A DNA stretch of 49,230 nt, from positions 1 through 49,230 of the IMG/VR virus record IMGVR_UViG_3300034418_011267; one strand, 5' to 3'. This DNA comes from a virus. The position numbers were made by a program, and so were the translations under genes. Positions 1 to 49,230 of this stretch are shown here, piece by piece. The first letter of the stretch is position 1; each line of letters opens with the position of its first letter. The notes below the pieces were generated by a model, which saw only the letters and a list, made by a program, of their open reading frames with translations, did not search any database and was not told the origin of the DNA.

Positions 1-410
1 CTGATCGTTTCATCAAGGAAGAAAGCGAATTTGATTACAATGCCTTTGAATCTCAGGTTCAATTTAAGATTCACACCGACAGACACTACATCCAAAACCT
101 GGAAGGAAGGGTTGCTTTCTTTGGTGCTGCTGCAAAAGGTTGTGTCTATCTCAATGCTCTTGGCTTGAACACCAACAACATGCCTGACACATACATTGTG
201 GATGACACGATTGCAAAACAGGGCTACTACGTTGGCGGCACGGGTTTCCAGATTAAAGATCGCTTGTACCTCTTTGATGATCAACCGGAGAACTTAATTA
301 TCTTGGCGCATAACTTCAAAGATTACATTACACAAACATTGCGCCCGCATTACAAGGGCCGTATTATTACAATGTTTCCAGACATTACCGTTGACGAGTA
401 TCAGCCATGA
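1..410 (+). CDS. C-methyltransferase, C-terminal part (cut by window start)
   Basis: The reading frame is open from base 3 and ends at 410. The visible 135 residues resemble the C-terminal Rossmann-like domain of sugar C-methyltransferases (Methyltransf_14 type). The pattern is FFGAAAKG, then a YIVDDTIAKQGYYVGGTGF segment, then LAHNFKD. In that family this domain follows a zinc-binding and a SAM-binding domain, which would lie left of the window. Proteins of this kind methylate nucleotide-linked deoxysugars. In a phage this suggests glycan modification or interference with host surface sugars (inference). The stop overlaps the next start (ATGA), so the two methyltransferases are probably co-translated. 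Confidence 0.8.
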   Translation, partial: DRFIKEESEFDYNAFESQVQFKIHTDRHYIQNLEGRVAFFGAAAKGCVYLNALGLNTNNMPDTYIVDDTIAKQGYYVGGTGFQIKDRLYLFDDQPENLIILAHNFKDYITQTLRPHYKGRIITMFPDITVDEYQP

Positions 411-1024
411 GCAGTGTTAGTTGGGAAAAACCTTCCAAGCCCCTCACCAAAATTATTGAAGAGTATAACGTCAATGGGTTTGAAGCTCCTGGTGGCACTG
501 ACAAGAACACCATCCACAACTACACCGGAATCTACGAGCACATCCTCTCGCCTTATGTGAAGCGGGAGGGTCAGCTCCTCGAGATTGGTGTGCAGCATGG
601 TGGCTCGTCACTGCTGTGGCAAAAGTACCTGCCCAAGTTCACGATCTGCATGGTTGATATCCATGACATTGTGAACCCACGGATCTGGGACTTGATGGAT
701 CAAAACAAAAACGATTACGCATTTTATGAAAACAATGCGTATGACAAAGGTTTTGTGAAGCAATTAGCTGAGGAGTGGGGCGATTTTGACGTCATTATTG
801 ACGATGGTCCTCACACGCTTCAAAGCCAGCTGTTTGCCGTGGAGCACTACCTGCCACTGCTTGCCAAGGGTGGTGTCTTTGCCATTGAGGACATCCAAGA
901 TATTCGTCACGTCACCGATCTAAAGAATGCAGTACCTGACGAATTAAAAGACAATGTCAAGGTCTATGACGTCCGCAATACCAAGGGACGTTATGATGAT
1001 GTCATCTTTACTGTTACTCGGTAA
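407..1024 (+). CDS. Class I SAM-dependent methyltransferase
   Basis: A 205-residue protein. LLEIGVQHGGSSLLW (about residues 57-71) is a glycine-rich SAM-binding motif I. MVDIHD follows at the end of strand 2, and DVIIDDGPHT gives the acidic post-strand motif of the Methyltransf_24/MycE-like group. KGGVFAIEDIQD fits the next conserved strand. Substrates in this group are sugars or small molecules. Pairing with the upstream C-methyltransferase suggests a shared glycan pathway (inference). The start overlaps the upstream stop by 4 nt. A terminator follows immediately. Confidence 0.8.
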   Translation: MSSVSWEKPSKPLTKIIEEYNVNGFEAPGGTDKNTIHNYTGIYEHILSPYVKREGQLLEIGVQHGGSSLLWQKYLPKFTICMVDIHDIVNPRIWDLMDQNKNDYAFYENNAYDKGFVKQLAEEWGDFDVIIDDGPHTLQSQLFAVEHYLPLLAKGGVFAIEDIQDIRHVTDLKNAVPDELKDNVKVYDVRNTKGRYDDVIFTVTR

Positions 1025-1025
1025 A

Positions 1026-1050
1026 CCCAACTTTGCAGTTGGGCTTTCCT
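1026..1050 (+). terminator. Intrinsic terminator after methyltransferase pair
   Basis: A perfect 7-bp stem (CCCAACT/AGTTGGG) with a TTGC loop starts two bases after the stop codon. It is followed by CTTTCCTACTTTT. Confidence 0.7.
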
Positions 1051-1150
1051 ACTTTTAACAAAAGGATAAGGGTGTGAAACTAAATGTGGTGTTCCATTTA
1101 ATGCCATGTTTGTTCTCACACCTATGATCCGTTCTCCCAAAGAATCCGAA

Positions 1151-1360
1151 ATGGCACTCTCCAGTCAGGTCAAGGAATCGGTTGATGCAGCAGCCAGTCA
1201 CCTGCGTCAGGCGCTAGCATTTGCCGCCCGCACCGAACATCCCGTCACCATCAGCAGCATCACTGATGTGCTGGTGCGACTGGAATCCCTGGAGCAAATG
1301 GACCAGATCATCGAGAAGTTTGGCAAGGGCAAAGACATTCCGACAACAGGATTGTTTTAA
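1151..1360 (+). CDS. Small conserved phage protein, unknown function
   Basis: A 69-residue protein if started at the ATG at 1151 (MALSSQVKESV). The frame is open from an ATG at 1106, but the downstream start gives a protein resembling short, mostly helical cyanophage proteins. Two amphipathic helices are visible (VDAAASHLRQALAFAA and ITDVLVRLESLEQMDQIIEKF). No catalytic motif is seen. The stop TAA overlaps the ATG of the next gene by one base, indicating translational coupling. Confidence 0.65.
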   Translation: MALSSQVKESVDAAASHLRQALAFAARTEHPVTISSITDVLVRLESLEQMDQIIEKFGKGKDIPTTGLF

Positions 1361-1575
1361 TGCCACGTATTACAAAAGCTCAACGCCTTCAAGATTACTT
1401 CTGGAAGCTTGAGAAATTAATTCCCAACCCCGGACCCAACTGGGCTCGGAGTGCAAAACCATGTAAGTACGCTAAAATCTTAGAAGAACGTAAGAGGTTA
1501 TTGGAACTTGGCAGAGAAGAAGAAGCCTGGTCTTTATGCAATAATGTGAGCAAGCCGCATACAGACCTTGTCTGA
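1360..1575 (+). CDS. Small basic protein, unknown function
   Basis: 71 residues, rich in Lys, Arg and Trp, starting at an ATG that overlaps the previous stop. I do not recognise a family. It is predicted helical (ILEERKRLLELGREEEAWSL). The 3' end overlaps the start of the HNH gene by 8 nt, so that gene may have inserted at or near this boundary. Confidence 0.55.
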   Translation: MPRITKAQRLQDYFWKLEKLIPNPGPNWARSAKPCKYAKILEERKRLLELGREEEAWSLCNNVSKPHTDLV

Positions 1576-2134
1576 GCCCCTTCGCTCTAAATACGCTAAC
1601 TCCACAAAGCGAGCTTTTTATTTTCCAGATACCAACGAAAAAATCTGTGCTAAATGCAGCGTAAAAACTAGCATAGAAAATTTCTTTAAACACCGTCAAA
1701 CACAAGATGGTTACCACTCTTGGTGTAAATCTTGCTGCAAAAAAGGAAGCGAAAAATCTAAAGCAAAAAAGTATAGTACATTCGAAGGAAGAGTAACAAC
1801 TTTTTTAAGAACTTGCAAAAACAGTGCAGAAAAAAGACAACATTCTTTTGAATTAACAAAAGAAATGTTATTAGAAATGTGGGAATTGCAACATGGTATT
1901 TGTGCATACACAGGAATTCAAATGACTACTCAACCAAGTAGTGCCTACAGTGTTTCAGTTGAACGTATTGATAGCTCAAAAGGCTACACAAAAGACAACA
2001 CCGTTTTGGTTTGTAATGCAATTAACAAAATGAAAACAAACCTAGATCCTGTTTTGTTTTTTGAAATGTGTTCAGCTGTAACAAAATTTTTAGGAGATAA
2101 AGATGGTAATCTAAATGTAGAGTTTGTAAAATAA
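1568..2134 (+). CDS. HNH homing-type endonuclease with zinc ribbon
   Basis: 188 residues. An N-terminal zinc ribbon is formed by C27/C30 and C53/C56. The C-terminal half has an HNH-like core: ICAYTGIQM, then VSVERIDSSKGYTKDNTVL, then NAINKMK. Free-standing nucleases of this type cut DNA and drive their own spread. The only available start before the zinc ribbon is TTG at 1568, overlapping the previous gene. The body is clearly more AT-rich than the flanking genes, consistent with transfer. Confidence 0.75.
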   Translation: MSEPLRSKYANSTKRAFYFPDTNEKICAKCSVKTSIENFFKHRQTQDGYHSWCKSCCKKGSEKSKAKKYSTFEGRVTTFLRTCKNSAEKRQHSFELTKEMLLEMWELQHGICAYTGIQMTTQPSSAYSVSVERIDSSKGYTKDNTVLVCNAINKMKTNLDPVLFFEMCSAVTKFLGDKDGNLNVEFVK

Positions 2135-2308
2135 ATGCCACAGAAGAAACCCGGTGATCCCGGCTTGTATGATGCGATTCGAAAAAAGCGTGAGCGGATT
2201 GCTGCTGGCAGTGGAGAAAAGATGAGGAAGCCTGGCGAGAAGGGTGCACCTACCGCCAAAGATTTTAAGGAGTCTGCAAAGACAGCAAAGAAACCAAAGA
2301 AGAAGTGA
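2135..2308 (+). CDS. Small Lys-rich basic protein (57 aa)
   Basis: It starts directly after the HNH stop (TAA, then ATG). The sequence is strongly basic, with a PGDPGLYDAIRKKRERIAAG N-terminus and a poly-Lys C-terminus. It resembles a very short basic protein seen in many cyanophages (recall); function is unknown. A DNA- or RNA-binding role is possible from its charge only. A structured region and terminator follow. Confidence 0.65.
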   Translation: MPQKKPGDPGLYDAIRKKRERIAAGSGEKMRKPGEKGAPTAKDFKESAKTAKKPKKK

Positions 2309-2401
2309 TATTGTATTCCAGAGCACTAAAGCTCCAGGGAAATAGTCGAACTCCCTGACACTTCGTTTATTGAAGTGCTTGCGTCAGCGGTAAGGAAGAG
2401 A

Positions 2402-2430
2402 GATCCCGGCGTGAGAAACCGGGATTTTTT
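2402..2430 (+). terminator. Intrinsic terminator
   Basis: ATCCCGG pairs with CCGGGAT across a short loop, followed by a run of T residues ending at 2430. It probably ends the transcript of the gene at 2135-2308 or separates it from the tRNA region. Confidence 0.75.
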
Positions 2431-2774
2431 ATGTATGATATTATCGATAGAGGTCAGGTCCCTGCCTGGATACGCCTGGTTAACTCACAGCCCGATTGTC
2501 GGTACGCCAGTTACACCTGATCCATCCCACCCCTACTGCTCTGTCGGTAGGGTGCAGCCAACAGGAATGGGCACTGCGTCGATTCTGGATCGGAAATTTT
2601 CGATCGTTGTTGGTTTGCGTTTGAAGTCCTGGGTTTCCAGGCCAGGAGATTGATCACTCCTGCCCGATTGATTCACGGGTGCGCCGGGGACCGATTCGGC
2701 AAGCGCAACGGATCAGTAACACCCCCTATGCTTAGCTCCGGGACGCCGGATGATGCACAAACCTGGGGGTCACT

Positions 2775-2844
2775 GGGTTGAAAGCCAAAGGGAAAGGCAC
2801 GTGGACAACACATTCAGTAGCTGGTTCGAGTCCAGCTCAACCCC
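2775..2844 (+). ncRNA. tRNA-like element, anticodon arm degenerate
   Basis: A 70-base unit with a perfect 7-bp acceptor stem (GGGTTGA/TCAACCC), a GCC/GGC D-arm with a GG-containing loop, and a perfect T-arm (GCTGG-TTCGAGT-CCAGC). The anticodon arm does not fold into a 5-bp stem with a 7-base loop and has no U33. It is therefore either a decayed tRNA gene or a tRNA mimic. No CCA is encoded. Confidence 0.45.
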
Positions 2845-2948
2845 TGGGTGCAACAAGGAACGTTGCATTAAACGAAGGATCCCCTAAGCCACATCGTAGA
2901 CACACCGGCATTGTTATGGTGAACGTAGGTGGATATCCTCGCCCACTT

Positions 2949-3050
2949 CACCCAATGCGAGCCAATTGGATAGGACGGCCACCAGCCTGGGTACTGGACG
3001 CAGTACTTTCAGTGGATATGGCGATGGGGGTTCGAATCCTCCTTGGGTGT
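2949..3050 (+). ncRNA. tRNA-like element with enlarged centre
   Basis: Acceptor CACCCAA/TTGGGTG (7 bp) and a T-arm with TTCGAAT loop and GGGGG/CCTCC stem enclose about 70 bases instead of about 45. The middle holds a perfect GTACTG-GACG-CAGTAC hairpin nested in CCAC/GTGG, and no standard anticodon arm. It could be a tRNA with an inserted stem or a decayed tRNA. Confidence 0.4.
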
Positions 3051-3067
3051 TTTATACTGAACATGTT

Positions 3068-3141
3068 CCAGATGTAGCGCAGCTTGGTAGCGCAGGTGTT
3101 TTGGGTACATCAGGCCGCAGGTTCAAATCCTGCCATCTGGA
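3068..3141 (+). tRNA. trnP: tRNA-Pro (anticodon UGG)
   Basis: A complete cloverleaf: acceptor CCAGATG/CATCTGG, D-arm GCGC/GCGC, anticodon stem GGTGT/ACATC with loop TTTGGGT (UGG), and T-arm GCAGG-TTCAAAT-CCTGC. The discriminator is A and CCA is not encoded. It would read CCA and other proline codons. Confidence 0.93.
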
Positions 3142-3144
3142 CTT

Positions 3145-3216
3145 GCTGGATTAGCTCAGTGGCAGAGCAGGGATTTTGTAAATCTCAGGCCAACAGTTCA
3201 AATCTGTTATCCAGCT
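3145..3216 (+). tRNA. trnT: tRNA-Thr (anticodon UGU)
   Basis: A complete cloverleaf three bases after tRNA-Pro: acceptor GCTGGAT/ATCCAGC, D-arm GCTC/GAGC, anticodon stem GGGAT/ATCTC with loop TTTGTAA (UGU), and T-arm ACAG-TTCAAAT-CTGT. The discriminator is T and no CCA is encoded. It is probably cotranscribed with tRNA-Pro. Confidence 0.93.
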
Positions 3217-3222
3217 TTTGAT

Positions 3223-3408
3223 ATGTGGAGACTCTGGGCTAAAGCGCTGGGCGAGAAAAGCTCACCTCACGACAAAGAAGCAGATGTTATTGCCTGGATC
3301 CGCACATTAATATTCATTAGTTATTTAGTTACAAACATGTTTATAATTTCAGGAGTTATAAGACATTGGTCTGATAGTGAGTGCCAAGACCAAACGCATC
3401 AGAACTAA
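3223..3408 (+). CDS. Small single-pass membrane protein
   Basis: 61 residues starting a few bases after tRNA-Thr. A cytoplasmic-looking N-terminus (MWRLWAKALGEK) precedes one hydrophobic segment, about residues 27-46 (TLIFISYLVTNMFIISGVI), followed by RHW. The pattern matches a small protein common in cyanophages (recall); its role is unknown. The last 32 bases overlap the HNH frame, so the original C-terminus may have been altered by that insertion. Confidence 0.65.
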   Translation: MWRLWAKALGEKSSPHDKEADVIAWIRTLIFISYLVTNMFIISGVIRHWSDSECQDQTHQN

Positions 3409-3664
3409 CCGTCAGAAGTTTCTGGAATATAAACAGACTCTGCAATGCCAACATTGTGGCATAGGCGATCATCGGGTCCTTGAGTTCCATCACCTTGGAG
3501 ATAAGGACCACAACATTTCAAATATGGTGAGTCAAGGATACGCCTGGCGGCGCATCCAAAGTGAAATAGAAAAGTGTATTCCGTTGTGCTGTAATTGCCA
3601 TAGGCTTGAGCATTATGTCAAGCCACCACAGAATTCAATTACTTTCTTTTACCATCATTCTTAG
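3377..3664 (+). CDS. Small HNH endonuclease
   Basis: 95 residues from a GTG start. It has the order CQHCG, then VLEFHHLGDKDHNIS, then CIPLCCNCHRLEHY, a compact HNH with zinc-binding cysteines. It overlaps the membrane-protein gene upstream. Its 3' end runs through a duplicated copy of the 37-codon gene tail found at 4317-4370, so the end of the protein is a composite. Confidence 0.75.
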   Translation: MSAKTKRIRTNRQKFLEYKQTLQCQHCGIGDHRVLEFHHLGDKDHNISNMVSQGYAWRRIQSEIEKCIPLCCNCHRLEHYVKPPQNSITFFYHHS

Positions 3665-3703
3665 TTTTACTTGCAACAGCATTACCACAGGCTTGAGCAT
3701 TGG
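3638..3703 (-). pseudogene. Remnant copy of the 37-aa basic gene
   Basis: On the - strand this segment closely matches the 3' two thirds of the gene at 4318-4431. In that frame it reads NAQACGNAVASKTKN-DGKRK then stop, against NAKQNCGNAVARKAKN-GGKRK then stop in the intact copy. No start codon in the proper frame remains. The two copies are direct repeats flanking the 201-residue gene. Confidence 0.6.
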
Positions 3704-3712
3704 AGAGATTAA

Positions 3713-4318
3713 CTATCTAGAGGGTATTCCTAATGCGTATTGAGGTAGTCCAGTTTTTGGCATGCCCTTAGGAAAAATATAAGTCACCGTGCCAGGTGTT
3801 ATGTTTTTTCCCAGGTGTGATCTGTTTAAAATGTCTGTTGCAGCCGCATTACTTTTTTTATCTTTTAACCAATCTTGTAAAGCGCCGTACATAGGTTGTT
3901 GTATTTCACGTTTAATTTCTTCGTGAGTTACATTGGGCCGCAATAGATTATCTTTTTTAGCTTCCTGCATTATTTGATTAAACAAACCCATATGCTTGCC
4001 TGCCAATGCGGGGTTTACACCTTCGGCCAAACCTCCAAACTGATTTATTGCTTGTTCAGCAAGACCTGGATTTTCTAATAGTAGTTTGCCCATTGGGCTT
4101 CGTAATGTATTACGAATAGCACTTCGAGTAAAGTCAGGACTTTGTCCAACTTGTCCAAGGTAATATAAACCTTCCTGAAATACATTAGGTGTGATGTTTT
4201 TTCTAACAGCTTCTTGCGTAAAACGGTCAATAATTTGACGTGCTTGACCACGACTCATGGCAATGTCGCCATAATCAACGGGCAAGTTCTGTAAAGAAGA
4301 AGAATCAAAAAATTCCAT
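3713..4318 (-). CDS. Unknown 201-aa protein
   Basis: It starts at an ATG overlapping the stop of the 37-residue gene (TAATG). The protein is soluble-looking, mostly helical, Gln/Asn-rich, with no motif I recognise. It is flanked by two copies of the basic-gene tail, so it may have been brought in as a unit. It looks AT-rich and could be a virion or accessory protein; nothing in the sequence decides this. Confidence 0.6.
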   Translation of the reverse strand: MEFFDSSSLQNLPVDYGDIAMSRGQARQIIDRFTQEAVRKNITPNVFQEGLYYLGQVGQSPDFTRSAIRNTLRSPMGKLLLENPGLAEQAINQFGGLAEGVNPALAGKHMGLFNQIMQEAKKDNLLRPNVTHEEIKREIQQPMYGALQDWLKDKKSNAAATDILNRSHLGKNITPGTVTYIFPKGMPKTGLPQYALGIPSR

Positions 4319-4431
4319 TACTTTCTTTTACCACCATTCTTAGCTTTACGTGCAACAGCATTGCCGCAGTTTTGCTTGGCATTTTGTTTTGCCGTTGCAC
4401 CTTTCTTCTTTTTGTTCTTAGATTTAGACAT
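4318..4431 (-). CDS. Small basic protein (37 aa)
   Basis: A Lys/Asn-rich peptide (MSKSKNKKKKGATAKQNAKQ at the start) ending in GGKRK. The stop overlaps the next start by one base. An intergenic TAAAAT-type motif lies just upstream (4450-4460). A degraded second copy is present at 3638-3703, which supports this being a real gene that has been duplicated. Confidence 0.55.
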   Translation of the reverse strand: MSKSKNKKKKGATAKQNAKQNCGNAVARKAKNGGKRK

Positions 4432-4449
4432 TAGTTGTTCACACTTCCT

Positions 4450-4462
4450 TACATTTTACTCT
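4450..4462 (-). promoter_or_regulatory. Candidate TAAAAT-type promoter
   Basis: On the - strand the order is TTGACAGAGTAAAATGTAAG, about 20 bases upstream of the gene at 4431. It matches the TAAAATWAA motif found upstream of the structural genes on the + strand. Confidence 0.4.
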
Positions 4463-4506
4463 GTCAAGTATTTTCATGATATGATTTCATAGTTCATATT
4501 TGAATT

Positions 4507-5001
4507 ATGAATACAAAACAATGCACAATGTGCAAAGAAGAAAAATTGTTAGTTGATTTTTACAATGAGTCAAGGGTTAAAGATGGGAAGCAAGCAAGAT
4601 GCAAAGCATGTCACAAATTAATCACAGACTCATACCGTAAAAATAATTTAGAACTCTACGCAAACGCCAGTAAAAAATACTGGAGCAAATTATCAGACAA
4701 AGCAAAACATTCTAAATGGCTTGAACGTTATGGATTAACAGCGGAACAATACACTGAATTACATACAGCACAAAATGGTTGTTGCGCTATTTGCAATCGA
4801 CAATGTATTTCAGGACAAAATTTATCAGTTGACCATTGCCATAAAACAAATAAAGTCAGGGGGTTGTTATGTAAAAAATGCAACACCGCTTTGGGCATGC
4901 TTGAAGATAACATTGATTATCTTCAAGCAGCCATTGATTACCTAAGAGTTTCTAAGGGTGGCTTTGATGAACCATGCGGCTTTAAAAGCCGCACCACATA
5001 A
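4507..5001 (+). CDS. Endonuclease VII-like HNH nuclease
   Basis: 164 residues. An N-terminal zinc ribbon (C6/C9, C32/C35) is followed by the recombination endonuclease VII core: YGLTAEQYTELHTAQNGCC, then CAIC, then VDHCHKTNKVRGLLC, then KKCNTALGML. Catalytic-site D109, H110 and H112 are present. In phages such genes either resolve branched DNA or act as free-standing homing nucleases. Five HNH-type genes in the window favour the second. The last 60 bases overlap the convergent Dps-like gene. Confidence 0.85.
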   Translation: MNTKQCTMCKEEKLLVDFYNESRVKDGKQARCKACHKLITDSYRKNNLELYANASKKYWSKLSDKAKHSKWLERYGLTAEQYTELHTAQNGCCAICNRQCISGQNLSVDHCHKTNKVRGLLCKKCNTALGMLEDNIDYLQAAIDYLRVSKGGFDEPCGFKSRTT

Positions 5002-5487
5002 ATCTGCCATGTAATTTTGAATATCAATTGCACCAATTTTTGCTGCAATCGGCTCTAGTTTTTTGGTTTTCATGCCAAGCTCTTCAAGATTTTTATAATA
5101 CACAGCAAGCATGTCTGTGTTCTTGTAACTATTAACACGTTGAATGCCTGGTGAAGCATCTGCTAAACCGCATCCACACATTGGCATCAGATAGTCCATA
5201 CTTCTGATAAACTCAGCAAGCTTGTCAAACTGTTCAAGATGTGCTTGGTACTGGTCTCCAAGGAACCCATGGAGACCAATAAAGTTTGGACCTTCAATAT
5301 TGAGATGGATAAGGTGACTTTGTGTCTCAAGTTCCTTGATGTAAGCGCAGAGGGAGATGCACTGCTGAATGAAGGACCCGACATCACCATTCTTTGATTT
5401 ACCAGGAGCCTTAGGTTTTGCCTGGGGCTCCATGGGAGGTGCTTCTGGAGCAGGGGGTTGCATCTGTTGAGGCGCAGGAGTATACAT
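4942..5487 (-). CDS. Dps-like ferritin (DNA-protection protein)
   Basis: 181 residues. After a Pro-rich N-terminal tail (residues 1-35) comes a ferritin-like four-helix domain. HLNIEGPNFIGLH and then EQFDKLAE carry the Dps ferroxidase ligands at H61, H73, D88 and E92, with the same 12/15/4 spacing as in E. coli Dps. The C-terminal helix (MADLCGAAFKAAWFIKATLR) fits the last Dps helix. Known family members form 12-mers that oxidise and store iron and protect DNA from peroxide. The protein could protect phage or host DNA during infection, or be a virion component (inference). Confidence 0.75.
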   Translation of the reverse strand: MYTPAPQQMQPPAPEAPPMEPQAKPKAPGKSKNGDVGSFIQQCISLCAYIKELETQSHLIHLNIEGPNFIGLHGFLGDQYQAHLEQFDKLAEFIRSMDYLMPMCGCGLADASPGIQRVNSYKNTDMLAVYYKNLEELGMKTKKLEPIAAKIGAIDIQNYMADLCGAAFKAAWFIKATLRNS

Positions 5488-5535
5488 AATTTTTTGTCAG
5501 TAATTCCAGTTTATCAAAGAAGTATTGCAATTAAA

Positions 5536-6849
5536 TCAACGGCTAATTTCCTGCCAGTTGACAGCTGCATGCAGCGTGGATGTATTGGTGCTTGCAGAAG
5601 CAACCAATGACAGTTCGTAAGGTGTGTTTGTTAACCCATTGCGTTCCAGCTGGAAAGTAAAAAGGGCTTCCTTCAGGATGTCAACAGCAGAAGTGGATTG
5701 ATTGCTGGCAGAAAAGTAGCCTTGCGCAAGGACAGATCCACCAGATGTTGATGTACCACTGATGTTGTATTCAACGCCAGAGTTTGCGCCTGCACTTTGC
5801 CAAGACCCACCAGATGTTGTGGCGCTACTAAGGATTTGCCATACGTAGTTTGCAGTTCCACCTGCAGCCATCAATGAAATGGCATTAAGGATAACAATGG
5901 CATCAAGTTCAGACGCTTTAAGTCGCAAGGAAACAATTGGATAGAATGTCCCAGCTGTCGCCATGTTGTAGGGTGATGTGATTGCGGTACCAATGCCTTG
6001 GGGTTTACCACGCAATTCATATCCACCCTCCGAAATAACAGTGGAACAAATTTGTTTTAATGTACTGCTGCTTGCAGCAGCAGATGTATTAACAATTTCA
6101 TAACGTAAAGGAAGAGAAGCTGTGGTGATATAAGTTGAATCAATTAAGTTGGCATGATTAAACGAATGGCAGTGCACAAACTTACCATTGATTACAAACC
6201 CAGTCCTTACGGTACCAAGACCCAGCCATTCAATATCCATCCACATGATCTGAGCTTTTGCCAGATCTAGTGTCAACCTGGAACGACCAGTACCATCCAA
6301 CTTGTCTGCATTCCACTGGGACTGAGGAACCCGAGTTTCTGACAACGTGCCTGACACGGAACTACGCTCAACAAATGCAGGGGCAGCTACACCGCTTACT
6401 TCTAAATAGATGCCGTTGTTTGCACCGTAGTAACCAACACGTTGACGCAGCCCAGCCTTTTGTGCATTCATTACAAAGGTTGAAAGCACGAGTAGTGATT
6501 TGCCTGGTTGATAAGAGAAAACTTTTGTTGTTTCTCTAACAACTTCAGAACCAGATGCTGTTGTTACGTTGAGTGTAACAAGGCCTGCATTGGCATCAAA
6601 GACTGCATTACCACCGGTTCCACTAGATGTAGCCCACAGTCCATTGTCGCGATAACGATGGCTGGAGTCAAACAGCGTAAGAGGTGTACTGGCACGGAAA
6701 CGCCCAAATGCATCGGAGCTTGTGCCCCCCGCCTGGATGTAGACAACCTCACCTGTTGTGGTTGCAATCTCTAACGGTTGACCACTGCAAGTTTTAACTT
6801 TAACTACGTCATATAAAGTTGATTCACCTGATTCTCTATAAACTGGCAT
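5536..6849 (-). CDS. Phage virion protein, fibre/tail type
   Basis: 437 residues, Ser/Thr/Gly-rich and beta-rich. The stretch SDAFGRFRASTPLTLFDSSH, followed by RYRDNGLW and VRETTKVFSYQPGKS, matches a structural protein widespread in cyanophages (recall). No catalytic motif or coiled coil is seen. It lies in a leftward block with Dps and small genes, away from the main structural cluster. A tail or surface decoration role is the best guess. Confidence 0.75.
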   Translation of the reverse strand: MPVYRESGESTLYDVVKVKTCSGQPLEIATTTGEVVYIQAGGTSSDAFGRFRASTPLTLFDSSHRYRDNGLWATSSGTGGNAVFDANAGLVTLNVTTASGSEVVRETTKVFSYQPGKSLLVLSTFVMNAQKAGLRQRVGYYGANNGIYLEVSGVAAPAFVERSSVSGTLSETRVPQSQWNADKLDGTGRSRLTLDLAKAQIMWMDIEWLGLGTVRTGFVINGKFVHCHSFNHANLIDSTYITTASLPLRYEIVNTSAAASSSTLKQICSTVISEGGYELRGKPQGIGTAITSPYNMATAGTFYPIVSLRLKASELDAIVILNAISLMAAGGTANYVWQILSSATTSGGSWQSAGANSGVEYNISGTSTSGGSVLAQGYFSASNQSTSAVDILKEALFTFQLERNGLTNTPYELSLVASASTNTSTLHAAVNWQEISR

Positions 6850-6873
6850 GATACTGCTACATTTTCTACCATT

Positions 6874-7110
6874 CTATTTCGTGTCACTTTTGTTGTTTTT
6901 GATTTGTTCATGTTGCCAGTCGGCTCGCAAATAACCGTAGTCCCGTGGCTCAGTAACCGCTACATTTTTTGTGCCGCACACCCCACAAGTACCAAGGTGC
7001 ATAGTTGAGCAGAGATCAGGCGGCCCAATGTACACACCTTTTTTGTACCAGGAACCATAAGCCATTCCGCAGCTGTGGCACACCCAATCTGGGTATTTAG
7101 TTTTTGGCAT
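6874..7110 (-). CDS. Small zinc-ribbon protein
   Basis: 78 residues. C11/C14 (WVCHSCG) and C42/C45 (TCGVCG) form a rubredoxin-like or zinc-ribbon pair, with an extra Cys at 34. The C-terminal tail is charged. It overlaps the upstream gene by 14 nt. The function is unknown; zinc ribbons of this size are often nucleic-acid or protein binding. Confidence 0.65.
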   Translation of the reverse strand: MPKTKYPDWVCHSCGMAYGSWYKKGVYIGPPDLCSTMHLGTCGVCGTKNVAVTEPRDYGYLRADWQHEQIKNNKSDTK

Positions 7111-7486
7111 TGCTCTGGATTAGATCAGCGAGTTCTTTGGCGTTGTCGTATTCTTTCTTAACAAAATCTAAAGCTTGCAATGCGGCAACTGTGAATGCTT
7201 CATAGATTTCAGCACCAGTCAATTCATTTTGGAACTCAGCAATTGTATCTGCAAAGTACTCAGCTGCTTTTTGTTTGTATATATTGTTACCTTCATAGGG
7301 TTTATCCCAGAAGGATTTCCAATCTGGCACTGCATAAACAGATGACACAGCATTAGTGCTGTCGTGCATCTTCTCGCGTGAATCTTTTGTTACCAATGGT
7401 TCATCAAATTCTGCAACAATTTGATGAGTGCGATACCAAATTTGCCAATCTTTGATGGCATCAAGAGGTTCGTGTGGATGGTCCAT
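7097..7486 (-). CDS. Unknown 129-aa protein
   Basis: An acidic, mostly helical protein without a recognisable motif. Aromatic-rich N-terminal region (IKDWQIWYRTH) and a long helix (AEIYEAFTVAALQALDFVK). It is translationally coupled to the downstream zinc-ribbon gene by a 14-nt overlap. Confidence 0.6.
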   Translation of the reverse strand: MDHPHEPLDAIKDWQIWYRTHQIVAEFDEPLVTKDSREKMHDSTNAVSSVYAVPDWKSFWDKPYEGNNIYKQKAAEYFADTIAEFQNELTGAEIYEAFTVAALQALDFVKKEYDNAKELADLIQSNAKN

Positions 7487-7546
7487 AAGAGGAAGGGACG
7501 TTCCACTATCGTGGCCCGCCCCAAAGCAAAGTGTGTTAATTAAATC

Positions 7547-7840
7547 TTAAACAGGTTGGAACCTGCCTTCCTCGTAGAGGCGGACAGCTTCCATCATTTC
7601 AAAGTACCGATCACGCATTGCAGGGCCAGCTTCGCGGACGCAGAAGTCTTGCCAAAGCCCAGTGTAGCGGGAATGCATGGGATGACGTTTGTCTTGCCGT
7701 CCAGAGCATTGATACATGTGTTCCATGAAGTCAGCCGTGCGTTGTTCTGCTAGCACGCTCCAGGCCAGGAGCTGCTCTTTAAGCCACGGCGTATCGAAGG
7801 CGCCTGCGGTGTTGAGCTTTTTGGCAAGGTCATCAGTCAT
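7547..7840 (-). CDS. Unknown 97-aa protein
   Basis: The start is taken at the ATG at 7840 (MTDDLAKKLNTAGAFDTPWL), which overlaps the stop of the upstream gene by 8 nt. The frame is open further upstream to 7993, but that part reads as low-complexity Ser/Pro antisense to the upstream gene. The protein is helical with conserved-looking WLKEQLLAW. Function unknown. Confidence 0.6.
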   Translation of the reverse strand: MTDDLAKKLNTAGAFDTPWLKEQLLAWSVLAEQRTADFMEHMYQCSGRQDKRHPMHSRYTGLWQDFCVREAGPAMRDRYFEMMEAVRLYEEGRFQPV

Positions 7841-8030
7841 TGGATTCGATGCCGGTGATGGAGACGTAGACACGCTTGACGGAAGAGCTGGCTTCGTAGA
7901 GGAGGGTTTCAATTTCATCTGCGAGGGCGACAGCAAGGTCGGATGAGCTGCGACCCGAGAAAGAATCGTACTCAACATCAAGGTCAATTGCAAACGAAAC
8001 TGTAAGCTCTGGTACGGTAATTGGTTCCAT
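7833..8030 (-). CDS. Unknown 65-aa acidic protein
   Basis: Starts MEPITVPELTVSFAIDLDVE with alternating beta-type hydrophobics, then a helix (SDLAVALADEIETLLYEA) and a final strand (VKRVYVSITGI). This small alpha/beta fold is not identified. It is coupled to the following gene by an 8-nt overlap. Confidence 0.6.
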   Translation of the reverse strand: MEPITVPELTVSFAIDLDVEYDSFSGRSSSDLAVALADEIETLLYEASSSVKRVYVSITGIESND

Positions 8031-8068
8031 TTCTAGGAATAAAGACTTTATTACCCTAGCAGAAATTA

Positions 8069-8386
8069 TTAAATCAGCTTTGTGTATTTACCTGCTAATG
8101 CGTTTTCAAATATTGTTTGCGGAAAATTTGAAATGGCTGGAAGAATATTTCCTATATTGTTCATTGTGATTGGATTACTTGCATTACCCAAAGAATATTG
8201 GCTTGAGTCTTCAAAATAATTTTTCCATGGGTTAATAGGCCTGCGCGTTTCTACACCATTAACAATATTTCGAAAGTTAAGTAAATTTTTAGAAGCAGTG
8301 CTGTAATCTAATGCACCCCTACCATCAAACAAACCTGTGCCTAAATAATTCCATACAGTGTTTGCATTGTAGTTGTTTATTGCCAT
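8069..8386 (-). CDS. Unknown 105-aa protein
   Basis: Asn-rich protein (MAINNYNANTVWNYLGTGLF) without a known motif. The start ATG overlaps the upstream stop by one base. It is possibly a virion-associated protein by composition; this is weak. Confidence 0.5.
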   Translation of the reverse strand: MAINNYNANTVWNYLGTGLFDGRGALDYSTASKNLLNFRNIVNGVETRRPINPWKNYFEDSSQYSLGNASNPITMNNIGNILPAISNFPQTIFENALAGKYTKLI

Positions 8387-8649
8387 TAGTTATTGAGCAG
8401 GCGTTCCAACGAATGAGCTTGATGCTCTTGGTAATAACCAAGTCGTTTTTGAATCAGGTTGTAGTAATTGATAGCAGCATCAACCATTTCTTCTGCATCC
8501 ATTGAGGATGCAAGGTTTTCATTGGCAAGCATGGCTGCTGTCAGGATGACAACACCATGTTCCATCTTGGAACCAATTGTTGCCGAAAGAGGAGTTCCAT
8601 CCTGGGTAAACCCAGCAATAAGTTTGTTTAAAACTGGATCACCGCCCAT
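8386..8649 (-). CDS. Unknown 87-aa protein
   Basis: Starts MGGDPVLNKLIAGFTQDGTP and continues as two helices (ILTAAMLANENLASSM and AINYYNLIQKRLGYYQEH). It resembles a small cyanophage protein of unknown function (recall). It heads the leftward block 4.9-8.6 kb, and its start faces the divergent kinase-like gene across 62 bases. Confidence 0.55.
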   Translation of the reverse strand: MGGDPVLNKLIAGFTQDGTPLSATIGSKMEHGVVILTAAMLANENLASSMDAEEMVDAAINYYNLIQKRLGYYQEHQAHSLERLLNN

Positions 8650-8684
8650 GGAACTCCTGTGACTTCCTTTAGTCTAGTATGTTT

Positions 8685-8697
8685 GATTTAAAATAAG
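8685..8697 (+). promoter_or_regulatory. Candidate TAAAAT-type promoter for the kinase-like gene
   Basis: GATTTAAAATAAG lies 15-27 bases upstream of the ATG at 8712 in the divergent intergenic region. It has the same core (TTAAAATA) as sites upstream of several structural genes. Confidence 0.4.
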
Positions 8698-8711
8698 AAA
8701 TAAAACAAGGT

Positions 8712-9542
8712 ATGTTTAAAGCAATTGCAAATGTATTGGCCGCAAAGCGTTCGGTACAGCAAGGTGTTTCTCCTGAAGAAGTTCGATTATACGCAGCGCG
8801 TGCGGCACAACGCGCACGTGTTGGAAAAGGACAATTTGGCCAAGTGTACGAAGCAGCTCCTGGCGCAGTAGTTAAAGAAATTGACATGGAACGTAAACGA
8901 CAGTTGTTAAGTGAAATTAATACGCAAGCAAAAGCGGCAGAATTAGGAATTGCTCCTTCAGTTAAAGAAGTTTATTTAGGGCCTATTGAAGCATTTGGAA
9001 AAACATTTCCAATTGAACCAGGGGTTAATCCTAAAATAAGAGGTGAAATTACAATGCAGGATTTACGAAAAAATTATGTGCCTCTTTCATTAGCCAATGA
9101 TTTAAGCGGCGTTAAAAATCCTGCTTTAACACAGCAGCAGTATGATCGTGCAAATTTAATCACAGAACAACAACTTGCACAATTAGCACTAAATAAAATT
9201 AGCCTTGGAGATCGCCATGGGCAAAATGTATTTGTTAACACTTTAACTGGCAGACCAGTTCAAATTGATTTTGGTAGTGCACAAACTATTTCTAACGTAA
9301 GGCAACAAGCTGCAAAAATTGCTAATTCTGTTAGTTCAGGTTTAAATTATGCAAATCTCCCAGAAGAAGCATCTATTTTTAAGGGTTTGTTTAATGAATT
9401 AATACAAACAGATCCAATGGCTGCTTTAGATATTGCAAAGCAAGGTTTATCTCGTTTACAAAAAATTAAAGCACCTATTAATCGCGACCAATATAAATAT
9501 GCAACTGTAACAAACGCAGAAGATTTTATCCCTACATATTAA
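8712..9542 (+). CDS. Protein-kinase-fold protein
   Basis: 276 residues with a complete set of kinase landmarks. There is a glycine-rich loop VGKGQFGQVYEAAPG (about 37-51) followed by VVKEI with K55. The catalytic loop is SLGDRHGQNVFV, with D167 and N172. The metal-binding motif is IDFGSA with D186. The family uses ATP to phosphorylate Ser/Thr in proteins or, in relatives, small molecules. Spacing between K55 and D167 is short, so the N-lobe/C-lobe join is compact. An AAGG lies just before the ATG. It is a lone + strand gene between leftward blocks, with no partner nearby to indicate its target. Confidence 0.7.
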   Translation: MFKAIANVLAAKRSVQQGVSPEEVRLYAARAAQRARVGKGQFGQVYEAAPGAVVKEIDMERKRQLLSEINTQAKAAELGIAPSVKEVYLGPIEAFGKTFPIEPGVNPKIRGEITMQDLRKNYVPLSLANDLSGVKNPALTQQQYDRANLITEQQLAQLALNKISLGDRHGQNVFVNTLTGRPVQIDFGSAQTISNVRQQAAKIANSVSSGLNYANLPEEASIFKGLFNELIQTDPMAALDIAKQGLSRLQKIKAPINRDQYKYATVTNAEDFIPTY

Positions 9543-9566
9543 AAACCCCGGCGTAAACCGGGGGTA
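9541..9566 (-). terminator. Terminator ending the leftward module
   Basis: CCCCGG (9546-9551) pairs with CCGGGG (9558-9563). Read on the - strand the stem is followed by TTTTT. It ends leftward transcription from the 9.6-31.4 kb module and overlaps the stop codon of the convergent kinase-like gene. Confidence 0.7.
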
Positions 9567-9597
9567 ATAAATTTACTTTTCCCGTAGGTTAATAAGT

Positions 9598-9825
9598 TTA
9601 TTTACCAGACTTTTCTGCTTTGGCTAACCAGTACCAGTAGCACCGTGCTGCGTTTTGGTGAAAGCGTTTACCAAGCAGAAGCTTAAGTTTCTTTTGCTCA
9701 AGGTCATCCATCTTATCGGTGTGATAAGGGAGAGGCTCTTCACCTTCACACAGCATTTGCATCTCAAGGTCATTCATCTCCAGCTGAAGATTAAAATCAT
9801 CAACACTATGGTTGTGACAAGACAT
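9598..9825 (-). CDS. Unknown 75-aa protein
   Basis: The start is set at the ATG at 9825, 22 bases after the Gp157-like gene ends. The frame is open far upstream, but that part is a shadow of the Gp157-like gene. An ATG at 9900 is an alternative. The protein is His/Gln-rich with acidic MNDLEMQMLCEGEE and a basic C-terminus. Function unknown. Confidence 0.5.
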   Translation of the reverse strand: MSCHNHSVDDFNLQLEMNDLEMQMLCEGEEPLPYHTDKMDDLEQKKLKLLLGKRFHQNAARCYWYWLAKAEKSGK

Positions 9826-9847
9826 CTTGATGTGTGCGTCTTCTAAA

Positions 9848-10558
9848 TCAGTCGGTGGTTCCAGCTTCTGATAGAAGTTCTCCTGGATATTCGGATGCAT
9901 CCATTTCCACCCGTGTGGAGAAGAGTCGCTTTGTGCGGACGGAATATTCTTGGGCAACTTTGACTCCTTGGGGTAACTGTTGACCTGTTTGATAGGCGTT
10001 GCGGATGGCATCGAGGTTGGGGAGGATTTCAGTTTTTGTTTTAGGTTCTGTCCTGTCGGAGAGGACTTCTCCTGACATTGAACGTACCACGACTTGTTTG
10101 GTTGTGGTTGTTTCCTGTTGGATACAGAATTGTTGTTGTTCTTTAGGGTCCCAAAGGTTAGGGTCCGACGTGATTTCAACACTCATCTCTTTTTTCTTGA
10201 CCAGCGTGAACTGATAGTTCCGCCCTGTTATTTTATTACAGTCCAGCGGTAGTGAGCGACGCAGCCAGCTCAGCAAACTTTTGAGCGACCGGATCTGGGA
10301 TTCGTGGTGCCGCTTGGCATCAGAGATGAGATCGGATTCTTTTTTGATGCGTTCAAGAGCATCCTCATGGGACGCCAGAGCGTAATGAATACGGTCGATT
10401 TTTTCTGAACGGAGGGTGGCACAGGCCTCCAGCTCAGCTTTTGCCAGGTCTTGGGACTCAGGAGTAAGGAGAGGAAGAGAGCGTTCCAGGGCACCATAGT
10501 GCTCGTAGAGCTGAAGGATGTTGAGATCTTTTAGTTTAGTTGCAGTGATTTGAGTCAT
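9848..10558 (-). CDS. Gp157-like protein
   Basis: 236 residues from the ATG at 10558. The long helical N-terminal half is followed by YQFTLVKKKEMSVEITSDP and LDAIRNAYQTGQQLPQGVKV, the pattern of Siphovirus Gp157 proteins (PF05565 type: beta hairpin, then a helix ending in 'GxxxPxG' and an Ile/Val strand). The family is linked to early phage takeover and, in some annotations, host-nuclease inhibition. It overlaps the HicA-like gene by 23 nt. Confidence 0.7.
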   Translation of the reverse strand: MTQITATKLKDLNILQLYEHYGALERSLPLLTPESQDLAKAELEACATLRSEKIDRIHYALASHEDALERIKKESDLISDAKRHHESQIRSLKSLLSWLRRSLPLDCNKITGRNYQFTLVKKKEMSVEITSDPNLWDPKEQQQFCIQQETTTTKQVVVRSMSGEVLSDRTEPKTKTEILPNLDAIRNAYQTGQQLPQGVKVAQEYSVRTKRLFSTRVEMDASEYPGELLSEAGTTD

Positions 10559-10745
10559 TGTTGGAAAGGATTTGTTTGATGTCTGATTCCACATTCTTCA
10601 GTGCTCGGCCATCACTACAGGTGAATGAAGTGACAAGCATCTTGCCTGAAGTGTGTTTGAAAACCAAATGTTTGTTGCGCCGTACTAATTTGAAACCATA
10701 AGACTCAGCAAGTTTGACAATACGTCTGGCTGTATCAGATGGCAT
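10536..10745 (-). CDS. HicA-like (dsRBD-fold) protein
   Basis: 69 residues. RRIVKLAESYGFKLVRRNKH then LVFKHTSGKMLVTS follows the HicA/YcfA layout of helix, two strands and a 'H-x-x-(F/Y)-x-H' region. In toxin-antitoxin pairs HicA is an mRNA interferase neutralised by HicB. No HicB is visible next to it; the neighbours are Gp157-like and a 40-residue membrane peptide. It may be a phage RNA-binding protein rather than a toxin. Confidence 0.6.
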   Translation of the reverse strand: MPSDTARRIVKLAESYGFKLVRRNKHLVFKHTSGKMLVTSFTCSDGRALKNVESDIKQILSNNDSNHCN

Positions 10746-10857
10746 GGTTGAAATGAGTTTGAAGTTTATTAATGCAATAGGTCAGCAGCATACCTGCTGC
10801 TGCCCAAAGAAGATTTTTAAAGACTGGAACAACGGCGCCAAAGATGGATTCAAACAT
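10735..10857 (-). CDS. Small membrane peptide (40 aa)
   Basis: It starts MFESIFGAVVPVF and has one hydrophobic segment (LLWAAAGMLLTYCI). The stop lies inside the start region of the HicA-like gene (11-nt overlap). The leader reads TTAACTCAACTC just before ATG and carries one of the module's conserved hairpins (10879-10903), which supports it as a real gene. Function unknown. Confidence 0.55.
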   Translation of the reverse strand: MFESIFGAVVPVFKNLLWAAAGMLLTYCINKLQTHFNHAI

Positions 10858-10878
10858 GAGTTGAGTTAATGATGTGGA

Positions 10879-10903
10879 CTGGTCAGTTTAAGGTCATGAC
10901 CAG
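10879..10903 (-). promoter_or_regulatory. Conserved leader hairpin 1 (TGACCTTAAAC loop)
   Basis: On the - strand CTGGTCA pairs perfectly with TGACCAG around loop TGACCTTAAAC, in the leader of the 40-residue membrane-peptide gene. It belongs to a family with the same loop and different stem sequences. Confidence 0.7.
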
Positions 10904-10924
10904 GACCATGAATACAATTAGTTT

Positions 10925-11293
10925 TTAAGAAATTTTTTCTATTGTATCAGTTAAGTTAGCTATATATTTAGCCAATTCTTTAACATTGGCATTAACTGAT
11001 TTAATTTCTTCCATCATTTCTTCCCTAGATGGCGACCCATAGATAAACAGATCTTCTTGATATTTGCTAACAATTTCTGGATTATTTTGTTTCTGGTACT
11101 GACGGCAATCCTCATTGCTTGCGTATATAGAGTCGTTGTACAACTCTATTAATGTGCGGTAATCAATGTTGCCAACGCCTTCGCTAGACGCAATGTTGTT
11201 CAACTTTAAATAAAGCTGACAAGCAAACCGTGCATTATCTTCAAAAAACTCAGTGTACTGTTCTTCTGAAAGCTGGTAGGTGTCAATTGTCAT
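10925..11293 (-). CDS. Unknown 122-aa protein
   Basis: Acidic, Asn- and Tyr-rich, with a C-terminal helix (IKSVNANVKELAKYIANL) that could form a short coiled coil. The start overlaps the upstream stop by 11 nt. AT-rich relative to neighbours. No family recognised. Confidence 0.55.
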   Translation of the reverse strand: MTIDTYQLSEEQYTEFFEDNARFACQLYLKLNNIASSEGVGNIDYRTLIELYNDSIYASNEDCRQYQKQNNPEIVSKYQEDLFIYGSPSREEMMEEIKSVNANVKELAKYIANLTDTIEKIS

Positions 11294-11504
11294 TGGTTGA
11301 AAGAACGTGGTTGCAAGCGTGGTTTAATGCCTTAAGGACAAATTGTTTTTGTCCTTCTTCACCCCATGAATTCCATAGGGCAAGATCTGGATCTGTTTCA
11401 TCCCATTCGATGTGGATGTAACAGCTGCCGTCAGGATTGTCCTCCATTACTTGAAGATTTAGTTTGTCGATCCAATTGGTTAATGATGGATTGTTTGTAG
11501 TCAT
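11283..11504 (-). CDS. Unknown 73-aa protein
   Basis: The start is set at the ATG at 11504 (MTTNNPSLTNWIDKLN); upstream codons shadow the neighbouring gene. The core CYIHIEWDETDPDLALWNSW followed by a helix resembles a small acidic protein of cyanophages (recall). Function unknown. Confidence 0.55.
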   Translation of the reverse strand: MTTNNPSLTNWIDKLNLQVMEDNPDGSCYIHIEWDETDPDLALWNSWGEEGQKQFVLKALNHACNHVLSTNDN

Positions 11505-11727
11505 TGTTGATTTTTTGAGTGGCTTTAATAGCAAATTCTTGAAGTACACGTTCAGCGTACTCTTCGTGATGCAGCTTTTGGTTGGCACCTAATGCCACAA
11601 GTTTCCAGTGAAATTCTTCTGGAACTTCTAAGTCATATCGAATAAGTTTAGTTTTGGACTGAGCTGTGGACATAGGTTTTTTAAGTAATTGTTTGGCGTA
11701 CTCAAGTGTTTCTTGAGTAGTTGTCAT
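11431..11727 (-). CDS. Unknown 98-aa protein
   Basis: LIRYDLEVPEEFHWKLVALG followed by HHEEYAERVLQEFAIKA gives a helix-turn-helix-like arrangement, possibly ribbon-helix-helix related, but not firmly. The start overlaps the SWIM-protein stop (ATGA) and the 3' end overlaps the next gene by 74 nt. Confidence 0.5.
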   Translation of the reverse strand: MTTTQETLEYAKQLLKKPMSTAQSKTKLIRYDLEVPEEFHWKLVALGANQKLHHEEYAERVLQEFAIKATQKINNDYKQSIINQLDRQTKSSSNGGQS

Positions 11728-12662
11728 TGTTTTTTAAGTGCAGGTTTGAGTTGAGGCAGTGCGGTACCAGGGAATGGAACGTAGCCAGCCTCAAGCATAT
11801 TAAAGAACAAATCCCATGCGTCATGTTGCGTTAGAACTTCTTTAGATTTGTAAGTACGCCAGTGACTTAGCGGAGCTTGAGCACCCTGTTTGGTATGCAG
11901 TAATACAAAACGCCCGTGACTAAGGTGGTCAGCAGGTGGAGCATAGAACCAAGCCACGCATTTATCCGGTGCACCAGAGGGTGCTGCATTGCGCACTTCC
12001 GTGCGTTTGCACAGAAGCTCACGATATTTATTAAACCAGGTCAGGTGGATACACCACGGTTTATATCCCTGGATTTCTTCTTGGAGAGTTTGTATAGCAC
12101 CGAGTTGACGTTGAAATGACCCGCACGAGCAGTAAGGTTCGCCAAACACCGGCTTTTGTTCTTGGCTGTCATCCAGTGAAGAGTCCATATCAATCGGCCG
12201 ATTCGGAAGCCGCATCCCGTCCGGTGCAACCAGATGGCCCAGGTCTGCTTGGTCAGACTGTAATAGTGTGACAACTTTCTGAGGATCTGAGAGGTGAATG
12301 AATTTATCCGCCCAGTGGCCCTGGAGCTTGGCGTTAGGAGTTGTGTGTCCAAGTGCATGAACATAGTTCCATCCCTTGAAAAGAACGTAGGCATTGTCGT
12401 GCCAGATGCTAGGACCCCTGTAGTTTGGACCTAGATAAGCAAAGAAGTCCTTAAGGCGATGTGTATAAGATACATAAGCATTTCTTATCAGTTGCCTGTT
12501 GTAAGTCTGCTCAGTACCATCGCGGCGCACCACGAGACAATCATCATCTCGCACAAAAATCCCAGCGATTTCGGTGTCATCAAACGCCTCGTCTACACGA
12601 CGGATGTTGCTGCGGTTGTAAATCAATGCTTGCTCTGATGAGAGCTGAAGCGTAAGTTCCAT
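11724..12662 (-). CDS. SWIM zinc-finger-like protein
   Basis: 312 residues. PYCSCGSFQ followed some 25 residues later by PWCIHLTWF gives the CxC...CxH signature of a SWIM zinc finger, a DNA- or protein-binding module. No nuclease or helicase motif is visible in the rest of the protein. The leader before ATG is CAACTCAACTCAACACATC with no Shine-Dalgarno site. The role is unknown, perhaps in early transcription or replication. Confidence 0.6.
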   Translation of the reverse strand: MELTLQLSSEQALIYNRSNIRRVDEAFDDTEIAGIFVRDDDCLVVRRDGTEQTYNRQLIRNAYVSYTHRLKDFFAYLGPNYRGPSIWHDNAYVLFKGWNYVHALGHTTPNAKLQGHWADKFIHLSDPQKVVTLLQSDQADLGHLVAPDGMRLPNRPIDMDSSLDDSQEQKPVFGEPYCSCGSFQRQLGAIQTLQEEIQGYKPWCIHLTWFNKYRELLCKRTEVRNAAPSGAPDKCVAWFYAPPADHLSHGRFVLLHTKQGAQAPLSHWRTYKSKEVLTQHDAWDLFFNMLEAGYVPFPGTALPQLKPALKKQ

Positions 12663-12695
12663 TGTGTTGATGTGTTGAGTTGAGTTGAGCTGGTG

Positions 12696-12902
12696 TCAGA
12701 GGTAATGGTTTTGCCTCTGCTTCTCCAGGGTATCACGCTCCTTAGCGGCTTGGTAAGCCCCCTTACCCATTCGATAAGAACCGTAAATAACCGCCGCCCA
12801 TGCAGCTGGGTTGGGAATAGTAAGAGCGATGGCGCCAGCTATGAGGGCTGTGGCACCAGCGGCTTTGATAGCAGCTTTTTCTTCTGGTTTCATGGAATGC
12901 AA
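12696..12902 (-). CDS. Small membrane protein
   Basis: 68 residues from ATG 12902, or 65 from a second ATG at 12893. Hydrophobic segment AAGATALIAGAIALTIPNPA then AAWAAVIYGSY, then a basic tail. Possibly a hairpin of two membrane segments. Function unknown. Confidence 0.5.
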   Translation of the reverse strand: MHSMKPEEKAAIKAAGATALIAGAIALTIPNPAAWAAVIYGSYRMGKGAYQAAKERDTLEKQRQNHYL

Positions 12903-12922
12903 TTGTTGGAGTTGTGCTTAAA

Positions 12923-13207
12923 ATGTTTGTAACAATTAACTACCAAATGGAAGAGCTTAATTACGTGCCATTGGCTAAGTTTGAAATTGAACCGTCGATG
13001 GAAGATAAGTTCTGGGAAGAAAAAGTTAAACGCTCCATTGAAGAATGTAATTCAGTTGGCGCATTAAAAGAGATGGCAATTCTCTTAGCAAAAATTGCCA
13101 CCCAACGTCAAGGAATCATCAAAGGTTTAGTAAAAGACATTCGGATCTTTAATCAAGTGATTGTTGATCCGAATGACTTAACAAACCCTGATCTTCAATC
13201 AGAGTGA
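12923..13207 (+). CDS. Unknown 94-aa protein on the opposite strand
   Basis: The only + strand gene candidate inside the leftward module. From ATG 12923 it encodes an acidic N-terminal half and a helical stretch (LKEMAILLAKIATQRQGIIK). Composition looks protein-like and AT-rich. Its 3' end overlaps the convergent gene by 9 nt. It may be separately expressed or a recent insertion. No family recognised. Confidence 0.5.
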   Translation: MFVTINYQMEELNYVPLAKFEIEPSMEDKFWEEKVKRSIEECNSVGALKEMAILLAKIATQRQGIIKGLVKDIRIFNQVIVDPNDLTNPDLQSE

Positions 13208-13516
13208 ATCATCTTCACCGGTGAGGGGATCACGTGCAGGCAAAGCCTTCACATCAACAGCCTCCGTGGTACGGGATGCAGGAAGGATTTCGACTCCTTC
13301 TTTAATTCCATATGCACCATTTAACTTTTGGGCATCTTGTTTTGCGTGGACATTAATGTAGTCCTGGAACAACTCTTGCATTTTCCAGGTGGATTCACGA
13401 TCGTCATCAGGAATGCTAAGACGATTCAGTGATTCGATTGCATCGTCCTGAGTGCTGTAATCAGGGATGTCAAACGATTCAATAGCACAGATTTCAACGT
13501 TGTTGGCACCGCTCAT
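13199..13516 (-). CDS. Unknown 105-aa protein
   Basis: The start is set at the ATG at 13516 (MSGANNVEICAIESFDIPDY), giving a 23-nt overlap with the upstream gene; an earlier in-frame ATG would overlap more. Acidic, with YSTQDDAIESLNRLSIPDDD. No motif recognised. It probably works with the upstream 238-residue protein, with which it is coupled. Confidence 0.55.
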   Translation of the reverse strand: MSGANNVEICAIESFDIPDYSTQDDAIESLNRLSIPDDDRESTWKMQELFQDYINVHAKQDAQKLNGAYGIKEGVEILPASRTTEAVDVKALPARDPLTGEDDSL

Positions 13517-14210
13517 TAGCCAGCACAGGAGAGAACACTGTGGTGGCATAGAACTTTTCGTTGAAGCTCAGCGGCACTTCAGCATCAAGCGCTTTGCTCA
13601 AACACTTGGACATTTCTTTTTCATAGATCCGAACCTTCTCGGATACATCGGTGCCATTAAGACCTTTGAGTGTAAGGACCATGGGAATCTTGTGAGCACG
13701 CTTGTTGTCCTTGGTCATGACATAGACCAGGTATTTGGTGCGCACACCGTACTTACGCTTGTACATCTCACCTTTGCTGTTAGCAAGGTCAGATGCAATC
13801 TTGTCAGCTTCAAACAATTCCTTGACATCAGGATTGTCAAAGGTGCCAATCGTCTGCCTCATCCCTGTGGTTTCCTCGACCATAAGGGGAGAACGTAAAA
13901 GGATTTGAATGCGAGGCTCAGTAAAATTGAGTCCTTCTTCAATTGAAGTATTGGGAGCTACACCAAAAGTTTGCTTGTAGTTCCAGATAACTGAACCTGT
14001 AGCAAATTGATTTTCAGTGGCGTTCCATCCACAAGTGTCAAGGTCCGACTTCCGCACAAACCAACCTCGTATCTTGGACTTGTTGAGAGGTTGGATGGTG
14101 ACTAGGTTTTGATACCCTGAAACAAATTCTTTAGATTGGAAAACAGTAAAAGAAGAGAGATCACGCTTGGCAAGAGAAGCAGTTTTCTTAGCAGTCATGG
14201 TCGAGGTCAT
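13494..14210 (-). CDS. Unknown 238-aa protein (replication block)
   Basis: Mixed alpha/beta protein. GWFVRKSDLDTCGWN and then PRIQILLRSPLMVEETTG recall a domain of unknown function found in cyanobacteria and their phages (recall, low certainty). It lies between SSB and an acidic small protein, with leader hairpin 2 upstream, so a role in DNA replication or recombination is likely by context. Confidence 0.6.
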   Translation of the reverse strand: MTSTMTAKKTASLAKRDLSSFTVFQSKEFVSGYQNLVTIQPLNKSKIRGWFVRKSDLDTCGWNATENQFATGSVIWNYKQTFGVAPNTSIEEGLNFTEPRIQILLRSPLMVEETTGMRQTIGTFDNPDVKELFEADKIASDLANSKGEMYKRKYGVRTKYLVYVMTKDNKRAHKIPMVLTLKGLNGTDVSEKVRIYEKEMSKCLSKALDAEVPLSFNEKFYATTVFSPVLANERCQQR

Positions 14211-14232
14211 GGTTGGTTCAGAGTTTGGGCGT

Positions 14233-14252
14233 GGATGCTTTTAACGTCATCC
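14233..14252 (-). promoter_or_regulatory. Conserved leader hairpin 2
   Basis: On the - strand GGATG pairs with CATCC around ACGTTAAAAG, preceded by CCCGTCCTG, in the leader of the 238-residue gene. Confidence 0.65.
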
Positions 14253-14292
14253 CAGGACGGGCACTCAGTCTAAATCCGGATCTGCTCCTGGA

Positions 14293-15108
14293 TCAGAAGG
14301 GAACCATTTCTTCATCTTCAGTTGGAGCCGGGCCATAGTGTCCGGGGAGATCAGGCAGACCACCACCTGAGGCTTGGTTCCAGGGATCAGGAGCTTCTTC
14401 AACGGTCCGTCCTCCCCATAAGGTTGCGACATTATCGCTGGATGCAACGGTTGTTTGCGGTGTAATTGGCTGCGGTTCGCTGGATCCCTTAGGCGCCAAG
14501 GTCATGGATACCAATTGAATCTTGGTATTAGTCCGCTTCTCCTTGGTCTCCTTATCAAACCATGCGTCAGTTACCAGGCGACCATTGATGGTAATCCCAG
14601 TTCCTTTGCGTGTGAAGTTGACAAGCAGCTCAGCATTGTTGAGTTTGTCCTCAACAGAATTCATTGCATAAAAGTTAAAAAGGTCAGCTTGATTGCGGCC
14701 AGTATTCACAGATAGTGTTTGGTTTGCAATCATCAAACCATCTGCAGTTGTTTTAAATGCACGGCCATCATCATGAGAGATGTCTTTGATGCAACGCCCG
14801 GTCAAGATGACGTTATTGAAGATCGGGAATTGTTCTGTAACCGGAGTAATAATTCCTCCATGTAACGAGAACGCTTTGCTGTCGATATCGAAACGTAGCT
14901 TTGCGCCGTGAATGTAGATGTGGGATCCTTTTGGTGCTCGTGCAAAACGTTCTGCGTTTTTGCCGTAGACATTGTATTCAAGTACGGTTGGAGCTTTCTT
15001 GCCAACAGGAGGCAGTGTCACTAAACAACGTGTTGCTGTTGATGTTGCACTGGTGTAAACCTCCCGTGGGGTTTCGTTGGTTTGAGCACAGACTGTAACA
15101 AAGTTCAT
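14293..15108 (-). CDS. ssb: Single-stranded DNA-binding protein, two OB folds
   Basis: 271 residues. An N-terminal OB-like domain (about 1-95) is followed by a second one starting NNVILTGRCIKDI, with FNFYAMNS and GTGITINGRLVTDAWFDKET typical of bacterial-type SSB strands. A Pro/Gly-rich linker leads to the acidic tail EDEEMVPF, equivalent to the SSB tip that recruits partner proteins. It coats single-stranded DNA at the phage fork. It sits directly after the polymerase gene, with leader hairpin 3 upstream, so its translation may be controlled there. Confidence 0.8.
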   Translation of the reverse strand: MNFVTVCAQTNETPREVYTSATSTATRCLVTLPPVGKKAPTVLEYNVYGKNAERFARAPKGSHIYIHGAKLRFDIDSKAFSLHGGIITPVTEQFPIFNNVILTGRCIKDISHDDGRAFKTTADGLMIANQTLSVNTGRNQADLFNFYAMNSVEDKLNNAELLVNFTRKGTGITINGRLVTDAWFDKETKEKRTNTKIQLVSMTLAPKGSSEPQPITPQTTVASSDNVATLWGGRTVEEAPDPWNQASGGGLPDLPGHYGPAPTEDEEMVPF

Positions 15109-15129
15109 GAGTACAGAAGTAGATGTGTA

Positions 15130-15150
15130 AGGCAGTTTAACGTCATACCT
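15130..15150 (-). promoter_or_regulatory. Conserved leader hairpin 3 (before SSB)
   Basis: On the - strand AGGTA pairs with TGCCT (one G-U) around TGACGTTAAAC, preceded by CCCGTCC, 22 bases upstream of the SSB start and 13 after the polymerase stop. Confidence 0.7.
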
Positions 15151-15162
15151 GGGACGGGTAAA

Positions 15163-17025
15163 TCAGTGCGTCTCCGCCCATGTTTTTCCAACTTTACTAT
15201 CTCCTTGGATAGGACAACGGAATCCAAAGAACTCACCGGCTTCCGGGAACGCTTGCAATGCTTGTTCACGGATCTGCTCTGTGTATTGAGGATCACAAGC
15301 CAGTTGGATTTCGTCATGGATCATCAGCATTTGTTCCCAACCGTTGCCGTGGGGCAAGTCAAGGTTCTGAGTAATCTTGTCATGAGTGGTGATAACAACT
15401 TGCTTCATGATGATGGCACCACTGGATTGCAACAGAACATTCAATCCTTTAAAAGCGGAACGACAATGTAATGTGCGACCATCCAAGCCGATAAGATAAC
15501 CACGAGTTCCAATTGTTTCCTCAATCTTTTGTTTTAATTTTTTCAATGCTGGAACACCACGCATAAAACCATCGATAGCTGTACGGCCAATGGATGCCAG
15601 TTTCTCTGTATCTTTTTCATCCGGATCAATAATTGTACCAGCCTTGACTGCACCACATCCATAGAGCAGGCCGTAGAGCAAACGCTTGCTGATGTCCCTG
15701 GTATCTACACCAAATTGTTCTTGGTTAAAGCTATGGATATCAATCTCTGGATTGATGACAAGTGATGCATACTCACCGTCATCCCACAGTGCTAGGTATC
15801 CAGCCAGACAACGCAGCTCTAATGCTTTCGCATCAATACCAATCAGATCCCAGCCTTGAGGTGCCTGAAACAGATTGCGGCACTCATGGCCATAGGGCGA
15901 ATAGCCTGCTGGGACCTGACCCATGTTGGGATTGCGGTGCGCTGCGCGGCCCGTGATGCATCCGTTGGTAACCAAGTCACCGTGCATACGACCGGTGGTG
16001 TTGTTTACCAGCTTGAGCCAAGCGTTACGTCCGTCTGCTATTTGGCCAAGACGTTTCTTAACCAACATGTATTCGGATAGAGGTGCTGCTTCTGGATAAG
16101 GAAGTGATCCAAGTACATCGTCATTAAGAATACAATTACCTTTCTCAGTAAGAGCTTCAGGTTGCCATCCGTACTTGTCTTGTAAACGCTGCACAATTTG
16201 CTCGCGAGAGCCAGGATTAAATTCCTCCCAATGGGTTTTAGTAAAAGCTTGACCCTTAACATAACCCCTCTTGGAGTTATTAACCTTTGGGATGAACGTT
16301 TTTTCATGTTTGATTGGTGGGAAGATTTGCTTTAGATGAGCTTCGAGTTCTTGTTGTTTTGCTCGCAGTACATCCACAAGATCAAGGCATGCATCAACAT
16401 CAAATGGAATACCAGCTCTAATTTGTTTGTTAATGGCAAGAGCAAAGTCGTGCTCAAGTTTAAGAGCGGCTTCCGGATAGTTTTGTGCAGCAATGAATTG
16501 CCAAAGGTTAAAGGTAACAACAACGTCTTGGACGCAGTAGTCAAGCATTTCTTGACTGTATTGCGTGAAGTCTTTGAAGTCGATCTTATGGCTGGCCAAG
16601 CGCCATCCCCAGGCCTTAAGCGATGCAGATCCACGATTGGCCGGTGGAACCTGCGGATATTGTTCTGTGTCAAGGACATCAAGCACCTCCTTAGGCCAGA
16701 TCAAACGTGTACAAATAAGCGTGTCAATAATGCGTGCTTTGGCTACAAATGAATGTAGTTTTTGGAGCACTGGGATGTCATAAAAAATAATGTTGTGACC
16801 AATTAAAACATCAGCGGTTGCCAGATGAGCAAGAGCATCAGCAATGTGATCAGGGCCATAAGTAAAAGTTTGTTGGGATCCAATGTCATGGATGACGATG
16901 CAATAGATAACAGTTACAGCGTCATACAATCCATCGGATTCCAGGTCAAAGATTAACCAACGTTCACTTTTGGAAGCGGGCACTATCTTGAATTGTGATG
17001 TTTTCACTGGCAAGACCACTGTCAT
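15163..17025 (-). CDS. Family A DNA polymerase, T7 type
   Basis: 620 residues from ATG 17025 (a GTG at 17058 is the alternative). The 3'-5' exonuclease motifs are FDLESDG (D27, E29), GHNIIFYD (N78, D83) and YCVQD (Y163, D167). The polymerase palm motif A is IDAKALELR (D398). The O-helix is RDISKRLLYGLLYG (R443, K447, Y451). Motif C is MIHDEI (D571). No 5' nuclease domain is present. Tyr at the O-helix site corresponds to T7 Y526, a variant often linked to lytic phages. It is the replicative polymerase, encoded next to SSB. The start overlaps the upstream small gene. Confidence 0.9.
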   Translation of the reverse strand: MTVVLPVKTSQFKIVPASKSERWLIFDLESDGLYDAVTVIYCIVIHDIGSQQTFTYGPDHIADALAHLATADVLIGHNIIFYDIPVLQKLHSFVAKARIIDTLICTRLIWPKEVLDVLDTEQYPQVPPANRGSASLKAWGWRLASHKIDFKDFTQYSQEMLDYCVQDVVVTFNLWQFIAAQNYPEAALKLEHDFALAINKQIRAGIPFDVDACLDLVDVLRAKQQELEAHLKQIFPPIKHEKTFIPKVNNSKRGYVKGQAFTKTHWEEFNPGSREQIVQRLQDKYGWQPEALTEKGNCILNDDVLGSLPYPEAAPLSEYMLVKKRLGQIADGRNAWLKLVNNTTGRMHGDLVTNGCITGRAAHRNPNMGQVPAGYSPYGHECRNLFQAPQGWDLIGIDAKALELRCLAGYLALWDDGEYASLVINPEIDIHSFNQEQFGVDTRDISKRLLYGLLYGCGAVKAGTIIDPDEKDTEKLASIGRTAIDGFMRGVPALKKLKQKIEETIGTRGYLIGLDGRTLHCRSAFKGLNVLLQSSGAIIMKQVVITTHDKITQNLDLPHGNGWEQMLMIHDEIQLACDPQYTEQIREQALQAFPEAGEFFGFRCPIQGDSKVGKTWAETH

Positions 17026-17191
17026 TCTCCTGGATCCAGGACAAGATCTTTTGTGCACCCGAGCGATACGGATGGGTAAAGACTTTGCCCAATGCTGTTT
17101 CCGAGTCTAACGGAATAAGGACAAAAGAATTGTTGGAAGCCCGAATGCCGTATGGCATACCAGACTTCCAACAAGCCAGGAGATAAGACAT
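16964..17191 (-). CDS. Unknown 75-aa protein
   Basis: Between gp88-like and the polymerase gene, overlapping the polymerase start by 62 nt. Sequence such as MPYGIRASNNSFVLIPLDSE suggests a small beta-rich protein. No family recognised; position suggests a replication accessory. Confidence 0.5.
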   Translation of the reverse strand: MSYLLACWKSGMPYGIRASNNSFVLIPLDSETALGKVFTHPYRSGAQKILSWIQENDSGLASENITIQDSARFQK

Positions 17192-17226
17192 CTGTTGTTG
17201 ATTAAGACGAACAGATGGTAGTGGAT

Positions 17227-18015
17227 TTATTTAGTTGTGCAAGGGGCTTCAGCTTTTTTCCTGAATGTCTTGCCGTATCCAACGAAGCTACCTTGTTTCT
17301 TACGTTGAGACAACGCAGCCATTGCTTCGGAACCAGCACGCTGACTGCCGTGGACTAGCAGTGCAAACGGCTTGTCACCTAAGCAATGACTGTCGTCATG
17401 GTCAATTTCAAGACCATGTTCAGCTGCTTGTTCTTCTGTGTACACAACGTAAGCAATACGCTGGAACACATTGGGATATTTGGGAATCAAGTAGTCAAGA
17501 GTACCACCGTATGATGCAGTCAGATAAAAGTTGGATGGCATCTGATCTTTAAGGTTTAGCCACATACCAAGAGATTTGGTATAGGCGTAGAACTGTTGTT
17601 GTGGTCGCTGTGCCGCAACCATTACCCATGCACGCATGTAGTTCTCTGTCCAGAAGTCACCCGACTCATGGATGCGTACCAGTTTTTTAGGTGGTTGCAT
17701 GCTGAGTGACATGTCAATTAGGTCACGCAGTAACACGGCCTGGTTCCCATTGAGGTGAATGGCTTCACGTAACAGATCCCAGTTGTGCCAACGTGCCTCA
17801 CGAACGTTTGGCCTAACCTCTGCCATGGCAGCAAAACAGCGATACTCATCTGCTGTGGTACCAGAGTGCTGAGGCAAATCAGTGATGGCACCTGTGACAC
17901 GGTCAGCAAAAGTCTTGCAGACACCAGCATGAGGGCATGCATACCCCGCTGGTAACGAGAAGATAAGACGGTTCTTGAGCTTATTGTTGCCAGTAGAAAA
18001 CTTAAGAAGTTTCAT
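17227..18015 (-). CDS. Gp88-family phage protein
   Basis: 262 residues. The pattern FSLPAGYACPHAGVCKTF near the N-terminus, then LVRIHESGDFWTENYMRAW and FYAYTKS, matches the gp88 family of actinophages and cyanophages (recall). Conserved Cys residues early in the protein suggest metal binding; the biochemical function is unknown. It is the first gene after a strong promoter (18073-18102) and leader hairpin 4, so it is probably expressed early and strongly. Confidence 0.7.
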   Translation of the reverse strand: MKLLKFSTGNNKLKNRLIFSLPAGYACPHAGVCKTFADRVTGAITDLPQHSGTTADEYRCFAAMAEVRPNVREARWHNWDLLREAIHLNGNQAVLLRDLIDMSLSMQPPKKLVRIHESGDFWTENYMRAWVMVAAQRPQQQFYAYTKSLGMWLNLKDQMPSNFYLTASYGGTLDYLIPKYPNVFQRIAYVVYTEEQAAEHGLEIDHDDSHCLGDKPFALLVHGSQRAGSEAMAALSQRKKQGSFVGYGKTFRKKAEAPCTTK

Positions 18016-18038
18016 TGGTTGAGTTGAGTTGGAATAAC

Positions 18039-18059
18039 GAACAGTTTAACGTCGTGTTC
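18039..18059 (-). promoter_or_regulatory. Conserved leader hairpin 4
   Basis: On the - strand GAACA pairs with TGTTC around CGACGTTAAAC, preceded by CCCGTCCT. It starts only a few bases after the predicted transcription start of the promoter at 18073-18102, so it would form the 5' end of the mRNA. Confidence 0.7.
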
Positions 18060-18072
18060 AGGACGGGCTATG

Positions 18073-18102
18073 ATTATATAGGGTGAAGTAGAGCAGCGTC
18101 AA
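18073..18102 (-). promoter_or_regulatory. Sigma-70-type promoter
   Basis: On the - strand TTGACG and TATAAT are separated by 18 bases. This is the best consensus-type promoter seen in the window. It would be read by the host polymerase and would drive gp88-like, polymerase, SSB and downstream genes. Confidence 0.7.
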
Positions 18103-18166
18103 CCCCGAGGGAGTCAGGGTTTCTGCTGCTTCCCCTGACTGGAAAGTGAATGACCTTGCGGAGTGA

Positions 18167-18229
18167 TCACCGTGAGGTCACACCCTCTAGTTCATCAGCG
18201 ATGGCAAGGAATTGGGCACGCAATCTCAT
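18167..18229 (-). CDS. Possible 20-aa peptide after ThyX
   Basis: An ATG overlapping the ThyX stop (ATGA) opens a 20-codon frame (MRLRAQFLAIADELEG...). The coupling to ThyX is suggestive, but the length allows no proof. Confidence 0.3.
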   Translation of the reverse strand: MRLRAQFLAIADELEGVTSR

Positions 18230-18906
18230 TCGTTCGACACGCTTGATTTCACGTGCGCTGTATTTGTCATCGCTTGGAAGGCGGCTTCTGCAATGACTGG
18301 GAATTGTTGACAGAAGATACGTTTGATTTCTTCTGCGATGTGCCTGTGTTCGATTTGTGTGCTTGGGTCACAACGAAGTTGTAAGTAATGAATCCACGAA
18401 CGGAGTGAACCGTTCATATAGATCTTAGTCTGGGTACCCATCGGCAAGATGTTCCTGGCGCACTCTTTGGCGATACCGTGACTGACCATCTCGCGATAAA
18501 GATGTTCTGAGTCTTCAAAGAGCTGACTGATGCGGCGGTAAAAACCACCGATCTCCTCTGGGTGGAAGTCATCGATGCTGTTCTGCCTGTTCTTTACATC
18601 CTGACGACGCAGGTGTGGGATAACAGCAGAGCCCAACTCGTTGACATCAGCGTAACGCTGACTAAATTCCTGGAAACTGAATGAACGATGGCGAATAATC
18701 TGCGCTGATATGGCACGTGTTGTGTTGATTTCAACACACATGTTTGCCATTTCGTACGGTGAGTAGTGTTTATGTTTTAGTAAATAAGACAACAAACGAG
18801 GAGCTGTTTCAGTGTTCTTTGCGTTCTTTGGGTTTGACACTCTGGCCATTTCCACAATTAGGTTTTCTGCGTTCGGGGTGACCCACACTAATTCGACCTG
18901 AGACAT
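18226..18906 (-). CDS. thyX: Flavin-dependent thymidylate synthase
   Basis: 226 residues from ATG 18906. The ThyX signature RHRxxSxxxxSxR is complete as RHRSFSFQEFSQR (residues 72-84). ThyX makes dTMP from dUMP with methylene-tetrahydrofolate, NADPH and FAD, and so supplies thymidine for phage DNA synthesis. The start lies inside the 3' end of the endonuclease VII gene (98-nt overlap). The frame is open above the ATG but that part is a shadow. Confidence 0.92.
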   Translation of the reverse strand: MSQVELVWVTPNAENLIVEMARVSNPKNAKNTETAPRLLSYLLKHKHYSPYEMANMCVEINTTRAISAQIIRHRSFSFQEFSQRYADVNELGSAVIPHLRRQDVKNRQNSIDDFHPEEIGGFYRRISQLFEDSEHLYREMVSHGIAKECARNILPMGTQTKIYMNGSLRSWIHYLQLRCDPSTQIEHRHIAEEIKRIFCQQFPVIAEAAFQAMTNTAHVKSSVSNE

Positions 18907-19345
18907 AATCTGCTGCTTGTTGTAAAAGAAAGTAATTGTCGTGAAACTTACCAATTGCTTGGTTGCATCTCAAGCAAAGAAGCCCACGTATCCTACCAGT
19001 TTGATGACAGTGGTCAATGGCAAAACGACGTCCAGATGAACATTGAAATGTTCCGCAAATTGCACATTGATTGTTCTGCGTGAATAACATTTCTTCATAT
19101 TCTTTAATTGTCAAACCAAAAGTTTTTAAGTTTGCAACTCGCTTATGTATTCCCTTGTATTTATACCTACGCTTCTTTACGTAATTTCTATATTGATCAG
19201 GCTTATCAGCATAGTAATTACGCTGTGATTCTGAACAACATTTTTTACACTGTGATCTAGGTTTGCGATTTGTTTTTGATACACATGGAAATAAATCAAG
19301 TGGCTTCATTTGGTTGCATTTTGTACATTGTTTTACTTCAATCAT
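18809..19345 (-). CDS. Endonuclease VII-like nuclease adjoining thyX
   Basis: 178 residues. An N-terminal zinc ribbon (CTKCNQ, then CKKCC) is followed by FGLTIKEYEEMLFTQNNQC, CAICGTF, IDHCHQTGRIRGLLC and LRCNQAIG, the endonuclease VII core. A free-standing homing nuclease is likely; its C-terminal tail is encoded over the thyX start, so insertion was fitted to keep thyX intact. AT-rich like the other HNH genes. Confidence 0.85.
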   Translation of the reverse strand: MIEVKQCTKCNQMKPLDLFPCVSKTNRKPRSQCKKCCSESQRNYYADKPDQYRNYVKKRRYKYKGIHKRVANLKTFGLTIKEYEEMLFTQNNQCAICGTFQCSSGRRFAIDHCHQTGRIRGLLCLRCNQAIGKFHDNYFLLQQAADYVSGRISVGHPERRKPNCGNGQSVKPKERKEH

Positions 19346-19349
19346 TTAA

Positions 19350-19649
19350 TCAAGCACCAATAGCAGCACAGGATTCGTTCATGATACGTTCGAAGTCATC
19401 GATGTGACAGATACGCATTTGTGAATGTTCACATGGTGTAGCAAGGTGATCCCATTGCACCATAAGGAATGCACGCTTACGCCCCTTGGCATCAGCCTTG
19501 TGCTGAATTGCAAGGACAGTGCCGTACCTCTGGTTGCGGTACTTGGCAATGCGTTCTTGCACTTCTTTGCGTACAGCAAACATACCGTGATTCTTGGGAC
19601 GTTCTGCTACGCGATCACCAATAGCAAACTTGCGTTGAGGTTTAGTCAT
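19350..19649 (-). CDS. Unknown 99-aa protein
   Basis: Start set at ATG 19649 (MTKPQRKFAIGDRVAERPKN), 8 nt inside the upstream gene. FAIGDRVAERPKN plus YGTVLAIQHKADAKGR and FLMVQWD resembles an SH3-like beta barrel of the kind seen in small KOW/CarD-type domains. Function unknown. Confidence 0.55.
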   Translation of the reverse strand: MTKPQRKFAIGDRVAERPKNHGMFAVRKEVQERIAKYRNQRYGTVLAIQHKADAKGRKRAFLMVQWDHLATPCEHSQMRICHIDDFERIMNESCAAIGA

Positions 19650-19977
19650 CGAGTTGCTCCAAAGCGCGACGAATGGTGTCGTAAACAATGTCGTCAATTT
19701 TATCTCTGTTGTAAACGTCACTGAGCTCGATTAAAGCCTGCTCCTTCAAGCTCGGCGGCTTGGGGCGGCGAGCGGCTTGCATTTTTTCAGCAAATTTCTC
19801 GTACTTGTCGTAAACGAAATCAAAACACGCCTCCAGCTCCTGGTCGGCGCCCCACTGGGAAGCGCGGTTGGCAAGGTCAGTACAAGCCTCGCCCGGCACA
19901 ATGTGTGAGCCGTAGAACTCGAACATCCACTGCTGCACCAGCTCCGGCGGTGGGGTGATGGGGTGTTGTGTTGTCAT
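19642..19977 (-). CDS. Paralogue family member (TPPPxLVxxWM), copy 1
   Basis: 111 residues: TPPPELVQQWM, then ASQWGADQELEA, then PKPPSLKEQALIEL and IRRALEQLDD. The same order appears at 23815-24186 and, shortened, at 24183-24473. Such proteins are common in cyanophages and cyanobacteria as hypothetical proteins (recall). Helical, no catalytic motif. The repeats within one genome suggest dosage or diversification, perhaps anti-host. Confidence 0.6.
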   Translation of the reverse strand: MTTQHPITPPPELVQQWMFEFYGSHIVPGEACTDLANRASQWGADQELEACFDFVYDKYEKFAEKMQAARRPKPPSLKEQALIELSDVYNRDKIDDIVYDTIRRALEQLDD

Positions 19978-19980
19978 GAA

Positions 19981-20340
19981 CTAAATGTGTTTCCAGGTTT
20001 TGCGTTTGATGATGCGATCAACTGTTGATGGGTTAATACCAAAACGTTTGGCAAGAACCAACCGAGTGTACCCGGTTTCAGCTAGTTGACGCAGATGTTT
20101 GACATTTGTTTCAGTTAGCACTGCAGTGTGAACGTGTTCACCACATACCTGATCATGTGCTTTGAAAGATGGTTTGTTGTTTTGCTTAGGACCAGTTGTT
20201 AAACGTGGCGCATAAGTCTCTTGAGTTTTAAATCTGGCGCCACAATCTAAGCAGCGATTGTAACGCCAAGTTGTTGTGTCATTAACATGATCTGTTGATG
20301 TAACACGAGTATTGGTGCTTTTGCAATCAACACATTTCAT
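19981..20340 (-). CDS. Zinc-ribbon and helix-turn-helix regulator
   Basis: 119 residues. An NrdR-like zinc ribbon (C3/C6, C30/C33: CVDC, RCLDCGARFKTQETY) is joined to a C-terminal helix-turn-helix (about 75-119: LRQLAETGYTRLVLAKRFGI, then STVDRII). There is no ATP-cone, so it is not NrdR. The layout suggests a DNA-binding regulator. The C-terminal helix-turn-helix resembles that at 28091-28543 and the one in the intron HNH gene. Confidence 0.65.
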   Translation of the reverse strand: MKCVDCKSTNTRVTSTDHVNDTTTWRYNRCLDCGARFKTQETYAPRLTTGPKQNNKPSFKAHDQVCGEHVHTAVLTETNVKHLRQLAETGYTRLVLAKRFGINPSTVDRIIKRKTWKHI

Positions 20341-20672
20341 TGAGGTTCAATTGAACATGGGGTTGCATCAGTAGGTTCTTTGTATTTATCAAGTTCCATG
20401 CGATCAAGAACCTCAACAACTTGTTCAATGTTAAGGATCTTGATTGCATCAATTAGAAGTTCACGTTCATAGCCAGGCATGATGTAATGATTGCGCAGGA
20501 TTTCTTCTGCTTCATCAAAGCCATCAACTGATCCTGTCAGACGCTGAAGAATATCAGACGTCATGTTGTCAACAAAGATCTCAATAAATCGATCCCTTAT
20601 TACGGACCAAGTCCAGTGAGGGATGTGATCCATGATCTTATCGACAATGTCAAGATCAAGTTCTTCTGGCAT
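20337..20672 (-). CDS. Unknown 111-aa acidic protein
   Basis: The start is set at ATG 20672 (MPEELDLDIVDKIMDHIPHW) because the upstream in-frame ATG lies inside a terminator hairpin. Fully helical, acidic. The stop overlaps the zinc-ribbon regulator's start (ATGA), so the two are probably functionally linked. Confidence 0.6.
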   Translation of the reverse strand: MPEELDLDIVDKIMDHIPHWTWSVIRDRFIEIFVDNMTSDILQRLTGSVDGFDEAEEILRNHYIMPGYERELLIDAIKILNIEQVVEVLDRMELDKYKEPTDATPCSIEPQ

Positions 20673-20681
20673 AGAGAAAGA

Positions 20682-20698
20682 CCCCGGCAATGCCGGGG
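20682..20698 (-). terminator. Intrinsic terminator within the leftward module
   Basis: CCCCGGC pairs with GCCGGGG over a 3-base loop, followed on the - strand by TCTTTCTC. It splits the module between 20720-21082 and 20337-20672. Confidence 0.6.
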
Positions 20699-20719
20699 CC
20701 TGAACATTCCAGGTGTAGG

Positions 20720-21082
20720 TTACGCAGGTTGTGCGCTGGTGTCGATGGTGGTGTCCAAGACTCCAGCATCTTTTAACTTTTCAAGCATGCCAACCATGAT
20801 GGATGCATGCGATTGGGTCTGCTCCATGAACTGCTTGGCACGCTCGGCTGAGATGACGTGGACTGCGCCAGTAGGTTCGACGTAACGCCAGCTGCCATCA
20901 GGCTGAGGATCGCCCTGGAGCGCAAGACGCTCTGAGTTGTGGACATACCGCAGCTCAAGGTTGTGGTAGTCCTTGAGGCCGTCAGGTGCCGTCCATGTGG
21001 CGCCTAGGTTGTAGCGCTGCTCATCATCTGAGTATGCATGGAACTCAGGGATGATGTGCTTAAAGCAGGAAAAGATAGACAT
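20720..21082 (-). CDS. Unknown 120-aa protein
   Basis: Starts after an ACTCAACACC leader 20 bases downstream of tRNA-Leu. Beta-rich middle (LELRYVHNSERLALQGDPQP, DGSWRYVEPTGAVHVI) then a helix. The motif 'DGSWRYVEPTG' recurs as 'GEQFHYVEPDG' in the gene at 25043. No family recognised. Confidence 0.55.
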   Translation of the reverse strand: MSIFSCFKHIIPEFHAYSDDEQRYNLGATWTAPDGLKDYHNLELRYVHNSERLALQGDPQPDGSWRYVEPTGAVHVISAERAKQFMEQTQSHASIMVGMLEKLKDAGVLDTTIDTSAQPA

Positions 21083-21105
21083 GGTGTTGAGTTAAATGTG
21101 TGGGT

Positions 21106-21191
21106 TGGTGCAGACGGCGAGAGTCGAACTCGCAAGGCCAATGGCCGACGCATTTTAAGTGCGTTACGTATACCTATTCCGTCACGTCTGC
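21106..21191 (-). tRNA. trnL: tRNA-Leu (anticodon UAA)
   Basis: Type II tRNA: acceptor GCAGACG/CGTCTGC, anticodon arm ACGCA-CTTAAAA-TGCGT (UAA), a variable arm, T-arm GCGAG-TTCGACT-CTCGC, discriminator A and an encoded CCA. Its 5' 18 bases are also the last codons of the upstream gene. It lies inside an operon, so it must be cut out of an mRNA. The CCA distinguishes it from the two tRNAs at 3.1 kb. Confidence 0.92.
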
Positions 21192-21395
21192 ATCACTTGG
21201 ACTTACATCAATTGAATCTGACTGCCAAGTGTGATCTTGAGGTAGGACTTCCATTCCGTAAGTCCAGCTATCATAGTCATCCTCATTACGAGGATCTTTT
21301 TCAATCAATACATACTGTGGTGAATTGTCATGGATGTACTCACCAATATTGGCCATGGCCATGGCAAGCAGTTGGTCATCGGTGTAGTCAGTCAT
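21174..21395 (-). CDS. Unknown 73-aa acidic protein overlapping tRNA-Leu
   Basis: MTDYTDDQLLAMAMANIGEY start; acidic throughout. The final codons (DADVTE and stop) are read from the tRNA-Leu 5' end. Either the protein tail was captured when the tRNA gene inserted, or the overlap is old. A 7-bp hairpin ACCAGCC/GGCTGGT lies in its leader (about 21407-21436). Confidence 0.55.
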   Translation of the reverse strand: MTDYTDDQLLAMAMANIGEYIHDNSPQYVLIEKDPRNEDDYDSWTYGMEVLPQDHTWQSDSIDVSPSDADVTE

Positions 21396-21450
21396 GGGTA
21401 GAAACCAGCCCTAGTATCGAGGCTAAGGCTGGTAAGCCGTGCGGACTCAG

Positions 21451-23214
21451 CTACATGCTAGCTGTTTCTTGTGTTGCCGCAAGACCTCCTAGTTGGTTCT
21501 CGCGTTGCTGCAAAACCTCACGGAAAGCTTCTGTGTAATCGTCGCGTTCTTCTGACGTAAGACTCCTGTTGCCAACGCCAGCAATTTGCTTGACGGACAT
21601 CATACCCTGGTCCACAGACAATTGAATTGTGAAAGTGGGCTTGTTATCAATCATACATAACACAATGAAGTGCTTACGTTTCTTGATGTCATTGGCATAG
21701 TGGGATGCAGAGCCCACGCAATTACGTACGGCTTGACCCCACATGGATAGTTGATGTGTGTCAACAGGCTGGAAGAATGTCCACACTTTATCAAGACGTG
21801 TGACTTTGATGGGTTCAGGGAATAGATCTTGACGTAGAGACTCCTTTGGATTCTCAATTTTCCATGCTTCAGTTTGTACATAGTCATGGAACTCAGTCAG
21901 ACGCCAACGCTTCGGTGGCTCCAACGTCTTGCCTGCCTCCAGAATCTTGAGCATCATGGAGAATGTATCATTGAGTTCACCAAAGCGTTGACGCTGGTAA
22001 CCAACATCACTATCAACCCAGCGACCATTGTATTCAGTAAGTTGTCTATCCAAGTACTTACGCATGATTGTAAACAGCGATGCAATGGGCATGTGTTCAC
22101 GCAGCCAGTTGTGTAAAGACATATCTTGTGTAAATGTGCTGCGTACGCGCACTTCAGTTAATCGAAGATACTTAAGCTCCTTAAAGTAAGTCTGATAGTA
22201 ATCGATAGGACAGTCTGGCCAGATGTTATTGATCCATTCAATTGAGTTAATGATCTGAACAAAGGCTGCAAAGCCTTGGCTAATGGGTTGCTGTTGTTTG
22301 TTATTAGGATCATTGTATGCATCAACACTACGGTTCAACTCTGCTTGCAATAATTTCTTGATGGCAGGCTTAGTAACAATGTGCTGGATTCTTGTGACAA
22401 CGGAGTATGTCATTGAGCTATAGCCATGTTCTTCTTTGAATGCAAGTGAAGCAGCAATAAAGTTATCAACAGTTAAGCCTTGACTTTCATCAAGATGTTT
22501 CGACATCATTGATGGGATGTTTGTTGCATCAAAGATATTCTTGCAGCGTATACGATCAAACAATCCACGTGAATCCTCCCATGTTGGGAGATCTTCCCTC
22601 AGGCTGTTATCAAATTCATTGACAACAGTATCACGAATTATATAACCCTTCTGGCAATAAAGGTTACCTGCTCGCCATGGATAACTACGCCAGCTATCGT
22701 AATCTTTCCCACGGATATCTTCTATGGTTGCTGTCTTTGTATAGACAAATAGTTGTGAGCCACGACCAATGTCATGGACTACGCAATCATCTTTGCTACG
22801 CCATATCCAAGTTGGCGCAACCTTCTGAGTAGTTGATGTGTTCTTGAATGCATATGCATGGCCATACACATACTGATCCTTCTCTTGTTTAGAAGGTAGC
22901 CATGCTGCATACCACACTTGTTCATAGTGATACAAGATAGCAATGACCTTGAGCCTAGCCTGTGGTGTCGCTACATCTACAGGCGTAGTAAACACTTGGT
23001 AACGCTGTGGTGCTGGACGCTGATTGATCTGAGCAATTGCATCTTGCTGATCAGCTTCACGCACAATGTGCGTTGGTATCAAGCAAGGGATCTTGCCAAG
23101 TGGATACGTAGGTTTCTTGGCTGCTGGTTTGTTAGCTTGCTTAGCCAACACCTTGAGCTTTGGATCATAAGCAATCAGTTCAGTTTGCAAGTTGGACGGA
23201 AGTTGGAACTGCAT
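21451..23214 (-). CDS. PcfJ-domain protein
   Basis: 587 residues. The C-terminal 150 residues match PcfJ-like proteins: QLSMWGQAVRNCVGSASHYA, then KKRKHFIVLCMIDNKPTFTI, then VKQIAGVGNRSLTSEE. The N-terminal 430 residues are not identified. PcfJ was named from conjugative plasmids and is frequent in phages; its activity is unsettled. A large, probably early gene with leader hairpin 5. Confidence 0.7.
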   Translation of the reverse strand: MQFQLPSNLQTELIAYDPKLKVLAKQANKPAAKKPTYPLGKIPCLIPTHIVREADQQDAIAQINQRPAPQRYQVFTTPVDVATPQARLKVIAILYHYEQVWYAAWLPSKQEKDQYVYGHAYAFKNTSTTQKVAPTWIWRSKDDCVVHDIGRGSQLFVYTKTATIEDIRGKDYDSWRSYPWRAGNLYCQKGYIIRDTVVNEFDNSLREDLPTWEDSRGLFDRIRCKNIFDATNIPSMMSKHLDESQGLTVDNFIAASLAFKEEHGYSSMTYSVVTRIQHIVTKPAIKKLLQAELNRSVDAYNDPNNKQQQPISQGFAAFVQIINSIEWINNIWPDCPIDYYQTYFKELKYLRLTEVRVRSTFTQDMSLHNWLREHMPIASLFTIMRKYLDRQLTEYNGRWVDSDVGYQRQRFGELNDTFSMMLKILEAGKTLEPPKRWRLTEFHDYVQTEAWKIENPKESLRQDLFPEPIKVTRLDKVWTFFQPVDTHQLSMWGQAVRNCVGSASHYANDIKKRKHFIVLCMIDNKPTFTIQLSVDQGMMSVKQIAGVGNRSLTSEERDDYTEAFREVLQQRENQLGGLAATQETASM

Positions 23215-23237
23215 TGTGTGGTGTAGGTAAGTGGAAT

Positions 23238-23258
23238 GGACAGTTTAGCGTCATGTCC
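23238..23258 (-). promoter_or_regulatory. Conserved leader hairpin 5
   Basis: On the - strand GGACA pairs with TGTCC around TGACGCTAAAC, preceded by CCGTCCT, 24 bases upstream of the PcfJ-like start. Confidence 0.7.
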
Positions 23259-23288
23259 AGGACGGTTGATCAAAGTTTACAACAATTA

Positions 23289-23822
23289 TTACTTGAGTTC
23301 TAGTTCTAACCACTTAACGGCATTGTAGCCAACATTGTTGTCATGCATCCACGCGGCCACCTCGCGGATCGCGGCGCGGGCTTCGGATGCCCAGTTGGCC
23401 GCCTCCTCGTCCCGTTCCAATCCGTATTCGATGCCGCTGATAGCAAGCGCGACCCGCTTTACCAGCGAACTATCTGGCTTGGCCGGATAGTTGTAACTTG
23501 TAAGCGTCGCTGATGGGTTGAGCGTGAGCAGGTCAGCAATCTGCTGCGCTTGTTCTGGCGTCCACTGTGGCAGATCACTAACATTTAGGACTTTTGACGC
23601 TTGGCGTTTGGCAGCTTCCAGCGCCTCAACCCGGCTCGCCAGAGCCAAGATGTTGGCGCTGGTTTCGACAATGTGCTTGTGCGCCGCAGCCTCTAGCGCC
23701 TCGACCCTGGTGCGGAGTTCGAGGATGCAAGACTCACTGGCAATGGCGGCGAATTTCTGCACATTGGCCCATTGCCCCGGCGCCGTTGGATAGTACGACA
23801 GTGTTGCTTGGTAATCATTCAT
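23289..23822 (-). CDS. Coiled-coil protein in a GC-rich patch
   Basis: Start at ATG 23822 overlapping the upstream stop. Two copies of RVEALEAA separated by 24 residues mark a coiled coil (about residues 36-75). The C-terminal half contains EEAANWASEARAAIREVAAW. Codon use is visibly more GC-rich at third positions than in the flanks, which points to recent acquisition from a GC-richer cyanobacterium or phage. Function unknown. Confidence 0.6.
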   Translation of the reverse strand: MNDYQATLSYYPTAPGQWANVQKFAAIASESCILELRTRVEALEAAAHKHIVETSANILALASRVEALEAAKRQASKVLNVSDLPQWTPEQAQQIADLLTLNPSATLTSYNYPAKPDSSLVKRVALAISGIEYGLERDEEAANWASEARAAIREVAAWMHDNNVGYNAVKWLELELK

Positions 23823-24186
23823 TAAGTTGCTCCAATGCGCGGCGAATAATGTTGACTTGATCTGTATCAAACACAATTAGTTCTTTAGCATCTTCTGGCT
23901 CTGTCTCAAGAGCTGCTAATGCTTGCACTTTCAGACTTAAAGGCCTGGGGCGCATTGCTTCAATTAAAGACTCGCCCACTGGAATAATTCTCAGATGTGA
24001 TTCATTTAAAACATTGTGATCCAACCATTTTGCATCTTTTAAAAGTTGCTGGTCTGCACCCCATAGAGCTGATTGCTCTGCTATGTAGCATTCATAAAAA
24101 CATGTGTCTTCGTCGTACTTGGTTTGTTCCATCCACTTGCGCACTAGATCTAACGGCGGTGGCGTGATGAAGTGTTGCCGTGTCAA
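23815..24186 (-). CDS. Paralogue family member (TPPPxLVxxWM), copy 2
   Basis: 123 residues with TPPPLDLVRKWM, AEQSALWGADQQLL, RPRPLSLKVQALAALE and IRRALEQLNE, matching the protein at 19642-19977 along its length. The overlap with both neighbours (ATGA-type) shows a tight operon. Confidence 0.6.
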   Translation of the reverse strand: MTRQHFITPPPLDLVRKWMEQTKYDEDTCFYECYIAEQSALWGADQQLLKDAKWLDHNVLNESHLRIIPVGESLIEAMRPRPLSLKVQALAALETEPEDAKELIVFDTDQVNIIRRALEQLNE

Positions 24187-24473
24187 AGTTTTTCCTCATA
24201 TTCTTTACGAAATGTAGCAAGCCATTCCATTAGATCGGCAACACGTACTATCTGCTGGCCATCTTCTGCGCCACCTGCTACACGCCAATGAACAGGTGCC
24301 GTGTCTTTAATAGCTGATTCCAAAGCATTAGTAGCACCCCAGATAGCACCCCACATTGCAGCTTTAGTTGCAATGTACATCGGTTGTGTGTCATCTGTTT
24401 GGTTATCGTCATACCAATGTGTCATCCAATCATTGACAAGATCTAAAGGAGGTGTTGGAGAATTGATTTCCAT
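24183..24473 (-). CDS. Paralogue family member (TPPPxLVxxWM), copy 3, diverged
   Basis: 96 residues: TPPLDLVNDWM and AAMWGAIWGATNALE keep the family N-terminal half; the PKPPSLKEQAL part is replaced by RVADLMEWLATFRKEYE. First gene after leader hairpin 6. Confidence 0.55.
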   Translation of the reverse strand: MEINSPTPPLDLVNDWMTHWYDDNQTDDTQPMYIATKAAMWGAIWGATNALESAIKDTAPVHWRVAGGAEDGQQIVRVADLMEWLATFRKEYEEKL

Positions 24474-24496
24474 TGGGTTAAATGAGTAAGTGGAAA

Positions 24497-24517
24497 GGAC
24501 AGTTTAACGTCATGTCC
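24497..24517 (-). promoter_or_regulatory. Conserved leader hairpin 6
   Basis: On the - strand GGACA pairs with TGTCC around TGACGTTAAAC, preceded by CGTCCT, 24 bases upstream of the ATG at 24473. Confidence 0.7.
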
Positions 24518-24547
24518 AGGACGATGTGTTAAAGAACTAAGCTTTCT

Positions 24548-24751
24548 TTAACGTGTACTTCTTAAGGTGTCAAGAAGTTCTTCATCGGTTTCATCACCAG
24601 GCCATGTGCCAATGCACTGGTCCAGTGTGTACGTATCGGTCGGTGTTATGACTGGCATGCGTTTAGCAAAACCAGTTGCCAGATACACTCGACCTTTGGG
24701 ACCACGCAGTACAAAGTACCAGCGCTTGAATTCAATTGAGAAACCAATCAT
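24548..24751 (-). CDS. Unknown 67-aa protein
   Basis: Start overlaps the upstream stop (ATGA). MIGFSIEFKRWYFVLRGPKG then YLATGFAKRMPVITP; beta-rich then acidic DETDEELLDTL. No family recognised. Confidence 0.5.
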   Translation of the reverse strand: MIGFSIEFKRWYFVLRGPKGRVYLATGFAKRMPVITPTDTYTLDQCIGTWPGDETDEELLDTLRSTR

Positions 24752-25023
24752 GAATCTAGATCGTAGTCAGAGGTGTCAACGAGTTGCCAGTGAGGATCGA
24801 GCTGATCAAGATAGCTGCAGAAGCCATCTTCGTCAAGAGGGATTTGTTCCTCTGGATCCAGCTCAATAGTTGTTGTGCACAATGCAGGAGCCCACTCTTC
24901 AGGGTCAAAGCGAGTTGCCCGATAGAGCAGGCGCATGTCGTCAACAACTGCTGTAACTGTGACATTGGATCCTTCAATGAATGTGTCTTCAATTGCAAGA
25001 ACTGAACAACGTGTTGTAGTCAT
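24748..25023 (-). CDS. Unknown 91-aa acidic protein
   Basis: Leader TTTAACTTGACACC before ATG. Beta-strand-rich start (SVLAIEDTFIEGSNVTVTAV) and an acidic second half. Small acidic proteins of this type can mimic DNA, but nothing specific is seen. Confidence 0.5.
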   Translation of the reverse strand: MTTTRCSVLAIEDTFIEGSNVTVTAVVDDMRLLYRATRFDPEEWAPALCTTTIELDPEEQIPLDEDGFCSYLDQLDPHWQLVDTSDYDLDS

Positions 25024-25042
25024 GGTGTCAAGTTAAATCAGA

Positions 25043-25243
25043 TCAGATACCATCAGGTTCCACATAATGGAACTGTTCACCGTTGATACGTTTGCTGATA
25101 TAACACCGGTATTTCATCCAGCACTTAACAGTTCGGTACTCACCGGTAAATTGTTCGTCGTTCATCAAATTGTTGCGTGCGCGTTGAGCCGCGCAGTTAG
25201 CAATGTTGAGACGATCGAATAATGACAGTGTGGTTTCGTACAT
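25043..25243 (-). CDS. Unknown 66-aa protein
   Basis: MYETTLSLFDRLNIANCAAQ, with a basic middle (YRCYISKRINGEQ) and C-terminal FHYVEPDGI, similar to RYVEPTG in the gene at 20720. Leader CTCAACCCAATGCAATC without a Shine-Dalgarno site. Confidence 0.5.
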   Translation of the reverse strand: MYETTLSLFDRLNIANCAAQRARNNLMNDEQFTGEYRTVKCWMKYRCYISKRINGEQFHYVEPDGI

Positions 25244-25266
25244 GATTGCATTGGGTTGAGTGAGTA

Positions 25267-25327
25267 GATCTGGGGCTTACATCTACGGCGTGTCCCGGAC
25301 GTAACGTTGCTTTCGAATGCCCAGATC
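25267..25327 (-). promoter_or_regulatory. Leader hairpin 7, enlarged loop
   Basis: On the - strand GATCTGGG pairs perfectly with CCCAGATC. The loop begins CATTCGAAAG and ends GATGTAAGC, resembling hairpin 8 (CATCCGCAAG...GTGTAAGT). It precedes the gene at 25043-25243. Confidence 0.6.
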
Positions 25328-25328
25328 T

Positions 25329-25526
25329 TTAGAATAATTTAATGTTCCGTTTGCTAATGCCAGTGCCTGGAATACTAATTGATCCAAGCAATCCAGATTG
25401 ACGGGCGTTAACCGTAAATTGGATAGGCCCTAGCTGAAACGATTTGGTATAGGATTTAACACCATGTTGAGTGATGTTAAATCCTGCGATTGTCTTGTCA
25501 AAATTGATTGGTGATTTGTCAGTCAT
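25329..25526 (-). CDS. Small beta-rich protein, DUF4236-like
   Basis: 65 residues. GLLGSISIPGTGISKRNIK closely resembles the 'SIGxPGTGxSYR' end of DUF4236-type proteins, preceded by FQLGPIQFTVNARQSG. Function of that domain is unknown. Start overlaps the preceding 28-codon gene (ATGA). Confidence 0.5.
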   Translation of the reverse strand: MTDKSPINFDKTIAGFNITQHGVKSYTKSFQLGPIQFTVNARQSGLLGSISIPGTGISKRNIKLF

Positions 25527-25609
25527 GATTTGTGAATGACTTCAGTAATAACAATTGTTGAGCAAATGATTGTTGTAATAACAATCAATGCAATGGGCCA
25601 TGTGATCAC
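25523..25609 (-). CDS. 28-aa membrane peptide
   Basis: A GTG start overlaps the upstream stop and its TGA overlaps the next ATG, so it fits exactly between its neighbours. The peptide is almost entirely hydrophobic (WPIALIVITTIICSTIVI). The fit on both sides is the main evidence that it is translated. Confidence 0.5.
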   Translation of the reverse strand: MITWPIALIVITTIICSTIVITEVIHKS

Positions 25610-25809
25610 GCAAGTTCCTCCGGAAGCATACGTTGCATGTCTTCATCTTCTAGATTTGTCATTACAAATTTCTGTCCATCGGGGGCCACAAAGCCACCGA
25701 TGAATCCAATTCCATTTCGATCAGCTGATTCTTTCATTTGTGCAACGAGACGCATTGCTGCTAAACGTTGCATGTCAGTTGAATCAGGAATACGGATGTT
25801 GTCAGGCAT
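25606..25809 (-). CDS. Unknown 67-aa protein
   Basis: MPDNIRIPDSTDMQRLAAMR then FIGGFVAPDGQKFVMTNLED. No motif recognised. First gene after the intergenic stretch at 25810-25994. Confidence 0.5.
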   Translation of the reverse strand: MPDNIRIPDSTDMQRLAAMRLVAQMKESADRNGIGFIGGFVAPDGQKFVMTNLEDEDMQRMLPEELA

Positions 25810-25923
25810 GATTGAAGTGAATTAAAGGTTGGTACTCAGGTGAGTGGTTGAAGTCTATCAGGTATGTAAAGGATTACTTGGAATATTGATAAATGTAATT
25901 TATAAGGAATACTGATAGAAATA

Positions 25924-25968
25924 AGGGTGCCCCCCTGGTACTCCCTCGGGGGTCTGGGGGGTACACCC
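25924..25968 (-). terminator. Strong GC-rich hairpin
   Basis: On the - strand GGGTG and CCCCCC pair with GGGGGG and CACCC, with ACCCCC/GGGAGT inside, followed by TTATTTC. It looks like a terminator or processing hairpin after the gene at 25995-26165. The rest of 25810-25994 shows only AT-rich sequence. Confidence 0.5.
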
Positions 25969-25994
25969 TCTACTCAGATCTGGGGTGGTGCCAC

Positions 25995-26165
25995 TCAATT
26001 ACTGAGTAGCCTCACCTCATCGATCTGAGATTCGATTGGAATATCTTCTTGTCCAAGAAGATATGTCATCCAGTAATCCACAGCATCGTCAATGCATGTG
26101 CAGTCCTGGATCTGTGTCCAGCCAATGTCACCATGTGGACTAGACCATGTGATTTCGTATGTCAT
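25995..26165 (-). CDS. Unknown 56-aa acidic protein
   Basis: Start at ATG 26165 overlapping the upstream stop. MTYEITWSSPHGDIGWTQIQ then DDAVDYWMTYLLG. It has the look of a small alpha/beta cyanophage protein; function unknown. Confidence 0.5.
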   Translation of the reverse strand: MTYEITWSSPHGDIGWTQIQDCTCIDDAVDYWMTYLLGQEDIPIESQIDEVRLLSN

Positions 26166-26488
26166 GAGTGAAGCTCCTGGTGCTGCTTCCAAGCTGCGCT
26201 GTGCATCTCGTCAGCAGTCATGGACGGCTCACCACACAGATCCTCATCTGTTGGTTCAGGCCACTCAGTTGCTTCATCAAGTAGGCACACAGCTTCCATG
26301 ATTTTCTCGGTAGCATCCCATGGGAGTTGGCTGTATTTCATTGGACGTTTGTCTTCTCGCTGGCAAATGGCTTTAAGTTCATTGATGATCATGTCAATGC
26401 GCTTGTCATCGGACATTTGATATACAACTTCTGTACCATCTACACGTTGGTACACAGTTGCTTCAAAATGAAGTTCAGTTTGTGCCAT
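26162..26488 (-). CDS. Unknown 108-aa protein
   Basis: MAQTELHFEATVYQRVDGTE, then a helical middle and an acidic region (EATEWPEPTDEDLC). Leader is CA-rich (CACACAATCAACTTAACAC) after hairpin 8. No family recognised. Confidence 0.5.
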   Translation of the reverse strand: MAQTELHFEATVYQRVDGTEVVYQMSDDKRIDMIINELKAICQREDKRPMKYSQLPWDATEKIMEAVCLLDEATEWPEPTDEDLCGEPSMTADEMHSAAWKQHQELHS

Positions 26489-26517
26489 GGGTCTGTGTTA
26501 AGTTGATTGTGTGTTAA

Positions 26518-26549
26518 ACCTGGGACTTACACCTTGCGGATGCCCAGGT
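26518..26549 (-). promoter_or_regulatory. Leader hairpin 8 (CATCCGCAA loop)
   Basis: On the - strand ACCTGGG pairs perfectly with CCCAGGT; the loop is CATCCGCAAGGTGTAAGT. It lies between the stop at 26551 and the start at 26488. Confidence 0.65.
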
Positions 26550-26550
26550 A

Positions 26551-26883
26551 TTACTTGTTCTGTTGTTTGTTGCGAGCAGCATGTTCTGCTCGTTTACGTT
26601 TGAAATACACAGGACTAATCTGGTTTTCAAACTCTTCAAGTCTTGTAGTCAATCGTTCGATTGATTCTACATACCAATCAGATTGGTTGTGAATAATGTC
26701 AGGATCATTCGTTCGTTTGATTTCAGCTAAACGCTGAGTCAAATATTGAATACGACCATGAAACATATTGGCGATTAGCCACCAGTCATCTTCTTCCAAG
26801 TCAAGCCATGTGACATTGTGTTTGCCTTGAGGATAATCTGGTGATGGCTGTGATTTACTTGAAGCTGATTTGGTTTTAGCCAT
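26551..26883 (-). CDS. Unknown 110-aa coiled-coil protein
   Basis: Charged; IQYLTQRLAEIKRTND and SIERLTTRLEEFENQI suggest helical pairing. Basic C-terminus (FKRKRAEHAARNKQQNK). Function unknown. Confidence 0.5.
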   Translation of the reverse strand: MAKTKSASSKSQPSPDYPQGKHNVTWLDLEEDDWWLIANMFHGRIQYLTQRLAEIKRTNDPDIIHNQSDWYVESIERLTTRLEEFENQISPVYFKRKRAEHAARNKQQNK

Positions 26884-26902
26884 GGTGTTGTGTTGTGTGG
26901 TT

Positions 26903-26934
26903 GAGGCAGGTCAGTAGTTATCCGACATTGCCTC
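26903..26934 (-). promoter_or_regulatory. Leader hairpin 9
   Basis: On the - strand GAGGCA pairs perfectly with TGCCTC around a 20-base loop that begins ATGTCGGATAAC. It precedes the gene at 26551-26883. A tandem CGTTATAT CGTTATAT lies just upstream. Confidence 0.6.
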
Positions 26935-26955
26935 ATGGAATATAACGATATAACG

Positions 26956-27276
26956 CTATTGTTTACTTGGCGTTGAAGTATTGGCATGTATTGGCACATT
27001 CTCTGTGCCAGCCAATACTTCCTCTGGATCTTTCAAGATCCACTTGGTGTAAGGAACATTACTTCGATCCACAATAATAAGCTTCTTGTCCTCCAATGCT
27101 CTTAATGCAGTCAGATATTCTTTGATCCGACTTGATTGCATTGGCATTTTAGGGACATAACATGGTTGGTCCTTGTACTTCTTGCGGAAGTTCAAGTAAT
27201 ACATGTAAAGATTGCGTTGTGTAATGCTTAAACGTAAAGTACCTTGATCACGGATCTGTTCTTTGGTTAATGGCAT
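26956..27276 (-). CDS. Possible winged-helix protein
   Basis: 106 residues, basic. ITQRNLYMYYLNFRKKYKDQ, then SSRIKEYLTALRALEDKKLI and VPYTKWILKD follow a helix-helix-strand order like winged-helix DNA-binding domains. Regulator by inference only. Confidence 0.5.
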   Translation of the reverse strand: MPLTKEQIRDQGTLRLSITQRNLYMYYLNFRKKYKDQPCYVPKMPMQSSRIKEYLTALRALEDKKLIIVDRSNVPYTKWILKDPEEVLAGTENVPIHANTSTPSKQ

Positions 27277-27294
27277 AGTGTGCTGGGTGCGTGC

Positions 27295-27663
27295 TCAGCA
27301 GTAGTGTGGACGGGTCTTAGGATAGCGTTCCGCTAAGGCGTTGGAGAAGCTAAGGTCGATGTTGGAGTAAGTTGTTGAATCTCCAAGAGACGGCTGGCTT
27401 TCGATTTCGTACTCTTCGAAGTACTGGATGAAGGTTTGGATCGCCTGCTTCTTGGAGAAGATACAGTGGCTTCGGACTGGGTATCCTGCTTCGTACCACC
27501 ATCCACCTTCTTCAGGCCCACCGTAGTTGAGCGTGGTTTCGTGGATGGTGATGACCGTTGGATCTTCGTGTTCGAAGTACTTGTGTGTGTTGTAGGCGTT
27601 GATTGCGTAACGGGCTTTGTAGGTGCTGGGGTAGAACTTCTTGAGTTTTGAGATGTAAGACAT
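27295..27663 (-). CDS. Unknown 122-aa protein
   Basis: Aromatic-rich (GGPEEGGWWYEAGYPVRSHC). The end, NALAERYPKTRPHYC, is characteristic. It resembles a small cyanophage protein (recall). The frame overlaps the C-terminal part of the alternative frame at 27333-27764. Confidence 0.6.
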   Translation of the reverse strand: MSYISKLKKFYPSTYKARYAINAYNTHKYFEHEDPTVITIHETTLNYGGPEEGGWWYEAGYPVRSHCIFSKKQAIQTFIQYFEEYEIESQPSLGDSTTYSNIDLSFSNALAERYPKTRPHYC

Positions 27664-27764
27664 GATGCAAACTCCGTGATAATGATTGAAATGATGGTGA
27701 TCAGGATGACGATGATGTCACCGTCCTCCCATGCTTGTTTCAGTGTGTAGTTAGCGGTAGTCAT
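27333..27764 (-). CDS. Membrane-anchored small protein with overlapping tail
   Basis: The N-terminal 33 residues (MTTANYTLKQAWEDGDIIVI, then LITIISIIITEFAS) form a clear membrane segment, and the start overlaps the upstream gene. From 27663 leftward the frame lies entirely over the 122-residue gene and is Ser/Thr-rich. The N-terminal part is likely real; whether the full 143-residue reading is made is open. Confidence 0.4.
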   Translation of the reverse strand: MTTANYTLKQAWEDGDIIVILITIISIIITEFASCLTSQNSRSSTPAPTKPVTQSTPTTHTSTSNTKIQRSSPSTKPRSTTVGLKKVDGGTKQDTQSEATVSSPRSRRSKPSSSTSKSTKSKASRLLEIQQLTPTSTLASPTP

Positions 27765-27948
27765 TGATTACATACCTTTCGTTGTAGTGGTCACAGGCGT
27801 TGCGTTCTGCTGAGCTGATATCTTCGATACCATCCCAGTCAGATTGATTGCTTTCACGCATGGCTTGCTCTTGTTCGTATGCAATGTCAGCCATTGCATC
27901 CAGCAAGTCAGCGTTGCGTTGTTCATCAATGAAATCAATGTCTTTCAC
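27751..27948 (-). CDS. Unknown 65-aa acidic protein
   Basis: MKDIDFIDEQRNADLLDAMA then NQSDWDGIEDISSAERNACD; helical and acidic. Coupled to the next gene by a 14-nt overlap. Leader contains a degenerate hairpin relative (27972-27990, ending TTAAACTGTCC). Confidence 0.5.
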   Translation of the reverse strand: MKDIDFIDEQRNADLLDAMADIAYEQEQAMRESNQSDWDGIEDISSAERNACDHYNERYVINDYR

Positions 27949-28090
27949 GAGTTGAATTGCAGTGGTGCATTGGACAGTTTAAGGACGCCGTAGGTGGATC
28001 CAAAGGAATGCAAAGATAACTCTTTGATCCTATTGAATCCACACTGCGTGTATCCAGGTCCAGTCGTAGTACTTATGTACTAGTGCGGTG

Positions 28091-28543
28091 TCAGATACTT
28101 ACGTTCCTCCACGCAAGTCCTTTGTGAATGTTGGAGATCGTGTGGTAACTGACGTTGAACTTAGCAGCAATTGCTTCGTAAGCTTGTTGCCTAGAATTAA
28201 ATGCATTCATGAATTGCGCATCGTTCAGGATAACCCTGATCTGACGCACTTTCGATGAAGTTAACTTGCGGTTACCAACGGGTGAATGTTTAATCCACCT
28301 GGAACTTACTGGTTGATCCATTTGTTCTGCAGTGGAATCCTTAGCTTCCTTAACAGCCATCACCTGTGGTACCGGCTGCTGCAGAGGGGGTCTGGGGGTT
28401 GTGTTGAAGGCTTGGTTCTTGAGTGGAAAACCAAGGGTCACTGATGTTCCGTCTTTGACGACAGAGATTGTGACCTTGCCATCCCTGGTAATCACGCTGA
28501 CATGATCAGGTGATTGGACGTCGAGTTGAGAGAGTGCTTCCAT
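28091..28543 (-). CDS. Helix-turn-helix regulator
   Basis: 150 residues from ATG 28543, preceded by CCAACTCAACCA. The C-terminal ~50 residues (TSSKVRQIRVILND, then YEAIAAKFNVSYHTISNIHK) form a helix-turn-helix like those attached to HNH nucleases. The N-terminal part contains DHVSVITRDGKVTISVVKDG, a beta-rich domain. Probably a DNA-binding regulator. Confidence 0.6.
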   Translation of the reverse strand: MEALSQLDVQSPDHVSVITRDGKVTISVVKDGTSVTLGFPLKNQAFNTTPRPPLQQPVPQVMAVKEAKDSTAEQMDQPVSSRWIKHSPVGNRKLTSSKVRQIRVILNDAQFMNAFNSRQQAYEAIAAKFNVSYHTISNIHKGLAWRNVSI

Positions 28544-28627
28544 TGGTTGAGTTGGAATCGTATGCAGGCTAGCGGCGGTGAGCCAAGTGGCAAGTACCAC
28601 CACTAGCCATTGTTCAGGTACAGGACA

Positions 28628-28855
28628 CTAGTCGTGGGGTATGAAGTCAGTGTCGTTGAGCAGCTGATGGACTGACAAGCAGTCTTCAGCGATCTCGTCT
28701 TGCGTACTGTCTTCCCAGTCTTCTGTTTGTTCCTCGATCACCTCGCAGCCAACGTCTTCGAGTTGATTGAGGAACTTGCCCCAGCTTGGAGCCTCGCCCC
28801 AAACGTGGGCGTAACGACTGGATGCGTCAGTGACGAGTGCGATGTGGATGCTCAT
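28628..28855 (-). CDS. Unknown 75-aa acidic protein
   Basis: Start set at ATG 28855 (MSIHIALVTDASSRYAHVWG) after CACAACTCAAC; the upstream in-frame ATG lies within the neighbouring gene. Second half very acidic (EEQTEDWEDSTQDEIAEDC). Confidence 0.5.
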   Translation of the reverse strand: MSIHIALVTDASSRYAHVWGEAPSWGKFLNQLEDVGCEVIEEQTEDWEDSTQDEIAEDCLSVHQLLNDTDFIPHD

Positions 28856-29036
28856 GTTGAGTTGTGGTGTTGGGTGAGGTGATGTCGATGCCCAGCATGG
28901 CTGGGACAGTGATAGCACTGATGAGTACAGCGAGGAACGCGACCATCAGGTTGTTGATCCGTCGAGTCTTATCAGACTCACCGTAAGAATCCAGATTGAT
29001 GTACTGGTTCTTGCTAAGGCGTACTGTGTGTTTCAT
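28827..29036 (-). CDS. Small membrane protein (69 aa)
   Basis: One hydrophobic segment (NNLMVAFLAVLISAITVPAM), with a basic N-terminus and a polar His-rich tail. The start overlaps the upstream stop (ATGA). Confidence 0.5.
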   Translation of the reverse strand: MKHTVRLSKNQYINLDSYGESDKTRRINNLMVAFLAVLISAITVPAMLGIDITSPNTTTQHEHPHRTRH

Positions 29037-29185
29037 CGATAATAATCACGTTGAGGTTGAATTTCTCCATCCTGGTACTTAATGACCAGTTCTTGAAGGT
29101 TCTTACGGTGGTAACAAACCTTCTCGTAGTCTGCTATTGGGATGTAACCCAATGCATAGAAGATCTTGTCAATGAATTTGCGCAT
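29033..29185 (-). CDS. Unknown 50-aa protein
   Basis: Start set at ATG 29185 (MRKFIDKIFYALGYIPIADY), preceded by CAACATCTCAACAG. The frame extends to a TTG at 29215 that falls inside an RNA stem. Function unknown. Confidence 0.5.
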   Translation of the reverse strand: MRKFIDKIFYALGYIPIADYEKVCYHRKNLQELVIKYQDGEIQPQRDYYR

Positions 29186-29210
29186 CTGTTGAGATGTTGG
29201 GTAATTGGTG

Positions 29211-29260
29211 TGCAAGATATTGAGTCCTGCAGAGAAGGCCCGAAGGCCCTCAGTGCAGAA
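29211..29260 (-). promoter_or_regulatory. Two-state RNA element A
   Basis: On the - strand, starting just after a stop codon: TTCTGCA, hairpin GAGGGCC-TTCG-GGCCTTC, TGCAGGA, CTCAATA, then TCTTGCA. TGCAGGA can pair with the strand before it or the strand after it. G-U wobbles replace G-C pairs relative to element B. Confidence 0.65.
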
Positions 29261-29261
29261 G

Positions 29262-29501
29262 TCAGTCTGCGTGCTGGTACTCCCACTTAAGTAACTCTCG
29301 GTTGAGATTTACCTGTCGTTGGAGCACCATGCAGAACGGAATAAGATCCTGAAACTCACGCATGCCATCCTGCCATTGAAAAAAGATTTCGAGTGCAGCT
29401 TGACGCTGTTGCTCAAGATCTTGGTCAATGATCGGGGCATCCCTCCTGGCAAGCAAGCGGGCATCTTGCGTGAGCAAATATTCGACAGCTTTAGGAGTCA
29501 T
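29262..29501 (-). CDS. Unknown 79-aa protein
   Basis: Start at ATG 29501 (MTPKAVEYLLTQDARLLARR); upstream codons belong to an RNA element. Helical; EFQDLIPFCMVLQRQVNLNR. No family recognised. Confidence 0.5.
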   Translation of the reverse strand: MTPKAVEYLLTQDARLLARRDAPIIDQDLEQQRQAALEIFFQWQDGMREFQDLIPFCMVLQRQVNLNRELLKWEYQHAD

Positions 29502-29537
29502 GATTGAATCCTGGTGGTGTGAATTAAATTGAATGTG

Positions 29538-29591
29538 TGCAGGATATTGAGTCCTGCAGAAACCCATCGTTGCCGATGGGAAAGTGCAGGA
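29538..29591 (-). promoter_or_regulatory. Two-state RNA element B
   Basis: On the - strand: TCCTGCA, hairpin CCCATCG-GCAA-CGATGGG, TGCAGGA, CTCAATA, TCCTGCA. The middle strand is the perfect complement of both flanking copies. It begins two bases after the stop of the gene at 29593. Confidence 0.7.
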
Positions 29592-29592
29592 G

Positions 29593-29790
29593 TCAGATAT
29601 AACGCTTGTCCATGCAATAAAATGCGTCACCAACAAACCCTGAAATCATCACAAGTTGATGACCAGGTTTGCCGGGACAGGTCTTGATAGTGTGTTGATT
29701 CAACATCTTCTGTCCTGCTACAGACAAAAGTATGCCTGAACCAACACCTAAGACCATTGCAAGACAAGCATGTGTGAAGTGATTGTTCAC
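29593..29790 (-). CDS. Small secreted or membrane-anchored protein
   Basis: 65 residues. N-terminal hydrophobic segment (ACLAMVLGVGSGILLSVAG) then TCPGKPGHQLVMISGFVGDA-FYCMDK with two Cys. The pattern matches a small cyanophage protein (recall). Probably exported or periplasmic. Confidence 0.55.
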   Translation of the reverse strand: MNNHFTHACLAMVLGVGSGILLSVAGQKMLNQHTIKTCPGKPGHQLVMISGFVGDAFYCMDKRYI

Positions 29791-29969
29791 TTGATGTTCT
29801 CCTTAGGTGTGATAACGAATGCCATATTGCTGGGCATGATGAGTGCAGCTGTACGAATTCTGTATTCGTTCAGCTTCTCTTTGATGCCATTAACATTGGC
29901 ATTCTCTACTGCTGCCGCAGTGTTAATCAATACAGAAGCAATGTTCTTCCTGATGTGTAATGCAGTCAT
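29787..29969 (-). CDS. Unknown 60-aa protein
   Basis: Start at ATG 29969 after GCTCAACACCACACC. MTALHIRKNIASVLINTAAA, then a helix and MPSNMAFVITPK. The stop overlaps the next gene (ATGA). Confidence 0.5.
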   Translation of the reverse strand: MTALHIRKNIASVLINTAAAVENANVNGIKEKLNEYRIRTAALIMPSNMAFVITPKENIK

Positions 29970-29991
29970 GGTGTGGTGTTGAGCTTTGGAA

Positions 29992-30045
29992 TACAGGATG
30001 TTGAGTCCTGCAAGAAACCCTGATTGCTCAGGGCTTGATGCAGAA
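29992..30045 (-). promoter_or_regulatory. Two-state RNA element C
   Basis: On the - strand: TTCTGCA, hairpin CCCTGA-GCAA-TCAGGG, TGCAGGA, CTCAACA, TCCTGTA. Same architecture as elements A, B and D, a few bases after a stop codon. Confidence 0.65.
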
Positions 30046-30051
30046 ATCAAT

Positions 30052-30282
30052 CTAGGTGTCTAGTGCACCCACTTGACAATAGTTATAAAAGTCCACAAGT
30101 TCTGCGTGTAGTTCTGACACGCCCTGTGGAACGCCACCTCCAAGAGTACGGACGGAACGATCAATCCAATCTGGACTGCCGTCCCATCCATCTACCTGTT
30201 GTTCATAGTGAAGTTGAGTAGACTCACCTCCATACCACACAACACGGTCGGTGGCATTGACTGTGGGTTGATAAATAAACAT
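30052..30282 (-). CDS. Unknown 76-aa protein
   Basis: Leader CAGCTCAACTCAAC before ATG. MFIYQPTVNATDRVVWYGGE then GVSELHAELVDFYNYCQ. No motif recognised. Confidence 0.5.
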   Translation of the reverse strand: MFIYQPTVNATDRVVWYGGESTQLHYEQQVDGWDGSPDWIDRSVRTLGGGVPQGVSELHAELVDFYNYCQVGALDT

Positions 30283-30301
30283 GTTGAGTTGAGCTGGTGG
30301 A

Positions 30302-30350
30302 TACAGGATGTTGAGTCCTGTTGAGGGGCCGTGTGGCCCCAGAGCAGGAT
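30302..30350 (-). promoter_or_regulatory. Two-state RNA element D
   Basis: On the - strand: TCCTG, hairpin GGGGCC-ACAC-GGCCCC, CAGGA, CTCAACA, TCCTG. The hairpin sequence is unrelated to A-C, yet pairing is kept. Confidence 0.65.
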
Positions 30351-30548
30351 TCAGAGTACCAATGTACTGTCCAACTTCATCATCTCATCAAAGGTGAGGA
30401 GCTGAATGTCGTTATGTCCCTGGATCCCATCATTTAACTCAGGTGAGTTATAAATGTGATCCAATTGTGCAGCTTCTTCCAAAGCTTCTTGGTACTCATT
30501 AGCTGAGTATTGACGGTACTGTTGACCGTTAAGAATAATGAAATACAT
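30351..30548 (-). CDS. Unknown 65-aa protein
   Basis: ATG at 30548 overlaps the stop of the upstream 33-codon gene (TGATG); a GTG one codon earlier is possible. MYFIILNGQQYRQYSANEYQ then a helix; acidic. Confidence 0.5.
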   Translation of the reverse strand: MYFIILNGQQYRQYSANEYQEALEEAAQLDHIYNSPELNDGIQGHNDIQLLTFDEMMKLDSTLVL

Positions 30549-30649
30549 CACTTACGAAGTTTGTTACGGATTAAATCAACAGCGCAAGGCGCTATAAGAA
30601 TTAAACCAATGATCGTAATCACAGGAAACTCCTGTTGTGCGGTGCCCAT
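30548..30649 (-). CDS. 33-aa membrane peptide
   Basis: MGTAQQEFPVITIIGLILIA followed by a basic tail: a single membrane segment. TGATG coupling to the next gene supports translation. The ATG sits in the stem of a GCCC/GGGC hairpin that also includes a GGAG, so access to the start could be controlled. Confidence 0.45.
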   Translation of the reverse strand: MGTAQQEFPVITIIGLILIAPCAVDLIRNKLRK

Positions 30650-30663
30650 CTCCGCTGAGGGCA

Positions 30664-30713
30664 ATACTGAGTGGGGGATTCGATCCCCCGGCATCACGCC
30701 TGGTACTCAGAAC
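30664..30713 (-). ncRNA. Three-way-junction RNA element, tRNA-like
   Basis: On the - strand CTGAGT and ACTCAG (6 bp) enclose two hairpins, GGC-GTGAT-GCC and GGGGG-ATCGAAT-CCCCC. The second looks like a tRNA T-arm. There is no anticodon arm, so it is not a functional tRNA. It lies between two small genes and overlaps a stop codon. Confidence 0.45.
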
Positions 30714-30877
30714 GGAATGTCATCCCATGACGCAGGATGCTCTACCTTCTCCATGTGGATGTTGTCAAGACAATCATCCTCCCAGCGCCATGCACACATA
30801 CAGGCTTCTTCCTGTGTGGCAAAGAGGCGCTTCATGGTGTAATCACCTTCGTCAGCTGTAACTAACCAATAAGTCAT
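30707..30877 (-). CDS. Unknown 56-aa protein
   Basis: MTYWLVTADEGDYTMKRLFA then EACMCAWRWEDDCLDNI and ASWDDIPF at the end. Leader TTGACACC before ATG. Acidic, with a C-terminal DDIPF reminiscent of SSB-tail peptides; that similarity may be chance. Confidence 0.5.
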   Translation of the reverse strand: MTYWLVTADEGDYTMKRLFATQEEACMCAWRWEDDCLDNIHMEKVEHPASWDDIPF

Positions 30878-30900
30878 GGTGTCAATTGCAATGGAATGTT

Positions 30901-30921
30901 CTGCGTGTTGCGGATGCGCAG
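30901..30921 (-). promoter_or_regulatory. Leader hairpin 10 (CATCCGCAA loop)
   Basis: On the - strand CTGCG pairs with CGCAG around CATCCGCAACA, preceded by GGGGG. It precedes the gene at 30707-30877 by 24 bases. Nearly identical to hairpin 11. Confidence 0.65.
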
Positions 30922-30982
30922 CCCCCGATTAATCCCGACCTCTAACGTCGGATATTATGTGGCTATACTTTGCGCCACCGTC

Positions 30983-31048
30983 TTATATGTAACTACAGCG
31001 CCAGAGAGCGCAATTCCCCTCGCATGTGAGGAAATCCTGACATTTCAT
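30983..31048 (-). CDS. Possible 21-aa Cys-rich peptide
   Basis: MKCQDFLTCEGNCALWRC...: four Cys in 18 residues could bind a metal. No clear ribosome site. Could also be chance in an otherwise empty 230-base interval (30878-31110), which also holds a CCCCTGG/CCAGGGG hairpin at about 31080-31097 after the next gene's stop. Confidence 0.25.
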   Translation of the reverse strand: MKCQDFLTCEGNCALWRCSYI

Positions 31049-31110
31049 GGGGAAAAAACAGGTGTTGAGGGCTACATAAACCCCTGGTTGCCCAGGGGAA
31101 GAGGTAACCG

Positions 31111-31395
31111 TCAGCCTACGCTGTGGATAACGACCAACTTCAGTCCTTCCTCGTTCTGATAAATGCGCATGCTCAGCTTATCGCTTCGCATGTCACTTAC
31201 CACTTGGAAGAGATACTGTGGTTGGCATACTTGCCTGACGTCGGAGTAAGGAAACGCTGCGTGCTGAAACTCCTCGATCGCCTGGTACGCATACTCCACA
31301 TACTGGTGGAATAGCTCGGCATTCTCAGATGTAGGACGCTCGCCTACCTTACGACGCCAGTCGTACTGCCAACGCTTGGTCTTCTGTGCTTGCAT
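31111..31395 (-). CDS. Unknown 94-aa protein
   Basis: Basic N-terminus (MQAQKTKRWQYDWRRKVGER) then helical FHQYVEYAYQAIEEF and beta-rich end. First gene of the leftward module as seen here, downstream of hairpin 11. Not recognised. Confidence 0.55.
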   Translation of the reverse strand: MQAQKTKRWQYDWRRKVGERPTSENAELFHQYVEYAYQAIEEFQHAAFPYSDVRQVCQPQYLFQVVSDMRSDKLSMRIYQNEEGLKLVVIHSVG

Positions 31396-31416
31396 TGAAC
31401 TAAACGCGATGGTACT

Positions 31417-31437
31417 CTGCGTGTTACGGATGCGCAG
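31417..31437 (-). promoter_or_regulatory. Leader hairpin 11 (CATCCGTAA loop)
   Basis: On the - strand CTGCG pairs with CGCAG around CATCCGTAACA, preceded by GGGGG. It differs from hairpin 10 by a single loop base. It lies in the leader of the first leftward gene. Confidence 0.65.
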
Positions 31438-31439
31438 CC

Positions 31440-31617
31440 CCCGTTCAATTACTTACCTACCCCGCTATTCTTTTTTTTCTTCCCGTATTTCACTTCGCGA
31501 GGGGTGTTGTAGAAGCGTCAGGTAATTTTTTACCCTTTTTTGACCTATATAGGGCGCTTTTGTTGAAGTAAAACCGAAACAGTGTATGTATTTATATAGT
31601 TTTACCCAAGTTTTGAT
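31440..31617 (-). promoter_or_regulatory. Divergence region; likely early leftward promoter
   Basis: AT-rich, no genes. On the - strand TTGGGT, 17 bases, TACACT (about 31570-31610), and a TATATA near 31550 are possible promoter elements for the leftward module. None is a close consensus. The interval separates the leftward module from the rightward structural module. Confidence 0.4.
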
Positions 31618-31646
31618 ACAAAAAAAGCCGGGGTTTTATCCCCGGC
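31612..31646 (-). terminator. Terminator after the 68-aa gene
   Basis: AGCCGGGG pairs with CCCCGGCT around a short loop, followed on the - strand by TTTTTTT. It isolates the gene at 31678-31884 from the leftward module. Confidence 0.8.
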
Positions 31647-31677
31647 TGACCTTTAATTTGTGGTTGTTTTTACTTAT

Positions 31678-31884
31678 TCAACTTTTATCTTTTGCTTTTT
31701 TAGCTGCAACTGCTGCATCAAAGTAATTTTCAACGTCTGGCCGTTGTTTTGCCAATTCTTTCCTGGCGCCAATCGTAAATTTTTGTACATCCAACGCATC
31801 TGCCCCACTTTCCGCCATTTTTTGCGCTTCATTTGCAATTGCATCTATTGCAATAACGCGTTCTGCACGATTTTTAGGGTTCAT
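31678..31884 (-). CDS. Unknown 68-aa helical protein
   Basis: Lys/Ala-rich, fully helical (AIDAIANEAQKMAESGADAL then FTIGARKELAKQ). GACGGAA precedes the ATG. It has its own terminator, so it is a separate unit beside the divergence region; a regulatory or DNA-binding role is possible. Confidence 0.55.
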   Translation of the reverse strand: MNPKNRAERVIAIDAIANEAQKMAESGADALDVQKFTIGARKELAKQRPDVENYFDAAVAAKKAKDKS

Positions 31885-31960
31885 TTCCGTCTTGCGCCCT
31901 TAATCAAAACCAAGTTTGTCTTTCTGTTACTACTTTAACGCATGTTATTGCGTTTTTATG

Positions 31961-31974
31961 ACCTAAAATTAAAT
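31961..31974 (+). promoter_or_regulatory. Candidate late promoter before the 930-aa gene
   Basis: ACCTAAAATTAAAT lies 32 bases upstream of the first rightward structural gene and shares the TAAAATWAA core with sites at 35616, 37197, 38985, 40264 and 47522. An AACGCA/TGCGTT hairpin with a T-run lies just before it (31937-31957). Confidence 0.4.
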
Positions 31975-32006
31975 CACAAAGATGTATAGCAAACCATACA
32001 GTAACT

Positions 32007-34799
32007 ATGGCCCTGGCACCTGCAGATTTTTATGCGTATAGCCGTGCAACTGGAGTGCCAGTGCCAGAAGATCCTGAAGAACGGGCTGAATTAGTGCCTG
32101 ATGTACTTGAATTTCGTCGCAATCAGCTGCGTGCACCACAACAAGAGTCAAATCTCCCTGGAATCCTGGGACTTGCTGCTCTTGGACTCAGTGCTTTAGC
32201 TGGTGGTGCATATTTACTCGGTGGTCGTGGCACTAAGACGCGTCAACCAATTCCTTCTTCACCACGTACGCCTAAACCTAGCGATATTTACGTTGCTCAA
32301 GCTGCAACTCCGCCGTCTGCAGAGGTGTATTCCAAGCTTGAGCAGGAAGTTAAACCATCAAAGGTTGCAACGCCACCTGCCGCTATCCCACAGGCCACAG
32401 TCGATCTAAATGCCTTTATTAATGATCCGGAGTTTCAAAAACGTTTAGAACTGCAAGAAGCTGAGGAATATTCTTTAACACCAGAAGCACAAGCTGAAAT
32501 GAGGCGTGCTGCTCGTGTGGTTCAGGGTGTTGAATCACAAGAAAAAGCACGTGCCAAAAATGTTCTTCTTCAGTTGCGTCGCGATGAAGAAACTGCAGCT
32601 ATTCCTCAAGCAACTGTTGATCTTGAAGTTGTTGCTCAACAAAACCAAGCAAATGACACTGGCATTGACCAAGCAGTTGCACGTGTTACAACACAACCTG
32701 CACAACGTGACCTTAATTTTACAAAAACAGGTTTAACTCCAAGACAACAAAAAATAATGTTGGAGTTTGGCGGTGTTGCTGCTCCAGCAACTGAACTCAA
32801 TACTTCAGAGGCCACAGAACAACGTGCTGCATATCTTGCTCAAGAAGCGCTTGCTGCTCAAAAAAGTAAAGCTCCTACTAATGCACGTGCGTTGCAAAAA
32901 CTTGGTCCTCACTTTGGTTTAACACAAGAAGAAATTTTCCATCGTATTTCTGCATCTGCAAGTGACTATCGCCCCGGCACCATGGACCAAATGACGCAGC
33001 TAGATATTGCTGCTCTTTTGGATCCAGAAGTTCCTACTTCAGCTGTTTCAGATCTTCTTGGGACAACATTGTCTGAACGTGGTGGTCGTGTTGGGCGCAA
33101 TTTAACTTATGAAGTGCCAGAAGCGGGTGGAGGCATGACCGGTCGTGGAGATGTAGAAGTAATTGGTGAATTTGGTTCAGACGTTCTTGCGTATAATCCA
33201 CGCACTGGAAATTATGATATTGATCTTTCTCCGGATCTTGAAGCTATTAATACACAACGCGGTCGCACCAGTGATTACGATACCAATGCTGCTGATTATG
33301 GAGATGTTGAGGGTCCTGGCGGGTTTGTAGAAACCCGTGCATTTAAAGAGCGCACAAACAAAGGAACAACAATGGTTCCAGGACAAGTGTCTAATGCAGA
33401 AGCCATGGCATCTGGTTCACTGCGTCAAGAACGTGAACTTGATGTTGTCCTTCCTACACGCATGACTTTGGAAGGGGATGTTGCCCAAGGTTTCTTTATT
33501 GATCCTGAAACAGGGCGTTTAAGATTGGAAGGCGCGAGCCGTCGAATTGGTACTCCACGGCAAGGTGTGCTTGAAACTTCAGACATTAATGTTGAAGGTT
33601 CTAAATTGGTTGGTGGTTATCAACCTTCTGTTCCTCATGTTTCTAATGCAGTCTCAACTCAACCTTTGACTGCTTATAGAGACAAAGTTGTAAAAGGATC
33701 TGATAATCGTTTATATGAGACATCAGGTCAAGAAGTTGTAGGCGAGGAACCTTTGGTTGGTTACCGTTTAACTAAACTTACGAAACCGGATGGCACTCTT
33801 CTTGGTTACCATAAACTTGGCAGTGAAAAACTTACAAACTTAACATTATCTCGCGAAAAACTTCAAAGTATCATTGAACAAGGTAACGATCTTTATTTCA
33901 ATAATTCCACAGCTAAAAAAGCTTATTTCGAGACACATAATCCAGCCGCACTTGCTACTGGCATTCAATCCGGACAACTGTTATCCGAGATTGGCACGCC
34001 TCTTGATTATCAGGGGTTTTTAATTCAGCACCTTGATAATGCACTAATAAATCAAGGAATTGATCTTCCTGTTCTTAAACAACAAATTAGTAAAACAACT
34101 GGCAATCCTTATCATCCAGCAGCTGCTCATGCTTTTGTAACTGATTTGCGCAAAACTACAAAAGATACACCTGTCTATGGAAAACCTTATGCTTTAGATC
34201 CAGAAGGAAAACGTATTGTTAAACGAGATCCAAATACTGGTAAGGCCATTTTCCAAGGTGGTTACGTTCAATACGAAACAGAAAAGGGAGAGCCTCGGCC
34301 AATTCCAGGGCGTTACGACGTTCGCGGAGGAGGCGGTATAGATCCTATGACCGTTGGTGATGAAGGAGCTGATGTTGACGTAGCGTTTTTTGCTCCCCGC
34401 GTAGACACTGCGTCTCAACGTAAAGTTATGCAACAAGCCAAAAGTCTTGGCATCCCTGCCGCTGAAATAGTTGGAGCAAGCAGTACTCCTCTGGGAGCCC
34501 AAATGGCACAAATACGTTCTGGCATGGAAACAAAACCGGTTGGTTTAAAAGTGCGTTCTCCAGGTTCTTTTGCTCGCACTCAAAATCCATATACAGGACA
34601 AGCCGCCGCTGCCATGGGACCTGCATCGCGTGTTCTCAGTGGTGATTATCAATATCCTGAACGACAACTTCAAATTAATGTGCCTTCTCCAAGTTTGGTA
34701 GAATTAGAGTATCAACCAGGGGCTTCCAATATGGAAGTGGTAATGAAACAACTAATGGCGCAAGCTGGTCGTCGTGCCGGTAAACGTCGTAATCGTTAA
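32007..34799 (+). CDS. Large virion-type protein (930 aa)
   Basis: The N-terminus (MALAPADFYAYSRATGVPVP) is followed by a membrane-like segment around residues 51-72 (ILGLAALGLSALAGGAYLLG). A long Ala/Gln-rich region carries the repeat AIPQATVDL twice. The C-terminal half is beta-rich and ends in basic GRRAGKRRNR. By size and position (first gene of the rightward cluster) it is a candidate internal or ejected virion protein; no enzyme motif is visible. Confidence 0.6.
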   Translation: MALAPADFYAYSRATGVPVPEDPEERAELVPDVLEFRRNQLRAPQQESNLPGILGLAALGLSALAGGAYLLGGRGTKTRQPIPSSPRTPKPSDIYVAQAATPPSAEVYSKLEQEVKPSKVATPPAAIPQATVDLNAFINDPEFQKRLELQEAEEYSLTPEAQAEMRRAARVVQGVESQEKARAKNVLLQLRRDEETAAIPQATVDLEVVAQQNQANDTGIDQAVARVTTQPAQRDLNFTKTGLTPRQQKIMLEFGGVAAPATELNTSEATEQRAAYLAQEALAAQKSKAPTNARALQKLGPHFGLTQEEIFHRISASASDYRPGTMDQMTQLDIAALLDPEVPTSAVSDLLGTTLSERGGRVGRNLTYEVPEAGGGMTGRGDVEVIGEFGSDVLAYNPRTGNYDIDLSPDLEAINTQRGRTSDYDTNAADYGDVEGPGGFVETRAFKERTNKGTTMVPGQVSNAEAMASGSLRQERELDVVLPTRMTLEGDVAQGFFIDPETGRLRLEGASRRIGTPRQGVLETSDINVEGSKLVGGYQPSVPHVSNAVSTQPLTAYRDKVVKGSDNRLYETSGQEVVGEEPLVGYRLTKLTKPDGTLLGYHKLGSEKLTNLTLSREKLQSIIEQGNDLYFNNSTAKKAYFETHNPAALATGIQSGQLLSEIGTPLDYQGFLIQHLDNALINQGIDLPVLKQQISKTTGNPYHPAAAHAFVTDLRKTTKDTPVYGKPYALDPEGKRIVKRDPNTGKAIFQGGYVQYETEKGEPRPIPGRYDVRGGGGIDPMTVGDEGADVDVAFFAPRVDTASQRKVMQQAKSLGIPAAEIVGASSTPLGAQMAQIRSGMETKPVGLKVRSPGSFARTQNPYTGQAAAAMGPASRVLSGDYQYPERQLQINVPSPSLVELEYQPGASNMEVVMKQLMAQAGRRAGKRRNR

Positions 34800-34801
34800 C
34801 T

Positions 34802-35020
34802 ATGGCTGAAGAAAAAAAGAAAAATAAAAAGTGGATCCAGAGCATGGATATGAAAGAGGGTGCATTTACGGCTAAAGCTAAACGTAAAGGCATTACCTCT
34901 GCTCAACTCCAGGAGAATGTTCTTGCAAATCCAGATGAATACGACGAAAAAACTGTTAAACAAGCAAACTTACGTAAAACGTTAGTAGGATTACATAAGA
35001 AGAAAAAATCCAATAAGTAA
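34802..35020 (+). CDS. Small Lys-rich protein (72 aa)
   Basis: Strongly basic: MAEEKKKNKKWIQSMDMKEG, then FTAKAKRKGITSAQLQENVL, ending in HKKKKSNK. Similar small 'KNKKWIQ' proteins occur in virion clusters of cyanophages (recall). The stop overlaps the next ATG. Confidence 0.65.
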   Translation: MAEEKKKNKKWIQSMDMKEGAFTAKAKRKGITSAQLQENVLANPDEYDEKTVKQANLRKTLVGLHKKKKSNK

Positions 35021-35616
35021 TGGCTAAAGATCATCGCCTGGCGCTAGACAGGTATATTGATTACACCAAAGATCCGTTTGTTAAAAAACGGAAGCTTAAC
35101 TTTGATGACTCGTTTGCTTCTAAAGCTTCCACTGGTGCTGCACCGTGGATGCCGAGTCGCTTTGAACAGTCCGACTTATTGCGTCGAATTCAAACTCGCA
35201 AATTATCTTTAAACCCCAGTCTTAACTTTGTTGGTGATCTACCAGAGCAATACGAAGTATTTGCCAATATTGGACGTTTTGTACGCAATGAAAGCTACGA
35301 CTTTAACGAAGGTCGTCCTTTGACGCCATTGAGACCAGAAGAACAACCTGGGTACTCTCCTATTTGGATGGATGCCTATCGCATTAGCCCAACCATGAAT
35401 CCAGACAAAAAAACAACCAATCCAATGCCTCGTGTTGCCAACCCAGATCCACGGGGTTACATGATGGCTGCCGCTGAAAAACGTGCATTAAATGAGACTG
35501 AAGACAATCGTTCAGTTGCTCAACTTTTGGAAAATAAAAACAACACAGATAAAACTTTAACTAAAGAAGAAACAAATAAAAAGGGTGAGCCAATTAAAAA
35601 TCCAGAATCAGCATAG
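35020..35616 (+). CDS. Unknown 198-aa structural-cluster protein
   Basis: Soluble, Asp/Asn/Pro-rich. GAAPWMPSRFEQSDLLRRIQ and then YSPIWMDAYRISPTMNPDKK. The C-terminal 40 residues are Lys/Asn-rich. One-base overlap with the upstream gene. Probably a virion protein by position. Confidence 0.55.
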   Translation: MAKDHRLALDRYIDYTKDPFVKKRKLNFDDSFASKASTGAAPWMPSRFEQSDLLRRIQTRKLSLNPSLNFVGDLPEQYEVFANIGRFVRNESYDFNEGRPLTPLRPEEQPGYSPIWMDAYRISPTMNPDKKTTNPMPRVANPDPRGYMMAAAEKRALNETEDNRSVAQLLENKNNTDKTLTKEETNKKGEPIKNPESA

Positions 35617-35630
35617 TCTTATAATAAAAA
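35616..35630 (+). promoter_or_regulatory. Candidate late promoter
   Basis: GTCTTATAATAAAAA directly after the stop at 35616 and 13 bases upstream of the ATG at 35643. Confidence 0.35.
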
Positions 35631-35642
35631 GAAAAAGATATC

Positions 35643-36194
35643 ATGGCTGCAGGGGTAGCATTTGGACAACTACTAAAACAAATTGCTGCTCCTGCTTTAA
35701 CCAGTGGGGCACTTAGCGGTTTTGTATCCCTTCTTGGTGGCGCTTCACCAGGACAGGCAGCTGCATCTAGTTTGTTGGATACAGCGGCTTCTGCTGGATC
35801 TATTGGCTTATTGCGTAAATTACGTCCCAAAAGCTACTCAACTCAACGAATTAAAGATTTAGATACCGGTGAAGTCAATACAGTTAATAAAACTAGCAAG
35901 CTTGAAACTCCCTTAAATATCGCAGCTTCTCTTGGTACAAGTTACGTTACTGCTCCACTTATTTATGGTGGACAACAAGAGCAAATTGAACAACAAATTC
36001 TTCAGCGTTCTTTAGTAAACAACCTGCCTCTCGAGCAGGAAATTGCATCTTTATCTCCTGGGACACAATATCAATTACCAGAGGCTCAATTTCAACAGCT
36101 ATTAAATCAAGTTCCCAATAGTTCTTGGATGCAACACTTAACACCGCAAGAGCAAGAAGAGTTAATCAGTGCTCTTAACCCACGGATGATGTGA
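35643..36194 (+). CDS. Unknown 183-aa, hydrophobic N-terminus
   Basis: Residues 1-60 are Ala/Gly-rich and hydrophobic (APALTSGALSGFVSLLGGAS); the remainder is Gln-rich and soluble. It has the general style of the following genes up to 37179, a set of Ala/Gly-rich virion-type proteins that may insert in the host membrane during injection (inference). Confidence 0.55.
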   Translation: MAAGVAFGQLLKQIAAPALTSGALSGFVSLLGGASPGQAAASSLLDTAASAGSIGLLRKLRPKSYSTQRIKDLDTGEVNTVNKTSKLETPLNIAASLGTSYVTAPLIYGGQQEQIEQQILQRSLVNNLPLEQEIASLSPGTQYQLPEAQFQQLLNQVPNSSWMQHLTPQEQEELISALNPRMM

Positions 36195-36195
36195 T

Positions 36196-37179
36196 ATGTT
36201 TCAACAGCTTTTAAATACAATCGGCACTGCAAAAGACGAATTACTTGAAGGTGCTCGCAAAAGTGCAGAAGCCAGCAGGAAAGCTTATCTTGCTGGTGAA
36301 CGTTATCCAAGTATCCTGAAAGATATTCCTGGTGTCAGTCAAGCAACTCAACAAATTCGCGGCACACGCGACGTTTATCACCAACAGTTAAATAAGTTGG
36401 GCGTTTCCATGAAAGAAACGCCGGTTCAAGCAGTTGGTGCGTTTGGAGCACGTCTGCTCACCGATCTAACTAATGATGGCACCAGGGGCATTTATTGGCG
36501 TTATAACCACCCTCTTGCCATCATGGGTGCTGCATCAGAAACGGCTATCGGCAAAGAAGCTTACCGTGCCCTGGGACCAACAAAAACAGGTTTGATTACC
36601 GCAGGCATTGCAATTCCTGCCACTGCGCTTTCCGGTGCTTACAACATCACAAATCCAGGGGAAATGTTTAGGCCCAAAGGGTTTGCTCAAACGTATGCAG
36701 AAGAAGGTTCCGAAGATCGACGTGAAACAACTCAACCTGTTACAGAATTGTTTGAACGTTTTTTCTTGGGACGTACAGGACGTCCTCTAAAGTATGAAAC
36801 AGCTCAAGAAGAAATTCCTTCCTTAACGCCAGAACGCTACGGCAATTATTTGCGTAACTATTACCAGGACAAGGGATTTCTTGGTATTCTTAAAGTAACG
36901 CCTGAAAATCTTGAAGGTGTACCAGAGGCCCGAATGCTTGGATATCCAATTACAATTCCATCTGTTACCACTGCGATCGGTGGAATTGCCGGCGCCGGAG
37001 CAGCTATTCGTACTGCACCTCTTGTTAAAAATGCTTTCCGCCGTGGTTTAGCGGGTGCGGTAACAGGCGCTGGAGCTGGTGCAATTTTAGGTAACTTGGC
37101 CAATGCAGCACTTGCAGCAAAACCAGCAGAACAACAGTTACCAACTACTGCTCAGTACGAAGCGATGAAACCGCTGTAA
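36196..37179 (+). CDS. Unknown 327-aa virion-type membrane protein
   Basis: Two hydrophobic segments (GLITAGIAIPATALSGAYN and TTAIGGIAGAGAAIRTAPLV, the second with a further AGAGAGAILGNLANAAL). Between them are soluble, Tyr/Arg-rich parts. Starts two bases after the previous stop. Candidate ejection protein by position and composition. Confidence 0.55.
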   Translation: MFQQLLNTIGTAKDELLEGARKSAEASRKAYLAGERYPSILKDIPGVSQATQQIRGTRDVYHQQLNKLGVSMKETPVQAVGAFGARLLTDLTNDGTRGIYWRYNHPLAIMGAASETAIGKEAYRALGPTKTGLITAGIAIPATALSGAYNITNPGEMFRPKGFAQTYAEEGSEDRRETTQPVTELFERFFLGRTGRPLKYETAQEEIPSLTPERYGNYLRNYYQDKGFLGILKVTPENLEGVPEARMLGYPITIPSVTTAIGGIAGAGAAIRTAPLVKNAFRRGLAGAVTGAGAGAILGNLANAALAAKPAEQQLPTTAQYEAMKPL

Positions 37180-37196
37180 CACCTTTGTGTTTAGAC

Positions 37197-37209
37197 TGAT
37201 AAAATTAAC
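37197..37209 (+). promoter_or_regulatory. Candidate late promoter
   Basis: TGATAAAATTAAC preceded by TTTAGAC, 22-34 bases upstream of the ATG at 37231. Confidence 0.4.
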
Positions 37210-37230
37210 TTACATAAAAGAATAGAAAAA

Positions 37231-38079
37231 ATGGCCGTTAACTATGCGTTTCCAATGGAAGGGATGATGGGACCATCAACTCCCATTGATCGCATCACTG
37301 CAAAAAACAGTATGTTTGGGGTCAATGTAGATCCAGTTGCGGCTGCAACTCCTGCTGCTAATAACCAAACGCGTGAACAACTCAAGCAAAAACTTCAACG
37401 AGGTGCTCAGGGTGCTCAGGCTTTTTTAGGTAAGTACGCCATTCCTGCTCTTGGTGCAGCCTCTTTGATCCCTGGTGTAACAACTGCTCTCTCGGAGATC
37501 AACGAAGGCCGTCCCACAGGTGCTCTTGGCGCCTTGGCTCCAGGCGCCCTTAGCGCGGTTGGTACAGGCCTTGCAATGATCCCAAATCCCATTGCACGTG
37601 TTGCTGGCGTTGGTTTGATGGGCCTTGGTGCGCTACTTCCAGGTGCGGCTGCCTCTGGTGCTGAATCTGCCCGTCAATCTTTGACAGGTAAACCAACTAA
37701 AGGTAAAGAGCAAGAATTCAGTACCCAGATGGCCATGCGTGGCCAGTTAATGAGTCAAAACTTGGATAGTTTAAATCGTGAGCTTGCAATTCGCATGCAA
37801 GCCACACAAGATTTAACGACATTCCAAAATCAAGCCATGCTGCAGCAATATAAAGCTATGGCTCCAGAACTTGAAAAAGCCAAGATGAATGACTTTGCAC
37901 GTTATCAAACTGCAATGGCTCTTCAAGGTCAAATTCAAGGTCAGCTTGGTGTTCTTGCCACTGCTGGTGCGATGGCACAACAAGGACAAGCTGGTAATTA
38001 TGGCTTAGCCCAAACCGCTTTAACAACTAATCCGTATGCAGGCGCCACAATCCAGGCCCCTCAAATTCGCTTTGGGTGA
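37231..38079 (+). CDS. Unknown 282-aa virion-type protein
   Basis: Ala/Gly/Leu-rich hydrophobic region (about 70-145: ALGALAPGALSAVGTGLAMI, VGLMGLGALLPGAAA), then a helical Gln/Met-rich region (QNLDSLNRELAIRMQATQDL). Overlap with the next gene is minimal. Probable virion or injection protein. Confidence 0.55.
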   Translation: MAVNYAFPMEGMMGPSTPIDRITAKNSMFGVNVDPVAAATPAANNQTREQLKQKLQRGAQGAQAFLGKYAIPALGAASLIPGVTTALSEINEGRPTGALGALAPGALSAVGTGLAMIPNPIARVAGVGLMGLGALLPGAAASGAESARQSLTGKPTKGKEQEFSTQMAMRGQLMSQNLDSLNRELAIRMQATQDLTTFQNQAMLQQYKAMAPELEKAKMNDFARYQTAMALQGQIQGQLGVLATAGAMAQQGQAGNYGLAQTALTTNPYAGATIQAPQIRFG

Positions 38080-38084
38080 TAAAC

Positions 38085-38516
38085 ATGGCTTTTAATTACG
38101 GCGGAACAATTAATACAGCTGGTTTTGGGCAAAGTGCTCTTGATCAAGAAGAGGAAGATTATTTACTGGCAAACACAAATAAACTTTCTCAGTACGCAAA
38201 AACACTCAAAGATCTTGGCATTGATTCCAACATTGCTGGGTTGTACGCTCTTACCAAACTAGAAAAACCAAATACTAAAAAACAACTTGAAGAAATTCTT
38301 GGTATCTTGGGACCCTATCAAAAGGAAGTGGCACGAGAAAACCAGCGTCTTGGGATGGAGTCTGCATTATTTGCAAACTTCCTTGATATGCCTAATAAAT
38401 TCTCTCGTGCAATGGCTGCTCAGCATTATTATGTTCCTGAGACATTGCAAGCAATTTCTCAAACGGTTGGGCGCCCTTCCTCCTTCTTTACTCCCCGTCA
38501 ATATGTAAGTCTTTGA
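38085..38516 (+). CDS. Unknown 143-aa protein
   Basis: ATG at 38085 chosen over an in-frame GTG at 38076 that overlaps the preceding stop. Soluble, helical, charged: YLLANTNKLSQYAKTLKDLG. Structural-cluster position; no motif. Confidence 0.55.
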   Translation: MAFNYGGTINTAGFGQSALDQEEEDYLLANTNKLSQYAKTLKDLGIDSNIAGLYALTKLEKPNTKKQLEEILGILGPYQKEVARENQRLGMESALFANFLDMPNKFSRAMAAQHYYVPETLQAISQTVGRPSSFFTPRQYVSL

Positions 38517-38518
38517 TC

Positions 38519-38977
38519 ATGAATTATTTCTTAGATCCTTCTTTTGCAATTGATTCGGCGGGTGCTTTTGATATTGGCGGGGCTTTAGCTGATAGTCCGT
38601 TTGGCGGCACTGACTTAAACGTCGGTGGTTTTGCTGGCACTGACTATGGATCCTTTGGTGGTGGACAAGGTTTGTTCCAGGGTTTAGGTCCCATGATGGC
38701 CCTAAGCACGGGTGCAAACTCTGTTATGGCTGGCATGCAGCAGGGTGCCATGAATAAATCTCTTGCCAATACCTATGAAGCGCAGAACGCAATGTTCGGC
38801 GCTAACTTTGGCCAGGGAATGCTTGCACAAAATATTGATCGTTTTCGTTCTTTAAACGATCCCATTCGTGCTGCACAAATCCAAGCAAATGCTGGTCCGT
38901 ACCGTCAAGCTCGTTTGCGTGAAAACTTGCCAGCGTTAGCGGGTAAATATGGAGACTTTGGTGCTTTTGTCGCTTAA
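38519..38977 (+). CDS. Unknown 152-aa Gly-rich protein
   Basis: ATG at 38519 preferred to a TTG six bases earlier. Gly/Asp/Phe-rich N-terminal half (GGFAGTDYGSFGGGQGLFQG) and a helical second half (MQQGAMNKSLANTYEAQNAM). Probably a virion protein. Confidence 0.55.
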   Translation: MNYFLDPSFAIDSAGAFDIGGALADSPFGGTDLNVGGFAGTDYGSFGGGQGLFQGLGPMMALSTGANSVMAGMQQGAMNKSLANTYEAQNAMFGANFGQGMLAQNIDRFRSLNDPIRAAQIQANAGPYRQARLRENLPALAGKYGDFGAFVA

Positions 38978-38984
38978 ATTATTG

Positions 38985-38998
38985 TCAGTTAAAATAAA
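38985..38998 (+). promoter_or_regulatory. Candidate late promoter
   Basis: CAGTTAAAATAAAA in the 42-base gap before the ATG at 39020. Confidence 0.4.
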
Positions 38999-39019
38999 AA
39001 AATAGACGACATCGGATAA

Positions 39020-39652
39020 ATGGATCCGTTTACAATGGGTGCACTTGGCTTAGGCCTTAGTGCAGGAGGATCATTTTTAGGGGGCGCTATCGGCGGCAGT
39101 GGTGTGCCTACCTATGAGCCGTCACCGTTAATGACGGCGTTAGAAGACTATGGTATGCAACAAGTTGTTGCTCCCAAATCAACACGTAAAGCCATTAAAG
39201 CTGAAGCTAAAACATATACAGACCCTGGCTCCAGAGAAGCATATCTTCAGTCGCTGGCAGGTCGTTATTCTAATTCTAAATTTATTGATAAAGCTCTTCG
39301 CCGTAGTTATAAACAACCAATTGATTGGGAAGGCGGTCCATATCGCGAGTTTGCTTCCCAAGCCTATGGAGAGCAAGGTCTAAATCTTCCTGAGTCCGAT
39401 TTTCAAAATTTAATTAATATTGCAAAATCTCAAAATATCCGCAGTCCTCAAGCATTTAGCACTGAAGTTCGACGCTCATTACTTGCATCTGGTAAAGCAA
39501 AAACACCTTACGACATTGCCTGGGAATCACAATATGGAAACATGCAACGCAATCCAGATGGCACACTAAGGCGCGGCATGGTTAACTTTGATCTTGCCAA
39601 AGCAAAAGAAATTTCTCAATCAATGCTTGGCAGCGTGCTCGGCACAACTTAA
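39020..39652 (+). CDS. Unknown 210-aa protein
   Basis: Gly-rich hydrophobic N-terminus (MGALGLGLSAGGSFLGGAIG), then a soluble helical domain with YTDPGSREAYLQSLAGRYSN. Same style as the neighbouring virion-type proteins. Confidence 0.55.
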   Translation: MDPFTMGALGLGLSAGGSFLGGAIGGSGVPTYEPSPLMTALEDYGMQQVVAPKSTRKAIKAEAKTYTDPGSREAYLQSLAGRYSNSKFIDKALRRSYKQPIDWEGGPYREFASQAYGEQGLNLPESDFQNLINIAKSQNIRSPQAFSTEVRRSLLASGKAKTPYDIAWESQYGNMQRNPDGTLRRGMVNFDLAKAKEISQSMLGSVLGTT

Positions 39653-39688
39653 TATTAATTAAACTTAAGAACGCAAATAGAGGTTAAC

Positions 39689-40258
39689 ATGGGCATTAAA
39701 AAAGAGATCAAACAAGCCGAAAAAAGTGGCGGTGAATTAACAAAGAAAGAAATTAAACAGCTTGCAGCTCAGTTTGATGTTCCCAAGTCGGAAATTAGAG
39801 AGCGTGCTGCAAACAACGCTTACGTATCGCCTGCTTCATCGTCAGTAGCTAATCAGTCTGTTTATTCGCCTTCTCAAACTTCTTCTTTTGATTCTGTTCT
39901 TAATAATACAAGCTCTTCAACTCAAGTAGGGCCTTTTGATCTTGGTTATGCGTCTACAAATCCTTTAACGGCTACCATTGACGGCACCACAACTCCAGGT
40001 CAAGTTGATTTTGCAACACTTCAAGCTGCAACTGGTTTTTACGGAAAAGGCGTTGATAAACAAATCGAAGAAATTAGGCAGGCAGGTGCCACCGAACGCC
40101 AAAAATTAATCAACGAAAATAATCTTGCAGTTGGAGCACAAGAAGTTCAAGGTAAGTTGGACGTACAGAAAATTGTTAATTCAGGTTATCGTGAAATGCA
40201 AAGGATCAAGCGAGGCTCCGAGATGTTTAGTAGTCTGATGGGCGCCTTTAATTTTTAA
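39689..40258 (+). CDS. Unknown 189-aa protein
   Basis: Basic helical start (MGIKKEIKQAEKSGGELTKK), a Ser/Thr-rich middle, and a coiled-coil-like end (KQIEEIRQAGATERQKLINE). AGAGG upstream of the ATG at 39689 fits a ribosome site. Confidence 0.55.
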   Translation: MGIKKEIKQAEKSGGELTKKEIKQLAAQFDVPKSEIRERAANNAYVSPASSSVANQSVYSPSQTSSFDSVLNNTSSSTQVGPFDLGYASTNPLTATIDGTTTPGQVDFATLQAATGFYGKGVDKQIEEIRQAGATERQKLINENNLAVGAQEVQGKLDVQKIVNSGYREMQRIKRGSEMFSSLMGAFNF

Positions 40259-40263
40259 TTACA

Positions 40264-40277
40264 GGCGTTAAAATATA
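40264..40277 (+). promoter_or_regulatory. Candidate late promoter
   Basis: GGCGTTAAAATATA in the 42-base gap before the ATG at 40301. Confidence 0.4.
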
Positions 40278-40300
40278 GTTGTAAACCTTTAGGGTTAATA

Positions 40301-40576
40301 ATGGCTTATTCTTTTACGCAGCCAAACCGTGGTGCCATTCCTTCCGTAGCTTCCTTAACTCAAGGGGGGATGGGCGCAGCTGAAGCCCAAGAGCTCTATA
40401 ACGAACTGCAAAACCGCGAATACGGCGGTGGCATGTCTAAAGCTGAGCTTCAAGACTTTGACACATTAATTAATCGTCTTGAGTCTTCCAAGCTTCGTCA
40501 AGGTGCCCAAAAAGGTCGTCAAGTTCAGCGTCAAACTGTCACTCAAGGCCTTGCCAATATGATGGCAAACTTCTAA
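40301..40576 (+). CDS. Unknown 91-aa protein
   Basis: MAYSFTQPNRGAIPSVASLT, a helical middle (AEAQELYNELQNREYGGGMS) and a basic Gln-rich end. Structural-cluster position. Three bases separate it from the next small gene. Confidence 0.55.
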   Translation: MAYSFTQPNRGAIPSVASLTQGGMGAAEAQELYNELQNREYGGGMSKAELQDFDTLINRLESSKLRQGAQKGRQVQRQTVTQGLANMMANF

Positions 40577-40579
40577 TCA

Positions 40580-40747
40580 ATGGATTCTAAAAATTTAGAT
40601 TCTGGTGAAACAACAGATTTACGCCGCTATCAACAAGCGGCGGATGTTGCTTATCGTTATGCAAAGCAAAAGTATAGCGATAAAACGAAAGAAAAAGACA
40701 CAGCTGATAAAGAGGAGCCTTTTGACGCTGTGTCTGAAAACAAATAA
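40580..40747 (+). CDS. Unknown 55-aa charged protein
   Basis: MDSKNLDSGETTDLRRYQQA then YRYAKQKYSDKTKEKD; charged and helical. The spacing (3 bases after one gene, 11 before the next) and a proper ATG support it. Confidence 0.5.
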   Translation: MDSKNLDSGETTDLRRYQQAADVAYRYAKQKYSDKTKEKDTADKEEPFDAVSENK

Positions 40748-40758
40748 GAGTATTTATC

Positions 40759-41013
40759 ATGGCGTATGAAGATCCTGGAGCGTTTGACTCTCAGCTAAAT
40801 CCCGATCCATATGATTTATTATTTGATGAGGACAAAGCTCGCAAAGCCGCGTCTGCTGTCAAGATCTTCCAGGATGTTTCCGTTGGATCCAGTAAAGAAA
40901 AGATGAGGGAAGCTGGTGCACAAGAACGTGAAACCGCAGCACAAAGGCAAGAGTTCAGTCAGTCGGACGAAGCCAGAGATTACGCACAAGCCCAAAGAGC
41001 TTATCGATATTGA
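40759..41013 (+). CDS. Unknown 84-aa protein
   Basis: MAYEDPGAFDSQLNPDPYDL, acidic N-terminal half, then Gln/Glu/Arg-rich helix (AGAQERETAAQRQEFSQ). Overlaps the next frame by 98 nt if that uses the GTG at 40916. Confidence 0.5.
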   Translation: MAYEDPGAFDSQLNPDPYDLLFDEDKARKAASAVKIFQDVSVGSSKEKMREAGAQERETAAQRQEFSQSDEARDYAQAQRAYRY

Positions 41014-41500
41014 GATCTTCGACCAATGGGTCGAAAATCTTGATGCACCAACAGAAGAAACATTCAATGCTTTTTGCAAAGATAATTACTCTGTTATTGA
41101 GTGTTATCTCTACGCCCGGTTTCTTGGCTATGGTGGCAGCATCTCCGGTTGTGATCTTTGGGTACAAAGTCAATATCCAAAGCCCGATCACCGTTCTGTG
41201 CTTTTGAATGAAATTGTTGAGATGCAGGAAGATATTCGTAAATTAAGAGAAGACGTTGATAACGGCATTGTTAAACGTGATGCAGGCGTGGCGCGTATTG
41301 CTTCCATGCAAAAAGAACTCCGTGGAACAATCGCTCAGGTAGAATTGTTTACATCGACCAAAGATCGCAAAGGCCTGCTTATGGCTGGAGCTGATCGTGC
41401 TATTCGTGAATTGTTGACTATCTTTAAGGATGACCCAATTGAGGTCCCCCTTGAGGAAGCAGCAATGAGCGTATGGTCTCACATGCAACTTGAAGAGTAA
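40916..41500 (+). CDS. Possible small terminase-position protein
   Basis: 194 residues from a GTG. The first 30 codons overlap the previous gene and may not be used; no ATG exists before MQEDIRK. The core is acidic (IDIEIFDQWVENLDAPTEET), with two long helices (VEMQEDIRKLREDVDNG and MQKELRGTIAQVELF). Its place two genes before the terminase large subunit would suit a small terminase subunit, but no DNA-binding motif is obvious. Confidence 0.5.
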   Translation: MHKNVKPQHKGKSSVSRTKPEITHKPKELIDIEIFDQWVENLDAPTEETFNAFCKDNYSVIECYLYARFLGYGGSISGCDLWVQSQYPKPDHRSVLLNEIVEMQEDIRKLREDVDNGIVKRDAGVARIASMQKELRGTIAQVELFTSTKDRKGLLMAGADRAIRELLTIFKDDPIEVPLEEAAMSVWSHMQLEE

Positions 41501-41805
41501 TGAGCCAAACGCCTCAACAACCTCAATATGGAGAAAATATTGCAGGTAGACTATTTGATGTTGCGCGTCAACTTCAAAAAAATCGCGAGCGGTTGTTTCA
41601 TTTCCAACGGCCTAACCCTGTTGTTGACAAAGTTGCAGAAGGTCAAAATGTAATGAATGCCTTAATGGCAAGCAAACAAAATGAGCAAGAACAAAATGCC
41701 GCCCCAGCTCCTGGAGCACTTCAAGAAAAAGGAAGCGAAGAACGAGGACGGCAGCGAAATGTCGGACAAGCAAAAGCACAAAGCAGCCCTGGACAAGGCA
41801 CGTAA
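41500..41805 (+). CDS. Unknown 101-aa protein with overlapping 3' end
   Basis: Starts inside TAATGA at the end of the previous gene. MSQTPQQPQYGENIAGRLFD, then VARQLQKNRERLFHFQRP. The last 42 codons share DNA with the 55-residue gene that starts at 41681 in another frame, which makes the tail low-complexity. Confidence 0.5.
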   Translation: MSQTPQQPQYGENIAGRLFDVARQLQKNRERLFHFQRPNPVVDKVAEGQNVMNALMASKQNEQEQNAAPAPGALQEKGSEERGRQRNVGQAKAQSSPGQGT

Positions 41806-41848
41806 ATATAAAGAACAAAAAGGTAAAAAACCAACAGAAGAAAAATAA
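41681..41848 (+). CDS. Small charged protein (55 aa)
   Basis: MSKNKMPPQLLEHFKKKEAK, then a Lys-rich tail. The 'KMPPQLLEHFKKKEAK' start closely matches a small protein recurring in cyanophage packaging clusters (recall), which argues for this frame over the overlapping one. Directly precedes a hairpin and the terminase. Confidence 0.65.
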   Translation: MSKNKMPPQLLEHFKKKEAKNEDGSEMSDKQKHKAALDKARKYKEQKGKKPTEEK

Positions 41849-41852
41849 GTTA

Positions 41853-41874
41853 GTATTCAGTAATCATTGAATAC
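41853..41874 (+). terminator. Hairpin before terminase
   Basis: GTATTCA pairs perfectly with TGAATAC around an 8-base loop, followed by TTCTTGTT. AT-rich for a terminator; it could instead modulate terminase translation. Confidence 0.45.
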
Positions 41875-41882
41875 TTCTTGTT

Positions 41883-43409
41883 GTGCCTGCATATCAACAT
41901 CTTGCATATCGGCGTAATGCACAAGCTGCTGCACGCAGGCAACAAATCAGGCCACAACGCAACCTTGAGTCTTTAAAAAAAGCTCGAGAAGACTTTGGCT
42001 TTTTCTGTGATTATGTAGCTGACAAACCACCAGCTTCACATCATAAAGAGTGGCATCGGCACTTTGTCACAAACGAAGATAGTTCTTGTCTATTAAAGAT
42101 TGCTGGTCCCAATATTGATCTTCTTGCTCCACGGGGCTCAGCTAAATCCACAATCCTGGGCTTGTTTACGGCATGGGCTATTGGTATCCATACTCAAGCC
42201 AAGAAACCACTACAGATTCTTTACCTCTCTTATACGGTTGATATTGCTCGATCCAAGTCGGCAACCATCAAGCGAATTATCGAAAGCAAGCGATATCAAG
42301 AAGTCTTTCCTTCAGTACGTCTTCTGAAAAATGTAACCAGTAATGAGTACTGGTCAATTGACCACAAATTTGCTGGCATCGATGTAACCGGTGAAGAACA
42401 GTTCACACTCTGTGCAGCTGGTCTTAAAGGCTCCGTGACCTCCAAACGAAGCCAACTGATCATCATTGATGACGCCATCAAATCTGCTGCAGACATTGCG
42501 AACCCTGACATCAGAAAGATGATGCAGGAGAACTGGAATGCGGTGATTGCTCCCACCATGTTTGAAGGCGGACGAGCAATCTGTCTTGGTACCAGATTTC
42601 GTCATGATGACATTCACGCCACCACATTCAACGAGCAAAACAACTGGACGCAGATTGTTCTCTCTGCTTTGATCAACGATCCCAAAACAGGGGAGGAGAT
42701 TTCGTACTGGCCTGAGATGTGGTCCGTTGATTACCTCAGGGAGAAGCGCCGGCAAGCACCGATTGCTTTCTCATTCCAGTACATGAATCAAATCGTCAGA
42801 CAAAACGAGCTGTCGTTGGCACCAGAACTTCTTATCAAAGCGGAAATCGCAACGGAGTTTGATGCGCTTGGTATTGGGGTTGACTTATCCGCTGGCACTA
42901 AAGAAAAAAATGATTACACCGTGATGGTTCTTGGTGGTCGCATTGGCGACCAGATACACATTATTGATTACCGTCGTATTCGCGTGATGGGTAATCTTGA
43001 AAAACTAGATGCCCTCAAAGAGCTTCTTAACGATTGGTCTGTTGTCGGCAAGGATGACAACGGTAATTATTTCCCTACTTATTCAACGTGTGACATCTGG
43101 AGTGAAGCGGTTCAGTACCAGGCTTCTCTTGAGGCTGACTTTAAACGTGTCTGTTTAAATAACGAAGGTCTCTACAACTTAATTTGGCATCCTGTCAAAG
43201 GATTCCGCGCTGATAAACTTGCACGCTTCCGTGGCATTATGGGCATGTTTGAAGACCGCAAAATTATCTTTAATCGTTTCCGTAATTTCACAACGTTATT
43301 CGATGAGTTGACTAACTTTGGTGTCAGCAGTCACGACGATTGCGTCGACGCCTTGGTCTGGCTTGTTACCGGTTTAGCACGCAAAGGTCAATTGCATCTT
43401 GATTACTGA
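41883..43409 (+). CDS. terL: Terminase large subunit
   Basis: 508 residues from a GTG start. The ATPase has Walker A APRGSAKST (82-90), Walker B LIIIDD (192-197) and coupling motif LGTRFRHDD. The nuclease domain shows GIGVDLSAGTKEKNDYT with D334 and a C-terminal HDDCVDALVW. It pumps DNA into the procapsid and cuts the concatemer. Position between small packaging-cluster genes and the portal is as expected. The replacement of the usual GKS/T by GSAKST is seen in a branch of phage terminases. Confidence 0.92.
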   Translation: MPAYQHLAYRRNAQAAARRQQIRPQRNLESLKKAREDFGFFCDYVADKPPASHHKEWHRHFVTNEDSSCLLKIAGPNIDLLAPRGSAKSTILGLFTAWAIGIHTQAKKPLQILYLSYTVDIARSKSATIKRIIESKRYQEVFPSVRLLKNVTSNEYWSIDHKFAGIDVTGEEQFTLCAAGLKGSVTSKRSQLIIIDDAIKSAADIANPDIRKMMQENWNAVIAPTMFEGGRAICLGTRFRHDDIHATTFNEQNNWTQIVLSALINDPKTGEEISYWPEMWSVDYLREKRRQAPIAFSFQYMNQIVRQNELSLAPELLIKAEIATEFDALGIGVDLSAGTKEKNDYTVMVLGGRIGDQIHIIDYRRIRVMGNLEKLDALKELLNDWSVVGKDDNGNYFPTYSTCDIWSEAVQYQASLEADFKRVCLNNEGLYNLIWHPVKGFRADKLARFRGIMGMFEDRKIIFNRFRNFTTLFDELTNFGVSSHDDCVDALVWLVTGLARKGQLHLDY

Positions 43410-43439
43410 TTTTAGAATAAGAAAAAAAGCAGTATTTCA

Positions 43440-43733
43440 GTGGGACCCGAGTATTTAGCTATTGGTCTAAGTGCCATTATTTCTGCGGTCACAGGCGGAT
43501 CGTGGGTAGCCAATAAGATTTTGAATCGTCAAACTGATCAGATTCAACAAGCCATGAGTTATACAAGTTCGCAAAAACGTCGTATTGATTTACTTGAAGA
43601 TCAAATTAACCGCATGCCACTTGACTACGTCCTTAAGGTTGACTTCTTAAGGGAAATTCAAGAAATGCACGACAATTTTCGCGAAATCAACAATAAGCTT
43701 GATAAGCTTATGGAAAAGCTTTTGTCAAAATGA
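43440..43733 (+). CDS. Membrane-anchored coiled-coil protein
   Basis: 97 residues from a GTG. N-terminal membrane segment (LAIGLSAIISAVTGGSWVA), then a helical coiled coil ending REINNKLDKLMEKLLSK. Cyanophages carry a protein of this layout near the terminase (recall). A holin-like role is possible but unproven. Overlaps the next start (ATGA). Confidence 0.6.
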   Translation: MGPEYLAIGLSAIISAVTGGSWVANKILNRQTDQIQQAMSYTSSQKRRIDLLEDQINRMPLDYVLKVDFLREIQEMHDNFREINNKLDKLMEKLLSK

Positions 43734-43912
43734 GTTACATTCTTGAAGTTCAAGAAGACGAAAACGGAGATTCGTATATTGTTCTTCCTGATGAAGTAAT
43801 TGAAGAGCTGGGCTGGGAAGAAGGCGATGTACTTGAGTGGGATGTTCGTGGCTCTGGAATCATCCTGACAAAAGTAAATGACGCCAGCGGATATGAAGTC
43901 ATAGAAGAGTAA
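43730..43912 (+). CDS. AbrB/MazE-like swapped-hairpin protein
   Basis: 60 residues: SYIVLPDEVIEELGWEEGDV then WDVRGSGIILTKV, the strand-helix-strand pattern of AbrB/SpoVT-type DNA-binding or antitoxin domains. No toxin gene adjoins it. In this place, between terminase and portal, it may regulate late genes. Confidence 0.65.
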   Translation: MSYILEVQEDENGDSYIVLPDEVIEELGWEEGDVLEWDVRGSGIILTKVNDASGYEVIEE

Positions 43913-43919
43913 AATAAAA
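43910..43919 (+). promoter_or_regulatory. Candidate late promoter
   Basis: TAAAATAAAA at the end of the AbrB-like gene, about 20 bases upstream of the ATG at 43939. Confidence 0.3.
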
Positions 43920-43938
43920 GGATTGAAGAGTGTAGGGC

Positions 43939-44268
43939 ATGTTTTACGCAGGCGAATCAAATGTCCCTGGCGCACCAGGTAACTTAATCGCGGGTGGCAA
44001 TGTAAATTGGCAAATTAACCGATCCCCAGGTGCGCTTGGTGGGCGTTCCGGTGAACAGCTAAAGCGTTTATACGAAGGCGGAACTCAACAAAATCAACAG
44101 CTTAATGATGAGTTGATGAGGCGTGGCATTATGCCTGGTGGCCCACAGCTGCCTCTTGCGTATCAGCAATATGGCGGTCAAGTTCCTATGGGAAACGCCG
44201 GTTTTTTTGCGGGTCCTCAACTGGGCCAAACAATTCCAATGGGCTTTCAAAATAAATACGTTTCTTGA
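43939..44268 (+). CDS. Unknown 109-aa Gly/Gln/Pro-rich protein
   Basis: MFYAGESNVPGAPGNLIAGG, then a helical LKRLYEGGTQQNQQLNDELM, then a Gln/Pro/Gly-rich tail. Low-complexity tail suggests a flexible virion or scaffold helper. Immediately precedes the portal gene. Confidence 0.5.
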   Translation: MFYAGESNVPGAPGNLIAGGNVNWQINRSPGALGGRSGEQLKRLYEGGTQQNQQLNDELMRRGIMPGGPQLPLAYQQYGGQVPMGNAGFFAGPQLGQTIPMGFQNKYVS

Positions 44269-44302
44269 AACTGTTAACATTAAAGAATAAAGAACACGAG
44301 TA

Positions 44303-46591
44303 ATGGCAGACGCTAAAGCCCGGCTTCAAGAAATCATTAATGCATATCTGGATAAAGACAGCGATATCGTTGTTGATACGGGCATTGTTGCGTCCCATAT
44401 TGCTCAGATGAAACTCTTTGGCATTCGTCAAGGAGTTGAATTTTTTCCGTCACAAGATAACTTCGGTGCACAACGCAAGGACTTTCTTGACCGTGTGTTG
44501 AAGTACAACAAGATGGATACACGTCTGGATTCCATCTGGGAATACTTTTTGTGTGATGGTAAAGGACTGTTTTATATCCGACCTACACAACAAAATTATC
44601 GCCTTTACTACTTTCGTGAGCATGAATATCGCACCTATTACAACGTTGATGGCGAGCTTGATGAAGTTGTAATCATCTACAGCTATAAAATACGCCGAGC
44701 CAACGGTTTTGGTGATCAGTTAACAACGACGAATTTAACCGGCAATCAAAGCACATATAGCCCCGGAGCAAAACGTTATATTCGACTGTCAATTAAAGCA
44801 AGGGAAATCGAAGAAACTCACTCCGATAGTGAAATTTCTTTTGAAATGCCCAACTACGCAATGCCTGGGCAAACAAAACAATTTAAAAACAGTTTAGGTT
44901 TTATTCCCTGCGTTGAGATTTTTAACAATCCCCAAGGCTTCTCGTTTGAAGGCGTTGGTGAATTCGATGCAATGGCGAATCATATTTGCACGCATGATGA
45001 ATTAATGCGCACCATGCGCAAAAACATTACATTCTTTGGCAATCCGACTCTTCTTTCTTCCAGGCCAAAGACCGATCTTATGGAGTCGGGTGGTGACTCA
45101 GTTGTTCAGCGTCCATCTATTGCAGCGAATTCTGGTTTCACAAGTCCTTCTACATTAAGCCGTTCGATGTTTAAGGCTGATCCAGTCAGTCGTAGCATTG
45201 ATGGTCAGATACGGGTTCCACGCGTTATCGCAAACCTGGAGCCTAACGACCGCGTTGGTTACATTGTTCCAGATGCAATCACTGGTGACCAAAACGCATT
45301 TGCACGTCAGTATCGAGAAGAAATTCGCACAGCTCTTGGTGGTGTTGATGAGCTTTCCATCTCTGCTGGCGTAACTGCAACTGAGTACAAATCACTATTT
45401 GGACGTGTGGCAGCTACATCCAAGAAAAAAGCAAATGCTATTTACACCCATGGCATTTGTCGTTGTCTTGAGTTAATCATTTACCAAGAAGAGCAGTTAT
45501 TTAAGACAACACTTGCTTCTGCTGCCAAATTAGAAAAACCCCTGGATCTTGGCCCTAATGCTTCACCGGAAGAAGAAGCTGCTTATGAAGGAGCAATGAA
45601 GCAATACAACGATCAACTAAAAGAACTTATGATGGCCTGTGTGGAAACACAGCAAATTCCACCTAGTGTCATTGGTTTAATTCCAGATGGCGATGTAACA
45701 GTGTTATGGCGTTGGATGGGTCCTGTTTATGAGGATTCAACTCAAGATATCCTTAACAACTCCATTGTTGTCCGAAATTTACAGGAATTAGGTGTTGATA
45801 GCATTGAAGCATTGAAATACCTCTTCCCGTCCAAGACGGATGAGGAACGAGCCGAGATGTTATCTGGGTTCCCTTTCAGGATGGTAAACGAATTACAGGG
45901 TGCTTACTCTGCGTTTGCCAAGTTAGTGGGGGGCATGATGCAGACTCCCCACCCGCAAGCACCGGATCTTCCGATGGCTGCGGACCCAAGATTGGATTTA
46001 ACGCCATATCTGTATCGAACTTTAGAAGCTCTACAAAAGGAGATGAGTTATGCAGGACGCTACCGTCCAATCGATCCCACAGACGAGCCAAGTCCCGGCA
46101 GCGGTGGCTCCAAGCAGCTACGTGGCTCCAGCTCCGACCAATTACCAGGCGGCGCCGAGCCAAGCTCCAGTGGCGTATCAGGTGGGTACCAGTTACCCCC
46201 AGGCAGTTCCGCAGGCGGCCCCCAGTTACCAATCAGCCCCTACGCAGTACGCCCCCCAATCCCAATCGGAGGCCAGCAGCAATCCATGGGAATCGGCGTT
46301 CAACAAGGTGGTGAACCTTCTGAGCGCACCAGTTCAATCCCCGTTCCAGGGTCAACCGTCAGCTCCGACTCCACAGTACGCACCAGCGAACTACGGCCAG
46401 CAACTCAGCAGCCCAGCTACGCAACAATCGGCGACGCAGACCTGGTCACCCAACCAGGCTTACTCGCCCAGCTCTTCCCAAACCTCCTCGATTCAATCCT
46501 TGGAGGACGTGGCCAATCTCCTGGAGTGGAGCCCGGAAACCCGCCACGTGGTAAACGCGTACGGGGTCGAAGCACCCGCAATTCTAAATAA
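44303..46591 (+). CDS. Portal protein
   Basis: 762 residues. The portal-like region covers about residues 1-580: the SLFGRVAATSKKKANAIYTH region and the upstream MRKNITFFGNPTLLSSRPK resemble podovirus-type portals (recall). It forms the DNA entry ring and binds terminase and head. From about codon 583 the frame continues for 180 codons of Ser/Gly/Pro-rich sequence that shares its DNA with the start of the scaffold-like gene. The functional portal may end before that tail. Confidence 0.8.
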   Translation: MADAKARLQEIINAYLDKDSDIVVDTGIVASHIAQMKLFGIRQGVEFFPSQDNFGAQRKDFLDRVLKYNKMDTRLDSIWEYFLCDGKGLFYIRPTQQNYRLYYFREHEYRTYYNVDGELDEVVIIYSYKIRRANGFGDQLTTTNLTGNQSTYSPGAKRYIRLSIKAREIEETHSDSEISFEMPNYAMPGQTKQFKNSLGFIPCVEIFNNPQGFSFEGVGEFDAMANHICTHDELMRTMRKNITFFGNPTLLSSRPKTDLMESGGDSVVQRPSIAANSGFTSPSTLSRSMFKADPVSRSIDGQIRVPRVIANLEPNDRVGYIVPDAITGDQNAFARQYREEIRTALGGVDELSISAGVTATEYKSLFGRVAATSKKKANAIYTHGICRCLELIIYQEEQLFKTTLASAAKLEKPLDLGPNASPEEEAAYEGAMKQYNDQLKELMMACVETQQIPPSVIGLIPDGDVTVLWRWMGPVYEDSTQDILNNSIVVRNLQELGVDSIEALKYLFPSKTDEERAEMLSGFPFRMVNELQGAYSAFAKLVGGMMQTPHPQAPDLPMAADPRLDLTPYLYRTLEALQKEMSYAGRYRPIDPTDEPSPGSGGSKQLRGSSSDQLPGGAEPSSSGVSGGYQLPPGSSAGGPQLPISPYAVRPPIPIGGQQQSMGIGVQQGGEPSERTSSIPVPGSTVSSDSTVRTSELRPATQQPSYATIGDADLVTQPGLLAQLFPNLLDSILGGRGQSPGVEPGNPPRGKRVRGRSTRNSK

Positions 46592-47015
46592 TTATGCTCT
46601 CCAGCTGGAAAGCATGCTGGATAGCGCCGTTGCTTGGGGCACCAAAGCCCAAGAAACGCTCGGCCGTTATGCAACGTTTGCAACCAACGAGCATCAAGAA
46701 AATCTGGCTTACAACGAAATTCTGACCAATCCTGATGTGCTCAGCGATTACACGCTGAAGTTCTTTGGTCCAGAAGGTCCGTACCCCGTGTACGAAAGCG
46801 AAGATCAACTTGAGACACGTGGTTATCCCACAGCTCCTGTTCAAGCTGCACTTGGTCAGTTCCCTGCTCCTCCTGCTGCAGCAGCTCCCCAGCAACCTGA
46901 AAACTTCTGGGGGACCTTTAAGCAGCAAATGGACATGGATCCCAGTAATGCCTGGCGCCTCCTGAACCAAGCTCAGCCTCAAGTTGTTGCAAACAAACTC
47001 TTTGTGATGGAGTGA
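46050..47015 (+). CDS. Scaffold-like protein
   Basis: 321 residues starting at ATG 46050, with AAAAGGAGATGAGTT immediately upstream, a clear ribosome site. The first 130 residues are Gln/Pro/Ala-rich and disordered. A helical domain follows (VAWGTKAQETLGRYATFAT, then PDVLSDYTLKFFGPEGPYPV), and the C-terminus is helical and acidic. Position between portal and capsid genes fits a scaffolding protein. It overlaps the portal frame by 542 nt. Confidence 0.75.
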   Translation: MQDATVQSIPQTSQVPAAVAPSSYVAPAPTNYQAAPSQAPVAYQVGTSYPQAVPQAAPSYQSAPTQYAPQSQSEASSNPWESAFNKVVNLLSAPVQSPFQGQPSAPTPQYAPANYGQQLSSPATQQSATQTWSPNQAYSPSSSQTSSIQSLEDVANLLEWSPETRHVVNAYGVEAPAILNNYALQLESMLDSAVAWGTKAQETLGRYATFATNEHQENLAYNEILTNPDVLSDYTLKFFGPEGPYPVYESEDQLETRGYPTAPVQAALGQFPAPPAAAAPQQPENFWGTFKQQMDMDPSNAWRLLNQAQPQVVANKLFVME

Positions 47016-47019
47016 GGCC

Positions 47020-47505
47020 ATGCGTGGCGCTCTTAAATACGGTGTACCCATCGCTGCCGGTTTAGGCGTTGGTGGGTATGCCCTTTCTCAAGGTGAAGAT
47101 CCAGGATCTGCCGCACTTGCTGCTGGTGCCGGTTTACTTGGCGGCGCCGCAGGTTTATTGGGAGCACGTGGTCTTGCTGGAAAATATATGCCAGAAGACG
47201 TGCAAAATAAGCTCCTTAATGCTGCGGTAAAAAATCGAGAAGGTGGCATGCGGCAAGCTGCTCTTTTACAAGCTGCAGAAGCAGCGGGTAAAGTAAACCC
47301 TCGTTCTTTAGGCAAAGCTGCCGCTGCAGGTCTTGTTCCCGCCGCTGCTCTTACCGCTGGTCTCGGTGGTGTGGCACTTGGAGCGATTCCTGGTTCTATG
47401 GGTGTTCCAGGTTTTGTTCAAGGTGGAGCAGTTGACCCTGAATCTTACGGTTCTAGTAACTCTACCGGCGCTCTATACAAGACGCCGACAATGCAGTATG
47501 TGTAA
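47020..47505 (+). CDS. Ala/Gly-rich membrane-type virion protein
   Basis: 161 residues. Hydrophobic segments VPIAAGLGVGGYALSQG, AALAAGAGLLGGAAGLLGA and ALTAGLGGVALGAIPGSMGV. Similar in style to the proteins at 35643-38079. Lies between scaffold and capsid; role unknown. Confidence 0.6.
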   Translation: MRGALKYGVPIAAGLGVGGYALSQGEDPGSAALAAGAGLLGGAAGLLGARGLAGKYMPEDVQNKLLNAAVKNREGGMRQAALLQAAEAAGKVNPRSLGKAAAAGLVPAAALTAGLGGVALGAIPGSMGVPGFVQGGAVDPESYGSSNSTGALYKTPTMQYV

Positions 47506-47521
47506 CTTTTAAGTTCACCGT

Positions 47522-47535
47522 CTGCTAAAATTTTT
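47522..47535 (+). promoter_or_regulatory. Candidate late promoter before the capsid gene
   Basis: CTGCTAAAATTTTT, 70-83 bases upstream of the candidate capsid start. A palindrome GACACATGTGTC lies just after (about 47555-47566). Confidence 0.4.
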
Positions 47536-47603
47536 GTTAGATAAGACACATGTGTCTTTATCTTTCACCCGATAAAAACACTGACACTGGAGGATAAACC
47601 AAG

Positions 47604-47618
47604 GTGTTTATTGATAGC
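47604..47618 (+). CDS. Candidate capsid exon 1 (start only)
   Basis: GGAGG at about 47589-47593 precedes GTG at 47604, which reads MFIDS before a TAG. This is the expected place for the capsid start. The intron-side boundary and about 20 residues that I would expect between this and exon 2 are not found, so this assignment is tentative. Confidence 0.35.
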
Positions 47619-48196
47619 TAGTTCAGATCCTGGTAGGTATGACCTTTCAAGATTTGGTAAATAGCTCCGTGATTGCAATCAAACTTTTCGGCAATCTTTC
47701 GATACGACAGACCAGCCTCTTTTAAAGCTTTGATTTGAATCACGTCATCCGAAGAAAACTTCCTTAAAGACTTCTTCGGTTTTCCTTTACTGGCAAAACC
47801 ATTGTTCTTGTAACAACCCGTTGCCCAGGCCCTTGTTAAATTTTCTTGTTTGGTAACGATCTCAAGATTTTCAAGTCGATTATTTCTCTTGTCATTATCT
47901 TTGTGATCAACTTGCAGGGAAAAGTTACTGGTTCCATGAGAACGCAGATCTAATCCCAAAAAAGCAACAGCCATCAAGACATGAAGATGAAAACGTTTTC
48001 TCTTTCCATTAACAAGAACTGAAATACGGTCATAAACACTGGTGGAACGAATAAGGATCTCTTGAAAATATTCTTGATTATCGGGATCAAGTCGTTTTTC
48101 AAAAGCTTTTCCCTCTTCCGTTAAGTAAAGATTACCAAATCCAGGAACAAGCTTTGGTTCCATGTTGTTCATAAACAAGTTTCCAAAGCATAACAT
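47618..48196 (-). CDS. HNH endonuclease antisense to the capsid intron
   Basis: 192 residues. HNH_3-type core (LQVDHKDNDKRNNRLENLEI) plus C-terminal helix-turn-helix (YRKIAEKFDCNHGAIYQILK), as in I-HmuI-like homing nucleases. It is encoded on the strand opposite to the capsid gene, between the likely exon 1 and the recognised intron core. Downstream starts at MNNMEPK are possible. Antisense placement is unusual for an intron-borne homing gene. Confidence 0.75.
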   Translation of the reverse strand: MLCFGNLFMNNMEPKLVPGFGNLYLTEEGKAFEKRLDPDNQEYFQEILIRSTSVYDRISVLVNGKRKRFHLHVLMAVAFLGLDLRSHGTSNFSLQVDHKDNDKRNNRLENLEIVTKQENLTRAWATGCYKNNGFASKGKPKKSLRKFSSDDVIQIKALKEAGLSYRKIAEKFDCNHGAIYQILKGHTYQDLN

Positions 48197-48436
48197 ACCT
48201 CAACTGAACGCTCAACGTTGTCACCCCACCGAGCAATCGATGGGTGCAAACCGGATGAATTCAGGGAAGCCCTAACGTAAAGACGAGGGTAATCCTGAGC
48301 CAAGCCAATCAAGCGTGGTTGGAAGGTGCAGAGACTACTGGGTGTAACACGACCTTGTTACGTAATACCAGATTTAGCGTCCGGCATCCCACAGGGATGA
48401 AGAGATAGTCCACCCCTCTAAGAGACTAGAGACCAG
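48197..48436 (+). ncRNA. Group I intron core in the capsid gene
   Basis: GATGAATTCAGGGAAGCCC, AATCCTGAGCCAAGCC, GGTGCAGAGACTA and GAAGAGATAGTCCACCCC are the P3/P4/P6/P7 landmarks of a phage group I intron. TTCAGG pairs with CCTGA. It self-splices from the capsid mRNA. The 3' splice site should lie near 48430-48437. The 5' splice site is uncertain because the HNH gene occupies the space to the left. Confidence 0.75.
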
Positions 48437-49230
48437 GAGAACGATTTTCCAAAAATCTTAGGTGCGGAACTTTATCGTCCCCACCCTGCTTACATTGCCG
48501 AGATGGCCGTCGAGCCAGTGGTCGTTCATGACTTCACTCGTCAGCCTGGCCAAACAGTTCAGTTAGACCGCTATAAGTTCTGGGGGACCCCTGGCACCAA
48601 GGACAGCCGTGAGCGTATTGCCGATCAAACAATCGGTACCGCCAACAGCCGTAACATCACAAAGGAAAAGGTGTTGGTGGTGCTTAAAGAGTACACCGGC
48701 CCTGCTGATCCGGGTGATCCGACCCAGCCTAGCACCTTTAAGATTGCCCGCGAGACCCTGATCACGGCTCAGCGCCTGCTCTTGGACTCTGGCAACCTTA
48801 ATATGTTCCACCAGTCGATCGGTAGCCTGACGCTGCTCGACGACTATCGCCGTTGGCGCGACCGGGTGTTCCTTGACGAACTCTCGAAAGCCGAAGCCAA
48901 TGGTGCCGCTTCCACCACCCAAGGTGGTTACTACTTTGCTGGTGGTAAGACCAAGGATTCTTCCGGTCGTATTAAGTACGAAACCGCTGAGTACACTGCC
49001 GAAGTTCAGCAGTTCCAGGTTCGCACTGACCTGCTGACCATTGTTAAGGACCTGCGTAAGCGCAACGTCCCGACATTCGCCGATGGTCTGTATCGCTGCA
49101 TCTGCGATCCTACCTTCATGATGCACCTGCGTCGTGACCCAGACTTCCGCGAGATCGCTCGTTACGCTGGTAATCCTGGTCAAGGCATGTACATGGGCAA
49201 CCCCATGATGCCTAACAACGCCAGCTTCTA
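48437..49230 (+). CDS. Major capsid protein, exon 2 (cut by window end)
   Basis: A frame open from the end of the intron to the window end. ENDFPKILGAELYRPHPAYI, DFTRQPGQTVQLDRYKFWG, RCICDPTFMMHLRRDPDF: this is the pattern of cyanophage major capsid proteins (recall). Codon use shifts to C/G-ending codons compared with the genes before it, typical for the most expressed phage gene. The C-terminus lies outside the window. Confidence 0.8.

Follow-up and report, generated by a model that had tools for sequence, protein, structure and literature searches.

AbiF has been described as a single-strand RNase held in check by the RNA AbiFr (PMC12737573, a review), and the AbiD/F proteins are kin to the HEPN domains of Cas13 (PMC12165695). 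In C. difficile, AbiF is bound and neutralised, in cis as well as in trans, by RCd22, an RNA that contains the abiF motif twice; neutralisation was lost when the RCd22 stem was destabilised and kept when bases were swapped with their pairing preserved (PMC12373285). An abiF sRNA in the cyanophage S-CREM1 was reported as conserved and probably functional (PMC9964418), and an RNA of phage PhiTE mimics the type III antitoxin of the ToxIN system (PMC3475682). The phages T5 and T6 carry tRNAs that evade tRNA-cutting defences (PMC13096335, PMC11555353).

The locus considered here resembles each of these systems in part. It belongs to an IMG/VR virus record of 49,230 bases, taken to be a cyanophage, analysed at its full length and called the window below; all window features named here are on the + strand. 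The abiF RNA found in it (RF03085) has in common with AbiFr and RCd22 a CCCC.../...GGGG stem, an inner AGC/GCT (or TGC/GCA) pairing and a CAAA bulge, and its 22-nt core is identical in many phages. Unlike the described family, which precedes abiF, the phage copies come without a toxin gene and are joined to a tRNA or to a tRNA-like unit. Pseudo-ToxI of PhiTE is likewise a non-coding RNA by which a phage mimics a type III antitoxin, but it concerns another toxin family and consists of tandem repeats, whereas the copy described here is single and placed in a tRNA array (PMC3475682). With the tRNAs of T5 and T6 the locus shares a tRNA cluster, a possible decoy role and a nearby endonuclease gene; its two tRNA-like units, TL1 and TL2, in contrast cannot decode as ordinary tRNAs (PMC13096335, PMC11555353). 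In the literature covered, which was mostly outside subscription journals, no description of a fusion between abiF RNA and phage tRNAs was found, nor any of the TL1, TL2, M1 or M5 families.

The array and its borders

Positions 2446-3050 of the window hold conserved structured RNAs packed into a compact array, in the order M1, M2, M3/M4, abiF RNA, TL1, M5 and TL2 and followed by tRNA-Pro (TGG; 3068-3142) and tRNA-Thr (TGT; 3145-3216), the normal tRNAs that the first-pass annotation had placed right after a hairpin-rich stretch at 2309-3060. That stretch had been credited with at least eight perfect stems in about 750 bases. Exactly eight non-overlapping perfect hairpins (stem of at least 6, loop of 3-12) are present, starting at 2335, 2359, 2403, 2531, 2627, 2819, 2849 and 2991, a number reached in none of 300 dinucleotide shuffles (mean 1.44, maximum 5) and in none of the 59 other 752-nt segments of the contig. 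On either strand the whole region folds with an energy that is only moderately low (z -2.6 and -2.7), and the case for structured RNAs therefore rests on comparison.

At the left border, a perfect 7-bp hairpin (2403-2425) followed by TTTTTT forms a terminator-like structure of the upstream gene (2403-2431), and a similar hairpin occupies the equivalent place in the Synechococcus phage S-EIV1. Since this is a terminator ahead of the array, 2309-2445, comprising the terminator and the bases before it, probably lies outside. With that exception, the hairpin count, the two tRNA-like units and the tRNAs that follow bear out the original observation. The array is apparently read from its own promoter, just past the terminator: a promoter-like site, GTGAGA-17-TATGAT (2411-2439), has 9 of 12 consensus matches and a predicted start at about 2446, the number of such sites in the array region being near chance expectation. 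Megablast of window positions 1-12000 against phages gave no match. M1, M5, TL1 and TL2 matched no Rfam family here, and other Rfam matches near the array (YrlA, Plastid-ycf2, GlsR5, anti-hemB) scored far below cut-off.

tRNA-like units and neighbouring modules

TL1 (2775-2844) comprises a 7-nt acceptor, which in most relatives has six pairs and one mismatch, together with a D-arm, a T-arm and, between them, a 3-bp hairpin with the loop GACAA. This mini anticodon arm, GTG-GACAA-CAC, stands where a standard tRNA has an anticodon stem of five pairs and a loop of 7 nt. Across 30 distinct sequences of the family 95.4% of cells pair, and both sides have changed in 13 of 18 pairs. Because pairing of the hairpin had been a selection rule for this set, the family was retested with D-arm and T-arm anchors only, and the 3-bp hairpin was found in 31 of 33 sequences, with ten stem types and the loops GACAA (27), GATAA (3) and AACAA (1). 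A GACAA hairpin was found in one of the 411 ordinary tRNAs of the same loci. The model R1 was built from an alignment that left out the window, loci L120, L026 and L069, and five overlapping or off-type candidates (two from L042, two from L050, one from L072); it scored TL1 of the window at 53.5 bits (E 1.7e-12). When 96 sources were searched with R1, 45 matches reached at least 46 bits, many of them training members, and all others stayed at or below 43.4 bits.

TL2 (2949-3050) carries in the anticodon-arm place a long arm, not a 5-pair stem with a 7-nt loop, and the inserted stem GTACTG-GACG-CAGTAC, seen already at first pass, is present within it at 2991-3006. In 16 distinct long copies 99.2% of cells are paired, with both sides changed in 16 of 25 pairs. 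Selection of these copies relied on the acceptor and the T-arm, the outer pairs of the inserted hairpin not being among the rules; the hairpin around GACG is paired in all 16 copies, and 4 of its 6 pairs have changed on both sides. TL2 keeps the special loop TGGACGCA, and 19 distinct copies represent a shorter form (74-79 nt) whose hairpins resemble CTGCCGCTGCAG. Both units have the paired acceptor stem and T-arm attributed to them by the first-pass annotation, which had described a standard anticodon arm as lacking; an arm does occupy that place, with a different conserved loop.

Neither unit was called by ARAGORN, and the covariance-model check proposed for the region left both unreported by the Rfam tRNA model even at E<=10. 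Borderline scores with the Rfam tRNA model were obtained for some relatives of TL1 (29.6 and 28.8 bits), and 36 relatives were called tRNAs by ARAGORN. By BLAST, TL1 was found in S-PM2, S-CREM1, S-RIM32, S-RIM8, S-SZBM1 and DSL-LC03, with no annotated feature under it in any of the 10 records matched; it is also present, unannotated, in S-EIV1. S-EIV1 is the only isolate with similar DNA over TL2 among the matches listed. Its order is a terminator-like hairpin, TATGATATT...GATAGAGG, an abiF-like element, TL1 and TL2; none of these array elements is annotated as RNA, and a hypothetical protein overlaps the end of TL2.

M1 (2446-2526) is closed by TCAGG/CCTGA between AGAGG and TCCATC. Among 39 distinct copies, found by flanking anchors without any pairing rule, 38 have 5 of 5 pairs in this helix, with 12 pair types. 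By eye, many copies begin a few bases past a TATAAT-like hexamer, at the distance seen in the window, and some right after a terminator-like hairpin, an arrangement that suggests M1 as the start of a transcript. Elsewhere M1 is located inside a tRNA array. A ToxI-like pseudoknot was also considered for M1, in which AGAGG/CCTCT would form a hairpin with its loop paired further downstream; it was rejected, since in many copies (TCCCT) the first stem is disrupted and the closing helix stays intact. M2 (2530-2552) is a hairpin with the conserved loop TGCTCTGTCG; in a search with its short anchor, 7 of 21 distinct matches pair at 5 of 5 positions, with paired changes around the fixed loop, and the other 14 look like chance. 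M3/M4 (about 2610-2712), a hairpin at 2627-2647 together with a GTGCGCC...GGCAAGCGC element, recurs by BLAST in about 7-14 of 122 loci. M5 (2845-2948) is a structured RNA with four helices, two of them long-range; in 19 sequences 99.4% of cells pair and both sides have changed in 7 of 19 pairs, and the window, which belongs to the training set, scores 99.7 bits with the M5 model. M5 is also found in S-CREM1 and DSL-LC03, and gave no match in plasmids.

Genes around the array include an Endonuclease_7 ORF identified by Pfam (4507-5001), an HNH-like ORF recognised by eye (3377-3664) and an endonuclease-like ORF (1568-2134), the last two without a Pfam match. An ORF like that at 3377-3664 lies just past the array of S-EIV1. 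These endonuclease-like ORFs are comparable to SegB, placed beside the T6 tRNA region (PMC13096335). A group I intron (87.8 bits) was found at 48191-48432.

Other elements were observed in phage tRNA arrays. In S-CREM1, a manA RNA (RF01745, typed as cis-regulatory) lies between tRNA-Leu and tRNA-Asn (L244, 1748-1962); with no protein gene immediately downstream, it is a candidate for a trans-acting role. An element GGGGTTCGGCTCTACCCC...AACAAAAGGGCCGCC, with no Rfam match reported, recurs in the tRNA arrays of S-SZBM1, S-RIM8 and DSL-LC03 (L248 1280-1320, L249 1460-1500, L247 1605-1645), and another, TTGCCGTGGTTCAGAT...CACGGCA or CATGGCA, recurs in S-RIM32 and S-RIM8 (L246 1570-1655, L249 1570-1655).

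abiF RNA in phages and in bacteria

The key fact absent from the first-pass annotation is that the element adjoining TL1, at 2720-2774, is an abiF antitoxin RNA, of the family that restrains the type III toxin AbiF, here an orphan with an enlarged apical hairpin. It has an outer stem CCCCC/GGGGG, an inner TGC/GCA and a bulge CAAAC, in agreement with the structure of the family. Its score of 23.8 bits is below the RF03085 cut-off of 37 because the apical loop is enlarged by a hairpin, a difference from the family that is common to many other phage copies, about half of the distinct ones compared, and it was identified through its relatives. The nearest of these are in L004 and L005, where the element before TL1 scores 55.3 and 52.2 bits and the layout by pattern scan is nearly like that of the window, L005 being without the modules before abiF. 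A match of the scan in L003, with no tRNA present and no similar layout, was rejected as chance. L004 and L005 also have an extra structured-looking stretch between TL1 and M5 (about 1710-2210 and about 4440-4940, in reverse-complement coordinates) and a small ORF (MYKIERLTHEKLQPWLDK...) between M5 and TL2.

Scanning with a pattern drawn from the conserved 3' half found phage abiF loci in at least 119 contigs; among the matches listed, 122 regions gave 98 distinct loci, 95 of them long enough to test. The inner AGC/GCT-type pair is standard in 43 of 53 regex matches (A-T 23, T-A 18, G-T 2). Among 49 phage records searched whole, the RF03085 cut-off was passed in 23 and E<=0.001 was reached in 32; 26 had no match above the cut-off. 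A tRNA or tRNA-like unit starts 0 (57 loci), 1 (9) or 3 (1) nt past the abiF motif in 67 of the 95 phage loci among the matches listed, and the control with random positions gave such abutment in 164 of 4900. The remaining 28 of the 95 copies, again among the matches listed, have no tRNA-like unit by the abutment rule, and several clearly have none; L004 and L005 are counted here, yet TL1 was found in them by model R1. The motif in S-CREM1 is the same (10531-10567), 4 nt before a tRNA-Gly that begins at 10572. The accessible text of the S-CREM1 report presents it as an sRNA only and mentions neither the tRNA fusion nor the adjoining TL1 and M5 (PMC9964418). In L016, L018 and L096, abiF is followed by tRNA-like units of 88-89 nt whose variable region holds a second hairpin resembling a T-arm.

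The 22-nt core of the phage copies was also found in at least 120 bacterial loci, mostly of Bacteroidota, with a search pattern that, being derived from phage copies, favours like sequences. Among the matches listed, an AbiF ORF lies within 500 nt downstream in 66 of the 109 loci that have at least 300 nt of downstream sequence, and none was found with five query proteins in the other 43; a tRNA within 60 nt of the core was found in none of the 120. On sequence comparison, the context of abiF is reversed between the two groups, phage copies abutting a tRNA or tRNA-like unit and bacterial copies preceding an AbiF gene. In a check confined to plasmids of cyanobacteria, AbiF with an abiF-like RNA upstream was found in pAQ3 of Picosynechococcus PCC 7002 and in pSYLB of Synechocystis PCC 6714. 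Both RNAs are below the cut-off (27.2 and 29.7 bits), and they end in GGCGGGTTACT, like the phage ends GGGGTYACT.

Possible function of the array

The reading preferred here, with a probability of roughly 0.6, is that of a phage RNA operon in which the abiF RNA, trimmed by tRNA processing, neutralises host AbiF-type HEPN toxins, TL1 and TL2 being processing tags and perhaps decoys. Transcription would run from about 2446 through M1, M2-M4, abiF, TL1, M5 and TL2 into tRNA-Pro and tRNA-Thr, and the tRNAs and tRNA-like units would serve as cutting marks. An RNase P cut, assumed at the 5' end of TL1, would create the 3' end of the abiF RNA with no spacer, and tRNA 3' processing would free M5. Since abiF exactly abuts tRNA and tRNA-like starts, cutting by RNase P is the simplest route to its release, and this would account for units that retain acceptor and T-arm but no longer decode. 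Like the antitoxin RNA of cells, the freed abiF RNA would bind and silence AbiF-type HEPN ribonucleases of a putative AbiF-bearing host, and infection would then set off no abortive growth arrest; holding down these RNases is its most likely role. TL1 and TL2 may also act as decoys for tRNA-cutting toxins, an idea suggested by the replacement of their anticodon arm by a conserved non-decoding hairpin; the tRNA mimic acting on host tRNA enzymes or anticodon nucleases, one of the possibilities named at first pass, is in this way part of the preferred reading. The RNAs of the array probably help the virus to disarm host self-sacrifice defences.

It seems unlikely that the hairpins and tRNA-like units do no more than help the real phage tRNAs to mature, as leaders, insulators and RNase P/Z marks, with the likeness to abiF serving the transcript and not toxin binding. 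Acceptor and T-arm are the parts used by tRNA end-processing, and their retention in TL1 and TL2 fits such a task, as does the exact placement of abiF at tRNA starts. A leader would not, however, be expected to share a 22-nt core with an RNA preceding bacterial AbiF genes, and the special loops of TL1 and TL2 are unneeded for processing.

The phage RNA might instead restrain a toxin encoded by the same phage, AbiF-like but diverged and therefore missed by PF07751; the C. difficile AbiF system sits in a prophage (PMC12373285). This is quite improbable, given that Abi_2 was found in none of 49 phage records (the window and 48 others), so that none shows the toxin gene of a type III locus, that tblastn with five AbiF proteins detected no AbiF in the phage loci covered, and that the phage copies are located in tRNA arrays.

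About 600 nt of dense structure adjoining tRNAs in a phage could also form one large ornate RNA of the GOLLD/ROOL type, and a single large non-coding RNA had been among the initial suggestions. Such a molecule is very hard to reconcile with the distribution of the modules, which recur singly and in other orders: BLAST coverage breaks at module borders, and their subsets and orders vary by locus. M5 is not tied to abiF; in 57 new loci selected by M5, 34 of them with nearly the full 3-kb surround, a tRNA lies within 1 kb in 45, abiF in 4 and TL1 in 7. This variety, and M5 without fixed partners, indicates that the modules travel as cassettes in tRNA arrays and are not one fixed gene. Rfam, which presumably holds the GOLLD and ROOL families, gave no match of that type at E<=10 in 2250-3250.

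A decayed tRNA array, also among the initial suggestions, is refuted by covariation. ARAGORN and the Rfam tRNA model call neither unit, but in TL1 (30 distinct sequences) as in TL2 (16) the acceptor, the T-arm and the special hairpins are maintained by paired changes across many phages, and so are the helices of M5 in 19 sequences.

Beyond the presumed neutralisation of host AbiF by a tRNA-released phage RNA, it may tentatively be proposed, though with more doubt than confidence, that the tRNA clusters of cyanophages work as combinatorial islands of RNA counter-defence. They would hold at least five structured RNA families (abiF, M1, M5, TL1, TL2 and likely M2-M4); every family would imitate its own host RNA antitoxin or toxin target, and the families would be reshuffled as cassettes and set free by the tRNAs that punctuate the array.

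Four structured RNA families (M1, M5, TL1 and TL2), unreported by Rfam here, are added by this locus and its relatives. Most annotations skip them, and TL1 was missed even in the model phage S-PM2. If the proposed function is true, it would name both a defence (AbiF, a relative of the Cas13 ancestor) and the phage answer to it, testable in the cultured isolates S-EIV1 and S-CREM1, and it would give some cyanophage tRNA clusters a reason beyond codon supply.
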